A stretch of 64,000 nt of DNA. It comes from Pyropia yezoensis (Eukaryota > Rhodophyta > Bangiophyceae > Bangiales > Bangiaceae). A program made the position numbers and the translations under genes. The stretch lies in the NCBI GenBank assembly GCA_009829735.1, contig CM020620.1:26382951-26446950 (forward strand), in the 5' to 3' direction. Position 1 is the first letter of the stretch. Each line of letters begins with the position of its first letter. The notes below the pieces were generated by a model that worked only from the letters and a program-made list of their open reading frames with translations, searched no databases and had not been told where the DNA came from. This document shows, piece by piece, positions 1-64,000 of this stretch.

Positions 1-1
1 G

Positions 2-838
2 GGCGCCAACACGGCACGGACGAACTTCAGTCGACTGATGCATAGTATGTGCAAGTCCCTAGGGGACGCCTACCGGGTTCTACACCCGGAGTGTGCCTTG
101 GCCCCGAAGCCCAAGGGTGAGGGAGGCAAGCCCAGTCTTACCCCGGTACCGAGGCAAGAGAAGGTGGAACGCAAGGCCGCACCAGTGCTGGTGGCGACCG
201 AACATACCCCTATTGGTGAGGATGACCCTCTAGTCGACCAACAGGGCCACCTGTTGCTACCGGCGACGCCGGTGATTGATGAACACGGTACGGTAGCGTA
301 CATCGCCCCGGCTGGAACCCAGTTCCAGGTCAACGAAGGAACGGGACGGCGCGTCCCGTATGTGCGGACTACGGGGTACTCCCCGGTGACGGGTTACCCT
401 CACCAACCCTTGCCAACATGGGCGGTGCGCACGGAGGCACCTCCGCAGATTGTGGGCCGACCCAACCGGTTGGGGGAGTCCATGTTCCGGTTGACCCAAG
501 GACCCAAGGCTTACCAGGGAGCAGGCACTCGGGCGCCCGAGGGAGGCAACCGTAGCTACGGGGCTACCCCGATGCGACCTCAAGGGGGGACCGGCACGTC
601 CGGGTGTATGTTGTGTGGGGATCCCCAGCACTGGGTGTCTTCCTGCCCACTCATCATCGAGGAGTCTCGGCGGGCAGCGGCGCAACGCAAGGCATCCACC
701 GGGGGGTATCCCGCCCGAGCACCCGGACCCGCACCGGGTAGGCAGCCAGCTCCAGGTGGAGTACTGGCCGTCGAGGGGGCACCTCCTCAGCCGGATGTCC
801 CGGCGGACAGCACCCTACCAAGGGCGGGAAACGAGTAA
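2..838 (+). CDS. gag: Ty3/gypsy element 1 Gag, C-terminal part
   Basis: The frame is open from the left edge, so this is the C-terminal part of a Gag protein and the true start lies outside the window. A zinc knuckle of the CX2CX4HX4C type is visible around 607-650 (C-ML-C-GDPQ-H-WVSS-C), as expected of the nucleocapsid part of retroelement Gag, which packages element RNA. The rest is proline- and glycine-rich. The frame stops with TAA at 836-838, nine bases before the first ATG of pol, which is in the -1 frame. A slippery heptamer at 826-832 suggests a Gag-Pol fusion made by -1 frameshifting. The neighbouring pol confirms the identity. Confidence 0.85.
   Translation, partial: GANTARTNFSRLMHSMCKSLGDAYRVLHPECALAPKPKGEGGKPSLTPVPRQEKVERKAAPVLVATEHTPIGEDDPLVDQQGHLLLPATPVIDEHGTVAYIAPAGTQFQVNEGTGRRVPYVRTTGYSPVTGYPHQPLPTWAVRTEAPPQIVGRPNRLGESMFRLTQGPKAYQGAGTRAPEGGNRSYGATPMRPQGGTGTSGCMLCGDPQHWVSSCPLIIEESRRAAAQRKASTGGYPARAPGPAPGRQPAPGGVLAVEGAPPQPDVPADSTLPRAGNE
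826..832 (+). promoter_or_regulatory. Candidate -1 ribosomal frameshift site, element 1
   Basis: The heptamer GGGAAAC lies in the gag frame as G GGA AAC, followed by one sense codon (GAG) and the TAA stop. Pol is in the -1 frame. This fits the X XXY YYZ rule. Downstream, CCGGGG (851-856) can pair with CCCCGG (883-888) around a smaller TGGG/CCCA hairpin. The spacing of about 18 bases is longer than usual, so the stimulator is uncertain. Confidence 0.6.
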
Positions 839-846
839 GAGGAAGG

Positions 847-3800
847 ATGACCGGGGGGCGCTGGGGTCACCCAAGCAAGCCACCCCGGAGTACCGCGGGG
901 AAAGCCCCACGGAGAGCGCGGTTGAGCCGACGCCGCATCAACCCCCGGGTACACCTTCCGGCCCCGACGACACGGCGTCAGGGGATTGATGACCAACCTC
1001 CAAGGTTGGGAGGAGAGGACGGGAAGCCCCGTCACGTTGAACCAGACAAGGGCCCTGTTCAGGATGCCCGAGCTACACCGGATATCGGTGTAGGACATGT
1101 GTTGTTTACCTTGGAGAACTTCAAGGTATCAGCCACACTGGGGGTTGACCCCCAGTCGACACGATCGTACTACCCTGTACTGGACACAGGGGCTGGACCC
1201 AACCTTATCCGGAAGGATACCCTCCCGGACAAGTGGCTTCCACGAGTCAGAGTGACTCGGGGACCCACCATCAAGGACGCGAATGGTCGACTCATTCGTA
1301 CGACCGCAGCGATGTCGCTGCAGGTTACCATCGGGGATCTCACCACGGAAGTTGACTTCCTGGTATGTGAAACGCTATCGGTGCCCTGCATACTGGGGTG
1401 CACCTTCATCAACGTTCACGTTGATGCAATCCGGCCAGGCCGGAGGACCGTCGAGCTTCAAGAAGCCGACGGGACGAAGCGAGGACACACGGCTATCGTC
1501 AGGGAACTGACGCTACAAGGAAGCCACGTTAACGTGGCTGAGGTGTACGCAAGCGTCGAGCCGAAGACACTTCGGTTGGCCAAGCGAACTCGCTTTGAGC
1601 CGTTGTCAGAGACAGTCCTCCCGGTTAACTGCGACCTCGCAGGCATCTGCAGAGTCCAGTCCAACCTACGGACGTACAAGCGCCATGGGTTGACCATGGC
1701 CAACGGTCTCATAGACCTCCCAGCAGGAGGGTCGTCCCTCCTAGTGATGGCGAACTATCGCCGTAAGGCAGTCACCCTCCCGAAGGGAACTATCCTCGGG
1801 ATTGCCGAACTCTACGAAGGAGATATCCTTACCCCTGATAAGGAAGGTCAAGTGGAACCACTTGAAGTACTGGCGGTCGCCGAGACCACCGAGCGACAGC
1901 AAACCGATGACGGGAAGCCTAACCCATCGGCGGCTCCGGCGGACCTGCCGCCAAAGGACCAAGAGGCCTTGAAGGCACTGGCCGAGGCTGACCTCGACCA
2001 CCTTCCCCCTTCGGTAGCCGAATGGGTACGACGGATGCTAAGAAAGCATGACGTTATGTGGACAGGCGGGGCCTTGGGGACCATTGGGGCAACCCAACAT
2101 CGTATAGACCTGGTACCAGGCGCACGACCCGCCCGCTCACAACCGCACCGAGCGGGACCTATGCAACGAGAGATCGTTGATGGAGAAGTGAAGAGGATGA
2201 GTGAAGCTAAGGTGATCCGACCTTCGATGTCGGAATGGGGTGCCCCAGTCGTTATTGTGCCGAAGAAGGATCAAACTCCTCGGTTTTGCATCGATTATCG
2301 ACGCCTCAACTTGGTTACCAAGAAGGACTCATACCCTTTACCAAGGATGGATGAATGCATCGACTCCCTGGGGGAGGCTACGGTGTTTACCACCATCGAC
2401 TGCAATGCCGGATACTGGCAGATCCCGGTGGCGGACGAGGATATCCCCAAGACGGCATTCGTCTGTCACAGTGGAGTGTACGAGTTCCTAAGGATGCCCT
2501 TCGGATTGTCCAACGCCCCCGCTACATTCCAGCGGGCTATCGACATCATACTGTCGGGGGTGAAGTGGCGTAACTGCCTAGTGTACCTCGATGACGTCAT
2601 CGTCTTCTCGCGTAACATGGATGACCATGTACAACATGTTGACGAGGTACTTACCCTCTTGAGGAACGCCGGGGTAACCCTGCGTCTGAAGAAGTGCGCC
2701 TTCTTCCAACAGACGGTCGAGTATCTGGGCCACCAGATAACCCCTGGTAAGCTAGGGGTACTCGAAGCCAATACCCGGGCACTCCGGGATGCCCGGTTCC
2801 CTAACACCCAGACGCAGCTCAAGAGCTTCCTGGGAATGTGCAATGTATACCGACGGTTCGTCAAGGACTTCGCTCGGATAGCTAAACCGTTAACGGTTCT
2901 TACGAGCAGTACCTTACCCAAGGTACTCCAACCCCCTTCGCCTAGCGAGGAGGAGGCATTCGAGTCGCTGAAGCGAGCCCTACTAGCCCCACCCGTCCTT
3001 GCGTTACCGCATAGACGGGGTACCTTCGTCATCGATGTCGATGCGTGTGATACACAAGTGGGATGCACCCTGTTACAGGGAGAGACGTTGATCGGTACCG
3101 ATAACGTTATCCCGGACCTACGTCCGGTAGGGTACTTCAGCCGGACACTCAACCCGGCTGAGCGGAACTATAGTGCCACCGAGCGTGAATGCCTCGGAGT
3201 TATATGGGCAGTGCAACTGCTCCGTCCATACCTGGAGGGCTCCAGGTTCATCGTGAGGTCCGACCACGAACCCCTACGATGGCTCCTCAACCTTGGTGAC
3301 AAGGATTCCGATAGCCATGGGAGGCTAGCCCGATGGAGGCTGAAGATGGCCGAGCACGACTACCGCACGGTGTATAAGGCTGGGTCAACCCACCACCTCG
3401 GAGACGCGTTGTCTCGACTCGACACCCCGAGCGGGGATACCCGCCCGGTGGACGAGGACATCCCGGTAGGACCGGTGTGCATGGTGGGTAATGCTACCCA
3501 GGGTATGGCTGACCATACCATGGCACACCTTGCGTGCCCATTGACCCTCGCGGACTTCCGCGAGGCACAGGCCAACGACGATGACTGTAGACGTCATCGT
3601 GCTAACCTCCTGGCCGGTACGGCCGGCATCTTCTCCGAGAACGAAGACGGACTCATATACCGGCGGGCACCCGCCGATGGACGACATCAAGTCGTGGTTC
3701 CCGTGTCCTTACGGCAAGCCGTCATGGAACGAGAACATGAGAACCCTACAGCCGGACACCCGGGGGGTTCACGTATGTTCGCAGCAATGCGAAGGTTCTT

Positions 3801-5013
3801 CTACTGGCCAGCAATGGCCGTCGACGTGGTCGACCACGTAAGGGGATGCCACCCCTGTGCACGTAACCGCATGAGTCTACATAGGCGGGCGTCTGCCATG
3901 AAGCTATTCCCACCTGATGGGCCCAACGAGCAAGTCGCTATCGACATACTCGGGCCACTTCCGATAACGGAAGAAGGGAACAGGTACATCCTGGTCATGT
4001 CTGACCGCTTCACTAAGCTGTCAAGAGCGGCAGCCATCCCGAATGATACGGCATACACGATCATGAACGCAGTGGTTGACCACTGGATCAGTGCATACGG
4101 AGTCATGAAGCAACTCCTCTCCGATAACGGAGCAAACCTTACGTCGGCATTCTGCACTAAGGTCCTGGGCATGTTCGGTATTGAACCACGTCGGGCATCC
4201 GACTACCACCCGCAGTCCAACGGGCAGGTGGAGCGGTTCAACCGCACCATCGTCAAGATGCTACAGTGCTACGTGGCCGAGCACACGAACACTTGGGACA
4301 GGCTTCTGTCCGTACTCACCCTGGCATACAATGCCAGGCCACATCGGAGCACAAACATTGCTCCGCTGGAGTGGGTCATGCCACTAGGCGTCGGTAACTT
4401 GACGCTGCCACCTGGCAGGTGCACTCGGTATGATACACCGAAGGGCCGACCCGCCGAACGCATCCACCTAGCTTGGTTGGCCAAGCTATCGTGGATGATT
4501 CCTAAGCTCAAGGGTGCCCTTGACAGAACACAACTTCGGTATAAGAAGAACTTCGACGCCCGACTACGGGTGCGCAACGCAACCCTGGTAACAGGTGACT
4601 GGGTCTATATCAGACACCAGAAGTTCCGAGGGAACAAGCTTATGCAACCGGTCAAGGGACCGTACCAGATCCTCCACAGAGATGACCACTCTGTTATCTT
4701 ACACTCCGATACGGAGATTCAACGCATCAGCATGAATGATGTCACACCTGCTCCGATGCCGGAACAGCCTCAGCCGGTACCGGCCGGGTTGCTACATGAA
4801 GCTCTTACAACCCACCGGTCAGATGACCCGGTGGGACCGGATGGGATTCCATACCAAGTAGAGAGCGTGGTCGGACACACCGACCCGGACCTACCAGGAC
4901 CCTGGTACGTCAAGGTTATGTGGGTCGGATACGACTCACCCACCTGGGAACAGGCGGCAAATATACCCCGCCAACTCCTCATGCCGTACATGAGGCGACG
5001 ACGCCTACTGTAA
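847..5013 (+). CDS. pol: Ty3/gypsy element 1 Pol polyprotein with chromodomain
   Basis: This is an intact polyprotein of 1388 residues from the first ATG, although in vivo it is probably a Gag-Pol fusion made by frameshift. Domains in order are: aspartic protease (DTG at residues 113-115), reverse transcriptase (FCIDYRRLN near 480; YLDD at 580-583), RNase H (first Asp near 730), integrase with an HHCC zinc finger (near 975-1010) and a catalytic triad D1033, D1093, E1129 in DD35E spacing, and a C-terminal chromodomain (about 1335-1385). Chromodomains of this kind are known in chromoviruses, where they direct integration to marked chromatin. No frame break is seen, so the enzyme set may be functional. 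Confidence 0.95.
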   Translation: MTGGRWGHPSKPPRSTAGKAPRRARLSRRRINPRVHLPAPTTRRQGIDDQPPRLGGEDGKPRHVEPDKGPVQDARATPDIGVGHVLFTLENFKVSATLGVDPQSTRSYYPVLDTGAGPNLIRKDTLPDKWLPRVRVTRGPTIKDANGRLIRTTAAMSLQVTIGDLTTEVDFLVCETLSVPCILGCTFINVHVDAIRPGRRTVELQEADGTKRGHTAIVRELTLQGSHVNVAEVYASVEPKTLRLAKRTRFEPLSETVLPVNCDLAGICRVQSNLRTYKRHGLTMANGLIDLPAGGSSLLVMANYRRKAVTLPKGTILGIAELYEGDILTPDKEGQVEPLEVLAVAETTERQQTDDGKPNPSAAPADLPPKDQEALKALAEADLDHLPPSVAEWVRRMLRKHDVMWTGGALGTIGATQHRIDLVPGARPARSQPHRAGPMQREIVDGEVKRMSEAKVIRPSMSEWGAPVVIVPKKDQTPRFCIDYRRLNLVTKKDSYPLPRMDECIDSLGEATVFTTIDCNAGYWQIPVADEDIPKTAFVCHSGVYEFLRMPFGLSNAPATFQRAIDIILSGVKWRNCLVYLDDVIVFSRNMDDHVQHVDEVLTLLRNAGVTLRLKKCAFFQQTVEYLGHQITPGKLGVLEANTRALRDARFPNTQTQLKSFLGMCNVYRRFVKDFARIAKPLTVLTSSTLPKVLQPPSPSEEEAFESLKRALLAPPVLALPHRRGTFVIDVDACDTQVGCTLLQGETLIGTDNVIPDLRPVGYFSRTLNPAERNYSATERECLGVIWAVQLLRPYLEGSRFIVRSDHEPLRWLLNLGDKDSDSHGRLARWRLKMAEHDYRTVYKAGSTHHLGDALSRLDTPSGDTRPVDEDIPVGPVCMVGNATQGMADHTMAHLACPLTLADFREAQANDDDCRRHRANLLAGTAGIFSENEDGLIYRRAPADGRHQVVVPVSLRQAVMEREHENPTAGHPGGSRMFAAMRRFFYWPAMAVDVVDHVRGCHPCARNRMSLHRRASAMKLFPPDGPNEQVAIDILGPLPITEEGNRYILVMSDRFTKLSRAAAIPNDTAYTIMNAVVDHWISAYGVMKQLLSDNGANLTSAFCTKVLGMFGIEPRRASDYHPQSNGQVERFNRTIVKMLQCYVAEHTNTWDRLLSVLTLAYNARPHRSTNIAPLEWVMPLGVGNLTLPPGRCTRYDTPKGRPAERIHLAWLAKLSWMIPKLKGALDRTQLRYKKNFDARLRVRNATLVTGDWVYIRHQKFRGNKLMQPVKGPYQILHRDDHSVILHSDTEIQRISMNDVTPAPMPEQPQPVPAGLLHEALTTHRSDDPVGPDGIPYQVESVVGHTDPDLPGPWYVKVMWVGYDSPTWEQAANIPRQLLMPYMRRRRLL

Positions 5014-5091
5014 CAACCCAACCGACACCGACTTCGGCTGTTGGGGGGTGAGGCTTATACCTACTAAGTAGGGTGTGACGTGGGTACGGCA

Positions 5092-5187
5092 GACTTAGGT
5101 TTCTAAGTCAAATCAGACTTAGGTTTCTAAGTCGAACCAAGCTTAGGTAACTAAGTAGAGCTAAGCTTAGGTAACTAAGTAAAACCT
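5092..5187 (+). repeat. Four tandem 24-bp hairpin units
   Basis: Four units of exactly 24 bp (starting at 5092, 5116, 5140 and 5164). Each contains a short inverted repeat, CTTAG-GTTT-CTAAG in the first two and CTTAG-GTAA-CTAAG in the last two. They lie between the 3' end of pol and the 3' end of the antisense ORF, where two convergent transcripts would end. The stretch is much more AT-rich than its surroundings. Confidence 0.85.
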
Positions 5188-5257
5188 GAACCTCAATAAG
5201 TTAACTTAAAGGTAAAGGCTAACTCCGATAATATCGAAGTAACTAGGGAGCTTACAC

Positions 5258-5310
5258 GGGAGGATGACCTCCCCAAGCCAAGACACCAAGTGAGGGAGGA
5301 TGACCTCCCC
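5258..5310 (+). repeat. Two copies of a GGGAGG/CCTCCC hairpin
   Basis: The sequence GGGAGGATGACCTCCCC occurs at 5258-5274 and again at 5294-5310. Each copy folds into a six-base-pair GC stem with a four-base loop. It lies in the same intergenic space as the 24-bp hairpin array. Confidence 0.75.
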
Positions 5311-5491
5311 AAGCATGAACCTACCGGAAGAAGTTGGACGGGAGGCAAGGCACCACTGAGCCAGAAGGGGTACTCCCCAGGGCAGCAAACAGAGGCAAGC
5401 AATGCCCCCAAAAGGGATGAGTTTATACTCACTACTACCCGGCTACCATAAGGGTTGCCGGGGCCCTCCCCCGCACAAACAATAGCACTCC

Positions 5492-7939
5492 TCAGTGGGT
5501 AGACCCACTGCCCGAGGGAGGCCACTCACGCGTGAGCGCGTAGACCTCCGTGCTCCACCGGTCGGCAACGTCACGACGGTCGACCACCCGAGTTACCTCG
5601 GTGCATAGCTGGACGAGGGTGCTGCGGCCAGCCTCCACGTCCTCCAGAGCTTTCTGGAGGCGGTCCAGCACGCCACCGAAGCAACGCGCTGACCCAACCA
5701 GCGCAGCACCTGGGGGGATATCCCCCCAGCTAACAGAGAGACCCCCACGCATTGCGCGGGTAACAAGGGCGTCAACGCCCTCATACCAGAGACGGGGACC
5801 CCCGTCATGTAGGACAGGGGCGGGAGGTGACACTGGCGCAGCCAGAGGAGCCACAGGAGCCGACACGGCTACCACCGGAGCCGGTGGCACCTGATACGAG
5901 GCCCGGTAGGACCCTACCGAAGGGGCTCCACCGTAACCACGGCGGTACTCCGCCCGACGACGGGACACCTCACGCTCCCCACCCACAGAGCCCCACTCTC
6001 GGGAACGACGGCCAACCGCCGCCGGCATCGGGTTACCGAACCACGGAGCAAGGACCTGAAGAGGGTCATGGATAACCATGGGAATACCCAGGTCAGGAAC
6101 GGCCTCGGTGGACGCCCACCCATGGCAACTAGGCTCACCCGGCTGAGTACGCCGGACACGCAACGAGTGACGAGGCAAGGGGGAAGCCCCAGCCTGCGGG
6201 TCCCGGGACGGGGGAAGGGCCAACACCCCAGCCCAGTTCACGGCATCGTGAACAGCCAGCAGGGCTTCGAACTCCCGGGCCAACCCGGTCTTGGCAGCTG
6301 TCAGATCCACGCCCAACTGCGCGATGTGCCGACGGACACCCGTCGGAAGATGAAACAGACGACCCTGCCGGCGGACGGACAGCAAGAAGGATGAAGCCTG
6401 CCCGAGGGTAACCTCAAGGGTGACGGTACCCTGCAACGGGTGGACCGGTCGCGAGGCCAACACACTCCCGAAGTAGCGAAGGCAGGAGCCGGTGTCAAAC
6501 CGGAAAGCAGGGGCGGGTTCCCACCCCTCCTGCCATAGCGGCGGGCGCACGGGAGTGTATACCGGAGCACGACCGTTGCCGGTCTGCAACGCACACGTTA
6601 TATCCGTGCGGAACGCATCCGCCATGACACCATGGTTACGTCGCCAACTCGACGCCGACTTCAACCCCGCCATGGGCGGGTAGGGAGCCGTCAACGACAG
6701 ATACGGGGGTACCCCCGGGTAGTAGTCAAAGTCGGGATACCGACCGGTACGGCTCACCGTCTCCCCAAACGCAACCGGCTCCGCCGCCGCCGCAATCCCC
6801 CGAGCACTAGCCGGGTAGTCAATCTCCCGCGGCAACGCGGGGGCAATCAGGTCGCAGACCCCGAAGTTGGGGTCGAGGTAGACCTCACCCCGTCCCACCC
6901 GGGTGCGCCAGAGCTGCGCATGCCGGTCGTCCGGCTGACTCAGGATCCAATGGTGTTCCACCCGGACCGCGTTCGGCTGGTTGACCAGCCGCACCAACTC
7001 CCGCTCCCAGCTCGGGTCCACCTTGACGCGCCGGGAGGACTCTCCACGGGGATGCACCAGGTGGAAGTCCACCCGCATACGCCCATCGGACTCCATCGAC
7101 TCTTGCACCGTGAGGCCTCGAACCCGAGCCACCAAGTCGGACACCGACATGGCGGGTTGACCCGCCGCCACGGCGACGCCGCCACCCAACGGGGCAACCC
7201 GGGCAGGACCAGGAAGAATCGGGGGCGCCGGGGGACGCACCACCGGCAGAGGGGCCGACGTCGGAGATTGACGAGGCCGAGGAGGAAGAAGAAGGGCGGG
7301 CGCCCGCCCGGAGTAACTCCCGGTGTCAACCGCCATGGGAGAAGGAGCGTCTTGACCGCTCGACACCCGCGGCACCGCAGGTACGGTACCGGCGCCGGCA
7401 CCACCCGTCGGCGTAGCCCCCGCCTCGGAAGGGGAAGGCACTTGGACAGCCTCCGGAGCCGGCGCCCCGGCCGTGCGGACACCCGCACCGTCTTGACCCG
7501 CCGCACCGGGTGTCGCACCGCCACCACCACCCGCGTCAACGTCGGGACCGCCTCGAGGAGTCACCGCCCGGACACCCGGACCACCTTGACCAGCCGGAGT
7601 CGGCTGCGGGTCGCCACCTCCGCCGCAGGGCGGACCATCTTGAGGTAGCTGCGGTGAGCCGGCACCGGCACCAGGCTCCATCCGGGCAGCCGGCAGAGAG
7701 GGGGTAGAAGCCGCCACGCGCGGTTGACCGCCGGGTTGACCGCCGGCCGACGGCACCGTCGTGCCGCTGCACACGGACGACAGTCCTCCGGCCGACAGAC
7801 GGACGGACACCGCAGGCCCGTCGTCGTCAGACGAGCTCACCCCGTAACGCGCGGCGTCGGGACCGACAGGCGCGTCGTCCTCCATCTCCTCCCCGATCAG
7901 GAGGTCTTCCTCCTCTCCAAGCACCTGGGGATAGGACAT
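5492..7939 (-). CDS. Antisense third ORF of element 1, unknown function
   Basis: A protein of 815 residues if started at the ATG at 7939; an in-frame GTG upstream (8035) is less likely in a eukaryote. It runs opposite to pol, between pol and the 3' LTR. The N-terminus is acidic, followed by about 200 residues rich in Pro, Gly and Ala, then a more complex domain from about residue 260. I recognise no known family. The complex part shares ordered motifs with the antisense ORF of element 2: PPYL, then FGSV, then about 29-30 residues, then an RRxGxLxHLP-like segment, then a conserved tryptophan about 36-38 residues on. GC-rich DNA often has long chance frames, but homology between two diverged elements argues for a real gene. 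A product would need an antisense transcript, perhaps starting near the 3' LTR. Confidence 0.7.
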   Translation of the reverse strand: MSYPQVLGEEEDLLIGEEMEDDAPVGPDAARYGVSSSDDDGPAVSVRLSAGGLSSVCSGTTVPSAGGQPGGQPRVAASTPSLPAARMEPGAGAGSPQLPQDGPPCGGGGDPQPTPAGQGGPGVRAVTPRGGPDVDAGGGGGATPGAAGQDGAGVRTAGAPAPEAVQVPSPSEAGATPTGGAGAGTVPAVPRVSSGQDAPSPMAVDTGSYSGRAPALLLPPRPRQSPTSAPLPVVRPPAPPILPGPARVAPLGGGVAVAAGQPAMSVSDLVARVRGLTVQESMESDGRMRVDFHLVHPRGESSRRVKVDPSWERELVRLVNQPNAVRVEHHWILSQPDDRHAQLWRTRVGRGEVYLDPNFGVCDLIAPALPREIDYPASARGIAAAAEPVAFGETVSRTGRYPDFDYYPGVPPYLSLTAPYPPMAGLKSASSWRRNHGVMADAFRTDITCALQTGNGRAPVYTPVRPPLWQEGWEPAPAFRFDTGSCLRYFGSVLASRPVHPLQGTVTLEVTLGQASSFLLSVRRQGRLFHLPTGVRRHIAQLGVDLTAAKTGLAREFEALLAVHDAVNWAGVLALPPSRDPQAGASPLPRHSLRVRRTQPGEPSCHGWASTEAVPDLGIPMVIHDPLQVLAPWFGNPMPAAVGRRSREWGSVGGEREVSRRRAEYRRGYGGAPSVGSYRASYQVPPAPVVAVSAPVAPLAAPVSPPAPVLHDGGPRLWYEGVDALVTRAMRGGLSVSWGDIPPGAALVGSARCFGGVLDRLQKALEDVEAGRSTLVQLCTEVTRVVDRRDVADRWSTEVYALTREWPPSGSGSTH

Positions 7940-8514
7940 GATAACGGGTGCGGAGTCCCCCCACGCCCACAAGCCGTCGACGGCTACGACCCGGTACGGT
8001 GGGATAACCGGGACGAGCCAGGGAAGCGCGGGCACCCGCGCTTATGACCACAAACGGCTACGAGAAGCGCCACAAACACGCGGGTCGACCCGCGCCCCAC
8101 GGGGCTACGAACGCGCTCCACCCAGGCACCTGGGCGGGACGGGGCCACCCCCACACACGGGGTAAGCAAAGGGGGGTCACCCCCAACCGCCCCCACGCAA
8201 CGCGGGCAGCCCCCGCCCCCCACTCAATCGTCCACACGAGAGGGGTCCCCCTACCACCAGGCACCTGGTGGCGGATCCGTTTGCACCACCCCTCGGAAAG
8301 GGGGGTCGTGAACAAAAACCCGCATCGGGAAATTAACGGTCCGAAAAACGGATCGTGTGTGTACCACACAAAGGGGGGCACCCCCCTCGGACAACCTCGA
8401 AAAGGGGTGTCTGTCGCGACGGGGCGCAAAGCCCCACCCGACGGGTAAACAGTCACGCGACCCACTTACATTCGGTAACCCGAATGCAACTCGACCCGAG
8501 GACGGGCCGAATCT
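7940..8514. other. Non-coding spacer between antisense ORF and 3' LTR, element 1
   Basis: No convincing coding frame. The stretch is rich in short G and C runs (CCCC and GGGG blocks). It would be the 5' leader or promoter region of the antisense gene and the 3' untranslated part of the sense transcript. I see no clear TATA box. Confidence 0.5.
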
Positions 8515-8526
8515 AAGGGGGGGATA
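8515..8526 (+). promoter_or_regulatory. Polypurine tract of element 1
   Basis: A purine-only run (AAGGGGGGGGATA, one T) ends directly before the TGTAGCA that begins the 3' LTR. This is where plus-strand DNA synthesis is primed in LTR elements. Confidence 0.7.
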
Positions 8527-8890
8527 TGTAGCAATATGGTTGTCCGTATTGTGACCCTAATATTAGGGGGGGCTACTTCTAATCCTTAACTCTCAATTTG
8601 AGAGTCCGTACTGGTCACGGTATCTATAAGTTACGTATGACCAGAGGGACTTGCATCTTGGGGTGGAGGGTAGTTAGTAGTGTCTCCGAGGGTTTATAAC
8701 GAGGGGGCCGGTGGCGAATCCACCGCCGGCCAAGGTAGAACAACAAACCCCTCCCATTTGGGCTCCCATCTTGGTCCCGTGGCTTGCGCTCCAAGGACAG
8801 CAACCTTGGCCTCCCGGTGACGTTGGTGCCGATCCCCCTTGGTGAGTGTTCCCTGACAGTGGACGTGCGACGGATTCCTATTGTGCTACA
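8527..8890 (+). repeat. 3' LTR of Ty3/gypsy element 1
   Basis: The LTR starts TGTAGCA and ends TGCTACA, a perfect seven-base inverted repeat with the usual TG...CA ends, giving 364 bp. It follows a polypurine tract. The flank beginning GCGGG at 8891 is the interior of a dispersed host repeat that has other copies in the window, so the insertion point is clear. The 5' LTR is outside the window. Confidence 0.85.
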
Positions 8891-9125
8891 GCGGGAAGAG
8901 GCAGGCGAGGGGCAACCGGTCCCCGCACAGGGCGCCACCGGTTGAAGGCCACCTCTAGCCTGCCTCTCCCCACGCACGCACGCACCACCCTATGCCCACC
9001 TTCCCACCCTCCCCCACCACCACCTTAACCCCCCCCCCCCCCCCCCCCGCCCCCCCCCCCCCCCCCACTCTTCTTACCTCGGCCGGGACGGGGCAACAGG
9101 GGCGGGCGCGTGCACGGCGATGGGG
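8891..9125 (+). repeat. Dispersed GC-rich repeat, copy A (right part)
   Basis: Begins GCGGGAAGAGGCAGG, passes a block ending in ACGCACGCACGCACC, then a long C-run and a GGGACGGGGCAACAGG block. The same order is found at 13312-13660 and 17155-17440 and, reversed, at 22500-22745. The left part of this copy is cut off by the LTR of element 1. Confidence 0.85.
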
Positions 9126-10359
9126 CGGGCACTCTTCATTGTGGCAAAGGGGGTGCGCCTCCACGAGCGGCGGCGGGGAACAGTGCGGAGGCAGCGGTGA
9201 ACAGTGCGGAGGCGGCGGCGGTGGCCGCGTTGGCGCGATGGCGGCGGCGGCGGCGAGGGTGCCCGTGTGAGGCCCTTTCACAGGTCCCACACCTTCACAT
9301 GTGATGAGGGCCCCTTTCACATGTCCCGACGGCACCCACAAAAAAGCTAGGTCGTACAGGCCGTCACAGCAGAATATGGAGTACATAATGTTTAGGCGAT
9401 AACCGATGAAGCGCCCGCGTGTGCCATGAGAGTGACGTTTTACTTGTTTGGGCTGCGCATAAAGACAAATAACAAAGAACAAACACGGAAAGGCACGATC
9501 AAAGCCCTCAAGGCCCACCATGAAACGGCAAGATGTGCATACAGAAGCAAAGCAGGTCATGCAGGGAGGATGGTGGGAAAAGAAAAAGAGGGCAGAGCGT
9601 TGAGCGCAGGCACCAAAGGGGGCCGGCGCGAAACGGCGGACGTGGGGAGCAGCTCCTCGCAGCGTGTGGTGCGGCGGGGGCGCGTCTATGAAGGCGGCCG
9701 GCGGCGGCCCAGCTCCCCCCGATCGTCACGCCGTGCCGGGGATCTCCTGGGAGCCCAGCCTCATATCCCACCTGTCCTTCCTCCAAGTAGACCGCCCCAG
9801 TAGAAAGGGGGTTACCGGCAAAAAGGAGGACTGCATTGTGACTGCATATTTCCCGGGACGCCGCGCCAGGGCCGCCACCCGCCGGCGGGCTCCCGCAGGG
9901 CTCCCGCAGGGCTCCCACAAAGCTCCCCCCCGCGCCCGCCCCTTTCACATGCCGCCGTCGCCGCCACAGTCGCCACCCCACGCCGGCTCGCGGGCCACGG
10001 CAGCGCTGCGGTCGGAGCTCCCGCGGGCGCGCCCCCCCCCCAAACCTTCTCCCCCACCTCTCGCCACCCCGCTCCCCGTCGCCGACGCGGCGGGGGCGCC
10101 GCGCGAGGCTGTCCTCTCCCGACCGGGCGAGGCTGTCCTCTCCCGACCGGGCACCGGCCGTCAGGGGGGGCGGGGCACCGGCGCGTCCGACGCCACAGCG
10201 CTCTTACCCGCCTGCCCTGCCGCGCGGTTGCCGGCGGGCCGCCGCGACAGGCTGGCGGGCGGGCCCTGCCGCGCGGCTGCCGGCGGGCCGCCTCCGCGAC
10301 AGGCGGGCGGGCCACCCGGCTTAGGGGGGGTTGCCGCGGCGGTGGCCGAAAAGCACCCC

Positions 10360-10408
10360 CTCCTGTTCCCGCTCCTGTTCCCGCTCCTGTTCCCGCTCCT
10401 GTTCCCGC
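10360..10408 (+). repeat. 12-bp tandem repeat, four copies
   Basis: The unit CTCCTGTTCCCG is repeated about four times without change. Confidence 0.85.
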
Positions 10409-10682
10409 ACCAACGCGGGTGGCGGGGCGCTGCCGTCGCCGCGGTCGCAGCGGCGACGCCCGCCGCCTCCGCCCATACCGTCGCGGCACCGCAGCCGGGC
10501 AACCTTGGCCGGCGGCGGCGGCTACCGGCCTCCTCTGATCCAATTGAGCGTCGGCGACTGTCGCATGGGCGCATTGCCGCAAGCACGCGCCGGGTCTGGC
10601 ATCGGATTCAATGGGGTGTTTACAGAGTTGACGTGGACCATGGGCATTGACCGCGGTCCCTCGTTGGGCGTCGATTCCGACC

Positions 10683-10897
10683 ACCCACCGATGGGGAGCT
10701 AGGCGCACGCAGGCGGCCTGGCACAAAGCGAAAAGGTGCTACGCAACGCACACAAATCCGCCCGTCTCACATTGCAATCGCCGGAAAATTTACAGGCTAC
10801 ACGCGCGGACGTCATTGGTGCCCTTGGTCAGATCGCACAAGCCATCGTTGCACGCACCGTCAGTCGGACTGCACCCGTGCCGCTCGCGCGAGTGCGT
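10683..10897 (+). repeat. About 215-bp block, copy 1 of a direct repeat
   Basis: This block, from ACCCACCGATGGGGAGCTAGG to GCGTTGTCCCGT, recurs at 18556-18770 with only a handful of base changes and one short deletion. It has no clear coding frame. The second copy lies about 340 bp upstream of the F-box gene, so it may include promoter sequence. Confidence 0.85.
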
Positions 10898-11441
10898 TGT
10901 CCCGTGCGCGACGTGTCTTTCCCACCAGTTACTGCCCACCCTTGTGACAAGTATGGCCATCTGTTTTGTATTACCAAATCCGCTCGCGTCTACAGGCCGG
11001 TTCGCTCTGTGACGCGGCTAGACGTCATGGCCCCCGGTCGACCTGTTTCTCGGGTCGACCACGCGCTCTCACGGGTAGATGCTTCCAGGAGCGCCCCGCG
11101 CGCCCCATGCCGCGCGAGGGTGCTCGCCCAACGTGGGCGACGTGGCTGCCCGTCGCGCCGACAAGTGGCGATGGATGTGCTTGACGGGAAATGCGGGCGG
11201 GGGGCCGGCCCTGGCGGGTGTACCACAGTGCCAAAAGAACTAGTCCAACGACGCCCGCGTTTTTCGGTCGCGGGTCACACGAACGATGCAGGCGGTGAGC
11301 GCTCCGACTCGCCTCCACGAGTCTGCCCACCCCCCGGCGGCGCCCTGATATAATAGCTCGCAACGGGTGGGTGCTGGAACACCTGCTCACAAGTGCCCCC
11401 CGCAAGGCGCTGTGTGGCAGCGCCGCCGCAGTTCACACGCT

Positions 11442-11562
11442 CCCGCCCCCGTCCCCACCCCCGCCCGCCCCCGCCCTCGCCCCCGCCCCCGCCCCCGCCC
11501 CCGCCCTCGCCCCCGCCTCCGCCCCTGCCCCTGCCCCTGCCCCTGCCCCTGCCCCTGCCCTT
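11442..11562 (+). repeat. CCCCGC / CCCCTG hexamer microsatellite
   Basis: An uninterrupted array of pyrimidine-rich hexamers, CCCCGC first and CCCTGC later. It yields the Pro/Ala and Gly/Ala open frames seen on both strands. Confidence 0.85.
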
Positions 11563-12236
11563 GATCCCGCCCCCAACACCACAGAATGTATGAGGTCTGC
11601 TGCAGCGGCGGTGTGGGTGGTGGTGCTGGCGGTCAAGCCCCGCACGTTCCCGAACTGACATGCCGGGTATGGCCGCCGCCAGAGGAGCCGCCGGCCCTGC
11701 TGTCACCGCCCCCGTCACCGCAGCCACCTCCTGAACTCTTGTGTTGCCTGGCGACCGCGGGGCCGTTGACTGTCCCAGGAGAACGCCCGTCGCCCGCGTC
11801 GCCCGCGTCGCCCGCGTCGCCCTGGTCGCCCCCGTCGCCCCTGTCGCCACCCGTTACCGGCCTTTCGCCGGTGGTTAGACGGTCCCGGGTGACAAGGCTC
11901 TCAAGACTGCCTCTACGACCTACGACTCCGCCCTTGCCGTGTGCGTTGCCTCTTGTGCCTCTCGCACCACCGCCGTCTCCTGTTGGGCCGCTACCGACGT
12001 CGCCCCTGCCACTGGGATCGCCAGAGTACCCGCCCGGATGGTTCGAGTATGACACCACACACGGACTTGGTGGTCTGTACCTGCTCTCCGGCCGCCGCAG
12101 CCCCACCCCCTGAAAGCTCGACCAGGATGGGACGGGGAGAAGCGTGCGGGGTGAGTGTGGGGGGAGCCGCCTTGGACCGGGCACGCCTCGGTGATAGTAG
12201 TTTTTCCGAGGGCCGCAGAAGGTAGAGCGAGAGTCA

Positions 12237-12908
<672 letters not shown>

Positions 12909-13311
12909 GACGGCCGTCGAGAAGTCAGACGGCATCTTTGGCTTGGCAGTCGACGGCCCAGCCGGCTCGCTGCCATTCCCGGTCGTCATCGGCTTGTCCT
13001 CGCCGTCCGCCATCGTGACTCTGCGTGCCGCAAGCCGGCCACTGGAGCCGCAGCATCAGTGTCAACGGCAGCGGGCTCACCGGTTGCGCGAAGGTGCTTC
13101 CAGCAGACCACAGCAACGAGAGGGGTCCTCAAGGAACAACAAGGGCACGAGGCCTGGGCCTCGGTGGCCGGTCGGCCCAGCAAGGCGGGCGGCGCGCCGT
13201 CAAGTCGTTCACGTAGGCAATGATGCAACAGCCCTGCTCGCACCCGCAGGCAGTACACGACGGGGCGCATCACCTTCGTCCAGGTGAGCGGCGCGTGGAC
13301 GACGATGGGGG
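12909..13311. other. No gene seen
   Basis: Short open frames only, with no motif I recognise. It separates the CDC48 relic from repeat copy B. Confidence 0.4.
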
Positions 13312-13660
13312 CGCGCTTCACCGGCCTGGGAAAGGGGGGGGGGGGGACAGCGTGGAGGGAGGAGAGGCGCAGAACCCGGGCGGGAGAGGGGGGGAAGGAG
13401 AGGGCAAGAGCGGTGGGCGGGCGGGAAGAGGCAGACGAGGGGCAACCGGGCTACGCACAGGGCGCCACCGGTTGAAGGCCACGTCTAGCCTGCCTCTCCC
13501 CACGCACGCACGCACCACCCTATACCCACCTTCCCACCCTCCCCCCCCACCCCCCCACCCCCCCCCCCCCCCCCCTCGCCGCCTTCCTCCCCCACTCTTC
13601 CTACCTTGGCCGGGACGGGGCAACAGGGGCGGGCGCGTGCACGACGATGGCGAGCGCGCT
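13312..13660 (+). repeat. Dispersed GC-rich repeat, copy B
   Basis: The most complete copy. It runs from CTTCACCGGCCTGGGAAAGG, through a G-run, GGAGGGAGGAGAGGCG, GGAAGGAGAGGGCAAGAGCGG, the GCGGGAAGAGGCAG block and the ACGCACGCACGCACC block, to a long C-run and GGGACGGGGCAACAGG. Confidence 0.85.
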
Positions 13661-14490
13661 TCACATGCTTGCGAAACGGGGTGCGACAGCTCTTCCGCGA
13701 GCGGGGCAGGGAGGCAGGCACGCATGCATGCGGACACAAGCGCACAGGCACCCGAGCCTTCGCGAGAAGCGCGCGCGCGCGCGCTCCTCCTCACACCCAT
13801 TTAAGGGCGGACATAGGATATTCGACGGAGATGTAGCCCCCTCTTCCACCCCTCGCTAACGACGTCATCCGCGGCGCTGTAAATCGCCAAGCTTGGAGTG
13901 TTTCAGATTCTTCTAATGAGAAGCCTCAGTTCCATCGACCATCTAACCAGGTGGCGAGAACCCTATGTCCGCTCTCTGGGGGTCTTAACTATGTGTGTCC
14001 TGAACGCCAGTGTGTTTACAACGGCGTTGCCGCTCCTAAATTGTTGGTTTCTAGAAAAGGCGGCTCCAATGTGTCCTTCGTTTGAGTTGCCATGTTCTCT
14101 CCGGCGTTTGTGGCTACGTATTTTATAGACTGCTTCATACGGGACACGCGGACAAAAGGCCGAGATTATGGCGTGATTGGGCTGGGCGTGATTGGGCGCG
14201 ATCGCACTTCACGCCCCGGTTTTGGGGGCGTGATACCCAAGCCTTCTACTGGGCCAGCCCCCCATCCACCCCGCCCCTCCCATTGGAACTGGCTTCATCA
14301 TCATTTTGACCCGCACGACTCCCCGTTGTCCCACACCCACTCGTACCCCACCACGCCCTCTACCCCAGCCGACACGCCGGTCGTTCACACCCCCCCCCCC
14401 CCCCCCCCCCTGCCCGGCCCGGACCCCGGCACCGGCCCCGGTTCCGCTCCTAGCCGCTCGTATCCTCTTTACAATAGGACCAACGGGAGC

Positions 14491-14554
14491 GAAAACGTAG
14501 GAGCCCCACACTGGCCATCTCTATCAAGATGGCCAGTGCGGCTCCTACGTTTTC
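14491..14554. repeat. Long imperfect hairpin over a start codon
   Basis: GAAAACGTAGGAGC (14491-14504) pairs with GCTCCTACGTTTTC (14541-14554), and ACTGGCCATCT (14510-14520) with AGATGGCCAGT (14527-14537), leaving a six-base loop and a small internal loop. That is 25 paired bases. The ATG of the 14529 ORF lies within the right arm. Confidence 0.9.
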
Positions 14555-15230
14555 CTCCGCACATGACCCCGACGTGCCGTACGTGTCGCCGGTAGCGGAC
14601 GCCTCGACAGGTGATGCACACTCTACCAAAGGCGCCGCGCGTGGCCATACACCGGGTTCCTCACACCAGCCCCCCGCGACTGTGGTGGGTCCGCCTTCGG
14701 TGGATGTTGTAGGCGCTGAGACGCGGGTATTTGTTCGAGCTGGTCGGCTGGACGACTGGTGGACCTGCGGGAGAGCGAAAGGCACGAGTGTGTATGCTGC
14801 GATTGGCGACGGCCAGGTGCTGATGGGGACCATACCCCATCGCCTACGTGCAGCGGAGGATGTGGCGACAAACATCCGGCGGACGGACAGGACCTCGCAG
14901 ATGATTTGGTACAAAAACCACCGACACTGCACCATGATTGTCCGTGGGATGAGTGACGATGTTGGTATTCCCGTGCACAAGGACCATACCCTGCTGGCGA
15001 GAAACAAGGGAGGCGGCGACTCCGTCATGCGTCGCCTCGCATCCGTCTATGGCAGACGGCTGCGGGTGGTGACGTCAACAAGCTCCCTGGTTGGCTGTCG
15101 CTGGAGAACTCTGGCGCTCCTGCCTCTGGGATTAGCGAAACAGGTGGTGGCGACCGACCCCGACGGGCTGTACACAGGCGAAAAGGAGAGGCCAGCGCCC
15201 TGCAACACATCGCCGTCATCACCCTCATGA
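14529..15230 (+). CDS. Hypothetical protein, 233 residues
   Basis: An uninterrupted frame starting at an ATG in good context (AAGATGGCC). The first 60 residues are Ala/Pro/Ser-rich. From about residue 65 on, the protein has balanced composition (for example RAGRLDDWWTCGRAKG, then MIWYKNHRHCTMIVRGMSDD), which suggests a folded domain. I do not recognise a family and see no signal peptide or membrane segment. It converges with the orphan gene at 15715-16920. The start codon lies inside a hairpin of 25 paired bases, which might limit translation or mark an inverted duplication. Confidence 0.45.
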   Translation: MASAAPTFSSAHDPDVPYVSPVADASTGDAHSTKGAARGHTPGSSHQPPATVVGPPSVDVVGAETRVFVRAGRLDDWWTCGRAKGTSVYAAIGDGQVLMGTIPHRLRAAEDVATNIRRTDRTSQMIWYKNHRHCTMIVRGMSDDVGIPVHKDHTLLARNKGGGDSVMRRLASVYGRRLRVVTSTSSLVGCRWRTLALLPLGLAKQVVATDPDGLYTGEKERPAPCNTSPSSPS

Positions 15231-15484
15231 CATAGGCGACTGTCATTCTGACGTACGTCACAAGCGATAGATATGAAAAAGGCACGCGCAAGGTTCTGGG
15301 AGCCCACCCGCGTGGGAGCCCACCCGCGACGCGGTTTGCTGTACCTTGGCGGTGGTGGCTGCTGTGGATGAGCGGGGTGGCTGTGGCGGTAGTGTCCCTT
15401 CAGCCCTGTAGACTGCACAAGAAATACCAGAGACGAGCGCGACGCCACATGTAGCCATTGACAGTGTCTCTATTCGTCTGGGTT

Positions 15485-15687
15485 GCGGTAAAGACAAACA
15501 GACAAAAAAAAACAAGAGTGCACCCCACCCTCGTCATGCGCGGGTGGCGCCGCGTAGCCCCCAAAGGACAAGATGGGCGTCCGCGGCGGTAAAGACAAAC
15601 AGACAAAAAAAAACAAGAGTGCACCCCACCCTCGTCATGCGCGGGTGGGGCCGCGTAGCCCCCAAAGGACAAAATGGGCGTCCGCGG
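15485..15687 (+). repeat. Tandem duplication, two 101-bp units
   Basis: Two nearly identical 101-bp units start at 15485 and 15586. Each contains GTAAAGACAAACAGAC, an A9 run and CACCCTCGTCATGCGCGGGT. They lie between the 3' ends of two convergent orphan ORFs. Confidence 0.9.
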
Positions 15688-15714
15688 CACGGGGCGCCCG
15701 CCCAAAATGATACC

Positions 15715-16920
15715 TCACTCATGGCTGGAAGAGTCCCCGGCGTCCGTCCGCCGCACCCACTCGGCGTCCGAGTCTGCATTCGCTTCTTCCCGAGTGTCGG
15801 CCGGAGGCGGGACCGGGGGCGGGGCGTCCGCGTCAGCATCCGCTTCTTCCGGCGCCGACGTGCCCTCCGAAAGCGGGGGCTCGTTACAAAGGCTCCGTGC
15901 ATGCACGTTGTGGTGCCACAGCTCGTTGCAGAGCCGAAGTAACTCCTTGAATACGACGGGCAGCCCACCAGACACGGACGCGCCGCCGCCAACGCCACCA
16001 GAACCACCCGCAGTACCTGTAGACGGGGCTTGAAAAACCACGTCCGCGGGTCCGCCAGCATGGGCGGAGTCGTCCCCCGTCGACTGCTGGTCCAGAAGAC
16101 GGTGCATGTTAGAGATCATCGTTGTCTGCCGCTCGACAAGCTCCTTGAGTTCTATCAGTTCATCGTCGAGACAACTGATTACGACCTTGCGTCTGTGGCG
16201 TTGGTGGTCTCGTCGACGGGTACCCCGATGCCTTGGACGGGCGCCCCTCCGACGTCGACGACCATCTTTCTGCCCGTCCGAACCGGTGTCCGTCCCGCCG
16301 CCGGCTGCGCTCGCCGCTGCACCAGCCGCTGCGACAGTGACACTGTCGGTTGCGTCCGTCTCGCCGCCGCTGCCTGCACCAGCCGCTGCGCCCACCACTG
16401 CGCCTGCCGCTGCACAGGCCGCAGCGGCAGTGTCACCGCCGGCTGCGCCCGCCTCGCCGCCTGAGCGAGTGGCGGTGTCCGCCTCGCCGCCGGCTGCGCC
16501 CGCCGCTGCACCAGCCACAGCGACAGCTTCACCGCCGGCTGCGCCCGCCTCGCCGCCGGTTGCGCCCGCCGCTGCACCAGCCACAGCGACAGCTTCACCG
16601 CCGGCTGCGCCCGCCTCGCCGCCTGCGCGAGTGGCAGTAAAAGGATCTGTGCCACTGGGACGAGGCCCGGTGTGTTGTACGGTACAGGCACGGCGCAGAC
16701 TTTTGCAGATGGCGACGTCCAGAGCCCATCGAACATTGCCTGGAAGCAGATCAGGGCTTCCGGCGTCACCAGACGCGTCCATCGAAGGACTGTACTGCCG
16801 CAAGACCCGATCACACCGCGCGTCAACCATGCGTTTGACAGCCTCGCGCACCACGGGAACACGGCACAGGGCCAGGTCGAAGCTGACGGTACCCGTGGAA
16901 GAATCTCGATGGCGCTTCAT
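15715..16920 (-). CDS. Hypothetical protein with Ala/Gly repeats and coiled coil
   Basis: A protein of 401 residues from the ATG at 16920; an in-frame GTG upstream would add 23 mostly hydrophobic residues. The first 95 residues have ordinary composition. Residues about 95-215 are repeats of Gly-Glu-Ala and Ala-Val type (a 22-residue unit, 66 bp in DNA, is seen twice almost exactly near 16497-16630). Then come a basic Arg-rich segment that could be a nuclear localisation signal, a Leu/Glu-rich coiled-coil stretch (DDELIELKELVERQ), a Gly/Ser linker and an acidic tail. No family is recognised. The mixture of low-complexity and helical parts suggests a scaffold or regulatory protein, but that is only inference. 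Confidence 0.5.
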   Translation of the reverse strand: MKRHRDSSTGTVSFDLALCRVPVVREAVKRMVDARCDRVLRQYSPSMDASGDAGSPDLLPGNVRWALDVAICKSLRRACTVQHTGPRPSGTDPFTATRAGGEAGAAGGEAVAVAGAAAGATGGEAGAAGGEAVAVAGAAAGAAGGEADTATRSGGEAGAAGGDTAAAACAAAGAVVGAAAGAGSGGETDATDSVTVAAAGAAASAAGGGTDTGSDGQKDGRRRRRGARPRHRGTRRRDHQRHRRKVVISCLDDELIELKELVERQTTMISNMHRLLDQQSTGDDSAHAGGPADVVFQAPSTGTAGGSGGVGGGASVSGGLPVVFKELLRLCNELWHHNVHARSLCNEPPLSEGTSAPEEADADADAPPPVPPPADTREEANADSDAEWVRRTDAGDSSSHE

Positions 16921-17154
16921 CGTAGCATCAACCAGTAGCAGGTACAGTAGCGATACCGCTCCTAGCGGCTGGTACAGCCCCTGGTTCACCGTCGCCTCCT
17001 AGCCACGGCCGCCGCCGCCACCACCGCTCGGGTCTCCCAATTGGGCGACAGACACGGCACACCCCCAGAGCCGCCCCAAGTTGACGCCAACAGGGGCCAG
17101 AGAACGTTGCCGCAACGCCCTAGGGGGGTGGAAGAGGGGGGGGAAAAGAGGCCA

Positions 17155-17440
17155 AGCGCGGTGGGCGAGTGGGGCAACGCTCTAGGGGGGTGGGAGAGAG
17201 GGGAGAAAGTGGGCAAGAGCGGTGGGCGGGCGGGAAGAGGCAGGCGCGGGGCAACCGGTCCCCGCACAGGGCGTCGCCAGTTGAAGGCCACCTCTAGCCT
17301 GCCTCTCCCCACGCACGCACGCACCACCCTATACCCACCTTCCCACCCTCCCCCACCACCTCCTCAACCCCCCCCCCCCCCGCCGCCACCTCCCTCCCCC
17401 ACTCTTCCTACCTCGGCCGGGACGGGGCGACAGGGGCGGG
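17155..17440 (+). repeat. Dispersed GC-rich repeat, copy C
   Basis: Same order as copy B from the AAGAGCGGTGGGCGGGCGGG block through the ACGCACGCACGCACC block and C-run to GGGACGGGGCGACAGG. It is followed directly by the start of another copy. Confidence 0.85.
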
Positions 17441-17466
17441 CGCGTGCACGGGGAAGGCGGGTGGCG

Positions 17467-17570
17467 GGCTTCACCGGCCTGGGAAAGGGGGGGTGGGGGA
17501 CAGCGTGGAGGGAGGAGAGGCGAAGGAGGCGGGTGGGAGAGGGGGGGAAGGAGAGGGCAAGAGCGGTCGG
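17467..17570 (+). repeat. Dispersed GC-rich repeat, copy D (left part)
   Basis: Repeats the left part of copy B, from GGCTTCACCGGCCTGGGAAAG to GGAGAGGGCAAGAGCGG, then breaks off. With copy C it forms a tandem head-to-tail junction. Confidence 0.8.
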
Positions 17571-18555
17571 TGTCGATTCTGCCTCGAATTGCATTCTTCC
17601 TGTAACCGGCTTGTTGTAATTTCTTCCCGACTGGCCGCGCCGGCGGTGCGCGGTCCAGCCGCTGGGCGGGCTCCCTGCTGCGCCCGTGGCCGTTGGTCTT
17701 CCTCCCGCCACGGTGTGGTGGCGTCCCCTACGCTTCCACCGCGGCAGGCGCCCGCCCGTGCGTGGGCCACTCACCCCTGCACCGTTGGCCGTGGCCGGAG
17801 GCGGGGGCGGGGGCGGGGCTGGCCCCCCTCCTGCCCCTGGTCGGCCACGCCTGCCTGCCGCAGCGGCCGCCCGGTCACGGCCGCTGCATTTGCCTCTCCC
17901 TCTTGGTGCTGCTGCCTGTGGCGTTGGCGGCAAGCGGCGCGACGCGCGCTCGCCGCAATTTGCCCGCCTGCTTCCACTCGCCGGCCGCAGCAGCTGCGCC
18001 CCCCTCTCTGCCTTCCTGCTTTCGCGCGCGGCCCCCGGCACCCCGTGTGGGCACGGGCGCGGGTGGCGGCGCGACCCGCCGCCGTTCAAGAACGGCGCGG
18101 GGAGGCGGTCACTGCCGGCCAGACCGGCCGGCAGCGTCCTTCCTCCTCGCGCTGCCCGCCCGCCCTCCCATGCTTGCTCCAGGTTGCAGCTGCCCGAGGG
18201 GTCATAGCGCCCTACTTCCTCGCACAAGACGCGCAAGATTGATCAACCTTTCTGCTTTATCACGGCGGCGGTGCTCGCAGGCTCCCCGTGGGTGGACGAC
18301 GGGTGACGGGGCAGCCAACGCCCCGCTTATCCCCGTCTACCCAACGCGCGGCACCACCGCGGCGGTTGACGGTCCACTCGCATGCGTATTGATGCCTGTA
18401 TCTCTGCTTCTCTGCTTCTCTTTTCTGTAGGGCCGACCCATTCGACGGGTCGGTCAGCTAGCCGCACGGGGGGTGCCAGCGTAGCCTTCTCAGCGAAACC
18501 CATAAAAGTCACGTTACTGGCGCCTCTTCCCCCTCGGCTACCCTGGTTACGGCCT
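17571..18555. other. No recognisable gene
   Basis: Several overlapping open frames exist on both strands, all low in complexity (Arg/Pro/Ala). I see no family motif. Confidence 0.45.
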
Positions 18556-18770
18556 ACCGACGGGGAGCTAGGCGCACGTCGGCGGCCTGGCACAAAGCGA
18601 AGAGGTGCTACGCAACGCACACCAATCCGCCCGTCTCACATTGCAATCGCCGGAAAATTTACAGGCTACACGCGCGGACGTCATTGGTGCCCTTGGTCAG
18701 ATCGCACAAGCCATCGATGCACCGTCAGTCGGACTGCACCCGTGCCGCTCGCGCGAGTGCGTTGTCCCGT
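18556..18770 (+). repeat. About 215-bp block, copy 2 of a direct repeat
   Basis: Near-identical to 10683-10897. It lies about 340 bp upstream of the F-box gene start. Confidence 0.85.
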
Positions 18771-19108
18771 CCAGTGACTTTCCCGCCTCCCGACTGCGAG
18801 CACACCCACCGCTTTCCGGGCCGCTTTTACGGCCGCCCGTGCGACCGCCGGTCCATCAGCCCAAGCCGGCACACCCGCCGGTGGGGCCGCCGCTGCTGTC
18901 GCCGCTGTGACCTTTTTTGAGGCTATCCCCTCCTCGCTGTGCACGTCCCTCCTGCGTGGTCTTGCTTCCCTCCCGGTTTTTTGTTACGTGATGCCCCCTT
19001 TCCCCCCCCCAACCCCCCACCAACCCCCCCCCCTCCTGGCCCCGGAACGGCGGGGCCCCTTCCCTCAAGCGACGTCTCTCCCTGTCTAGTGCGGCGACTC
19101 TGTGGGAA

Positions 19109-20758
19109 ATGGCGGCACGCCATACTTCGCCATCTTTGCTTGACCTCCCCGACGACACACTGTTCTTGGTGTGCCAAGCGGTTTGTGCTACACGCGGCGG
19201 CCATGCCGTGTTGGTGCGTACCTGCAAGAAGCTGGCACGCATCGCACGTGAAGCGCTCACGGAGGTCCACGTGCGCCTCCCTCGTCGTCTGCACATCGGC
19301 TCGTCTCTCCCCTCTTTGGCTGGCGACTGCTTGTGGGGCAGCGACGGTGTTGCAGACGCAAGGGCAGTGTACAGCAGCATGCGAGACTGTCTGTCTTTGA
19401 CTTCCTTGGCCTTCCTCTACAACGACCGCGAGACGAGCGATGGGGTGGTCGACCACCTCCCTTGTATGGCGGAGTGGGTGGGTCGTTTTTTCAATACCCT
19501 CGTACCCCTGCTACAGAAGGAGTACGCCTCTGGCACCCGGGGCGAGCGTCGCCACCCGCGACTTCATGCGCTTGCTGTCCACGGCGCTGCCCTGCGGATT
19601 GCAAGCCTCGTGTGGTCGCGGCCCCTGGCGCGGCTGCGTTTCCTGCGTCTGTGTTGTGTGCACACAGACGAGGACACGCCTGCTGTTGCCGGCCGAATTA
19701 TTCCGGCGCACGCACCCTCCCTCGAACACTTGGCCGTGCGTTTACAGTGGGGCGATACCCTGGACACTGGAGCAGCCGCGCTCGACGCGGTTTTTCAAGG
19801 CGTTCCCCCCCTTCCGTGCCTCAGCACGCTCATTGTCGTCGGATGTGTCGGCGCCGGGCTTGCCGCGCGGATCGCAGCTCTTTCGCCGGGGTTGCGGGCG
19901 CTGGACGTGGAGGGCGGCCTCTTATCTGGTGCCATGGAGGCGTGGTCGCTCCCCTCCCTTATCCGCCTGAGTACGGTCTCTCTGGTCTACCGCAGCGACG
20001 TTCCGCGCGACTTTAGGGCCGGCGAAGTCCAGCGGTTTCTCCGGTCGCGCGCGCTACATTACTTGACGCTGGTGCCCCCGGACCCGGACCCGCCCCCCCC
20101 CGATGCGGACCACGAGGCGGGCGTTCCACTTGACATCGCTCTCGCCATCAGCGGCTGTGCCTCCCCACCCGTGACAATCGACTTTACGGGCGACTATGTG
20201 GGCTGGTCTCCCACCGTTTTTGGGTACCACTGCCTGGACATTATGTTCCATGTTCCACATGCACGGAGTGTCGCCGATGTGACGATTGCCCTTCCGGACG
20301 ACATTCACCAGGACGCCATGCACGTGCTCGGGCGCCTACCCCACCTGTATTCTCTGCACCTGTCTGTAGGGGCAGGGCCCGAGCGGCTTCTCGTTCCCTG
20401 GGTGGTGCCCAACGTGAAAAATCTGTCGGTGGAGTTTCGCGTCCCCCCGGGACCCGCGGCAGCGCTTATCCACGGCCTCGCCGCGGCGGCAGCGACGGTG
20501 ACCACCCCCTCCCGGCTCCACACACTTGTGGTGCAGGGCGGGCCGATAATGGACAGTTCCCTGGCTGTGCCCCTGCGCTCCTTCCTCTCCTCTCTTCGAT
20601 GGATTACCATCGTGCCGCAGTCACCCGAGCTGGGTGGACAAATGGCGGGCTGTCGGGGTGGGGGGGTGGCCGTACCCTCTCAAGACTGTTGTGTGGAGCA
20701 CATGGGCGAGTGGATGACCGCGGCGCTGTCCCCGTCGGCTACTGTGAATGTTGTTTGA
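19109..20758 (+). CDS. F-box-like protein
   Basis: An intact, intronless frame of 549 residues, with its ATG in good context (GGAAATGGCG). Residues about 9-50 resemble an F-box (LLDLPDDTLFLVCQAV, then VRTCKKLARIAREAL), the motif that binds Skp1 in SCF ubiquitin ligases. The rest has many Leu/Val-rich stretches such as LRALDVEGG and LSTLIVVGCVG, like degenerate leucine-rich repeats that would bind a substrate. No catalytic domain is expected. The F-box match is to a short, variable motif, so the family is likely but not certain. The upstream region carries copy 2 of the duplicated block. Confidence 0.65.
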   Translation: MAARHTSPSLLDLPDDTLFLVCQAVCATRGGHAVLVRTCKKLARIAREALTEVHVRLPRRLHIGSSLPSLAGDCLWGSDGVADARAVYSSMRDCLSLTSLAFLYNDRETSDGVVDHLPCMAEWVGRFFNTLVPLLQKEYASGTRGERRHPRLHALAVHGAALRIASLVWSRPLARLRFLRLCCVHTDEDTPAVAGRIIPAHAPSLEHLAVRLQWGDTLDTGAAALDAVFQGVPPLPCLSTLIVVGCVGAGLAARIAALSPGLRALDVEGGLLSGAMEAWSLPSLIRLSTVSLVYRSDVPRDFRAGEVQRFLRSRALHYLTLVPPDPDPPPPDADHEAGVPLDIALAISGCASPPVTIDFTGDYVGWSPTVFGYHCLDIMFHVPHARSVADVTIALPDDIHQDAMHVLGRLPHLYSLHLSVGAGPERLLVPWVVPNVKNLSVEFRVPPGPAAALIHGLAAAAATVTTPSRLHTLVVQGGPIMDSSLAVPLRSFLSSLRWITIVPQSPELGGQMAGCRGGGVAVPSQDCCVEHMGEWMTAALSPSATVNVV

Positions 20759-22499
20759 GGGGCTCCCAGTATAAAGATTTGCTTGCCCTTGGCGCTACGG
20801 CTTGTGGCACTCGTGGGATGCGCGAAAGTGAACATTATCGGACAGGGAAGGCCGCCAGCTGGCCGTGGACTGCCCGCTGGTGAGGTTGGGCATGGCCCCC
20901 CGCACTGTGGGTGTAGACGATGTGCCCCAGAAGGCGCTCTCGGGTGCCAGATCACCCGAGAGGAGGTGCGCTTCATCTACATCCCGCGCACGGACAACAA
21001 CAACAGCGTGTCGCGAGCTGATTTTCTTTCGACAGAGTCGGGAGACACCATAGACTGATACGGCCAGTCTGAGCGCGCAGGGTGGGATGCCCCGCAGACG
21101 ATCAGAGCGGCGGGGCGGCCCCGCAATAGCGGCAGCCGCCAGCCGCCGTCGCGCTTACTGCCGCTTCCGGCACAGCGCCCTGTAGAGCAGTGCCTGTCAC
21201 TGGCGCTCGGTCTGCCACGGGCCGCTCCAGGGGCACCGCCGCCGTCGGCCAGGGCGGCTCAACCTCAGCAGGCAAGGTGACCTGAGTAGCGGAGCATCGA
21301 GGCGCATCGCCACGTCGAGGCCAGGGGGTGGGAGCCTGGCTAAGTGCGGCCGCTGGTCGTCCTGATGAGCAGGCCGCCCGGCAGCGCACACGGAGTGCGC
21401 CATTTTGTCAGCGTCCCCGTCCACCAAGGGCAGACGCCGCCACACCTCTCGAGTAGCCACCGATGCCACGGCCAGCGCGTAGCCGTCAGCAGCCGTCTGA
21501 GCTTCTATGCGGGACAGGACCAGAGACGCCTGCGAGCCGTCATCCGCCAAAGCGGTCGTCAGACCGGCCTGGACGAGGGACACTGTGAACGCCCGCAGAG
21601 ACACGAGTATAGCTCCCGTAAGGTAGAATAGACATTAGTGATGATGTCAACACACCCAGGCAAGAGCGGACTCCTGGGTGAAAAATTGCACATAACCGGG
21701 AAGGGGGGGGGAGAGGGGTAGCCATGAACGCGTGACCGTTTATTGAGACATGGGAGAACGCTCTACCAAGCACGTAAGCAGAAGAAAAAACGAGAACGAG
21801 TACAAGAGGATGGGCACGCCCGCCTGCGGCGTTGCCCGTCCCAAGACATAGGGCGTAAGCCCTCTACCCCCCCGGCAGCAGCACCGTGTGCTGGGGAGGC
21901 TAGGGGTGCGGCAAGAAGGAGGACGTTGCCGGCCACACGCCGGCAGTAGGGTGGGCGGCCCGGGGTACTTATGGCCGCCGCCGGTGTCACGGACGGCGGC
22001 CCGCCCGTCGCCTCTCCTCCTCCCGTCTCCGCTGCCGCCCCCAGGCACGGCCCCGCGCGCGCCGACACGCGCCACCGCCACCGCCGCCGCCGCCGCCACG
22101 CGGTGCCCCCTCGCGGCCGCGTGGCCAAGCGGCCGCCAGACCGCGGGCGCGCCGGAAGAAAGAAACGGCGCAGGCCCAACGGCCGATTGTGGCGGTGGGG
22201 GGGAGGGGGGCGGATGGGGAGGAGAGGGCAGGAGCAGGCGGTACGACCCGCCCATCCCCCGCCGCTCCCGCCAAGACAAGTCGAAACGGCAGCGGGGGAG
22301 AGGGGGAAGGGGGTGGTACCACGCCAGCAGCTTACAGACGCCGCCGGCCGCGCCGCCCACGGGCTGTCCAGTTAACAGCCTTGCCCCAAGGGAGGGAAAG
22401 TGGGCGCATCTCATTGGTGTAGAGCCCACGCCCTCCCCCCCGTGCGCGTGTGCGTGGCCCGCAAAGAACGCTCGCACACGAGTGTGCGGGCGCGCGCGC
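20759..22499. other. No clear gene; weak ORF remnants
   Basis: A short plus-strand frame near 20960-21058 ends with IPRTDNNNSVSRADFLST, faintly like the end of a retroelement RNase H. A minus-strand frame near 21604-21330 has protein-like composition but no ATG and no family I know. The rest (21.7-22.5 kb) is low-complexity GC-rich DNA. I do not call a gene. Confidence 0.35.
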
Positions 22500-22510
22500 T
22501 CGTCTACGCT

Positions 22511-22545
<35 letters not shown>

Positions 22546-22745
22546 ATCCTGGCCAAGGCAAGGGGAGAGGCAGGCTAGAGGTGGCCTTTAACTGGCGACG
22601 CCCGGTGCGGGGACCGGTTGCCCCTCGCCTGCCTCTTCCCGCCCGCCCACCGCTCTTGCCCTCTCCTTCCCCCCCTCTCCCACCCGCCTCCTTCGCCTCT
22701 CCTCCCTCCACGCTGACCACCCCCCCCTCCCCCCACCCTCCGGTG
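22500..22745 (-). repeat. Dispersed GC-rich repeat, copy E (inverted)
   Basis: The reverse complement of the family: a C-run on the plus strand, then GGGGAGAGGCAGGCTAGAGG, a block ending GCCTCTTCCCGCCCGCCC, and CCTCTCCTCCCTCCACGCTG. It differs from the other copies in orientation. Confidence 0.85.
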
Positions 22746-23040
22746 GGCACATGGGTGACCACAATCCGGGCTGACATCCAGCGGGTGGTCAAGCACCACC
22801 TGTTGGGCCTTGTGGGGGGCTGTAGCCCGGCGGCGGAGGCATGGGGTGCCCCCGGGGTGCTCTTGGAGAACAACACACGCAGAGATCCTGCGCAACAATG
22901 TAGCCGTCTCGGGGATGAAAGTGGAGGAGCACTCGCTGGTGCTCTGTATGCTGCACGGGCTGCCGTCTAGGTACCTGACCATTCGGACGGTCCTCGGGAC
23001 GAGAAGGTCCCCTGAAGCTGTCCAACGCAACAGCCCTGCC
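22746..23040 (+). pseudogene. Copia-type Gag remnant
   Basis: Two frames together resemble the Ty1/Copia Gag (UBN2-type) fold. The first has ADIQRVVKHHLLGLVGGC and an AEAWG motif. The next frame has AEILRNNVAVSGMKVEEHSL followed by LHGLPSRYLTI, the usual 'leLxxLPxxY' pattern. At least one frameshift separates them and no LTR is seen, so this is a dead fragment. It ends where the DIRS-like sequence begins. Confidence 0.55.
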
Positions 23041-23090
23041 CATGGGCGTCAGGAAGGAGTTGGTGGCCGTTCAGGGCACAGTCGTGCTCT

Positions 23091-23892
23091 ATGCTGGCGC
23101 TTGCGCCAACGCTGCCCTCCCTCGAGGGGGGGCCGCGGTGTGGTTGGTCTTCGTTGGCGGGGAACCTCTTCGTCAACCCGCCGTTTGTCAAGATCTCCTT
23201 GGTCTTGGCCAAGATCGCTACCGAGCGCGCTACCGTCACCCTCATCCTGCCCGTGTGGCAGGACCAAGCCTGGTGGCCCACGGCGGTCGCCCTCCCGCAC
23301 GAGGTCTTCCTCCTGCCACGGTCTGCTGGCCTCTTCGAGCCAGGGCGCAACCAGCTGCCTTCCCCCCGCCCGCAGCGGCGGGCAGCCGTCTTCCGCTTCC
23401 AGCGCGGCGGCAGGCCGCTGCCGACACGTGGCGTAACGACCAACGCTCCATCCTCGTCGATGCTGCTGGCCAAGACGGCCCTGCCGCCGCTGCTCTCGCC
23501 GACCTACGCAACCTGTCCATGAGAGACGCCACTGCCGCCAGTTACGGTGCGGGCTGGCTGCGCTTTTGCGCTTGCTGCGCGCGCGGCCGCTACCGTGCAC
23601 GCCCCGCGTCGCCCTGCACTGTCGGCCGCTACGTCGCCTACCTCTGGCTGCGGGGCACCGTCCAGCCCGTTAGCGCGCGGACGTACCTATCGCCCATCCG
23701 CAAGCGTCACCTGGCGGCCGGCTTCCCCAACCCTTGCGCGACAGACCTCGTCGCCGAAGCGTTGGACGGATTCACCAACGTGTGGCTCGACCGCCACGGC
23801 GCTAAGCCCAAGCGTGTCGCCCTGCCCGCTTCCGTCGCGTGGCGGTTGGCCCAAGTGGCCTTTTCCTCACCTGACCGGCTCCTTCGACTGCG
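23091..23892 (+). mobile_element. DIRS-type retroelement remnant, cut by gap
   Basis: The first frame (to about 23420) has LFVNPPFVKISLVLAKI, then TLILPVWQDQAWWP, a pattern known from the RNase H/methylase-like region of DIRS elements. In another frame, about 23480-23890, is a tyrosine-recombinase core-binding domain: ATAASYGAGWLRFCACC, then PVSARTYLSPIRKRHLAAGF. Overlapping frames and a tyrosine recombinase instead of an integrase are hallmarks of DIRS. The catalytic half would lie in the assembly gap. Confidence 0.65.
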
Positions 23893-24392
23893 NNNNNNNN
23901 NNNNNNNNNNNNNNNNNNNNNNNNNNNNNNNNNNNNNNNNNNNNNNNNNNNNNNNNNNNNNNNNNNNNNNNNNNNNNNNNNNNNNNNNNNNNNNNNNNNN
24001 NNNNNNNNNNNNNNNNNNNNNNNNNNNNNNNNNNNNNNNNNNNNNNNNNNNNNNNNNNNNNNNNNNNNNNNNNNNNNNNNNNNNNNNNNNNNNNNNNNNN
24101 NNNNNNNNNNNNNNNNNNNNNNNNNNNNNNNNNNNNNNNNNNNNNNNNNNNNNNNNNNNNNNNNNNNNNNNNNNNNNNNNNNNNNNNNNNNNNNNNNNNN
24201 NNNNNNNNNNNNNNNNNNNNNNNNNNNNNNNNNNNNNNNNNNNNNNNNNNNNNNNNNNNNNNNNNNNNNNNNNNNNNNNNNNNNNNNNNNNNNNNNNNNN
24301 NNNNNNNNNNNNNNNNNNNNNNNNNNNNNNNNNNNNNNNNNNNNNNNNNNNNNNNNNNNNNNNNNNNNNNNNNNNNNNNNNNNNNNNNNNNN
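23893..24392. other. Assembly gap of 500 N
   Basis: Exactly 500 undetermined bases. They hide the end of the DIRS relic, the left flank of element 2 and the first part of its 5' LTR. The round number suggests a placeholder rather than a measured length. Confidence 0.99.
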
Positions 24393-24786
24393 TCCTCCCC
24401 CTGCATTTGGGTCCATATTCCCTAAGTTCGGGATAGTTAGCTTAGTAGTAAATCCAACTTGGATTTGAGGGTTTTCTGCATTTATCGTCTTGAATTTTCG
24501 TGTGGCCCGGTGGGCAGGTGCTGGGGTGGGAGATTCTGAGTGGCGAGATTCTGAGTGGACCCTGGGGGGATAAGGGGAGGGACAGCGGGGCTTGGCCCTG
24601 CGTCCCCGTCCCGACCAAGAAACTGTTGGACCACACACCATCTTCTTGTTTGTCCGTGGGGGATTGCCCCACAACAGGGATAGAGTGTGTGCGACTTGCA
24701 CTTCTTTCCGGTTCCCCCGACACGGGAGGCAGCCCTCGCACACCGCCCCAACTTGGGTACTGTGTGTGCGAGTGGTTTTTGCCACA
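24393..24786 (+). repeat. 5' LTR of element 2 (partial)
   Basis: 394 bp matching the right part of the LTR at 33222-33689 and ending TGCCACA. I see only two differences from the 3' copy: a run of five instead of six G near 24658 and three instead of two T near 24706. Such similarity means a very recent insertion. Confidence 0.9.
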
Positions 24787-24788
24787 TT

Positions 24789-24806
24789 TGGTGGAGCAGC
24801 AGGGGA
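24789..24806 (+). promoter_or_regulatory. Primer binding site of element 2
   Basis: TGGTGGAGCAGCAGGGGA begins two bases after the 5' LTR and starts with TGG, as expected for pairing to the CCA end of a tRNA. The same 18 bases occur at the matching place in element 3. Confidence 0.75.
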
Positions 24807-24905
24807 CAGAGGTAAACTTTACCTCCGGGTGCACCCGGGTGTAGGGGGCCCTCTGTCTCAGAGGAACGGTGGACTTGGACCGTGTCATACGGATCGTTAG
24901 CCAAC

Positions 24906-26846
24906 ATGGCTAGCTCGGACCCCCCGTCGTCCGGGGAGTACACGGGTGACGCACGTACTTCAGTGCCTTTGAATACTGGTGAGACACAGGTGGGTTTACC
25001 TGGGGTCGCAGAGGGACTAGAGGTCCCTCAAGCCAGCAGGACTGGAAGTGCGGGCGGGCAACAGGCCACCCCGACTCAGTCGGGAGTTCACTCGGGTGAC
25101 ACTTCTGACGTGGGTGGGCCGAAGTCTGGCCACCGTGGTATACTCAACGGGAACGTCCCAAGGGGTGAGGACTGTCCCCGCGCGTTCCACTCGGGTTGGA
25201 GCCAACTTTGGCATGGAGCCATCGCCAACTAGGCTTTCGGAGGACGGCGGACCTCCGTTGGTCGGCGATGGGCTCGCGCCCATGCCCCCGGTTGAGACCC
25301 CTGAGGAACGTGGTTACCCCTCAGGTGGACTCCCGGAGGTGGACCGAGACTCAACTGGAGTCGTCAATCCACTCCTCGCGGAAACTGTCCGTCGGGAGGC
25401 GACCACTGTGTTGCGGCAGACTTTGCCGGACCTGGTGGTCACGATGACGAATACTATTCTGAATCAGATTGTGGCGAGTTTGCCAGATGGCCTTAATGTC
25501 CAGACCGGATGGGGCCTTCGAGCCCGCAGGCGCAGGGGGTGCCCCCCCTGACACCTATCTCGGGTCGCCCTGAACAGGGGGCGACCCCTGTGACTCCCAA
25601 CGAGGGAGCCACCACCATACTCGGTGGGGCGTACGCCCTTCACGGGGGAGTTCCCCCCGACAACACCGGCGGCTACACCAAGCGCGCCGCGCCGGACTAC
25701 AGGCACTGTGGGTGAACTTACCCCAGTGCCACAGCGGCTGTTCCCTCAACGTGAGGTGCCGCCAAGATCCAGGTAGCCAACCGGTCTACCAGAGGATCTT
25801 TGACTGTGAGACCTACGCCCTCCACAACAAGTCGGTGGCGTACGGTCCCATTCAGGCCCGAGCCATGGGCCGTGCAAAGAAGAATGCACTTCACTCTTTG
25901 GGCACAAAGCGGAGTGGGATGGAACTCCCCCCTCCGTGTCTTTGAGTTCCTACGTCGTTTCACAAAAGCCTGTGACGACAATGCCATAAGTGAAGGCATG
26001 GCTTTTTACATGCTACAGGAGTTTACGAAGGGAGACCTGCGGACAGAACTTATGTCCGTCATGCCCAGCTCCTCAAGTGGAGGCGCTGGGGAGGTGACGT
26101 CCTATTTGGAGCTCGTCAACTGGTTGTTGAGGGCCATGGTTGATGAAGCGGCGTTGGCTTCTCAAGTCGAGGAGTTTACGCAAGCCCATCAGGAAGAGGC
26201 GGAGGACGAGTTGTCCTTTGCGGAGCGAGTCCGTAAGCTCAACAATCTTTGTGGGTTTCTTCATCCACAAGCTGTGGTGAAGAGTCGGTTTGTGGAAGGA
26301 CTCCACTGGTCAGTCCGGATGGAGACCCGGGAGCATAACACTGCCCGGGCGACCCTGGCCGAGTTGGCTAGGTTCGCCTACCGCAGAGGCGAGGCCTACC
26401 GCAAGTTGCGGGAGGAACAACGCCAGGAGCGTCAGGCCGAGTTGGCCAAGGAACGGGAAGAGGCGCGCCAGGCCAGAGAGTTGCGAGAGGCACGCCGAAT
26501 CCGCAAGGAGAGGGTGGTAGCTGCCGTGGGAACTTCCCAAGGTACCTCGTCGTCTTCCCCAGTTGGGAAGACCCCTCCGGGAACTGATCATCGGTGTTGG
26601 AACTGCAACTCCGATGGTCACTGGGCATATGATTGCCCCAAGTTGAGTAAACGCATCCAACAGCTTGTTAGGAATGCGAGTAAGAAGTCGGCTACGAACG
26701 AAGTGCGTTCACGCCGCGAGGGTGGGTCTCGACCAGTGGTGGCGGTCGCCACACCCTCGACGGAGGGGGCGGACACGTCGTCCTCGGACTCGTCGTCGTC
26801 CCCTTCGCCCTCAGATTCGGACGCCAAGTCGGCGGGAAACGAATGA
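24906..26846 (+). pseudogene. gag: Element 2 Gag, frame interrupted
   Basis: The ATG at 24906 (AACATGGCT, like element 3) begins a Ser/Thr/Gly-rich N-terminal part. The frame then changes about four times: near 25.15-25.2, 25.51, 25.7 and 25.93 kb. From about 25940 to the stop at 26844-26846 the frame is clean. That part has the capsid-like region (FEFLRRFTKACDDN, then SYLELVNWLL and FAERVRKLNNLCGFL), a Lys/Arg/Glu-rich helix and a zinc knuckle C-WN-C-NSDG-H-WAYD-C. Element 3 has a matching Gag without breaks. The breaks lie near C or G runs and may be sequencing errors, since the LTR pair is almost identical and pol is intact. Confidence 0.8.
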
Positions 26847-26879
26847 CCGTTGGAGCTGGTCGTCCGAAGCTCACAACGG
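26834..26879 (+). promoter_or_regulatory. -1 frameshift signal: slippery site plus hairpin, element 2
   Basis: The heptamer GGGAAAC (26834-26840) is read as G GGA AAC in the gag frame, followed by GAA and the TGA stop. Six bases later a hairpin begins: CCGTTG (26847-26852) and GAGCT (26853-26857) pair with AGCTC (26868-26872) and CAACGG (26874-26879), 11 base pairs with one bulged A and a ten-base loop. Heptamer, spacing and stem match known -1 signals. The pol ATG overlaps the gag stop (ATGA), so reinitiation is an alternative. Confidence 0.75.
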
Positions 26880-29800
26880 CAGCCTCGGCCAAGTGGGCCA
26901 AGAGGACGAACCAACCGTGTCGGATACTGCGGCGACCTAAGGGAGTCCGCCCACCTCGGGTAAGACTTCCCAAGAACGTAAACCCACGTCGGGTCATCGC
27001 GGTGCTGACGGGTGAGAACTTCCAGGTGGCTGGACGGGTGCAACTTGCCCCCGGCCGCGCCTGTTGTGTCCGTATCGTACTTGATACCGGGTCAGGAGCC
27101 TCCTTGATACGCAAGTCGCTATTACCAAGGGGGATGAGGCTCCAACGCTGGAAGTCTAAAGCTGACCATCTGATCGATATCAATGGTGGGGTACTTCCCA
27201 TCGTTGGTGCCGTGACCCTACCAACTCGGTTGGGGACCCATGAGGTCGACGTGACCTATGGTGTAGTTGAGAATATATCGGTACCCCTGCTTCTGGGTAC
27301 CCCTTATGTCGTAACACAAGTGCCTTTGATTTGTGGCCCTGAGTACTGGGTCAAGTTGATGAATGGGGAGACTATCCCCATCCTTGGTAAGGGAAAGTCT
27401 GTGGCTCCTGTGACAGTTTCACAGTCGAAGCCTGTTTGTTCTGTGAGGGAAGGGTTTACTGCTACTCTGCGTTTAGCCCGTAAAGTCATGTTGCCCCCCA
27501 ACTCGGTGGCGCACGTGGATGTTGTAACTGATTATGCGGGGAACGGGTTGGTGCACCCTAACCCCCGTCTTGCTCGCAAGCACCAAGTGCATGTTGCCCT
27601 TGGCACGATGGACTCCAAAGCCGGAGTCCCGTGGAGGATCCAGGTGATGAACCTGAGCTCGTCGCCTAAGTTCTTCAAGTCAGGGGCCAAGTTCGGCTAT
27701 ATCGACCAACACGAGGGACCGGTAGTAGCGGTCACCCTCAGCGCGGGCGCAAGTAGCGACCCGAAGTCCGGAAAGGAGAAGCATCAAGCCAAGTCGGCCG
27801 CCTCTCCTCGGCCCCAGGTAAACATGGAGGGTGTTCCACCCAGGTTGAGGGTTCAAGTTGAACGCCTCTTGGACCAATATCACAAGTTGTGGGATGGTCA
27901 ATTGGGACTCATGAGAGCTACCCAACACCGGATCGAGTTGAAACCCGGTGCGCCCCCTATACGCCAACAACCGTATAGGGGGGGACCCCGTTCAAGGGCC
28001 CTCGTTAAGGAGCAAGTTGCTCGCATGGAGGCCCTCGATGTGATCGAGGCCAGCAACGCCGAGTGGGCGAGTCCGGTGGTGATCGTCCCCAAAGTTGATG
28101 GGACCCCCCGGTTCTGTATCGACTACCGTAAGCTCAACGAGAGCACGGTGAAGGATAGTTATCCCCTACCTCGGATGGATGACTGTCTGGACTCTCTGGG
28201 GGAGGCAAACGTGTTCTCTACCCTGGACTGTAACGCGGGGTACTGGCAAATTCCCATTGCCCCGGAGGACAGGCATAAAACTACCTTTACCTGTCACTGT
28301 GGTACCTACCAGTGCAAGCGTCTACCGTTTGGCCTGTGTAACGCGCCGGCAACTTTCCAGCGCGCTATGGACATGATTCTGGCCGGAGTACGGTGGCAGA
28401 TCTGTCTCGTGTACCTAGACGATATCATTGTGTTCTCCCGAAGTCCGGAGGAACACATTGGCCATCTTGGCCAGGTGTTCAAGCTACTTGCTGACGCCGG
28501 AGTGTCACTGAAGGCGAGTAAGTGCCACCTCTTCACTCAAGAGGTGGAGTACTTGGGACATGTTGTCCGTCCGGGGCGTCTCAGTGTCAACGAGAAAAAC
28601 TTGAGGGCCATCCGCAAGGCTCAGTACCCCCGGACCCAGACCCAGATGAGGAGCTTCCTCGGGATGTGTAACGTGTACCGACGTTTCACTAAGTGCTTCG
28701 CCAAAGTGGCGAAGCCGTTGAATGAGTTAGTGAGCTCAACGCTACCGAAGAACCTGCCTCCCCCAAGTCGGGTGGAGCAGGAATCCTTTGAGACTCTTCG
28801 GGACCTTCTGCTGAAGCCCCCTATCCTGGCTATTCCCAGGTTGGGAGGCCACTACATCCTGGATGTGGACGCTAGCTACGACCAACTTGGTTGTGTGTTG
28901 CTTCAGCAACAGCCGGACAAGGAGTACTTGCCGGTGGGATACTTCAGCAAGGGGCTAAACTCGGCCGAGAAGAACTACGGAGTCACCGAGTTGGAAGGAC
29001 TCGCAGTGGTATGGGCGGTGACGTCACTTCGTCACTACCTAGAGGGTGAGAAGTTCCTCATCCGCTGTGACCACCGCGCGTTGCAGTTCATCTTCAAGAC
29101 GGACTGTACGAACACTCGTCTCAACCCGTGGAGGGTGCGACTTGCACCCTTCAACTTTGATATTGAGTACCGACCTGGCAGGCAACATGCCCTTGCCGAC
29201 GGCCTCTCTCGGGTACCTACCGAGGGACTGGACACAACCCCAGTCGATGAGGACATCCCCATCGTGGGGGTAGTCACGCGCTCGGGTCAGGCGTTGAATC
29301 CCGAGGCGCCAGGGAACAAGAAGTACTTGCCCCTGTCCCTGGACGAAGTAGTGAAGGCCCAGGCCGAGGATCCCTTCTGCAAGTCGCAGAGGGATACCCT
29401 GGATACAGTGGCGGAGACGCGGTTCTTCCTGGGAGACGATGGCCTCCTCATGAGGAGGGGGGTATTCCAGGGGACCGAACAACTTGTCGTCCCCGCATCC
29501 CTCAAGGACAGTATCCTTGAGAGGGAGCACAACGCTCCCACGGGTGGACACCTGGGGTCTAGTAAACTGTACCAGACCCTGAGGACCAGGTACTACTGGC
29601 CGTCCATGGTGGTGGACATCTACAGTTGGGTGGCTGCCTGCACAAGTTGTGCACAGAACCGTCTGATGGAACGGCGGCCTACTACGGCTATGCTATTGTT
29701 CCCGGCCAAGGAGCCCTTCGCCGCGTTGGCGATGGACATCCTTGGGCCACTGCCAGTGACCGAGGAGGGCAACCAGTACCTCCTGGTCATCTGTGACCGC

Positions 29801-30826
29801 TTCACGAAACTTACGCGAGCGATCCCACTGGCAGAGATCACGGCCATGTCGGTCGTGTCAGCCTTCCTAGATCACTGGGTTGCCGCGTATGGCATTCCGG
29901 ATAGTACACTATCGGACAATGGACCGCAATTTGCGTCTGTACTGTTTCAGGGAGTGCTGGATATGTTGGGGGTTAAGGCAAACTATGCCACCGCCTACCA
30001 CCCACAAACTAATGGGCAGGTGGAGCGCTTCAACAAAACTATTGTTAGGCAGCTGCGCCATTATGTGAGTGAGCACGTGAAGACGTGGGACCAATACATT
30101 TCTATTCTGACCACTGCCTACAATTCGCAGGTTCACTCATCTACCGGGGAAGTACCCCTCGCTTTTGTGACCCCCCGTCGCGTGCGGTCTATTGCCGTGC
30201 GGCGGCCGCTCCCAACTAGGGAGGATGGTGGCAGTACGCCCACTCCTACTGAGAGTAAGGCGGAGTTCGCTGCTAGGCTTGAAAACCTCATCCCTAAAGT
30301 CAGGGCTGAGATGGACAAAGCACAAAAGCGCTACAAGCGTACCTTTGACAAAAAGGTGCGCAACGCCAAGCATGTCCCCGAGCAGGGTGACTGGGTATTG
30401 GTCCACTCACACACCCCAACTGGGGGTAAGTTGGTGTTCCAGACGAAGGGGCCGTACCAGGTCCTTCGTACTGATGGGCGGCGCTTCACCATCGAAAGTG
30501 ACGATGGGGTCCGCACAGTGAACGGACAGGACGTGGTCAAAGTTGCACCACCGCCTGCAGGCGACCCAGCTTGGGCGCGTGCTTTGAAAACGTGGCGCCT
30601 GCCCTCGCTGCCTGCAGCCAAACAGGGCCCGCAGGAGTACGTGTTCGACAAGTTCATCGACCACGGCTGGGATGAGGATACTGACCGCCTCATGTTGAGG
30701 GTGCGTTGGTTTGGCTACAAAGCCAAGGATGATACGTGGGAGTATGTGGAGGACCTTCCTGCTGAGAAGGTCCGGGCGTACTGTGCCCGGAACGAGATAG
30801 ACCCTAACAGCCCTCCCTCAACGTGA
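26843..30826 (+). CDS. pol: Ty3/gypsy element 2 Pol polyprotein with chromodomain
   Basis: An intact polyprotein of 1327 residues counted from the ATG that overlaps the gag stop. Domains are: aspartic protease (DTG at 81-83), reverse transcriptase (FCIDYRKLN; YLDD at 524-527), RNase H (ILDVDAS), integrase with an HHCC finger and triad D965, D1025, E1061 (DD35E), and a C-terminal chromodomain from about residue 1265. It is colinear with Pol of element 1 but clearly diverged. All catalytic residues I can check are present, so the element may still be able to move if Gag is really intact. Confidence 0.95.
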   Translation: MTVGAGRPKLTTAASAKWAKRTNQPCRILRRPKGVRPPRVRLPKNVNPRRVIAVLTGENFQVAGRVQLAPGRACCVRIVLDTGSGASLIRKSLLPRGMRLQRWKSKADHLIDINGGVLPIVGAVTLPTRLGTHEVDVTYGVVENISVPLLLGTPYVVTQVPLICGPEYWVKLMNGETIPILGKGKSVAPVTVSQSKPVCSVREGFTATLRLARKVMLPPNSVAHVDVVTDYAGNGLVHPNPRLARKHQVHVALGTMDSKAGVPWRIQVMNLSSSPKFFKSGAKFGYIDQHEGPVVAVTLSAGASSDPKSGKEKHQAKSAASPRPQVNMEGVPPRLRVQVERLLDQYHKLWDGQLGLMRATQHRIELKPGAPPIRQQPYRGGPRSRALVKEQVARMEALDVIEASNAEWASPVVIVPKVDGTPRFCIDYRKLNESTVKDSYPLPRMDDCLDSLGEANVFSTLDCNAGYWQIPIAPEDRHKTTFTCHCGTYQCKRLPFGLCNAPATFQRAMDMILAGVRWQICLVYLDDIIVFSRSPEEHIGHLGQVFKLLADAGVSLKASKCHLFTQEVEYLGHVVRPGRLSVNEKNLRAIRKAQYPRTQTQMRSFLGMCNVYRRFTKCFAKVAKPLNELVSSTLPKNLPPPSRVEQESFETLRDLLLKPPILAIPRLGGHYILDVDASYDQLGCVLLQQQPDKEYLPVGYFSKGLNSAEKNYGVTELEGLAVVWAVTSLRHYLEGEKFLIRCDHRALQFIFKTDCTNTRLNPWRVRLAPFNFDIEYRPGRQHALADGLSRVPTEGLDTTPVDEDIPIVGVVTRSGQALNPEAPGNKKYLPLSLDEVVKAQAEDPFCKSQRDTLDTVAETRFFLGDDGLLMRRGVFQGTEQLVVPASLKDSILEREHNAPTGGHLGSSKLYQTLRTRYYWPSMVVDIYSWVAACTSCAQNRLMERRPTTAMLLFPAKEPFAALAMDILGPLPVTEEGNQYLLVICDRFTKLTRAIPLAEITAMSVVSAFLDHWVAAYGIPDSTLSDNGPQFASVLFQGVLDMLGVKANYATAYHPQTNGQVERFNKTIVRQLRHYVSEHVKTWDQYISILTTAYNSQVHSSTGEVPLAFVTPRRVRSIAVRRPLPTREDGGSTPTPTESKAEFAARLENLIPKVRAEMDKAQKRYKRTFDKKVRNAKHVPEQGDWVLVHSHTPTGGKLVFQTKGPYQVLRTDGRRFTIESDDGVRTVNGQDVVKVAPPPAGDPAWARALKTWRLPSLPAAKQGPQEYVFDKFIDHGWDEDTDRLMLRVRWFGYKAKDDTWEYVEDLPAEKVRAYCARNEIDPNSPPST

Positions 30827-30937
30827 GGGAAGGCCGAGCAACAGTGCCAAGAGAGTGCTTCAAGTCGAAGTGGTACGCAGAGTGGCTTTAAACTACAGCC
30901 CTAACCCTCACACTCTCACAACAAAGGCAGCTGCCAA
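30827..30937. other. Short convergent spacer, element 2
   Basis: 111 bp between the pol stop and the stop of the antisense ORF. It has no hairpin array like that of element 1. Confidence 0.6.
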
Positions 30938-32881
30938 CTAGGCACGCATGCTAGACTCTCCCACTCCACGGCCCTCGCCCTCACGTGGAGGCGAGCGGCG
31001 AGACCCACGCCGATAACGGTCTCCACTCGTTGGAAGGGGCGGCGGCTCCAAGTCGGAACCGTCGCGCCCCTCACGGTCGCGCAAGTGGCGCCGACCGTGG
31101 CTACTCTTCTGCCTGGTCTTGCGCGCAAGTTTGCGACGCAGACGCTGGACAGACTCCGTCTCCGATGGGGTAGAGGACTCCGAGACGGAGTAAGACAACT
31201 CGTCTTCCGACACGGAGGGAGAGCGCCGCGAGTGACGGCGACGACGGCGAGGAGGCGAGTATGCCCGGCTCGCACGACGCTTGCCACGCCCAAGTGGGGT
31301 TGGCTGGGGCATAATAGCCCCAATGCGAGCCAACTCGGCCGTCATAAACTCCGCCACCGACTCGCAACTCGCGGTCGCCACTGCAGTACGAACGCGCTCC
31401 TCAAGTTGAGGAGTCTCGGAACTTTGGAGGGTTGCGGTCGACGCGGCCAACCAGGAAATGGTGCGCACCAACGTGGTGATCATCATCTCTGAGGTTAGAG
31501 GCGTGGGCGGTAACACCAACTTGGGGTATACTGTCAGGAGGGTGGCCCCCAAGTTGGGAGACACCGGTGTGGATGACTCCACGGCCACGCTGATCGGGAT
31601 GTTCCCGTGAGGCTGGAAAGGAACAGGAGGAAGCGGAGGGGCCCGCCGAGGTGGCGGTACCCGGGTGTAACTGCGACCCCGACTTGGGGCCCCCGCAGTA
31701 GGTTGAGTCATATGGTCATCATATGAGGGCACAGCCATAACTATGGGCTTGTCCGGGGGTGGCGCAGTGTGACGATCCACCCCCGGGGCATACGGGTAGT
31801 CCCCGATGCCCAACCCCTCTCGTAGGACCACACGGCCGTCGTGAAGTTCACGAGCGACCCATACGAACTGGCGAAGTGCGCCATCGTCCTTGGGCCCCCG
31901 AGTGGGGCGGCGCAACTTGTGCTCAATGCTCTCCCACTCGATAAACTTGTGGAGGCGGAGCATCTCCTCAAGTAGAGTGAGTTGTCCTGACGAGCACCCC
32001 TCAGCAACTAGCTGAGGGGTGAGCTGTTCCAAACCCTGGATGAGCCGGAGGGGGAGATGCCAGAGCATCCCCCGCCGCTGAACACATGACACCCAGGTCG
32101 ACATGACCTCGAGGAGCCACTGGGTGGCCAACATGGCCCACACCAGATGATCAGGGCCAGCCGTGAACATGACGGAGCCGAAGTGGTCAAGCAACCGTGG
32201 CAACAATGCCGGGAACCCGTAGGGGACCTCAACTTGAGGCCACCACTCGGGCTTCTTCGGGTAGTATTGCTCCTTACTGGCAGCAGACTGCTGAGGAAAC
32301 TCAAGTTGAGCCGAGGTCACCAAGTAGGGACCTCGCCGGAAGTCCTTCTCCATCCGCACATCAAAGTGATGAGTGTGCGGGTCGGCCTCGTGAAGGTACG
32401 GGGGGCGAGTTGCCACCGCGTCCCAAGTGAAGGTCGGCAAGTCGCCGGGACCCGGGATAGTTCCCCCGCGGTCCACCATGGCCTTGGCCCGCTGCACGTC
32501 CTCGACCTCCTCGTCGTCCAGGAAGGCAAACTGGTCCGTCCTGAAGCCGGCAGGGAACCCGACCCTACGGGGATACTTCTCCCGTAGGCGGTCCCATACC
32601 CGACCCATCGCTGCGCCGAGTCGGCCACAGCGAAGAACAGTCAACCCCTCCTCATACAGAGGCCAAGCGGGGTAAAACCACCGCCCCAAGGCCTCACGCG
32701 GGACAACTTGTCCCGCCTCCGGGGGAGATCCTGCCGTCAACCCAAAGCCGGGTGACGCGGGAGTCCCACCCCCCGGAGCGATCGCGGAGCCCCCGCCGGA
32801 AGTCCCGGCAGGCGCTGCACCGTAGGAGGTGTCCTCCATACGCTCATCGAGAGAGTCCGTCTCCACTCCCGGAGTCGCCAT
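30938..32881 (-). CDS. Antisense third ORF of element 2, unknown function
   Basis: A protein of 647 residues from the ATG at 32881, which has a strong eukaryotic start context (GAGCCATGGCGA). It is encoded opposite to pol, between pol and the 3' LTR, like the antisense ORF of element 1. An acidic and Gly-rich N-terminus is followed by a folded-looking domain (about residues 90-370). That domain shares the PPYL, FGSV and QRRGMLWHLP-type landmarks and their spacing with element 1. The C-terminal third is rich in Arg and Ser (YSPPRRRRRHSRRSPS), like RNA-binding SR proteins. No family is recognised. Function might be in RNA binding, regulation or movement, but the sequence does not say which. Confidence 0.75.
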   Translation of the reverse strand: MATPGVETDSLDERMEDTSYGAAPAGTSGGGSAIAPGGGTPASPGFGLTAGSPPEAGQVVPREALGRWFYPAWPLYEEGLTVLRCGRLGAAMGRVWDRLREKYPRRVGFPAGFRTDQFAFLDDEEVEDVQRAKAMVDRGGTIPGPGDLPTFTWDAVATRPPYLHEADPHTHHFDVRMEKDFRRGPYLVTSAQLEFPQQSAASKEQYYPKKPEWWPQVEVPYGFPALLPRLLDHFGSVMFTAGPDHLVWAMLATQWLLEVMSTWVSCVQRRGMLWHLPLRLIQGLEQLTPQLVAEGCSSGQLTLLEEMLRLHKFIEWESIEHKLRRPTRGPKDDGALRQFVWVARELHDGRVVLREGLGIGDYPYAPGVDRHTAPPPDKPIVMAVPSYDDHMTQPTAGAPSRGRSYTRVPPPRRAPPLPPVPFQPHGNIPISVAVESSTPVSPNLGATLLTVYPKLVLPPTPLTSEMMITTLVRTISWLAASTATLQSSETPQLEERVRTAVATASCESVAEFMTAELARIGAIMPQPTPLGRGKRRASRAYSPPRRRRRHSRRSPSVSEDELSYSVSESSTPSETESVQRLRRKLARKTRQKSSHGRRHLRDREGRDGSDLEPPPLPTSGDRYRRGSRRSPPREGEGRGVGESSMRA

Positions 32882-33208
32882 GGCTCTCCCCAAGTTGGGG
32901 AGAGACGTCCTGGCTATCGCGGCACGAGACCCGCCTCGAGTTGAGGGGGACTCGGATCGTGGGTAAACGGGTGGCCTCCCCAGCGTGGGGTGGCCCCGTG
33001 TAAGGTGAAGGAGAAGTGGTGGTGGTGAGGTGTGAACCGAGGAGAGCAAGCTGCCAAGTGGGCAAGCTTGAGGAGAGGGGCGGCCAACGTGACCGCCTCC
33101 ACATCCGCGTTACGTACTCAAGGGGGGACAGCAAGTCGCGTCCCCCCCCCAACGCCGAGACGTGCGTTTACGCACCCCCTCACAGGGCCGACCGGGTCGG
33201 TCGGAACT
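32882..33208. other. Spacer upstream of the antisense ORF, element 2
   Basis: No coding frame that I believe. It would contain the promoter and leader of the antisense gene. A C-run lies at about 33144-33152. Confidence 0.5.
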
Positions 33209-33221
33209 GAGGAGAGGGGAG
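33209..33221 (+). promoter_or_regulatory. Polypurine tract of element 2
   Basis: GAGGAGAGGGGAG lies directly before TGTGGCA, the start of the 3' LTR. Confidence 0.8.
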
Positions 33222-33689
33222 TGTGGCAGTATTGACCCCCAGGTAGGGGGCAACACGTGCCATGCAAGGGGCGGCAGGCCACTAGCCTGATCCGTTCCTC
33301 CCCCTGCATTTGGGTCCATATTCCCTAAGTTCGGGATAGTTAGCTTAGTAGTAAATCCAACTTGGATTTGAGGGTTTTCTGCATTTATCGTCTTGAATTT
33401 TCGTGTGGCCCGGTGGGCAGGTGCTGGGGTGGGAGATTCTGAGTGGCGAGATTCTGAGTGGACCCTGGGGGGATAAGGGGAGGGACAGCGGGGCTTGGCC
33501 CTGCGTCCCCGTCCCGACCAAGAAACTGTTGGACCACACACCATCTTCTTGTTTGTCCGTGGGGGGATTGCCCCACAACAGGGATAGAGTGTGTGCGACT
33601 TGCACTTCTTCCGGTTCCCCCGACACGGGAGGCAGCCCTCGCACACCGCCCCAACTTGGGTACTGTGTGTGCGAGTGGTTTTTGCCACA
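33222..33689 (+). repeat. 3' LTR of Ty3/gypsy element 2
   Basis: 468 bp starting TGTGGCA and ending TGCCACA, a perfect seven-base inverted repeat. Its right 393 bp match the visible 5' LTR apart from two one-base length differences in homopolymers. The right flank begins ATGAG; the left flank is in the gap, so no target duplication can be checked. Confidence 0.95.
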
Positions 33690-34379
33690 ATGAGAGGAGG
33701 GGTGAGCATCCGATGAGGGAACGCGGCAAGCATGGAAAGCAGGTTCAGCAGAAGCGCACGCGCGCGCGTACGTAAAGTACAGTGCATAAAGAATGCACAT
33801 GGGAAGGTGGTCGCGGTGCGTGCGTGCATGCTTTGCGCGATCACCTCGGGGAAATTGTACCGTGATGGTGTGGTTTGTGCATACCGATGTATTCTGAATA
33901 ATACTAGGAAGCTGGAATCGGAGAGCAATGGGTTGGTGCATTTTGCTTATCAGTTCTGATTGCGAAAATTCTCGCGTCGGGGTGCACCGACCGGCGCAGT
34001 GGGGCTACAGCCCATATCCCATGGATACTGTACCTATGTTGGTATCTAATTTTTATTTCCGCCAGTCGCTTCTTTTCCCCGCAGTCGGCCCGCCGTCGCG
34101 CGTCGACGCTGCTCACACCGCCATGCCGACGCCCCCCGTCGGCAGGGCGACGCGGTGGGGGCAGTTGCGCTGGCCGGTTATGTAGGTGCCTGTAGCATGG
34201 CGGTCGACAGGAAGCGCGCCGGCTGCAGCACCGCCCAAGTCGCCATTATCATCGTCGTGGGCAGCCTCCACACCTGAAGGGCCGCCCTCCCTGCCTTCAA
34301 TATGAAGGCCTGCAACCTCTAGGCTCTGTACGGCATCAGTAGAGTCAACGGTCCGAGGTGGTGGAGGCATCAAACCATG
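33690..34379. other. No gene seen
   Basis: More AT-rich than its neighbours (33.8-34.1 kb) with only short frames. This is the right flank of element 2. Confidence 0.5.
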
Positions 34380-35120
34380 GACGGGCAGCGCCCGGGAGAG
34401 ACGGGGCGGTCGCCACCGCGTCGGTAGGGGCGGCCAACGGCACGATGACGGCGGGGAGGGGGGCCCACGCCCGGGAGAGGCGGGCAGTCGCCGCCTTGAT
34501 GGTGTGGGCCAGCGGCACGGTGACGGCGGCGGAGGCGGGCAACGCCCGGGAGAGACGCGGCGGTCGTCGCCGAATGGTGGGTGGCCAACGGCAGGGTGAC
34601 GGCGAGGAGGGGGGCCCACGCCCGGCGGAAGCGGCAGCAGGCAGTTGCCTCGTCGTCGGTCGGGGCGGTCAGCCTCTTTTCCTGGTGGGGAGGGTTGGCA
34701 GCGCCTGGGAGAGGCGGGCAGTGTCCGCAGAGACGGAGTTTGAGGGCTGGGTCCACGTCGTGTTGCGGTGTAGGCGGCGCCCTGGATAGCCGGGCAGCTG
34801 CGGCGGAGACGGGAGGGGCGGCCTGTATTCAGGCGGCAGTCAGGTGAGGGGGTAGTGGTCGGGAGAGGCCGGCAGTCACCACGGTGCGGGTGTGTGGGCC
34901 AGCGGCAAGGTGATGGTAGAGAGGGAGGGCAGCGTCCGGGATAGGCGGGCTGTCGCCGCCTGGTCGGTGGAGGTGGCCACCGCCACACCGGGCAGGTGAT
35001 TGCGGGGAGGGTCGAGCAGCGCCCGGCAAATGCACTCAGGTGGTTCGTAGTCGGTGGAGGCAGGCAGCCCTCTCGAAAAGGTGGGGAGCGCAGGCGGCGC
35101 CCGGGAGAGGCGGGCAGAGT
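34380..35120 (+). repeat. Degenerate minisatellite, unit about 80 bp
   Basis: Diverged units are marked by GCCCGGGAGAG, then a variant of CGGGCAGTCGCCGCC, a TGGGCCAGCGGCACGGTGACGG-like segment (seen in shortened variants), and GGGCCCACGCCCGG. Lengths vary. The 369-residue Pro/Arg-rich open frame on the minus strand follows the repeat and is not called a gene. Confidence 0.7.
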
Positions 35121-35885
35121 CCGCCAGCGGATACGGGAGCTCGCGAGAGGGATCGCAGGCCAGAACTCTGAATTAGAGGCTTGGGTGTGCATTTGATTCT
35201 GATTTTGGACGAAGGGAGCCAACTGGCTCAGCCCTACAGGCTGGGGGGCATCAATAAAGCGCTAACATCGACAGCTGCGACTCCTGGAGTGCTCGCTCGC
35301 TACTCATCTTTCGGCCCCTACGTATCGTTTTTGCGCAACGGCGTCGGATCCAAGAACCTTTTTCTGAAAACGTCCCCCACGTCGAGAGCCATACCCAATG
35401 ACCTTTTTTTATCCTGGTCAGCCTCCGCCGACGCAGGGCCAGCCCGATCCCACCAGGCGCTTGAATTTTTTACGTGCTGCACCAGTCGGGGCGCACGGGG
35501 CTGCGGAAAGCCCCTCACCCGCGATCGTACGCAGCCTTTGCCATCCCTGCTGACAAGCCCCACTGCGGGCGCGGACTACCCTCCCCTTGGAACGTGCTTT
35601 CCAGGGCAGGTTGCTGAGGCTGAGGCCCCGCGGCAAATTGGCTGCCGAGATGCTGCTTCACCAGCGCCCCCACTGCCACCCCGACTATCACCGCCACCAC
35701 CGCCGTCGTTGTCACCACCGCCACCGCGGTGGCCTCCACCACGAACGCCACCGTCGCCGCGACTGCCACCGCCCCCCACCTCTATCGTCACCATCGGCCC
35801 CCACTGCCACCACGTCGGCGGGCGCTGAGCCGCCGCACTCGCCCGCCTCTCCGCAGGGGCGCCGGGCACGCCTTCACCTTTCAAG
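35121..35885. other. No gene seen upstream of the H3 gene
   Basis: No recognised coding frame. The stretch 35.68-35.85 kb is CCACC/CCGCC-rich. It would hold the promoter of the histone H3 gene. Confidence 0.45.
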
Positions 35886-36263
35886 ATGGGGCGGCGCAAG
35901 GGAGCCCCAGCTCAACTCCTTCCCGCTGCACCTCGCAAGTTGGCAACCGAAGAAGCGACCAAGTCCAGGCCATGGTACCGCCCGGGGACGCGGGCGCCGC
36001 GGAAGATTCAGAAGTTTCAGAAGTCCACCGACGTGGCCATCAGCAAGTCTCCTTTTCGACGCCAAGTGAACGAAATGGCAGAGGACCTGGTGCCCGGCTT
36101 TCTCCTGCGGTCGTCGGCGGTGGCGGTGTTGCAGCAGGCGAGTGAGGCGTACCTGGCGGAAGTTCAGGAGGAGGCGAATGTATGCGCCGCTCACGCTAAG
36201 CGTGTCACAATTACAGTGAAGGACATCCGTCTTGCCTGCCGCATTCGAGGGGAGCGGTTCTAG
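35886..36263 (+). CDS. Divergent histone H3, candidate CENH3/CENP-A
   Basis: A 125-residue intronless gene. The histone fold is clear: [20 protein letters not shown] (alpha-N region), [14 protein letters not shown] (alpha 1), [15 protein letters not shown] (alpha 2), [21 protein letters not shown] (alpha 3) apart from the last residue. It differs strongly from canonical H3 in the tail, which is shorter and lacks ARTKQTARKS with its Lys4 and Lys9, and in alpha 1 and loop 1 (LVPGFLLR in place of FKTDLRFQ). Such divergence is typical of the centromeric variant that replaces H3 in centromeric nucleosomes. Loop 1 has no extra residue, unlike many CENH3 proteins, so a different H3 variant is possible. 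Confidence 0.8.
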
Positions 36264-39200
36264 CAGTGCCAAGCCCCGCTGACAATTGGGCCGGCCCCAT
36301 AGTCGCAGCAGTGAGTGGTGTTGCGGGTATTCTGGCCACGAGGGGGGCGGTGTGTGTGAGGAGGGGTCGTTCCCCTCATTTTCGCTCTATTTGTCTGACT
36401 GCACTGGGCAGCCTCTCGCCAATGCTTTTCTGTATTGTTTAGAGAATATGAAAGGCATCCGCGCCTCTTTCTTGCACTTCATTCCAATGCACTCCTGGCG
36501 CCTTGCCACTTAGGCGACGTGTCAGGGAGCAGCCGCTGCTGCCGGTCTTCGCACCCTGAATGTACACAAAGACATACGGCCGAGATGCCCTTAGACTCTA
36601 CCGGGTGCCGGCGGTGGACGGCCGCCAACGGGCCGGGCGGGCCGGGCCAGGGGCTGGAGCCACCAACGCGGGCAAGCGCCGGTCACGAGCTGCCGGAGGG
36701 GCTATTGCGTCCTCTGTGGGGGTCACCAAGCGCGGCCACTCCGGTCTCGGCTGGTTCAGGAGCGGATGCAGAGGGCGCACGACTTGGTCGTCTCGGCAAT
36801 TGTGGTGGAAGAGGAGGAGACGTCAGCCATCGCGAAGCCATTCTACCTCGTGCAGGAGTTGGTGCCCAACCTGCGGTGGCCGGACGGTGGTGTCGTGGTT
36901 TACGGCCATTTCCCTTTTTTTGCTCGACCTCTCGTGGCAGCAGAGTGGCCCGTGGATTTTCTCTTGCCGCAACCTGGCGTGTGCACCTGACGGCATCTCC
37001 CAGGGAGGCACGTACGAGGTCGGTATGACCCTCCAGGACGGTGCCGAGGGCGCCTCTGGGCCGGGCAGTGCCGATGGCAGTGGCTCCGACTGTGGCTCCG
37101 ACTGCGAGGCTGGCGACATGGACGGCGAACGTGTCGTGGGCGAGGGAGGGGGTGCGGGGCGCGAGACTGGCGACCCCCTCTTGGAAGAGTATGAGGAGTC
37201 AGACGTGTGGCTCGGAGTTGGTGCGCTTCACGTCGTCGGCGACAGCTCCGTCGTGGGTGGCCGAGGTCGCGGTTCCGCAGCAGTTGGCCGGGATGGCGGC
37301 GGTGTCGAGCGCGCGGGCGATGCTGGCGAGGGCGCACGGGCCGGAGGGGCTGGCCGGGTCGCACCGGCCGGTGATGGTGTCGGCACGTCGCCATCCGGTG
37401 ATCCTGGTGGGCCCGCGACGGTCCGCGGTGGTGCGCCGTCGATGGAGAAGGTTGGGGGTACTGACACCTCTGTCGTTGCTGCAACCGGCGGAGGAGACGG
37501 CAGTATGGAGGCCGGCGGCGGTGCTCCGGCCGATGGAGAAGGCGGAGACAGAGCTGGTGGTTGTCGTGTTGTAGCGGGTGATGGTGGCTCCGTCGGCGGC
37601 GGTGCCGATGTTGATGGTGGTGGTGACGCTGCCAGCGGTGGTGATGCTGCCGGTGGCGGTGACGCACCCGGTGGTAGGGGTGCTGCCGGTGGTAGGGGTG
37701 CTGCCGGTCGTAGGGGTGCTGCCGGTCGTAGGGGTGCTGCCGGCGGTGGTAGTGCCGCCGGTGACCGAGGTGCCGGCGGTGGCCGTCGTGGTACTGGGTG
37801 GGGTTGCTGCGGGCGGGGGGCGTGACGTGTCTCCTGTATTCGAGCGTCCCACGCCTTTGGGCCTCCACAACTTGCTGTTCGCGGCCGCCCAAGCTTCCAA
37901 CTTGGACGTGTCGCCACTGTGAAGACTATTCTTCAGTCACCACCTTCTTCCTGTTTTTTCAAGTGTTCATTCTTCACGGATATGGACCTTGACACGGCGG
38001 ACCCTCTGCATCTGAGTTTGCAAAGAGACACTACATCACGGCTGTTCTCCTAGCCCGACCGAAGGTAGCTCCGCAGGTGCGCCGAGTGAGAGGGTGATTG
38101 TGATGGAGCCTGGTGTGCTGGTGAGTGCAGTTCGCTGTTGGTCTGTGTGTTTGTGTTTCTTCTCTTTTCTGCGTAGACACTTGGTGCCCGAGTGTGTGTT
38201 CGCTTCTGAGTGTGTGAAGTGGATGCGTGTGTATAAACAAGATGCAAAGGCCCACTGTTCATAGGGCTCTCCGACGGAGCTACTTATTTGATGTCCACAG
38301 AGGTAGTCTGTGAAAAAAGTAGCGGTGCTGTTTGCGCCTCAAGCATCCTCCCGCTTTGCGCGGCAGGACCCGTGCGCGCGTTTTACCCTCTCCATGACAC
38401 ATGCAACAGGCCACCGTCCTTTGCCCAGGACCATTCAGCTGCGTGGGATATGCGGCGGCGCCACGCGACGGGGACTATCTCATAGCCAAGGAGGGCCTGC
38501 GCACGGTAGCCCTCTTTGCTGGGAGGGTAGCGCACCGTGGGGAGAGACCGCCTGGTGCCGTAAAGACCAGCCAATGCATGGTCTCTGTCGGCCATGACGA
38601 TTGAGCACTGTGTTGTGTCTGTCGGTGACGTGGGCTCAGGCCCGGTGACCGTGGCGGCGTCAGAGGCAGTGGCACCTCCAGTGCAGTGGCGGCAGTCGAT
38701 GAGCAAGCTGCCACGCACCGCGATCGATGACAAGGTGTGCTGTTATTGTACCCGAAAAATCGCCAGAGGGGAGTGAACCCCATCAGCCATTATGCCCTTG
38801 CGCGGCTGCGCCGCTCACGCCTGCATCCAGTGTGCAGCCTTCGGTAACCGGGGGAAAACGTGCATCCTTGCACGAGTTTGGGCCCCATACACAGCCTTGC
38901 GCGGCTGTGCCAGCACGTGATTACACGCCCAAACATGAAGAATCGGCTCGCACAAGGGACGGGGTTTAAGCCCCACAGCGCAGGGCGTCGGGCGGACGTG
39001 GGCCACCGGCAGGCTGTGTGCCGCCGGCTGACATGGAACCCTCCTGTACGGGGGGGCCTGTACCCACCGTGGGTGGGCATGGCGCGGGAATGAATTGGAG
39101 CCGGACGACCGTCGGCCAGCGCACGCCGCAAACGTCACCGATCGGGGGTGAGGGTGCGGGGGAGTGCGCGGGAGGGCACCCAGCGGGCAGGTGTGCCCGC

Positions 39201-40452
39201 CTGGAGAGGGCGCCCGGATACGGGTTAGCCCGTGGGGGAGGCCCCAACGAGCGACGGCGAGAGAGCGACCGGGCAGGCGGCTTGCCCGCGCGGGGTGGCC
39301 CCGCGAGCCCCGCGCGGGCTAGCCGCCTGCCCGGTCGCCCGCCGGCGCGAGCAGCTTGGCCGAGCGACAACATGACCGGCATGCCCGAGCGGCAGGGCCG
39401 CCGAAGGATCCCGAGGGGGGTGAGCGGAGGGGGCCGTGAGGCCCATTGTGTGATGGGCGGGCGCTCCCTGGAGAGTTAATGAGCGCGGGCGCCGTGGGCT
39501 AGCCACGGGGGTCCGGGGGAGGACAAGGAACTTTCCTTTGGCAACCGGTCCGTCTGCACTAGTGCCAAGGCAAAGGCGGGCGCGGAAGGGGACGTCCGCG
39601 GGTGGTGAGGGACCACCTTCCTCACCGATTTTTGCAACGGGTAATGGGGTTCGCTCATGGGCCAGATCCAGCCCCCGAGCAGTGCAAATCAATGCGAAAA
39701 GGTTGGCCCCGTTTCGGGAGGGTCAGCAACCGGTCCTCTCAGGGTGTGCCCCTCAGAGCGGCTCAGAGCGGTACACTACCAGGAGACCCAAGAACCTCAT
39801 GAATTCGAAACGACCACTGTGATCCGACTGTCAGCATGGCGGCCGTGGGCAGGTGATCACGAGCACACTGGTACACGGGTGCTGGCGCGGGCACGAGCTC
39901 GCTGGGGTCAGCAGTGTCTGAGCAGCTCGATCTGGCAGACAATCACATAACGTGGCCATTGGCCACGTTGCGTATCTTCCCAGTTGCGACAGTGTCCGAC
40001 GGAGCTGTAAGTGGGTCAGCCCCGACAGTGTCCGGCGGGGCAGTGAGTGGGCCAGCCCCGGTGGGGCGCGTCTGCCCCGACTGATTTTGGACGAGAAAAC
40101 AGAAGAGTTCTGACCAATCAGCGTTCAGATCGAGACTCACGGTCGCCACAGCCAACAAAGGAGCGTCACAGCACGCTATTCGTTATTTCCAGGACACTGG
40201 CGTTGGCTGGGCCTCGTGTTCATGCGCTTGTGTTCTTGTTCGGATCGGCCAACATGTGGCACCTAGCACTAGCACGACGGCATCCTGCTATCCTGGTTCC
40301 CATCGACGTCACCGCTGTGGGCGTACCTACCTCCGGACCTCCCCCTCACGAGCACGGCGCGGCCCGACGTCGCCAGACGCGAAGACTGTTGCCCGCACCC
40401 CCCGCACACCATTATTCCAACTCCTCAGGGTGCTCCACATGTGGTAGCCACA
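36264..40452. other. Stretch without a confident gene
   Basis: Candidate coding pieces are weak. Near 36757-36890 (plus) is a protein-like frame with LVVSAIVVEEEETSAIAKP, and from about 37010 a Gly/Ser-rich acidic frame follows after a possible acceptor (TCTCCCAG). Near 38380-38735 (minus) and 38590-38776 (plus) are short frames of ordinary composition. None matches a family I know. A minisatellite lies at 37672-37745. Near 39988-40060 a block of about 36 bp containing GACAGTGTCCG is repeated twice. Confidence 0.4.
37672..37745 (+). repeat. 18-bp minisatellite, four copies
   Basis: Units of GGTGGTAGGGGTGCTGCC with small changes (TCG for TGG). Confidence 0.8.
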
Positions 40453-41568
40453 ATGGACCCGCGTGACAACCAGCAGCGATATATGCGCAGCGGCAAGCGG
40501 CCGATGCGTGACCCCCGCGGCCCGTATCCGGATGGGTCGGGCCTGTCCCGGCGGTTCCCCCCCCCCCCTCGCTGCTCTTGCCATTGCCACACCCCACACC
40601 CGTGTCCCTGCGTGCTGTCGGCATGCCCACCAGTAGTCGCGTCAGGAGGAGGACCGCTGTACGACACTGGGGCGGGCCCGGCGGGGCGGCCTACCAACGG
40701 CGGGGACGAGTACGGCTCTGGGTCTGTCGAGGCGGCGTGCGCAGAGCTGCTGCGTGCCGCCGAGGCTGCGTGGACGCGGCTGGTACGCGCGCGCGAGACG
40801 GGGGCGGCGGCGGGGCGGCCTGGCGGCCACCCGCGTGACTCTGGGGCGGGCCCGGCGGGGCGGCCTACCAACGGCGGGGACGAGTACGGCTCTGGGTCTT
40901 TCGAGGCGGCGTGCGCAGAGCTGCTGCGTGCCGCCGAGGCTGCGTGGACGCGGCTGGTACGCGCGCGCGAGACGGGGGCGGCGGCGGGGCGGCCTGGCGG
41001 CCACCCGCGTGACTCTGGGGCGGGCCCGGCGGGGCGGCCTACCAACGGCGGGGACGAGTACGGCTCTGGGTCTTTCGAGGCGGCGTGCGCAGAGCTGCTG
41101 CGTGCCGCCGAGGCTGCGTGGACGCGGCTGGTACGCGCGCGCGAGACGGGGGCGGCGGCGGGGCGGCCTGGCGGCCACCCGCGTGACTCTGGGGCGGGCC
41201 CGGCGGGGCGGCCTCCCAACGGCGACCGCCGTCCGGGCGGGGAGATGGGGGCGGCGGAGCGGCCAGACGGCCACCCGCGTGACACTGGGGCATGGGAGGC
41301 ACGTTCCCTTTTCTTTTCTGGGCCGGGTGTTGGGCCCCCGACGTCCCGCGTGTCTCGGACGCAGTTCCCGTCGTCATCCTGGCCTCCCGTCACGCCGCCG
41401 TTGTCACCGTCACCGCCCCCGTCGTCACCGTCGCCAGTTTCGTCATCCTCACCGCCGCCGCCGCCACCACCACCGCCACCGCCGCCGCCGCCGCCCCCTC
41501 TCCGTCGATCGGCGCGACTGGCACTCCGTCGATCGTCAGGAGCGGTGTCGGCGCCCCCACCGCCGCCC

Positions 41569-41650
<82 letters not shown>

Positions 41651-41826
41651 GCCAGCTTCCTCGGCCGCAGCCGCCTGTCCATCCGGTACACGTGGTACCG
41701 GTTGCCAAGGTGGAACCTCCCAAGCTGGAGCCTAATATGATTCCGCCGCCACCGCCGCGGCCGCCGCCGCCGCCGTCGTCGTCATCTTCGTCGTCGCCTC
41801 AGGCGCCTGCTTCTCCCGCGCTCTGA
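40453..41826 (+). CDS. Hypothetical repeat protein with poly-proline tail
   Basis: 457 residues if started at the ATG at 40453. After a basic, Cys/His-rich start, a 58-residue unit is repeated three times almost exactly (174 bp in DNA), then a fourth is begun. Each unit has a Gly/Pro-rich turn and an amphipathic helix (AACAELLRAAEAAWTRLVRA). The C-terminal part is Pro/Ser-rich and contains about 27 prolines encoded by a CCG microsatellite. A nearly as long frame exists on the minus strand, so the strand is not certain. In favour of the plus strand are the sensible start (CACAATGGAC) and a periodic amphipathic helix. No function can be assigned. Confidence 0.4.
40668..41225 (+). repeat. 174-bp tandem repeat, three copies plus part
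   Basis: Units start at 40668, 40842 and 41016; a fourth begins at 41190. They are almost identical; the first differs at GTCTGTCGAGG where the others have GTCTTTCGAGG. The length is a multiple of three. Confidence 0.95.
41570..41650 (+). repeat. CCG trinucleotide microsatellite
   Basis: About 27 uninterrupted CCG units. Depending on frame it codes for poly-Pro, poly-Arg or poly-Ala. Confidence 0.95.
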
Positions 41827-42618
41827 CGGCCTACGGACGGTCCCCCGTGCCCCGCACCACAGACGGTGTGTGTATTTGGTGCCAGCCTCGCCACGTGACG
41901 GTTCCACCTGTCGCGTTTGTTTCTTGGTCATCTCTCTTTCTGCGTCTTTGTCATGAATCGCCCTGTGGTGTTGTGGCTAGCACATACGCGTTCTCCAAAC
42001 AGGGGGTGTGTGTGTGTGACATTATGCTCGTGTGCCAGGGGGTACCCCCCACTGTGTGAAGCATCTATATAGTAAAGGTGCGCTGTATCCGGCCCCAGGA
42101 AAAAAACAGCAACGGACTGTGTGGAACGGTACTACAACGGCACCCCCACCACGTGCGGATGGCCACACTCAGACAGCTCCCCCCTACTGCTGGCATGGTC
42201 CGCTCTCACCACTTGTCACAGCCACCCTCTGGCACTGTGCCCAACCGCCACCGCCACCCAGTGCACCACTGTGACAGGCACGGTCCCGTAAACGGCACCC
42301 GCCCCAGCGGCAGCGCTGAAGGTAATGGCCGTGGTGTCACCACCACCACTGACGCCTCTACCGCCGCCACCACCGCCGTCACCGCCTCTACCGCCGCCAC
42401 CACCGCCACCACCGCCGCCACCACCGCCGCCGTCACCGCCTCTACAGCCGCCTCTACCGCCGCCACCACCGCCGCCACCACCGGTCTTGCCGCGGGGGCG
42501 GCGGAGCCGCGCCGGGAGAATAACACACGGCTTACTGTTCTTCTCCGCCGAGCCAAGAGACAGATCATTTTCCAAGTGACTAGCTGTATGGAATGGACCT
42601 TTAGACCCTGTAGCCTGC
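41827..42618. other. Intergenic, with a CCGCCACC low-complexity tract
   Basis: Ordinary sequence to about 42340, then a CCGCCACCACCGCC-type tract to about 42485. No gene is called. Confidence 0.5.
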
Positions 42619-43942
42619 TTACGACAGGCGCTGCCACTGGGTGATACAGTCTGGGAGCCAACTCTCATTGACTCGGCACACCTCCCCACGTACCGTCGCC
42701 CCACCGGCCCCCCCACTAACTCCGTCTCTCCCCGTCTGCCTGCCACACACGACAGACACGTCGGCTCTGTCCGTGTTGTCCTCAACACCCCCCGCGACAT
42801 GGACGAGAGCGCGCATGTCGGCACGGTTCATGACAATGTTGTCCGCGATCCTCACACGCAGCCCCCCCAGCAGCTTGAGATCGGCTTTGCGTGCCGCACG
42901 AGCGCGGACGACCCCTGGAAAAGCGGCGGGTACATAGTCCCGGCATGGGAGCCACATACGGGCGGCGATAGAGTCCGTTAGCCATCGCTGACGGACAATC
43001 CAAGCTCCGTGAGCGAGGGAGACCAGTAGCCGGGCACACCGGCGTGGTCGACGGCCGACAACAAAAACGTCCAAGTCCTCGTACAGCACAAGACCCAGAC
43101 CCGCCCCCCGCCCCTCCCTGGCCAACAGAATTGAGTGGGGTCTCGACGACCTCACAGTCACCAATAGTCGCTACAGCCCGCACAGCAGTGGTGTTCAATG
43201 CCTCGTCTCCACGGCTCCAAGACAAACGGACGACGCCCGGCTCTTGTCGATGGGAACTGGGGGTTGTCGCGAGCGATTCGCGTGCACGGGGGCGGCCCGT
43301 GTCATTGGGGGCACCGTCAGGGGCGGCCCCTGGCCCCCTCACACAGCCTTCGGGCGTCTCGTCATTCGTACCGACTCGTCCGCCGCGACCAGATCCAGCG
43401 TGCGCATTGTCACTGCCGCTGTCACTGTCGTCACTGTCGCCACTGTCGCCACTGTCGCCACTGCCACTGCCACTGCCACTGTCGCTGCCACAGTTACTGT
43501 CGTCGCCCCTCTGTCGTAAACAGGCGCGTTGGCGGATCTTGAGGGCACACGCCTACCACCGGATACCGCCACACGGCGCACCACCGACGGACCAGCGGCT
43601 GTGCCGGGACCCTTGGCTGGATCCTTGCCATTGGCCCGGTTGCTGTTGCCGCTGCCCACTGCTACTGCCCGCTGCCCGCTGCCCGGCCGAGCCGCGCGGT
43701 GCCTTGCCCTTGCGCCCACCATCCGAGGCCGCGCCCGACGACGGGCCCGACGACGACGCCTCCCTGCCAGCAAAGCGCCCCCCCCGGGCGGCAGCCTGCC
43801 TCTCCGGCCTCTTTCTCTTGCCGGCCGCCTCTCGTTCGCCCGCCCCTTGTGTAGCTCGTGCCCCATTTTCTCCACCCGTATCGGGCGATCGGTCACGGGT
43901 GGAACGAGTAGCCGCACAACCGCCTCTGTGCTCTGCCCCCAT
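42619..43942 (-). CDS. Tandem-BRCT protein, reading frame interrupted
   Basis: From the ATG at 43942 the frame gives a Lys/Arg/Ser-rich segment likely to be disordered and nuclear (GKRKRPERQ). A TAG at 43553-43555 follows, then in the same frame an acidic Asp-Ser repeat (43409-43495) and the start of a BRCT domain (AVRAVATIGDCEVVE). The frame shifts in a GC homopolymer near 43101-43120. It continues with the core of BRCT 1 (LLVSLAHGAWIVRQRWLTDS) and BRCT 2 (LLGGLRVRIADN, then RVNESWLPDCI) to the TAA at 42619. BRCT pairs bind phosphopeptides, often in DNA-damage signalling (MDC1 or PTIP type). The TAG lies in GGTAGGC, which could be a splice donor, so this may be a spliced gene with one sequencing error rather than a pseudogene. 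Confidence 0.65.
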
Positions 43943-45789
43943 CCTGCCGAGGGGACTGTGGTGGGTGGGAGAGGGAGGGTGTGTGGGTGAGACCGCGAGA
44001 GTGACGCCGTCAGCGAGGTCAAAGGTGGTGGCAATGTGAGTCGGGCGGGCAAGAGGGAAGAGAAGAGGGGGTGCCACGGTGCCGGTGCTAGAGACACAGT
44101 GACGACGGTACTGGGAACGGGGTGAAGTTCCGGGGAGGTGCGGTAGGGGTGGTCCGAGCCAACGACCAGCCGGCCACCCCTAAAGGGACTCGGTGCGACT
44201 GCGATACGCCACCGCCAACCGACAGTGGCAACCGACCGACAGTGTCTCGCGGCTCTCACACTGGTGTAGGGCACCACCACACAATACTGTGACACGCATA
44301 TTGGTAAACCACCACCCGCCACGCGGCGGAGCTGGCTAGCCATTGGGTGGGCGTGCACCTGCCCACGCAGAGGTACAGTAGGCGTGTCCTTACCCTCTCC
44401 TCACGCGCGGTGGGGCTTCGTGCTCGAGCTGAGAGTGGCTCACAGGCCAATCCATGCACACATCGAGGTGGTCCGGCTCCCTGAGCAGCGGCCCCTGCTC
44501 GACCCGGCCCGGTATTTACACTGGAGTGGCCGTGGGGCCGTGGGGCACGCCCAGCTCGGAGCGGTCGCAACGGTTGAAAATGTACACATCTCATGGGTCG
44601 AAAACAGGCGGCAACACACATAGAAAAAGGGAAAGACCGCGCAAGAGAGACACAGACAGGTGGCCACATGCAGGCGCCGCCTCTCCTTGGTGGTGCTTCT
44701 ACAGGTGGATGCCCCACCAAACCTCCCCCCCCCCCCCCCCCCCCCCCCTCCCACTGGGACGCCGCGCCGGTGTCCGGCGTGCTATTTGCGTTCAATGGGG
44801 TTCTGGCGGGAGACCGTCTTCATGATCACCAAACAAGACCTCCGTGTTACGAGTACCACACGGACAGGTGGCCACCCTGTGGCCGCCCTCCCCCTTGCGC
44901 CCCGTCGCCGTGGCTGCGCAGGATGTGTCGCCATCCTGCCGCTTCGGGCCTCTGTACAAGTGGACGACGCTCTCCGTGTACCTGGACGCGGCACGGGAGC
45001 GGTCATGATCGGAGGGCTTCTCTCCACCCGACTCGGCGGCTGCTGCCGCCCCAGCGCTCCGACACCTCTTTGCCGGACAACGGCTGGGCGGTAGACGGAT
45101 CCCCTCCGGCTGTGTGCTCGCCCGTTCCCGGGAGAGGACTTCCGTTGCCCGTGCCAACCACCACACGGGAAGAGGCCGCCACGGCACCGCCAGGCCCTGT
45201 TGGATTCGCACGTGCAGCCGGCCGGCGGACGGATGTCACATGACCGGCTGCGCGGAGCCGTACGAGCGGACACGGGGCTACCACAGCAAGTCGACGAGAC
45301 CCTCCTGTCTCTCGTCGATGCTGACGCTAATCCAAGATAGCCCGGGGCCGTCTGGGTCGATATTGACGAGCCGACGCTCTCACTAGCCGTCGACAATGTA
45401 ACCGTAAGGACAACGCGGCGGTTTGTCAGGTGCTTTGAAACCTGTTGTGATGACTTTCCTGACGGGGACTGTGAGGAGGCACATCGACGCCGCTCCCGGT
45501 TTCAACCGCACAAACGGCCTCTCCTGATGCGATTTTATCCTTCCCATCGGCCCCTGCTGACGTACGAGTGGCCGGCAGAGGGAGCTCCTCCGGGCCGGGA
45601 GGTTGGCAGGCGTCCTCGCGGTGTTAAGTGGACCACTCCTGCGGTCGTAGATGCCGCCTCGGTGGCGGTTGCTACGCGGGTCGGGGATTCTCGCCCCTGC
45701 GCCACTGAATCGTGCCCCCGCTGCAATGTGGCGCCCCCGTCTGGATCAGGGCCTTGCAAATGTTCAGCCGGGAGTGCAGGAGGTGGCCA
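43943..45789. other. No recognised gene
   Basis: A C-run lies at about 44728-44750. From about 45170 to 45720 a plus-strand frame, broken by one TAG at about 45350, has protein-like composition (LLSLVDADANP, then VDIDEPTLSLAVDN and RRFVRCFETCCDDFPDGDC). It may be a decayed gene of unknown family just upstream of the GH18 fragment. Confidence 0.35.
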
Positions 45790-46310
45790 CCCGCGCGCTA
45801 GCAGCGGGACACTGGGTGTTTCCGGCGGCGGCGGACCTGGGGGGCCGGCCGGCGGACAAAGCCAACCTGGTCGCGTTGGTGGCGGGCCTTCGGGCGGCTT
45901 TTGACGCCGCCTCTGGGAGGGGGGGTGCGCGCCTCGGCCTGACCATCGCCATCCCCGCGTCGGCGTTTTATGACGGGGGCTTTGACCTCCCCGCGCGGAC
46001 GTGGACGCTGGCGGACGGGCGCGCTTGCGCCGCCGCCGGCGGCCGCGCGTGTGCGGTGCCGGGGGCGGGGCGGCCGGGCGGCTGCTCTGTCGAGGCAGGC
46101 TACCTGTCGGACAGGGAGATTGCGGCGGCGGCGGCGGCGGCGGGCGCGGCGGCGTCGTCGGGTGTGGTGGAGGGGTCGGCGTGGACCATTCTTCCGGGCG
46201 ACCAGTACGTGTCGCATGACACGGCCGGGACGCTGGGGGTCAAGCGCGCCTTTGCGCGGGAAGCCCGGCTGCGGGGGACGATGGTGTGGTCTGTGGACCA
46301 GGTGCTCTAG
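45790..46310 (+). pseudogene. GH18 chitinase-like fragment lacking the catalytic Glu
   Basis: The frame shows the second half of a GH18 (chitinase-like) barrel: ADLGGRPADKANLVALV, LGLTIAIPASAFYDGGFD, and near the end QYVSHDTAGTL and GTMVWSVDQ. In active enzymes the first segment is preceded by DxxDxDxE followed by Tyr-Pro. Here the aligned text is AAGHWVFP, so the acidic residues and the catalytic Glu are lost. The first half of the barrel is not visible. The C-terminus stops right after the last barrel strand, without extra domains. It is a fragment or inactive relative, and it ends tail-to-tail against the next fragment. Confidence 0.65.
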
Positions 46311-46324
46311 ACGTGTGGGAATGC

Positions 46325-46545
46325 GAGGTTTGAGCAGCACCTTGAGCCCGTTGGCGTGGATGAGCCGCACCGCCGCGGCGAGGGCGGTCGGGTCGGCGGA
46401 GTAGCGGTTGTAGTCAAGAAAGATCTCAGTGGAGGTGTCATTGTCTTGGAAGTGGTAAAAGACGAGCGCCACGGTGTCAACGGACAGGGACTTCATGCGC
46501 TTGATAGAGGCGTCCAGGCCGGGCGACAACAGGTCATAGCTGAAG
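46325..46545 (-). pseudogene. GH113-like glycosidase fragment
   Basis: On the minus strand, after a possible acceptor (CCCCTTCAG), the frame reads YDLLSPGLDASIKRMKSLSV, then TVALVFYHFQDNDTSTEIF, and ends with LIHANGLKVLLKPRI. This is the pattern of the first strands of a GH113-type (beta-mannanase-like) TIM barrel, where a related segment reads TSTEI...GxKVxLKP. No ATG precedes it and the frame then runs into the antisense of the GH18 piece. It is an isolated exon or a broken gene. The family assignment rests on these motifs only. Confidence 0.5.
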
Positions 46546-48153
46546 GGGGTTAGAGTGGATGGCAAGGGAAGGGAATCACGGGTCGGCACCAGCGACCGGG
46601 GAGGTCCAAGGTACAGCGGGGGCGTCCATCGCTGCGGGTCAGCTCATCGACCGTCAGCAGCGGTTCCCGGATTCAACACCCCCCTTCCCGCTTTCAGCGC
46701 ACCCCCCCTCCCGCTTTCACCGCCCCCCCACCCCCCCCCCTCCTTTCCTTCCTCCTCGTCTTCCACGCAGTTCCCCCAAGCGCACCGACTGAGCGGCGTC
46801 AGCGTCATCCCCCGGTACGTCCCAAAAGCCCACTGGCAGCGCGGGGCGGCGCCGGCCACCAGTGGGTCCGCCACACACGCCGCGGGCCCATCGCAGCAGG
46901 CGGCGGCGCCCATGGTGCCGCTCCCACAAGGCCCCCTTGCGGGCATGCACCCACGGGCGGAGGGAGTGCGTTCGAAACGAAGCCCCCCCGGCAGCGGCGG
47001 CAGCAGTTCATCGGGGACGATCACATCCGGCGGGGGGGGGGCTGGCGGTCGCCGCCCCCTCCGCCACCGCCGCCGCCGCCGCCACCACCACCGCCACGGT
47101 GGAGGCGGCAGCCGCAGCCGCCACGGTGGAGGCGGCAGCCGCAGCCGCCACGGCCCACGGCCAGCACACCCGGCGGGGGCGGGACCGGTGCCCCTCCGGC
47201 CGGCCCCGCGGATGCACGCTGCGGACGCCCATCTTGCGACGGGTCACCCGTGCTGGCCTCGATGGCGGCGGCGCAGACTCTTCCAAGCGGGTGATGCCCG
47301 TCTGCCAGCCGCCTCACCGGCATCGAGCCTCTGCTCGCCGCCGCTGGCAATGCCGCCTGCGCCGCCGCCGCCTCCGCGACAACCCCAACCACCGTCGCCG
47401 TCCGCCGCCGCTAACGACAGCAAAAGAGAACCACCGCCGTCACCGGTCGCCGCCGTCGCCAGCGTTGTTGCCAGCGACTAGGAACACTGCCGCAGTTGCA
47501 AGTCAGCGCTGTCGCCGCCGAGGTCACCGGCACAGTGGCCACCCGGTCGTAGACCCCCCTAGCTGGTCCGCCGGGGCTCTCCCCCACCCACCGGTTGGTG
47601 CTCCCAGCGGCGCGCCTGGATCCAGCCGTACTGGGGCTTGCCGCGGATCCTCTTGCTCCCCCACGCTCCTCCCCCCGCGTCTCCCCCCGCCCCCCCGCCT
47701 CGGCCGGGGGTCGAGGCGTGGCGCGGCGGGCCAGGCCGCCCCTCCTCCGCCCCGTCGGACCTCTCGCCTCGGCGTCGCCCCCCCCCTTCTCCCCAGGGGT
47801 GATGGTGGCCGGCCATCGTGGCCGGCACGGTGGCTGCCGGGACGAGGGCCAGCCGCAATGGCTGGCGCAACGGGGGGCCATCCGGCACGCCTGGCTGGAG
47901 TCCAACCGCTGTCCCGCAGCACCGCAGCGGAGGGTGACGGGACCACCACCCCCCTGGCCAGGAGGCACGCACAAGCAGGGGCCCCTGGCCACACAGGCAC
48001 CGCCACCGCCACCGCCACCGCCGCCGCCACCGCCGCCGCCGCCGCCACTGGTGCAGCGCCGCCGCCGCGGCCGCCGGCACCGGAGCAGGCCAGGAATGCC
48101 GACGGCGGTGGCCGGGATCACCCGGATCCCCCCCCACCTGCGCCGGCCCCCAG
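46546..48153. other. Low-complexity GC-rich stretch
   Basis: Many overlapping open frames of Pro, Arg, Ala and Gly on both strands, with no motif. A 27-bp unit (GGTGGAGGCGGCAGCCGCAG...) is repeated twice near 47098-47152, and CCGCCACCGC tracts lie near 48000-48050. Confidence 0.5.
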
Positions 48154-48350
48154 GCAACTATATGGGCTCCCTGACGACACCGCCCTGCTCTGAGGGCGTC
48201 ACTTGGATTGTGTCGCGCGAGGTGATTACTGCGAGCAGGGCACAGCTGGCCCGCCTCGGCCGCGCGCTCCTCGACTCGGGGGCGGTGGTGCTGACGGAGC
48301 GGCCGACGCAGCCGCTCAATGGGCGCAAGGTGGTGTGCTACGGCGCATAG
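48154..48350 (+). pseudogene. Orphan C-terminal exon of alpha carbonic anhydrase
   Basis: After a plausible acceptor (GGCCCCCAG at 48145-48153) the frame reads NYMGSLTTPPCSEGVTWIVS, later ends RPTQPLNGRKVVCYG and stops at TAG. This is the conserved C-terminal part of alpha carbonic anhydrases, which convert CO2 and bicarbonate. The exons that would hold the three zinc-binding histidines are not found upstream in the window. Either the gene has long introns or only this end survives. Confidence 0.65.
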
Positions 48351-49675
48351 GGCCGGCTTGTCTTAGTTTGGGGAACAGGTTGGATGTCGGGGGGGCGGGG
48401 GGGAGGGGTGGGGGGATCAGGTTCTGCTAGGGCAGGCCTTGGCTGTTGCGACGGTAATCGTTTAACTGATCCAACCACCCATATCTCAAAGACTAGTTTC
48501 TTGCGACTGTCCGCATCTCAGCGTTACACATAGCCAGGCGAACAGAATCGTCCCAATGTCCACGGCAGGTCGTATGCGCAAGCGGGAACGGGCGCACGCG
48601 GGAGGTGCCCCCCCATCGTGTTGGACCAACCCTACGCAGCCTGCATGCCCCAGCTGTAGAGTTGGCGTCCTATCGAGCATGTTGCATTCCGTGACACGCG
48701 GGGTTCACGCGTATAGTCAATCGCAGCACTACAGGGAGAGGGTAGGGGGGGTGGGGGGTGGGTGCGGGGTAACGGGTGCAGCCAGTCCTGCAGGGCGAGA
48801 GAGACTGCGCGACCGGTCGGCGACGTACTGTCGAAGAACGCTTCTTCGTGAACCTGTGTGATTTTCTTTGCGAAGCATGAGAGAGGACCACAAGGTCAAG
48901 GACGACGAAGATTAACCATCATCGGAAATACAACAGCGTCAGTGGTGAGCCCGCCACGCATCACCCGCTTGCCAACAGCTCTTCAGCCGCCGCACTCCCG
49001 CCTTCACTTCACCCCCCGCCGCAGGCCGTGTGTGGACTACCCAGGCATTTGTCGTCCCGCTTGCCCGCCCTTATCAGTGCCACCAGCCCGGCACCCACCG
49101 CCAGCCCGGCCCCGGCGGTATCCACGCCGCGGAGACCGCCCAACCAATCGTGACGTCTGGCAGTGCCTGTGCGCCGCTGGCGACCGCGGCTTGATGGCAT
49201 GCAGGCGTCCACAGGCAACGGTCGCAGCCGCGTGGCGACCGCGCCGCCGCCGCCGCGCTACAGCCGCTACACGGTCCTCTGGCAAGACACCGTGGGTTGT
49301 GCCAACAGCACCGACGGTGGCACTCCTCACCTGCCCGCGCCACCGCCTGGGCCGCCATGACGCTTTGGTGGCGGGGGGCGGCGTGCTTGACCACTGTGCC
49401 CGACTTTGGCACCCCACCCGTACGGTGCGCAATGGGCTCCCTTGTGGTGGTGGTTGCGCCAATGACAACGACAGAGGTCGCGGCGGTCACGTCGGCAGCC
49501 GCTCGCTCCGCTACGAGGCCGGTGAGAGCAACTACCTTCGTAGAGCCAAACACGCCCACCTCGGCTGCCGCTTCACGTTCTAGGAGTCGGAGTTGATGGC
49601 AGCGCGGTGGCGGCCGCCCCACAACGGCGCGTGTGCTTCACGGAGACCGTGTCAAGAGCTTCAGCGATGCTTCTT
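48351..49675. other. No gene called
   Basis: Short frames on both strands. The plus-strand frame ending at 49583 (RRAKHAHLGCRFTF) has fair composition but no family I know. Confidence 0.4.
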
Positions 49676-49679
49676 TCAA

Positions 49680-51253
49680 AGCATGTAAGACAAATTCTTT
49701 TTGAGCCCGCCACGGCAACAGTACGCCGCCAGCAGGAAGGCAGGACGGGCTGCCGCCCCTGACCGCCTCTGGCAGAAGGGAGACCTCCGCTGGACGTCGA
49801 GGCGGCGGCGGCTCCGCTCCGCCTCCTCCCCTTGTTCCTCAAAAAGGCCCACCAAGGTGAGCGGGTACAAATTGATGTGCCCTCGGCACCGCCCCCGCCC
49901 CGCGATGGTCAAGTACACGCGGCTGAGGTCCAAGTTGGGGGTGGCGGCAGTAGCAGGGAGCTGCCGCCGCCGACCACACGCCCCAACCGTGCACACGTAG
50001 GTGTTGGCGAGCGGCACCACCCAGCGGGTCGCCACCTCCACCGCCACCACCTTGTCATACAGCCAGTCGCCCGCGGCGCCGGCGTCGCACTCGTCGGCTG
50101 ATAGCACCACCCTATCCAGGGCGGTCGTACACCTGACCGGACACGGTCACGCGCGGGCGGCCGTCGAGCGGCTCGTCGTTACGGGGGACGGGGAACATGG
50201 GCAGCCGGCCGTGGAAGACCAGGTCCACCGCCACCACCCACCCCCCATCCTTTGCTGCCTCGTCATCATTGACTGCCACCAGCGTGTCGTGGACACTGCC
50301 CGACGCGACCATCATGTCAGCGGCTTCGTCTTTGAAGAGCCGCGTGGCCATGACGCGCCGCCCAACCGACAGGGCCGTGTCGTATACATACACACCCGCA
50401 GATGCAAACTGCACGAGCACCGCCCCGCCGCTGGGGGTCATGCGCGCGGCGAGAACCCGCCCCCGTGCGGACGGCCAGGTGATGAGGGTACCAAGCACTG
50501 TCGGCGGCGCCGAGGCCAGGTCGAGCGCCACCACGCAACCTGCGCCAGCGTCGGCGTCCCCATCAGACCACCAGACGTACCGACGGCCGTCGCTGCTGGG
50601 GTAGGCAACCTCCCAGTGAGAGAGAGGTAGGCGGTGGGACGGACGGGGTTAAGTGCCGACGACTCCTCCCCAACCGCCCAAGATGGCAATGGGAGCGTCG
50701 ACGCGAAGCACGCAAGGGCGGCCACCGCCCCCGTAGCCACGGTGATGGTGAGCAGCTCGATTGAGACGCCCCAGAATCGCCGTGACCACGAGGGTAGACA
50801 ACCACGGTGGAATCCCCCCACCAATCGGCTGTGGGGTATGCCGCCAACGGTAGCCGGGCGTGACCACGGGCGGCCGCTCTTCTGCTGCTCGTAGGCGCTC
50901 ATGCTCTTGTTATGAAGAGAACCTACGCGGCCGCGCTCGTCTAGCAGCACGTGGCCGTCAGGCTGCTCAACCTACATGTCTGCCCGAATTGCGGGCGTCC
51001 ATGTCCCGGTCCCGCTGAAGGTGGTCAAACGCCAGATGGGGGTGCCGTACGTGGCGTCCAAAACAATATGAAGGAGCGGCGGTTGCTGCCAGGTGCCCGC
51101 CGGCATCGTCCCGTCTGCGTCGGGGGGGCGGGAGGAGGGCAGTGCCGCGTCTGCCAACCACCAGTGGAGAGGGTGGACGACAGCCACTGCCACCGCCACC
51201 ACCGTGGTGGCTGCGAGGAAGCGGTGGTACGGCCGCCGCCGCGGGTGCGCCAT
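49680..51253 (-). pseudogene. Fragmented membrane-anchored protein, unknown family
   Basis: From the ATG at 51253 the protein begins MAHPRRRPYHRFLAATTVV and continues with a hydrophobic stretch that could be a signal anchor, then LHIVLDATYGTPIWRLTTFS. A TAG lies at 50972-50974 within ATGTAGGTTG, which looks like a splice donor. The same frame goes on (VLLDERGRVGSLHNKSMSAY). Frame changes occur near 50640 and 50115. Later pieces (GRRYVWWSDGDADAG, CVVALDLASAPP, GVYVYDTALSVGRR, WVVAVDLVFHGRLP) have the 'V-ALDL' and 'VYVYDT' flavour of beta-propeller blades. The pieces follow each other in order, so they probably belong to one gene that is spliced, decayed or mis-sequenced. Confidence 0.4.
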
Positions 51254-52032
51254 GGAGGTCCGGCTTTGAGGACGGGCGGGGGATGGTGGCCGACGGGCGG
51301 GGAGGCGGAGGAGGGGGGGGGATGAGGGGCGGAAAGAAGCAGCCCGCATTGATCAGCCGCCGCGGATGTGGGCACTGCGGCGAGCGTTGGGGCCGCGACT
51401 GCCGCGGCTCTGATGACGCGTCCGCCGCAGTCCCTGGCGCGTCCATGACGAGGTTTGGAAGAACCGTCGCTCAGTCGAGCGCCTCAGATTACTTCGCGAA
51501 CTCCCATGATGAGGCGTGGTTTTACAACAACGAAGCGTACGTGTCGTAAAACGCGTATTAAACGAGGGTAACTGCAGCACCTTCAGACGCTGTGTGGAAA
51601 TCCAAAGATGCACGTGCCATTTTTTGAAAAGTGTCCTCCGACCCAGTCCACTGTTTCGCGAGGGTGCGAGATTCAATTCTAAACTCATACTTGGTCAGAG
51701 AGGCAGTTGAGAACGAGGGGAGTTTCCCGTCCAATCCGTCTCAAAAAGTATTGTTCGACGTGCTTTCACGCCCAGTCGTGGCCCGCGGCGGACAACTCGC
51801 TTTCCTCTACTCCATGAAGCGACGTGAAGCACCGACGATAAAACCGTAGGAAAAAAGTTTACGAAAGGAGCTCGTAAATACATGGCGCTTGGGGTGAAGG
51901 TATACAGTGGGGTTGCTTTTGCACAATCAGCCGCGTCGGGCGCGTTTGCCTCAAGGACCGCAAGGCGAATGGCATGTACCCGAAATGCACGCATGTAAAG
52001 CCAGGCTGGGCGCACGTGGCATCGCTTTCGCC
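51254..52032. other. No gene seen
   Basis: Less GC-rich from 51.5 kb on. Only short frames without motifs. Confidence 0.45.
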
Positions 52033-52745
52033 CTACACACTGAGGGACAGGAAGGCCTTTCTACCTGTGTGCTGGACGACCCATTGATTCGGGCTTGGCA
52101 TACGTTCGTTGTCCTTGTGGCCCAGCATTGCCGCGACCGCCACGAGAGGGACACTGATCACATAGAGGGCGGTCGCCCCTCGAGACCGGTAGCTGTACGA
52201 CGAGTACAGGGCGCCCGGGTGGGGTGAAACACCCAGCGCCGCCAGGGCCCTGTGCAGCCAGACCGTCAAGTCGTCCGAGGTGGGGGCACGGTTCAGGCTT
52301 CGCGTGGATCACAGCAGTTTGGCGGGGAGGGCCGCCTCGGCCCGAAGCTCGTTGACCATCTGACGCAGGAGCGGCAGCACCGGGTCAAAGTCCAGCTTTG
52401 GGTCGTTGGGGATGGTGTTGACGAGCCGCAGCGGATTGGGGCGCGCCTCCGCGTTCCTGAACCAGTTCATCTCGAGGTGAAAGGCGTCATCAGCCAAGAC
52501 CGAGACGTTCTGGAACTGCAACCCCATCACTTCGATCGTGCTGTGGCGCACCAAGAAGCAGAGCACGACCGCGGTGTACTGACGTCTCCACTTCGGATCG
52601 GGCGTGCGGGCAGCCACGTCAGCGATGTTGAGGAGTATGTCGGCAGGCAGCAGCCCGCGGGCAGCGGGCAGCGAGTTCGTGCCTCCATCGGTGCTTTGAC
52701 GAAGACAGTCAACCAGACGCGCACTCAGGGGGGTGGGTGCTCCGA
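52033..52745 (-). pseudogene. Tyrosine recombinase remnant
   Basis: On the minus strand one frame reads, in order, ILLNIADVAARTPDPKWRRQ, then AVVLCFLVRHSTIEVMGLQF (the box I region with the catalytic Arg in 'LxRxSE'), and VNTIPNDPKLDFDPVLPLLR. After a TGA at 52309-52311, in the same frame, come YSSYSYRSRGATALYV, a GVPL-like segment and MLGHKDN (box II). The usual HxxR has Tyr or Ser instead of His, and I cannot see the nucleophilic Tyr. It comes from a DIRS, Crypton or related element and is dead. No terminal repeats were found. Confidence 0.6.
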
Positions 52746-53461
52746 GAAGGGTCCTGTGTCAACCTGGACGATCCGATGGGCCGTCAAGGCCATGGTGTTT
52801 GAGTCCCGGGTGGCCGCGAACACACCCTACCTGTCGGATCAAAACGAGGCCAAGCGCCTTGCATTGTGCTGTGGGCGGCGGGGGTGGACAATGGAGTCCT
52901 CGCGTCTTTTTCAAGGCGCTGGTGGAGTCGATGCCTCAACGGGTGCAGAACGTGACCGACGTGGGGGGTCCCAGCACCAAGAACTGACCAGCCCATGGCG
53001 CATAGTAGATGATAGGATAGTAGCAAAAAGGTCCGCACGAATCTCGATTCTTGCCGTACGGATAAATTTGCTCACGACTGTACATATGGCGGAGATACAG
53101 GTGCGCTCAAGTCTGCTCAGGATTGTGAAGTGGGCGGGCTGGCGTGGTCTCGGTCGTGTCAGGTTCATCTTGAAAAGTGACGGCGTGAGTTTTCGTCTCT
53201 TGTTCAAACAAGCAAAGCTTCTGATTGGCCCATTACCAAAGTAGCGGAGGATCTCAGCCTCACAATATGTACTGTACGCCAGTGGCTGAACAGTTCTGAG
53301 GCTTCCCGGAGACCACAGTGGTGACCCATACGCGGTGCTCCATAGTAGCAACACGTTGCGCGGAGTGCGGTACTCGACCTCCGCCGTTGCCCATCATTTC
53401 CGGGCGTGTTTGTCCTCCTGTTGACCTTGTTCCCCCGTCGTGACCTCCAGTGCAAATCACC
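52746..53461. other. Upstream region of the Mpv17-type gene
   Basis: No gene seen. It holds the promoter region of the next gene; no clear TATA box. Confidence 0.4.
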
Positions 53462-54819
53462 ATGTCGGGCATTTGGGCGAAGTACAACCTGCGGCTGGCG
53501 GAGAAGCCGCTGCAGACCAAGACGCTGACCGTACGTCTCTTTCATCTTTTTCTGGGCCTGTTCCGCGCGGCTGTGGCGATGCTGGCTGAGGTCCTTTCCC
53601 GTCAATGAGTTTGCGGGTTTGAGTGAGCAATGTTGGATGGTACGAGTGGACTCATTTCTCACGTGTGGCTTGTCGATTGCTTTCTCCTGCCTGTGGTGTT
53701 TTTTGTCTTCATCCCTTTGCCCTCTCTCTCTTCCCTTGGCCCTTTTTTCTGGTGTCCATGTTGGCCTCGGTACCAGAGTTTCACTGGGTTCCTGCTAGGC
53801 GACCTGGTCGCCCAAGCCCCTGAGATCTCCTCTGGGGGCAAGTGGGATGCCTGGCGGACAGCCAAGATGGGGTCTTTTGGGGTGCTGCTGCACGGCCCAA
53901 TTGGTCACTACTGGTACGGGTTTCTTGATCGGACGATCATGACCAAGGCGCCCACCTCTGCGTTGGCGGTGGCGTCCAAGACGGCTATTGACCAGATTCT
54001 GTGGGCGCCCATCTTCACGTCGGGCTTCTTTGCGTACATGAAGACGGCGGACGGCAAGGCGTCGGAGATCCCGGAAGAGGTCCAGAGCAAGCTGTGGGAT
54101 ACCATGAAGGTGAACTGGATGACGTGGATTCCTGGTACGTGGCCGTGCGCGCCATGCCCCTGTTTTGTTGTTGTGAGACGGCAGCTGCTGTGGCAATTGG
54201 TCCTTGTCGTAGAGACGTGACGTGCTTTGAGCGAGGTCGCGATGGGCTTGGGAGGGGCTGTCCTGCGTATGGGATTTATGGGCCCGCAGGTACCGTGCTT
54301 GTGGCATGGGCGCCGTTCGTCTTGGCTCTGTTCTGCTTGTTTCTTGCGTGGCCAGCCGCGCCAGGGTACAGAACGATGTTTGGAATCATTTTTCTAACAC
54401 GCTTCCGCCTGATGGTTCACGCCTGCTTCCCATCCGTTTTACTGTCTGGTGTCGGTTCCTGTCGTGCGGAACATCGACCATGTCGTGTTGCTTCTCTTTG
54501 TTCAACAGCCCACATTGTCAACTTTGCGTTCGTGCCGTCTTCGCAGCGCATCCTTTACATCAACACTATCCAGGTATGTTCTTGTGGGCGGTCCATGTTT
54601 GTCGCCTCTGGTTTCCCTTGCACTAGACCGTGTGGCTCGCTCTTCCCGTCTGATGACCAGGGACTGATTGTGTGCCCTGTCTTTCCTTTCGATGATGCGC
54701 TCTGTTCTGCCTGCTGTCCCTGGCACGACCGACCACAGATTGGCTACAACGCCTTCCTTTCGACGCAGCAGGCTAAGGCCAAGCCGGTCGACGCCGGCCT
54801 GGCGTCAATCACCAAGTAG
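53462..54819 (+). CDS. Mpv17/PMP22 family membrane protein, four exons
   Basis: Four exons give a 190-residue protein: 53462-53530, 53777-54134, 54509-54573 and 54739-54819. Each intron has GT...AG ends (246, 374 and 165 bp) and the frames join exactly. Family hallmarks are KYNLRLAEKPLQTKTLT in exon 1, GFLLGDLVAQ, the glycine-rich GPIGHYWYGFLD, DQILWAPIF, a tryptophan-containing VNWMTWIP at the end of exon 2, and NFAFVPSSQRILYIN in exon 3. The family has four membrane helices and sits in the inner mitochondrial or peroxisomal membrane, where it is thought to act as a channel. Length is normal (about 175-200). The start is the only ATG before the conserved Trp-Tyr segment and has a good context (ATCACCATGTC). 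Confidence 0.92.
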
Positions 54820-55394
54820 GCTGCTCTCCGGTCTTCCCTTTTTGTTGTTGCAACCCTCTTGTATCTTGGTCTTGGGGTTCTTCTGTGCGTCCCTTGTGTG
54901 CGGCACGTTTTGATGACCATTGATGGGATGACGGGCGTGAATGCCGCCCTCTCTGATGGGACGACTGGCGCCCAGGCCGTGGGCACGTGCCGATGGGGCC
55001 TAGCCAGGGTACTACGTACTCGCGTCGCGCACCGCGCACATGTTACACGCTGGCTGTTACATATGTGACCGTTCAGCCGTACGCATTGTATGCCCGGAGT
55101 CCTCCGCATCGTCTTCCGCACAATCCCTCATCTCGAGGACCGTATTGGATGTGGACAACCTGTAATGCTGCTATCGCTCTCATGTGATGGCGGCTCGATT
55201 ACTCAGACCAGGCAGCTGTGTAGGGCGAAAAAATGTGCAATGTAGGAAAGAGGGCTGAAAGCAGAGGAGGAACAAAGGGGCAAACGACGAGGTAGTCAAC
55301 GGAACAAAACACGAAGGGAATGGCTTCGGACGAGCACGTATAGTGCAGGCACAACCAGTGACCTCTCACTCCACACGCGAGACTGCGAACCGCT
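54820..55394. other. Intergenic between convergent genes
   Basis: No gene seen. Both neighbours end here. Confidence 0.6.
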
Positions 55395-56948
55395 CTAGAA
55401 GTGAATGGGCTTGCCATAAGCGGCCATGGAGGCCTCCTTCACAGCCTCGCTCAGCGTCGGGTGCGCATGGCTGGTCCGGCCAATGTCCTCAGCGCTCGCC
55501 CCGTACTCCAGCGCAAAAACGCCCTCAGCAATCAGCTCGCCCGCATTGGGGCCGACAATGTGCATGCCGAGCAATTGGTCAGTCTTGGCGTCAGCCAGCA
55601 CCTTGACCATGCCCGACGCAACGTCGCCCTTCACATCGTTGGTGCGTGCACGGGAGTTGGCCATGAAGGGGAAGACGCCCTTGCGGAACTCCACCCCGGC
55701 CTCCACCAGCTGTTCCTCTGTCTTGCCTACCGACGCGACCTCGGGATGCGTGTACACCACCGACGGCACGCAGTTGTAGTCCACATGGGCGGCGGCACCA
55801 CCAGCAATCATCTCAGCGGAGACGAGGCCTTCGTCCTCGGCTTTGTGGGCCAACATCGGCCCCGCAATGATGTCACCAATGGCGTACACACCCTCGGCTG
55901 ACGTGCGGAAGTGCTCGTCCGTCACCACCCGGCCGACCTTGTCCAATTCCACCCCTGCCTCCTCCAAGCCGAGACCCGAGGTGAATGGCCGGCGACCAGT
56001 GGCCACCAGCACCACATCAGCCTCGATGGTCTCCGCCTCCCCACCCGCCGACGGCTCGACGGTCAGGACGACGCCGTCGCCCGACGTGTCAGCGCCAGTG
56101 ACCTTTGTGCTGAGCTTGAAGCCCATCTTTTGCCGCTTCAGGATCTTGTGGAAGGCCGCTGCCGTCTCCGAGTCCATCCCCGTCAAGATACGGTCCAGGT
56201 ACTCCACAACGGTAACCTGGGAGCCGAGGCGGCGCCACACAGAGCCCAGCTCCAGCCCAATGACGCCCCCACCAATGACGACCATCTTCTTGGGGACCTC
56301 CGAGAGCGCAATACCGCCGTCCGAGGTGATGACCTTCTTCTCGTCCACGGTGAGACCGGGCAGGCCAGATGGCACAGAGCCAGTCGCAAGCGTGACGCTC
56401 TTGGTGTCAATGGTCGTCTCCCCCCCGTCGACCAGAGACACCTTGACTTGCCTCCCCTCGCCGCTTCCGCCAGCAACCAGCGAGCCAGTCCCCTTGACGT
56501 ACGTGACCTTGTTTTTCTTAAAGAGGCCCTCAATCCCCTTGGTCAGCCCCGACACCGCCCCATTCTTGTGCTTCATCATTGCAGGCAAGTCGATGCCCAC
56601 GTCCTTCACCACGACCCCGTGGGCAGCAAAGTTGGTACGCGCATCCTCATAGAGGTGCGACGAATGAAGCAGTGCCTTTGATGGGATGCAGCCGACGTTG
56701 AGGCAGGTGCCGCCCAGGGTACCCCGCTTCTCCACGCAGGTGACCTTGAGGCCGAGCTGCGCCGCCTTGATGGCATGCGCATAGCCCCCAGGGCCGCCAC
56801 CAATGACCACCAGGTCCTGCGGCCCAGACGATGTCGTAGATGCCGCCCGGACAAAACGGGTGGCCAGCACCGAGGTCGGCGCCCAGGGGGCGCGTGGCGC
56901 GGCGGGGGCCACGGCCCGCAGCGACCGCAGTGCCGTCACCATAGACAT
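55395..56948 (-). CDS. Dihydrolipoamide dehydrogenase (E3), mitochondrial type
   Basis: An intronless gene of 517 residues from the ATG at 56948 (ACCATGTCTATGG). It reoxidises the lipoyl groups of pyruvate, 2-oxoglutarate and branched-chain dehydrogenase complexes and of the glycine cleavage system, passing electrons to NAD+. Seen are: an N-terminal stretch of about 40 residues rich in Arg, Ala, Ser and without acids (targeting peptide); the FAD fingerprint GGGPGGY near 50; the redox disulfide Cys82-Cys87 in GGTCLNVGCIPSK; the NAD-binding VVIGGGVIGLELG; and the C-terminal HPTLSE with the catalytic His-Glu pair (His496, Glu501). Length matches the family. Motif wording is that of the mitochondrial rather than the plastid form, but location should be tested. 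A longer upstream frame exists but has no better ATG. Confidence 0.96.
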   Translation of the reverse strand: MSMVTALRSLRAVAPAAPRAPWAPTSVLATRFVRAASTTSSGPQDLVVIGGGPGGYAHAIKAAQLGLKVTCVEKRGTLGGTCLNVGCIPSKALLHSSHLYEDARTNFAAHGVVVKDVGIDLPAMMKHKNGAVSGLTKGIEGLFKKNKVTYVKGTGSLVAGGSGEGRQVKVSLVDGGETTIDTKSVTLATGSVPSGLPGLTVDEKKVITSDGGIALSEVPKKMVVIGGGVIGLELGSVWRRLGSQVTVVEYLDRILTGMDSETAAAFHKILKRQKMGFKLSTKVTGADTSGDGVVLTVEPSAGGEAETIEADVVLVATGRRPFTSGLGLEEAGVELDKVGRVVTDEHFRTSAEGVYAIGDIIAGPMLAHKAEDEGLVSAEMIAGGAAAHVDYNCVPSVVYTHPEVASVGKTEEQLVEAGVEFRKGVFPFMANSRARTNDVKGDVASGMVKVLADAKTDQLLGMHIVGPNAGELIAEGVFALEYGASAEDIGRTSHAHPTLSEAVKEASMAAYGKPIHF

Positions 56949-58709
56949 GGTAAAAGGAGGGGGAGGTGAGGGGAGGGGGAGCAAGAACAGAAGTGCAACA
57001 CCAGGGACAGAGTGGAGAACTGGTTGCGCGAAGCGGCCAGCGGATCGAGCCGCAGGACCAAGGCCGGCAGGTGTTGGCAAGTGGAGGGGACGCGACTGGC
57101 AGACGGCAGGCAGGAACAGAGATGATGCAGCCTTGGGGGACCAGGCGGCTGACGTCGATTGGTCAGCGTTGGACTGCAACCGGATCGGCCAAGCTGTGAA
57201 CAGCGCGATGCTGTTCAGTCGAAATCCTGGATATTTTGAAACGCTTTTCGCATGCATTGTACTGTACGATATACAGCTTGGTAAGCCGCTTGTCTGGCGA
57301 ACCTCATGGGGGTCAAGCGGCTTGACTCAAGCCCTACCCACGCCGCTACGCCCGCGATGTGCACATTGGGGGCGCCTCCCCACGCACTCAAGCCACGAAA
57401 AAGGGTTGTACGCGCGTGCCCTGGGCGGTCAGCACCGTCTGCTTCAGCCCATGGTTGCTAGAGGAAAGGAGCTGGTGCAGGTGGGGTTTTTGTAGAGCCC
57501 CGTGCGACGGTGAGGCGAGCACGCAGACTCCACGGAGGGGGTACCGGTGGCTGCACCGCCCGCACGGGCGCATCCAGAGGTCCCCCCCCCCCCCCCTCCC
57601 CCGCAGAGTTAGTGAGTGCAGCTGAGGCACCCACCGGGTGGGAGCCGGGACTGTTCGTGAGTGCAACTGAGGCGCCCACCGGATGGGAGCCGGGACGACG
57701 CACCCACTCAGTGGAAGCCGGGACCACGACGGGAGAGGGACGGCAGCACTGTGGGGAGGGCGCGGGTGAGGGACGACTGCGCAGCGAGACACGCTTGGGG
57801 GCGCGGGGGACTGCGGTCCGAGCGGTGCCCAGGCTGCAAGTAGGACAATCCCTGTGGGCTAGCCAAGGGGGAGAGGAGAGGTAGACCGTTTACCGAGTGT
57901 CCTCACACAACACCAGGCTCCCGTGGTGGACACCACGGGTGTGTCGGTTCCTACATTTAGCACGCAGGCACCCCACGCCCGCCGCGCCAGTATCCGTCCC
58001 TATCTCCACCACGCCAACGTAGCAAGGCTAGGAGGTTGAGGCGCAAGCCGCGCCCATCCCCCCTCCCTCACCAGCCCAGCCGGCAGATGCGCTGGCCGTG
58101 GCGCCGTCCCCCAACACTCCATCACGAAGGTCGTTCTCTAACACCCCGGGCGCTGTGGTGGACCATTCACACCTGGGGTAGCTCCGCAGCTCCAGCCGGG
58201 CGGGGCTGTTTCCCCCGTGGGCAACCGCGTGCCCTGGGTCAACAACGGACAGGGGCGTGAAGAGAATTTTTCGACCACGGAGGACAGAACGACGACCAGC
58301 CACGCAATCACTTGCACCCTCCCCCCCCAAGGCATCATACATATGTACGCTCAGCTTCCGGAAGCGCACAGAGCAGCACAGCACGTACGAAGTTTTGTGA
58401 AGCGCTGCGAATGACTCACCATCGGAACGCTTCATGGGAGGGGGGCGGGGCTCAGCCTGATGGACTGGGTGCGGCTGGGTGGCACCTAAAGCTTTACGAC
58501 TGGCCCTCGCGACTGTCCATTGCCGTGAGCCGCCCTCACCACGCCACACAAACTGTTTGTCTATCCGGAGGGCACTCACGACGGCCCGCACGTGAAGCCT
58601 TGAGCAGGTCTATGTAAACCATGCGCCACCACCGGGAACCAGTCAAGGTAGCAACCCGTGGACAAAGAAAGTGCACAATTCATTCCCATCAGCCCCAGAT
58701 AATACGCCC
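56949..58709. other. Intergenic, with short repeats
   Basis: No gene is called. A C-run lies near 57580-57600. A 46-bp unit with GAGTGCAGCTGAGG... and GGGTGGGAGCCGGGAC is repeated twice (about 57607-57700), and a third copy is partial. Confidence 0.5.
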
Positions 58710-59363
58710 TCACTTGGCGGCCGTCTCCAGCGCCTTGATGGACTCTTTCACATGGCTGGAAATGTCGAGCTGACTGTTGATGGTCTTAACAACGATGCCC
58801 TGCGCGTCAATCACGTATGTCACGCGTCCAGGCAGGATGCCAAACGTGGAAGGCACGCCGTACAGCTTCCGCAGAGACCCGTCCGCATCGCTCACCAGCT
58901 TGAACGTGAGCTTCATGGACTCCTTAAACTCGGCCTGGCGGTCATCCCCACTAATGCCAATGACTTCCGCGTCCAGGCGGGCGAGGTCGTCTGCCGCGCT
59001 TTGAAACGCCGCCGCCTGTTTGGTACAGCCCGGCGTGAAGGACTTGGGGAAAAAGTAGAGCACCACGGGCCGGCCGGGCGTGAGGGAGGACAGCGCAAAG
59101 GTCGTGCCACCCGAATCGGTGGCGGTAAAATCGGGGGCCTTGTCGCCGGCAGAGACCGCCGCTGCCGAGGTGGTGGTAACGCGCCGCGCCCCGCCAACGG
59201 GGCGGCCCGCAGACGGGGACGGCTGCCGCAGGGCTCCGCGGCCGCCGGGAGCAGCGGCGGCAGCGAGGCCAGCGCCAAGCGGAGGCACCCGCATCACCGA
59301 CCGGGTGAGGAGGACCGCATTGCGGCGGGAGGTCGACGCCACAGCGGGGATGAAGGCCGCCAT
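58710..59363 (-). CDS. PrxQ/BCP-type peroxiredoxin, single-cysteine
   Basis: 217 residues from the ATG at 59363; an in-frame ATG at 59438 would add 25 residues (242 in all). Peroxiredoxin Q reduces hydrogen peroxide and organic peroxides, in algae and plants usually in the plastid. The first 70 residues are rich in Ala, Arg, Ser and Pro and look like a transit peptide. The thioredoxin-like domain has GDKAPDFTATDSGG, VVLYFFPKSFTPGCT with peroxidatic Cys113, EVIGISGDD and GRVTYVID. In most PrxQ proteins a resolving Cys stands five residues later; here it is Ala118, and the mature part has no other Cys. It would therefore need an outside thiol. Confidence 0.93.
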   Translation of the reverse strand: MAAFIPAVASTSRRNAVLLTRSVMRVPPLGAGLAAAAAPGGRGALRQPSPSAGRPVGGARRVTTTSAAAVSAGDKAPDFTATDSGGTTFALSSLTPGRPVVLYFFPKSFTPGCTKQAAAFQSAADDLARLDAEVIGISGDDRQAEFKESMKLTFKLVSDADGSLRKLYGVPSTFGILPGRVTYVIDAQGIVVKTINSQLDISSHVKESIKALETAAK

Positions 59364-60498
59364 AGGGGATGAAAACAGACGAAGCTGAGAGGGCCTGGTG
59401 GGGGTCAGGAAGGTGTTGGACGGGAGGGGGAGCTGCAAGCGAGGGAGGTCGTGGAGGGGGATCGAGACATTGAAGCAGTGGCCTCATTAGGGCTCAATTG
59501 ATCCGCACAATAAACATACAAGAGTTTCATTATTGACGGCAAAACACTGTCTAGCCATGATTTCGCTCCCCAGAGGCGGAGTCTGGCCGCGGCCATGCGT
59601 CTTCTCTCTCAGAGCACAGCTACCGTCGTGAATCCCATTCGCAATATGGCAACGTGGCACATAATTGTGCGTGAAAATGACTTCAAACGGCATCAAATCT
59701 CTGTTCTGGAGCTTGCAAGTATTGCAGAGGGTCACATAGTGGTGCGAACGAGCCCATCTCGTTGTTTCCGGATCAGATTCAACACAACCCATTTGGAGTA
59801 ACTCCTCCCGGTTTTCGTCCCTGGTTGGGGCACGGATGGGGAATGGGAATGGGCATACCTCATTCTTGTCGGAAATGGGGTGACCCCATCCCCATTCCCC
59901 ACTCTCGCACGCTGGTTAGGGCTCGACAACGTGTCCGATCGTGATCGTACAGGCAATTTGGGCAATATCATTCTAGCGTGGCACGATCGTTGACGACCGC
60001 TACTCGATCGCTGGCGAATCTGGCTCTTGCAGAGTACGTGGAAGGGGGGGGATGTGGTGTGCCAGGTGTCGCGGGGCCGCTGGGTCGACCGCGTCCGGCG
60101 GGCAGCCCCCGTAACCCGCCTCCATGAGGCCACTCCACTGCCCGCTGCTGCAGGGCCGCTCGCGTGGAGGGCAGGGCGCCTACGTGGGGCGCCGATATTG
60201 TGGGACGGTCGGTTGCGTTCTGGCCCCCTCCTCGGCGGGCGGGGGACACAACGTGTTCTGATTGGCCGTGAGGCATACAGTTGGCGGGAGGGCGGGGGGG
60301 GGACTGCGAGACGCCAATACAGGGGGCGCGGGAGTCGACTATAATATTGGTCGAGCGGACCGGTCGCGGGCGGGGTGCAGCAGACACTAATACGGTGGGG
60401 GCGGGGTGGGGGCCTGTCGACGTGACCACCGTCCCCACAACCGCCACCGTCGTCTCGACCGTCTCTCTCCCGCGCCACTTTTTTTCTATCCCCGCATC
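59364..60498. other. Intergenic, with a palindrome
   Basis: No gene is called. ATGGGGTGACCCCAT at 59875-59889 is a near-perfect palindrome, flanked by GGGGAATGGGAATGGG on the left and CCCCATTCCCC on the right, which could pair imperfectly. It may mark an end of the Harbinger-type element, but no terminal repeat was proved. Confidence 0.4.
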
Positions 60499-60975
60499 AT
60501 GGCCGAGCAGGACCCGCTGGCCCGGGACGCTGAGGCTGTGCTGGCGGACTCGGAGGACATGGACGTGGCAGAAGCTGTTGCTGCACATATGACCGTTCTG
60601 CACCACTGGCGGGTGCGCAAGCGTGGTGCCCTAGTTGGTGGCATCCGTCTCTTTCGTGGACGTGTCGTGGCGCGTCGGCCTACTAAGCTGCGGAACTTTG
60701 GGAAGGGGTTGCGTGGGATTCTGATCGATTACGTTGGGGTGTCTGGAAACCCGCCGGTGTACGACGAGGATGACTTTAAGCCTCGCTTTCGGGTGCCGCG
60801 CAGTGTGCTTGTGCGTGTATACCAGGTGTAGCATCCCTGACCCCGACTTGGCGCCGACCCGGGACTACAACCAGAGGGCACCAGGTGCCAGAACACGCCC
60901 GCCGTGTGGTGATGGTTGGCGGCCGTGGCCCGTGCCCGGCACTGGGATGCGGTGGACTACGCTATCCACACGTGA
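60499..60975 (+). pseudogene. Harbinger-type transposase, N-terminal fragment
   Basis: An ATG in good context (CATCATGGCC) starts an acidic N-terminus, then WRVRKRGALVGGIRLFRGR and DDFKPRFRVPRSVLVRVYQ, the pattern found near the start of PIF/Harbinger DDE transposases (FRxRFRMxRxxFxRI). The frame stops at 60829. A second frame goes on with PDPDLAPTRDYNQRAPGA, and the first again with WLAAVARARHWDAVDYAIHT near 60915-60972, where the family has a similar 'AAxRxLAxG...DAVD' segment. The catalytic Asp and Glu would lie further right, but element 3 takes over. The gene is broken by frameshifts and truncation. Confidence 0.55.
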
Positions 60976-61069
60976 GAGAGGGATTTCTGATAGGTTTTTG
61001 CATACTTGTGAGGGACTTGATTTGAGAGAATTTGAGTGTGAGATTAGTGAGTGGGAATAGAATTAGTAG

Positions 61070-61397
61070 TGATAGTGGCCCCCGACCTGACGAGGTTAGA
61101 CTCGGATCGGGGCCACTCGGGGTTATGGGGGGGCTACCTGGCCAACGTGCCGAGGCTCCCCCAGATGCACGTTAAGAGGGACAGCGAGGCGCCCTTGGCC
61201 CGCGCCCTCAGGAAAAGGACAACTGCGCGTTTGCTTTCCTCTTCCCCGTGTGCACTACCGTGCGTATCTGTTTGCTCTGCGAGCAGGCACGTGAGGCAAC
61301 AGGCATACCATTCTCGTAGTTCCCCTTTCTGTGTTACCTGTCCCTTTCCCCCGAGGGATATTGACACGTGTCTAAGAGGATCGAGTTTTATACCACA
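61070..61397 (+). repeat. 5' LTR of Ty3/gypsy element 3 (start uncertain)
   Basis: The right end is fixed by the primer binding site at 61402 and ends ACCACA, like the CCACA end of element 2. The left end is uncertain: TGATAGTGGCCCCCGACC at 61070 is my choice because the Harbinger relic seems to reach 60975. TGTGGT at 60905, which pairs with ACCACA, is an alternative. The 3' LTR is outside the window. Confidence 0.5.
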
Positions 61398-61401
61398 TAT
61401 T

Positions 61402-61419
61402 TGGTGGAGCAGCAGGGGA
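61402..61419 (+). promoter_or_regulatory. Primer binding site of element 3
   Basis: TGGTGGAGCAGCAGGGGA, identical to the site in element 2, lies just after the LTR. Confidence 0.75.
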
Positions 61420-61609
61420 TGATTGGGGTGTTTGAGAAGAGACATTTGGGAGCAGCGGTTGGGTTGTTCCTGTTCTGTCTTTTTCTGTGGTTTGGGAATT
61501 ATTTGCACCCGTTCACGGGAATCCCATTCCTGGCTCTCCAACCCCTCTCTTGTGGTCTGGCGATCTTTGGACACGCAGGCAACTGGACTGTGGCTGTCAA
61601 GAGACCAAC

Positions 61610-63370
61610 ATGGCTACCCTCCCTGGCACGACGGTGCCCGAAGGGGTAGACCCCGCGTCCCTTGACGCATCCCTGGTCACCGCGGGGGACGGTGCCCAAC
61701 CCGGCGTTCTCCCTACGGGTGAAGCAGACCTGGGCGTGACATCCGGTAGCGGACTGGAGTCCACAGGCGGCCAAGTACCACCTGCTCCCGTTCCTCCGGC
61801 TGTTCCTCCTGTGGGAGCCACCCCGGGGTCAACGGCGTTTGAGTCCGCTCGCAGCAGACGTCTCCCTCCTGTCGGTTCTACTCCTCAACCTCCAGGGATA
61901 GCCCCTGGTGTGTTTACTCCTGGACCCACACATGGCAGCTGGGTGTATACACCTCTTCCTGTGGGCACTAGCGATGCCAGAGGCACCGTTGTGACTGGTT
62001 CTACGGGTCTCCCTGAGACCTCGACTCCTGGGACCGGCCAAGCTTTTCCTCCCCTTGCATCCTATGGAGCGCGGAGCTCCAAGACCGGTAACCGGAGCAG
62101 CCGTAGGCGTCGGCGTCGTCGCCGTCGCTCTAGCACCAGCGAGACCAGTTCCTCCAGCTCTGAGGAGGGATATGATTGGGATGCATCTCCCGGTCCCACC
62201 CGGCGCAGGCTAGTCGAGTTTGACTTCCCTGCCCACCAAGTGGGAGATGCCACCCTGAACAAGGTCACGTATTGGGGTAACTACCGGCTGGAGAACCAAG
62301 ACCAAGGTTACACCCGGAAGATGGCCAAGAAGATGGCGTCCCTGAACCGGCGAATGCAGCCGAGCTTCGGGGGACATCCTAAGTTTTCCGGGAAGAGACC
62401 GGCGCTTATCTTTGCCTTCCTGCGCCGGTTTGTCAAGGCATGCAATGACAACGATGTGTCCGAGGGCAAGGCTCTCTACCTCCTGGTTAACTTCATGACC
62501 GGAGAAGCGGAACAGCGATTTGCACAGGTTCTACCAGACTCTGCCGGACACGTTGTCGGACGTACCGTCGCGAGTTATCCGGAGGCGGTCAACTGGCTCC
62601 TGTCCAACTACGCTGACGCGGACTCTCTGCGTAAAGCAGTCGGCAGGCTGAACCGGGCAACCATGGAAAGACAAGAGACTCCAGAGGCGTTCGCCCGTCG
62701 TGTCCGGGAGATGAGCGATGCTTGTGGCAACGTTTACCCTGAGGACAGGCTCAAGATGATCTTCTCGGAAGGGCTTCCTGAATATCTTCAAGTGGATGCG
62801 GAGAACTACAACCAGGAACATCAAGAACATACCTTCCAGCAGTTGATGGCCTACACCCAGGGCAAGTACCGGCAAGCCAGGGCCCTCCAAGCTCCCATGG
62901 TATCAACTCCCAAGCCGTTGTCGCGAGTTCGTTCCGGACCCGACAAGTATAAGGGAGGTGATAGCCCTGTACCGGTACTCGCAGTTGGCGAGGCCTCACC
63001 CGTGGGGTCAGGGGACAAGTGGGGCGGCTTCATTTCTAAGGAGCAACCATCCCTGGTCGCCCCCAAGCAAGTCAAGAACCAGCGGTTCCGGTCTTGTTGG
63101 CTGTGCCAGAAGGAGGATCACATGTCCTACCAGTGCCCGACCATTCCCAAGGACCTCCAGGAGAAACTCAAGCGTCAAGGACTGGTGTTTGCAAAGGCGG
63201 TCAACTGGGCTGACCGGCGAGCACCCTCCAAGATGGACCAGGCACAGGTACACGCAATCCGAGTGGCAACCTTACAGAGCATCACGGAGGCTCTGGCAAG
63301 GGAAGCTCCTACGGACTTTGACCTGGAGACCGAAACCTCTAAGGACTCCTCGGACCCGGGAAAAGAGTAG
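61610..63370 (+). CDS. gag: Ty3/gypsy element 3 Gag
   Basis: An intact Gag of 586 residues starting at the ATG at 61610 (AACATGGCT, same context as element 2); in-frame codons upstream to 61487 lack a good start. The first 165 residues are Pro/Ser/Thr/Gly-rich, followed by a basic Arg run (SSRRRRRRRRRRSS) and an acidic Ser-rich run. The capsid-like domain (about residues 210-430) has FAFLRRFVKACNDND, SYPEAVNWLLSNYAD, FARRVREMSDACGNVY and LKMIFSEGLPEYLQ. A zinc knuckle C-WL-C-QKED-H-MSYQ-C follows near residue 497. Gag forms the particle that holds element RNA. It ends at TAG directly after a slippery heptamer. Confidence 0.93.
   Translation: MATLPGTTVPEGVDPASLDASLVTAGDGAQPGVLPTGEADLGVTSGSGLESTGGQVPPAPVPPAVPPVGATPGSTAFESARSRRLPPVGSTPQPPGIAPGVFTPGPTHGSWVYTPLPVGTSDARGTVVTGSTGLPETSTPGTGQAFPPLASYGARSSKTGNRSSRRRRRRRRRSSTSETSSSSSEEGYDWDASPGPTRRRLVEFDFPAHQVGDATLNKVTYWGNYRLENQDQGYTRKMAKKMASLNRRMQPSFGGHPKFSGKRPALIFAFLRRFVKACNDNDVSEGKALYLLVNFMTGEAEQRFAQVLPDSAGHVVGRTVASYPEAVNWLLSNYADADSLRKAVGRLNRATMERQETPEAFARRVREMSDACGNVYPEDRLKMIFSEGLPEYLQVDAENYNQEHQEHTFQQLMAYTQGKYRQARALQAPMVSTPKPLSRVRSGPDKYKGGDSPVPVLAVGEASPVGSGDKWGGFISKEQPSLVAPKQVKNQRFRSCWLCQKEDHMSYQCPTIPKDLQEKLKRQGLVFAKAVNWADRRAPSKMDQAQVHAIRVATLQSITEALAREAPTDFDLETETSKDSSDPGKE
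63358..63364 (+). promoter_or_regulatory. Candidate -1 frameshift site, element 3
   Basis: The heptamer GGGAAAA is read G GGA AAA in the gag frame, then GAG and TAG. Pol follows in the -1 frame. No strong hairpin is evident within 10 bases; a weak CAGG/CCTG pair lies near 63412-63428. Confidence 0.6.
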
Positions 63371-64000
63371 GGCAGGCGCTCTCCCCAAGTGTCTTCCCGA
63401 ATCTCCGACGGCAGGGTACTTCTACCTGTTCTCCCCTTGCGTGCCGGGAGAAAGGACGGCAGTTACCCACTCAACCGGTAGCCGCCTGGACACCCTGTTT
63501 GTTCAAGGGGACATTGCTCGTCCTGCGTAAAGAAAACCTCGAGATTAATGCTCGTATGCGTGTGGGGGATAGCCTCCCCCAAGCTGTTACGCCGGTGGTT
63601 GACACGGGAGCCGGACCAAGCGTCATCACTGAGAACCTGTTACCTCCGGGCTGGCGTCGACATGCCTGGAGAGCGCCTACCCGGACCCATATCGTCGACG
63701 CTTCGGGTCAAACCCTACGACCGCTTGGCCGTCTTCCTGTCGCCATCTATGTCAACAATGAACCAATGCTTTTTCCCTTTCTAGTAGTCAAGACCCTATC
63801 AGTTCCCCTCATCCTAGGCTGGGACTTCCAGAAGCAGCATGTCAAGAGCATCCTACCCGGAGAAGGGAAGGTCCAGTTCAACCATGGGTTTGTGTCACCG
63901 GTATTGGAGCATCTGGACGCCAAGGTTCGTGTAGCCAAGAGCAAGAGGGAACACATCCCACCCTCTACCTTGACTCTCTTCAAACCGGTGCTCCTACCTC
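63364..64000 (+). CDS. pol: Ty3/gypsy element 3 Pol, N-terminal part
   Basis: The frame is open from the slippery site to the window edge and is -1 relative to gag. Its first ATG is only at 63556, just before the protease, so a frameshift fusion is the likelier way to make it. The retroviral-type aspartic protease is seen: VTPVVDTGAGPSVI (DTG near 63601), then HIVDASGQ and LSVPLILGWDF, which matches the second conserved strand (LG-DF). Reverse transcriptase, RNase H and integrase would follow outside the window. Confidence 0.88.

Follow-up and report, generated by a model that had tools for sequence, protein, structure and literature searches.

The window, a 64,000-nucleotide stretch of the Pyropia yezoensis genome, contains two Ty3/gypsy elements which each carry a long gene on the minus strand between pol and the 3′ LTR. 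The sense strand of element 1 enters the window within gag, the start of which lies outside it. The gag end (38..838, +) has a CCHC-like knuckle (zf-CCHC_2, E 0.023, under the cut-off) and lies immediately 5′ of a 1388-residue pol (847..5013, +) in which Pfam finds protease, reverse transcriptase (RT), RNase H and integrase, the protease match being under its cut-off. The antisense gene (5492..7939, −) follows and encodes a protein of 815 residues (P0001); the frame is unbroken from ATG to stop, and its status as a gene draws further on the homology, purifying selection and open copies described below. The 3′ LTR (8527..8890, +; TGTAGCA...TGCTACA) is defined by full-length copies at L008, L009 and L019 that have the same ends. 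Element 2 lies between a 5′ LTR (24393..24786, +), whose start is missing in a run of N at 23893-24392, and a 3′ LTR (33222..33689, +; TGTGGCA...TGCCACA). It comprises a gag part with a CCHC zinc knuckle (25800..26846, +; zf-CCHC, E 1.2e-5, over the cut-off), a pol of 1327 residues with Pfam matches to RT, RNase H and integrase (26843..30826, +), and an antisense gene of 647 residues (P0002; 30938..32881, −) which is likewise unbroken from ATG to stop and is backed by homology and by dN/dS against a relative at L012. The C-terminal end of this pol is chromodomain-like, with a Chromo match at E 9.6e-4 and 19.5 bits that is under the curated Pfam cut-off of 25.1; Pfam gave no Chromo match in the pol of element 1.

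A preliminary description of this DNA had reported the two antisense frames and their convergence on pol, and both their coordinates and lengths and the convergent arrangement hold for the two elements. The gap from start codon to 3′ LTR is 587 bases in element 1 and 340 bases in element 2. The frames cannot be put down to chance, since the longest ORF in 500 order-2 Markov sequences per region reached 474 residues for element 1 and 455 for element 2, and the dN/dS values given below point the same way.

A shared central domain, and purifying selection on the gene in three families

The preliminary description also held that the middle parts of the two proteins keep a series of landmarks in the same order and spacing, and a by-eye count on the translations agrees: PPYL and FGSV are followed after 29 or 30 residues by RRQGRLFHLP or QRRGMLWHLP, and after a further 36 or 38 by a tryptophan. 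P0001 and P0002 align by BLASTP with 24% identity over 230 aa (E 3e-10), and the profile-profile comparison that had been proposed as a check on their relationship was significant and gave no refutation, hhalign matching residues 382-572 of one family alignment to 129-319 of the other with a probability of 84% (E 7.2e-6). When residues 355-580 of P0001 (6200..6877, −) were compared with residues 90-325 of P0002 (31907..32614, −), the score lay at 18.5 SD over 1000 shuffles, none of which (0/1000) reached the observed value. Outside the centre, neither end of the two proteins nor the 575-700 stretch could be told from shuffles; what the proteins share is accordingly a single central domain, about 225 residues long, with unrelated or unalignable arms on either side. 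Its limits in element 1 follow the shuffle test and the identity with a P. vietnamensis protein, and those in element 2 follow hhalign, the shuffle test and a domain HMM. A six-frame comparison of both regions gave a single clear match, antisense against antisense (E 9.5e-9; runners-up 0.017 and 0.029), so that a coding sense strand is rejected. No similarity between the two antisense regions was found at the DNA level. Judged on their sequences, the antisense ORFs of elements 1 and 2 are homologous.

A third family is represented by element 5, which lies on C2 among the sampled stretches of the same genome and has an antisense frame of 761 residues from stop to stop (C2:18899-21181). Compared with P0003/P0004, its pol pieces are 43-56% (L025) and 34-40% (L021) identical. 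The antisense ORF comes after pol as in elements 1 and 2, its placement in element 5 being read relative to pol. Its central part matches P0002 with 25% identity over 138 residues (E 2e-8), and BLASTP gave no match to P0001 with the limit set at E 10. When the frames of the sampled loci were searched with a domain HMM from which element 5 had been left out, it was recovered at E 8e-4, together with an L008 fragment at E 1e-3 and, at 0.35 only, the related L004 copy; beyond these three, only the building genes or their copies matched in that set. The earlier proposal that diverged Ty3/gypsy families have an antisense gene in common is therefore borne out and gains a family by domain HMM and BLASTP. 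One of its landmarks fared less well: the tryptophan is conserved in elements 1 and 2 and is not evident in the element 5 family alignment.

Comparison of the pol sequences groups elements 1, 2 and 5 with the L001 element at 51-63% identity and sets the L012/L023 family apart at 31-34%; the pol of element 3 is about 31-35% identical (L003). As the tree is unrooted and holds 9 of 14 rows (five, element 3 included, were under the coverage limit), it only suggests an age for the antisense gene. No antisense match was seen in L023, nor was an antisense homologue seen in the remnant of the L001 element (element 4), where another element starts about 1 kb past pol. The window piece of element 3 and its L003 copy both end before the antisense region.

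Selection on the antisense frame was measured as dN/dS by the Nei-Gojobori method, with partners (L004, L012 and L009) from stretches that had been chosen without search. Residues 209-761 of element 5 against the L004 copy gave a dN/dS of 0.25 (547 codons, dS 0.54, dN 0.137, p 6e-29), element 2 against L012 gave 0.19 (444 codons, p 1e-26) and element 1 against L009 gave 0.40 (815 codons, p 0.010); the first two comparisons each exclude three codons for stops, and the L004 and L012 frames are fragmented. Four of five control frames had values of 0.80-2.26 throughout. The remaining one, on the sense strand and with 22-27 stops, gave 0.31 (element 5), 0.27 (element 2) and 0.57 (element 1), and its third positions appear to coincide with those of the antisense gene. 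Nine copies of element 1 differ by 30 nonsynonymous and 41 synonymous distinct changes, a ratio of 0.28 (p 1e-7) that is biased low in a set where seven of the nine are best protein matches. The ratio varies by region, from 0.51 in residues 1-250 to 0.21 in 251-580 and 0.23 in 581-815. P0001 and P0006 are 94% identical in residues 251-580 and 62% identical in residues 1-250, with 36 more gapped positions (p 1e-21), and this contrast recurs in weaker form between P0001 and P. vietnamensis P0008 (62% and 44%, p 0.006). Purifying selection thus acts on the antisense gene in each of the three families, and the check proposed in the preliminary description, dN/dS below 1 among copies, gave no refutation in any of them.

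A search for the same ORF in other Ty3/gypsy copies of the host had also been proposed, and it was indeed found there. A search of the genome (107.5 Mb) with P0001 scored the best 55 of 36,269 candidates, the window's own copy among them, and all cover residues 1-815 or 2-815 (98-100%); 51 are stop-free and the remaining 4 have one TGA. For element 5, a 393-residue piece gave 106 stretches, 78-100% identical, from the best 105 of 2462 candidates. Two of these stretches belong to one copy and some span part of the piece only; 87/106 are stop-free and 19/106 have one to three stops. Both sets consist of best-scoring matches only, and intact copies are therefore over-represented in them.

Relatives and comparison with known antisense genes

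Close relatives of the protein were found in a second species. Residues 280-640 of P0001, compared with about 5.8 billion proteins, returned eight among the best 8000 candidates scored: two are 95% identical (sources lgn and ena), and six are 'hypothetical proteins' of Pyropia vietnamensis with 52-61% identity over 20-95% of the query. One of the P. vietnamensis proteins (P0008) is identical to the central domain of element 1 at 141 of 226 positions without a gap. Searches with P0002 gave a 97% twin only (best 8000 candidates; 1358 candidates in a second search), and no fungal relative was among the protein matches listed for P0001 and P0002. The preliminary description recognised no relative of the domain, and this assessment is upheld: Pfam (E up to 10), NCBIfam and the PDB gave no match to the antisense proteins that was over the cut-off or convincing, and no DNA- or RNA-binding family in these three was matched over its cut-off. 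Of two PDB profile searches, one gave nothing and the other a single match at E 0.54. DUF6214 was rejected with a match at E 0.052, under its cut-off. Scans of viral and genome contigs with P0001, P0002, alignment A2, P0003 and P0004 found no relative, and a tblastn search of plasmids with pol gave 15 records, all below 60% identity.

Antisense third genes have so far been known from retroviruses and from flowering-plant and fungal elements, and those of the elements have no known function. The passages cited here describe ORFs of this sort, antisense and situated between pol and the 3′ LTR, for Retand, Grande, RIRE2, PvRetro13 and the fungal element Boty (PMC7264820; PMC11963269). The kind of gene is thus already known, and it is the protein family and the red-algal setting that look new. 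The closest likeness is to aORF-3R of Retand (and also to gene23 of Grande and to RIRE2), which according to the same passages is antisense, lies between pol and the 3′ LTR, is long, occurs in nearly all young copies and is so far without a function (PMC11963269; PMC7264820). There, TRP28 (PF04195) is said to occur in 97% of Retand clusters and is reported solely from flowering plants (PMC7264820; PMC11963269), whereas the host here is a red alga and its proteins lack a PF04195 match: none was obtained for P0001 and P0002 at E up to 1, nor, with the limit raised to E 10, for five proteins or protein pieces, in a search that mostly drops weak matches with E beyond about 0.1. Membership of TRP28 is rejected on this ground. 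The analogy with plant Ty3/gypsy elements that had been drawn earlier accordingly stands for the layout and fails for the protein. Retand is described in these excerpts as a non-chromovirus (PMC11963269; PMC7264820), from which element 2 may differ through the chromodomain-like end of its pol, a sub-threshold match that the pol of element 1 does not show. Boty, from Botrytis, offers a likeness outside plants by layout alone, its antisense gene being placed between pol and the 3′ LTR in the passage concerned (PMC7264820).

The retroviral antisense proteins, such as HBZ of HTLV-1, are similar to the proteins described here in that their gene is antisense and near the 3′ LTR. The acidic N-terminus of HBZ is a loose parallel to the antisense proteins in this genome, where residues 1-50 have a net charge of −11 in P0001 and −5 in P0002; P. 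vietnamensis P0008 as annotated has +2 and no acidic start. The red-algal proteins differ from HBZ in having no bZIP or other Pfam domain over the cut-off. No red-algal antisense case was found in the literature searched (titles and abstract starts among the matches listed, in open-licence papers), and words starting with 'antisense' or 'gypsy' do not occur in the main text of the paper on the P. yezoensis genome (PMC7423979).

Possible roles of the antisense protein

Given homology between families, purifying selection, many open copies and closely similar proteins annotated in a second species, we regard it as almost certain that the frame is a working, protein-coding antisense third gene. 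Since selection has kept the protein working, it probably helps the elements to copy or express themselves. The explanation we prefer is that of a genuine third gene in a Ty3/gypsy lineage of Bangiales red algae, antisense and between pol and the 3′ LTR. Its mRNA would start at an antisense promoter that lies within the 3′ LTR or else in the leader of 587 or 340 bases just inside it. Its protein, a conserved central domain with fast-evolving low-complexity arms, would be nuclear and trans-acting, an accessory that regulates its own family. Transcription, escape from silencing, or nuclear stages of the element cycle are candidates for the regulated step. Taken whole, this explanation seems to us rather more probable than not to be correct, and the nuclear-regulator mechanism in it is offered more tentatively, by analogy: the protein of maize Grande gene23 is reported, in the passage cited, to be nuclear and to have its own promoter (PMC7264820), which makes a nuclear accessory role the likeliest for the red-algal protein. 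The absence of a clear membrane segment in three proteins, the acidic starts of P0001 and P0002 and the positively charged stretch near the end of P0002 count in its favour. Against it count the lack of an above-cut-off match to DNA- or RNA-binding families in Pfam, NCBIfam and the PDB, a basic C-terminus that is clear in P0002 only, the missing acidic start of P0008, and the palindromes described below, which element 5 lacks although it has the gene.

The main rival to a nuclear accessory role is a particle-associated one, in which the protein would be a structural or replication accessory (a second capsid- or nucleocapsid-like protein, or an integration cofactor). The central part is conserved and of ordinary, high-complexity composition, as this would require, and the arginine/serine-rich end of P0002 (net charge +14 in residues 501-600; a basic C-terminus is clear in P0002 only) would suit nucleic acid. 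However, the antisense proteins show no profile match when set against the gag of elements 1, 2 and 3, the hhalign probability being 0.1% with E 0.6, a result by which a gag copy is rejected, element 2 already has a sense gag with a zinc knuckle, and an antisense mRNA cannot yield part of a gag-pol polyprotein. We consider a role in the particle unlikely. It is less likely still that the gene is a captured host gene, or the remnant of a nested mobile element, carried passively since an ancestor. A chance insertion would fit the antisense orientation, no relative has been identified outside such elements, and the P. vietnamensis proteins could in principle be host genes. Protein searches nevertheless gave only the 95-97% twins and the P. 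vietnamensis proteins among the matches listed, and the purifying selection seen in three families rules out a gene that is simply carried along, so that capture or nesting is possible as the origin of the gene and not as its present state.

Alternatively, antisense RNA might be the main product, silencing or tuning the sense transcript, with the ORF secondary. Non-coding antisense transcripts of LTR elements are known, micropia being the example cited in the relevant passage of PMC7264820, but amino-acid constraint in three families and frames that are mostly open among the listed matches need a protein. The dN/dS values largely refute this reading, and it is very unlikely. An envelope-like gene, suggested by the location between pol and the 3′ LTR, is scarcely credible, because such an aORF would be in sense orientation with a transmembrane segment, whereas this one is antisense and the highest 19-residue hydropathy means of the three proteins (1.37, 1.23 and 1.39) indicate no clear transmembrane segment.

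Selection has maintained an antisense third gene, whose protein matches none of the known families tested, across no fewer than three families in a Ty3/gypsy lineage of red algae, and this suggests that genes of the kind are recurrent and important to the elements that carry them. The host, a seaweed in cultivation, is one in which, according to the part of the genome paper cited, repeats make up 48% of the genome and are mostly LTR retrotransposons (PMC7423979), and the function is thus open to testing.

Short palindromes in the elements

The elements also contain many short palindromes, counted here as perfect inverted repeats with arms of at least 6 and loops of 1-8 and compared with 20 shuffles. 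Element 1 (1-8858) has 114 against 19.9 ± 4.3 in shuffled sequence, and the density drops where the element ends; element 2 has 64, with 21.2 ± 5.0 in the shuffles. Elsewhere in the window the excess is mild (97 against 73.6 ± 8.9 and 62 against 43.7 ± 6.5), and the element 3 piece has none (5 against 4.7). Synonymous-codon shuffles (60 each) left the excess in place in gag (12 against 3.5), pol (63 against 12.2) and the antisense gene (27 against 8.4) of element 1 and in pol of element 2 (28 against 8.6), with a weaker effect in the gag (6 against 2.3) and antisense gene (11 against 5.1) of the latter; a host gene (3 against 4.8) and the gag of element 3 (5 against 5.0) had no excess. Codon usage with a fixed protein does not explain the palindromes in the genes of element 1 or in pol of element 2. 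The centres are family-specific: those of element 1 tend to be of even length and closed by G-C (71 of 92 with a 4-base centre), and those of element 2 tend to be odd, around C[AG]A[CG]T[TC]G, which occurs at 51 sites or 5.5 per kb compared with 0-0.9 in the rest of the window. Palindromes, with even centres, also abound in the L001 element; they are only slightly enriched in family N, to which the L012 and L023 pol belong, and not enriched in element 5 or the copy of element 3.

G-T pairs are not preferred among the mismatches, which does not favour RNA hairpins on one strand. When copies are compared, the arms have changed less than the sequence around them in three close pairings and not in three more distant ones. 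Compensation between arms was not clear: 128 pairs in one region had 38 one-sided breaks and 3 two-sided kept pairs, and of five other comparisons four had no two-sided kept pair, the LTR having one. The cause may be a mutational process in reverse transcription, or the palindromes may be binding sites. One version of the latter is that the antisense protein is a family-specific DNA-binding regulator which recognises the palindromes of its own element, coding DNA included (even and G-C-closed in element 1, odd C-AASTT-G in element 2). We think this very doubtful. If it were true, the protein would have changed in step with its sites, giving an LTR retrotransposon a self-recognition system like that of VANC, and element 5 would have lost its palindromes or changed its site. 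VANDALs, which encode VANC, are DNA transposons. VANC of Arabidopsis, compared here by description as a possible parallel only, is an element-encoded protein that goes with family-specific short DNA motifs in the passage cited (PMC5735166). A dense family-specific motif is present in elements 1 and 2 and is absent from element 5. The VANC21 motifs, as that passage has it, are mainly in non-coding DNA and in one orientation (PMC5735166), whereas the motifs here are palindromic and also lie in coding DNA. Because element 5 has the antisense gene and no excess of palindromes, the two are not tied together, and a tight link between them is rejected. The palindromes, missing from element 5, are the sole element-wide cis feature found, and whatever their cause they pose a second, separate puzzle.

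Short palindromes in the Ty3/gypsy families

Short palindromes occur at high density throughout two of the Ty3/gypsy elements of the window, element 1 (1-8890) and element 2 (24393-33689), where they run across coding and non-coding DNA. Their centres are even and closed by G-C in element 1, and odd, of the form C-AASTT-G, in element 2. We saw no such density in element 5 (the third family of this genome with a related antisense ORF) or in the copy of element 3 on a sampled locus. An additional Ty3/gypsy family elsewhere in the genome (L001:3000-9100), whose pol matches that of element 2 at 63% in the RT-integrase region, is likewise rich in palindromes, and these are of even parity.

Features within and beside elements 1 and 2

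Shortly after pol of element 1, and also downstream of the stop of its antisense gene, lies a tandem array of four 24-base units (5090-5185), the first two of which contain the hairpin GACTTAG-GTTT-CTAAGTC. These units could have a role in 3' end formation. The stretch 8861-18722 contains direct repeats, roughly 110-185 bases long, that have diverged; the first overlaps the terminal part of the element 1 LTR. In element 2, the start of gag (24900-25800) appears by eye not to form one open frame in the window copy; this copy has an open antisense ORF. The primer-binding-site sequence 3' of the element 2 5' LTR (24787) is nearly identical to that of element-1-type copies, which belong to a different family (L008:8726; L019:421), with an offset of one T.

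A distant pol and other features of the window

The minus strand of a further sampled locus (L023:2242-5799) carries an open pol frame of 1186 residues from a distant family, at approximately 30% to both element 1 and element 2. On one side of this frame lies a piece of element-1-like pol, on the other an LTR of the element-1 type, and no match to the antisense gene was seen at this locus. Within the window, a host gene on the minus strand (55395-57257) encodes a pyridine nucleotide-disulphide oxidoreductase of 620 amino acids. The start of a third Ty3/gypsy element (element 3) occupies 61487-64000, with gag at 61487-63370 (frame listed from GTG). The protease region of pol starts near 63397, and the window end truncates the element.
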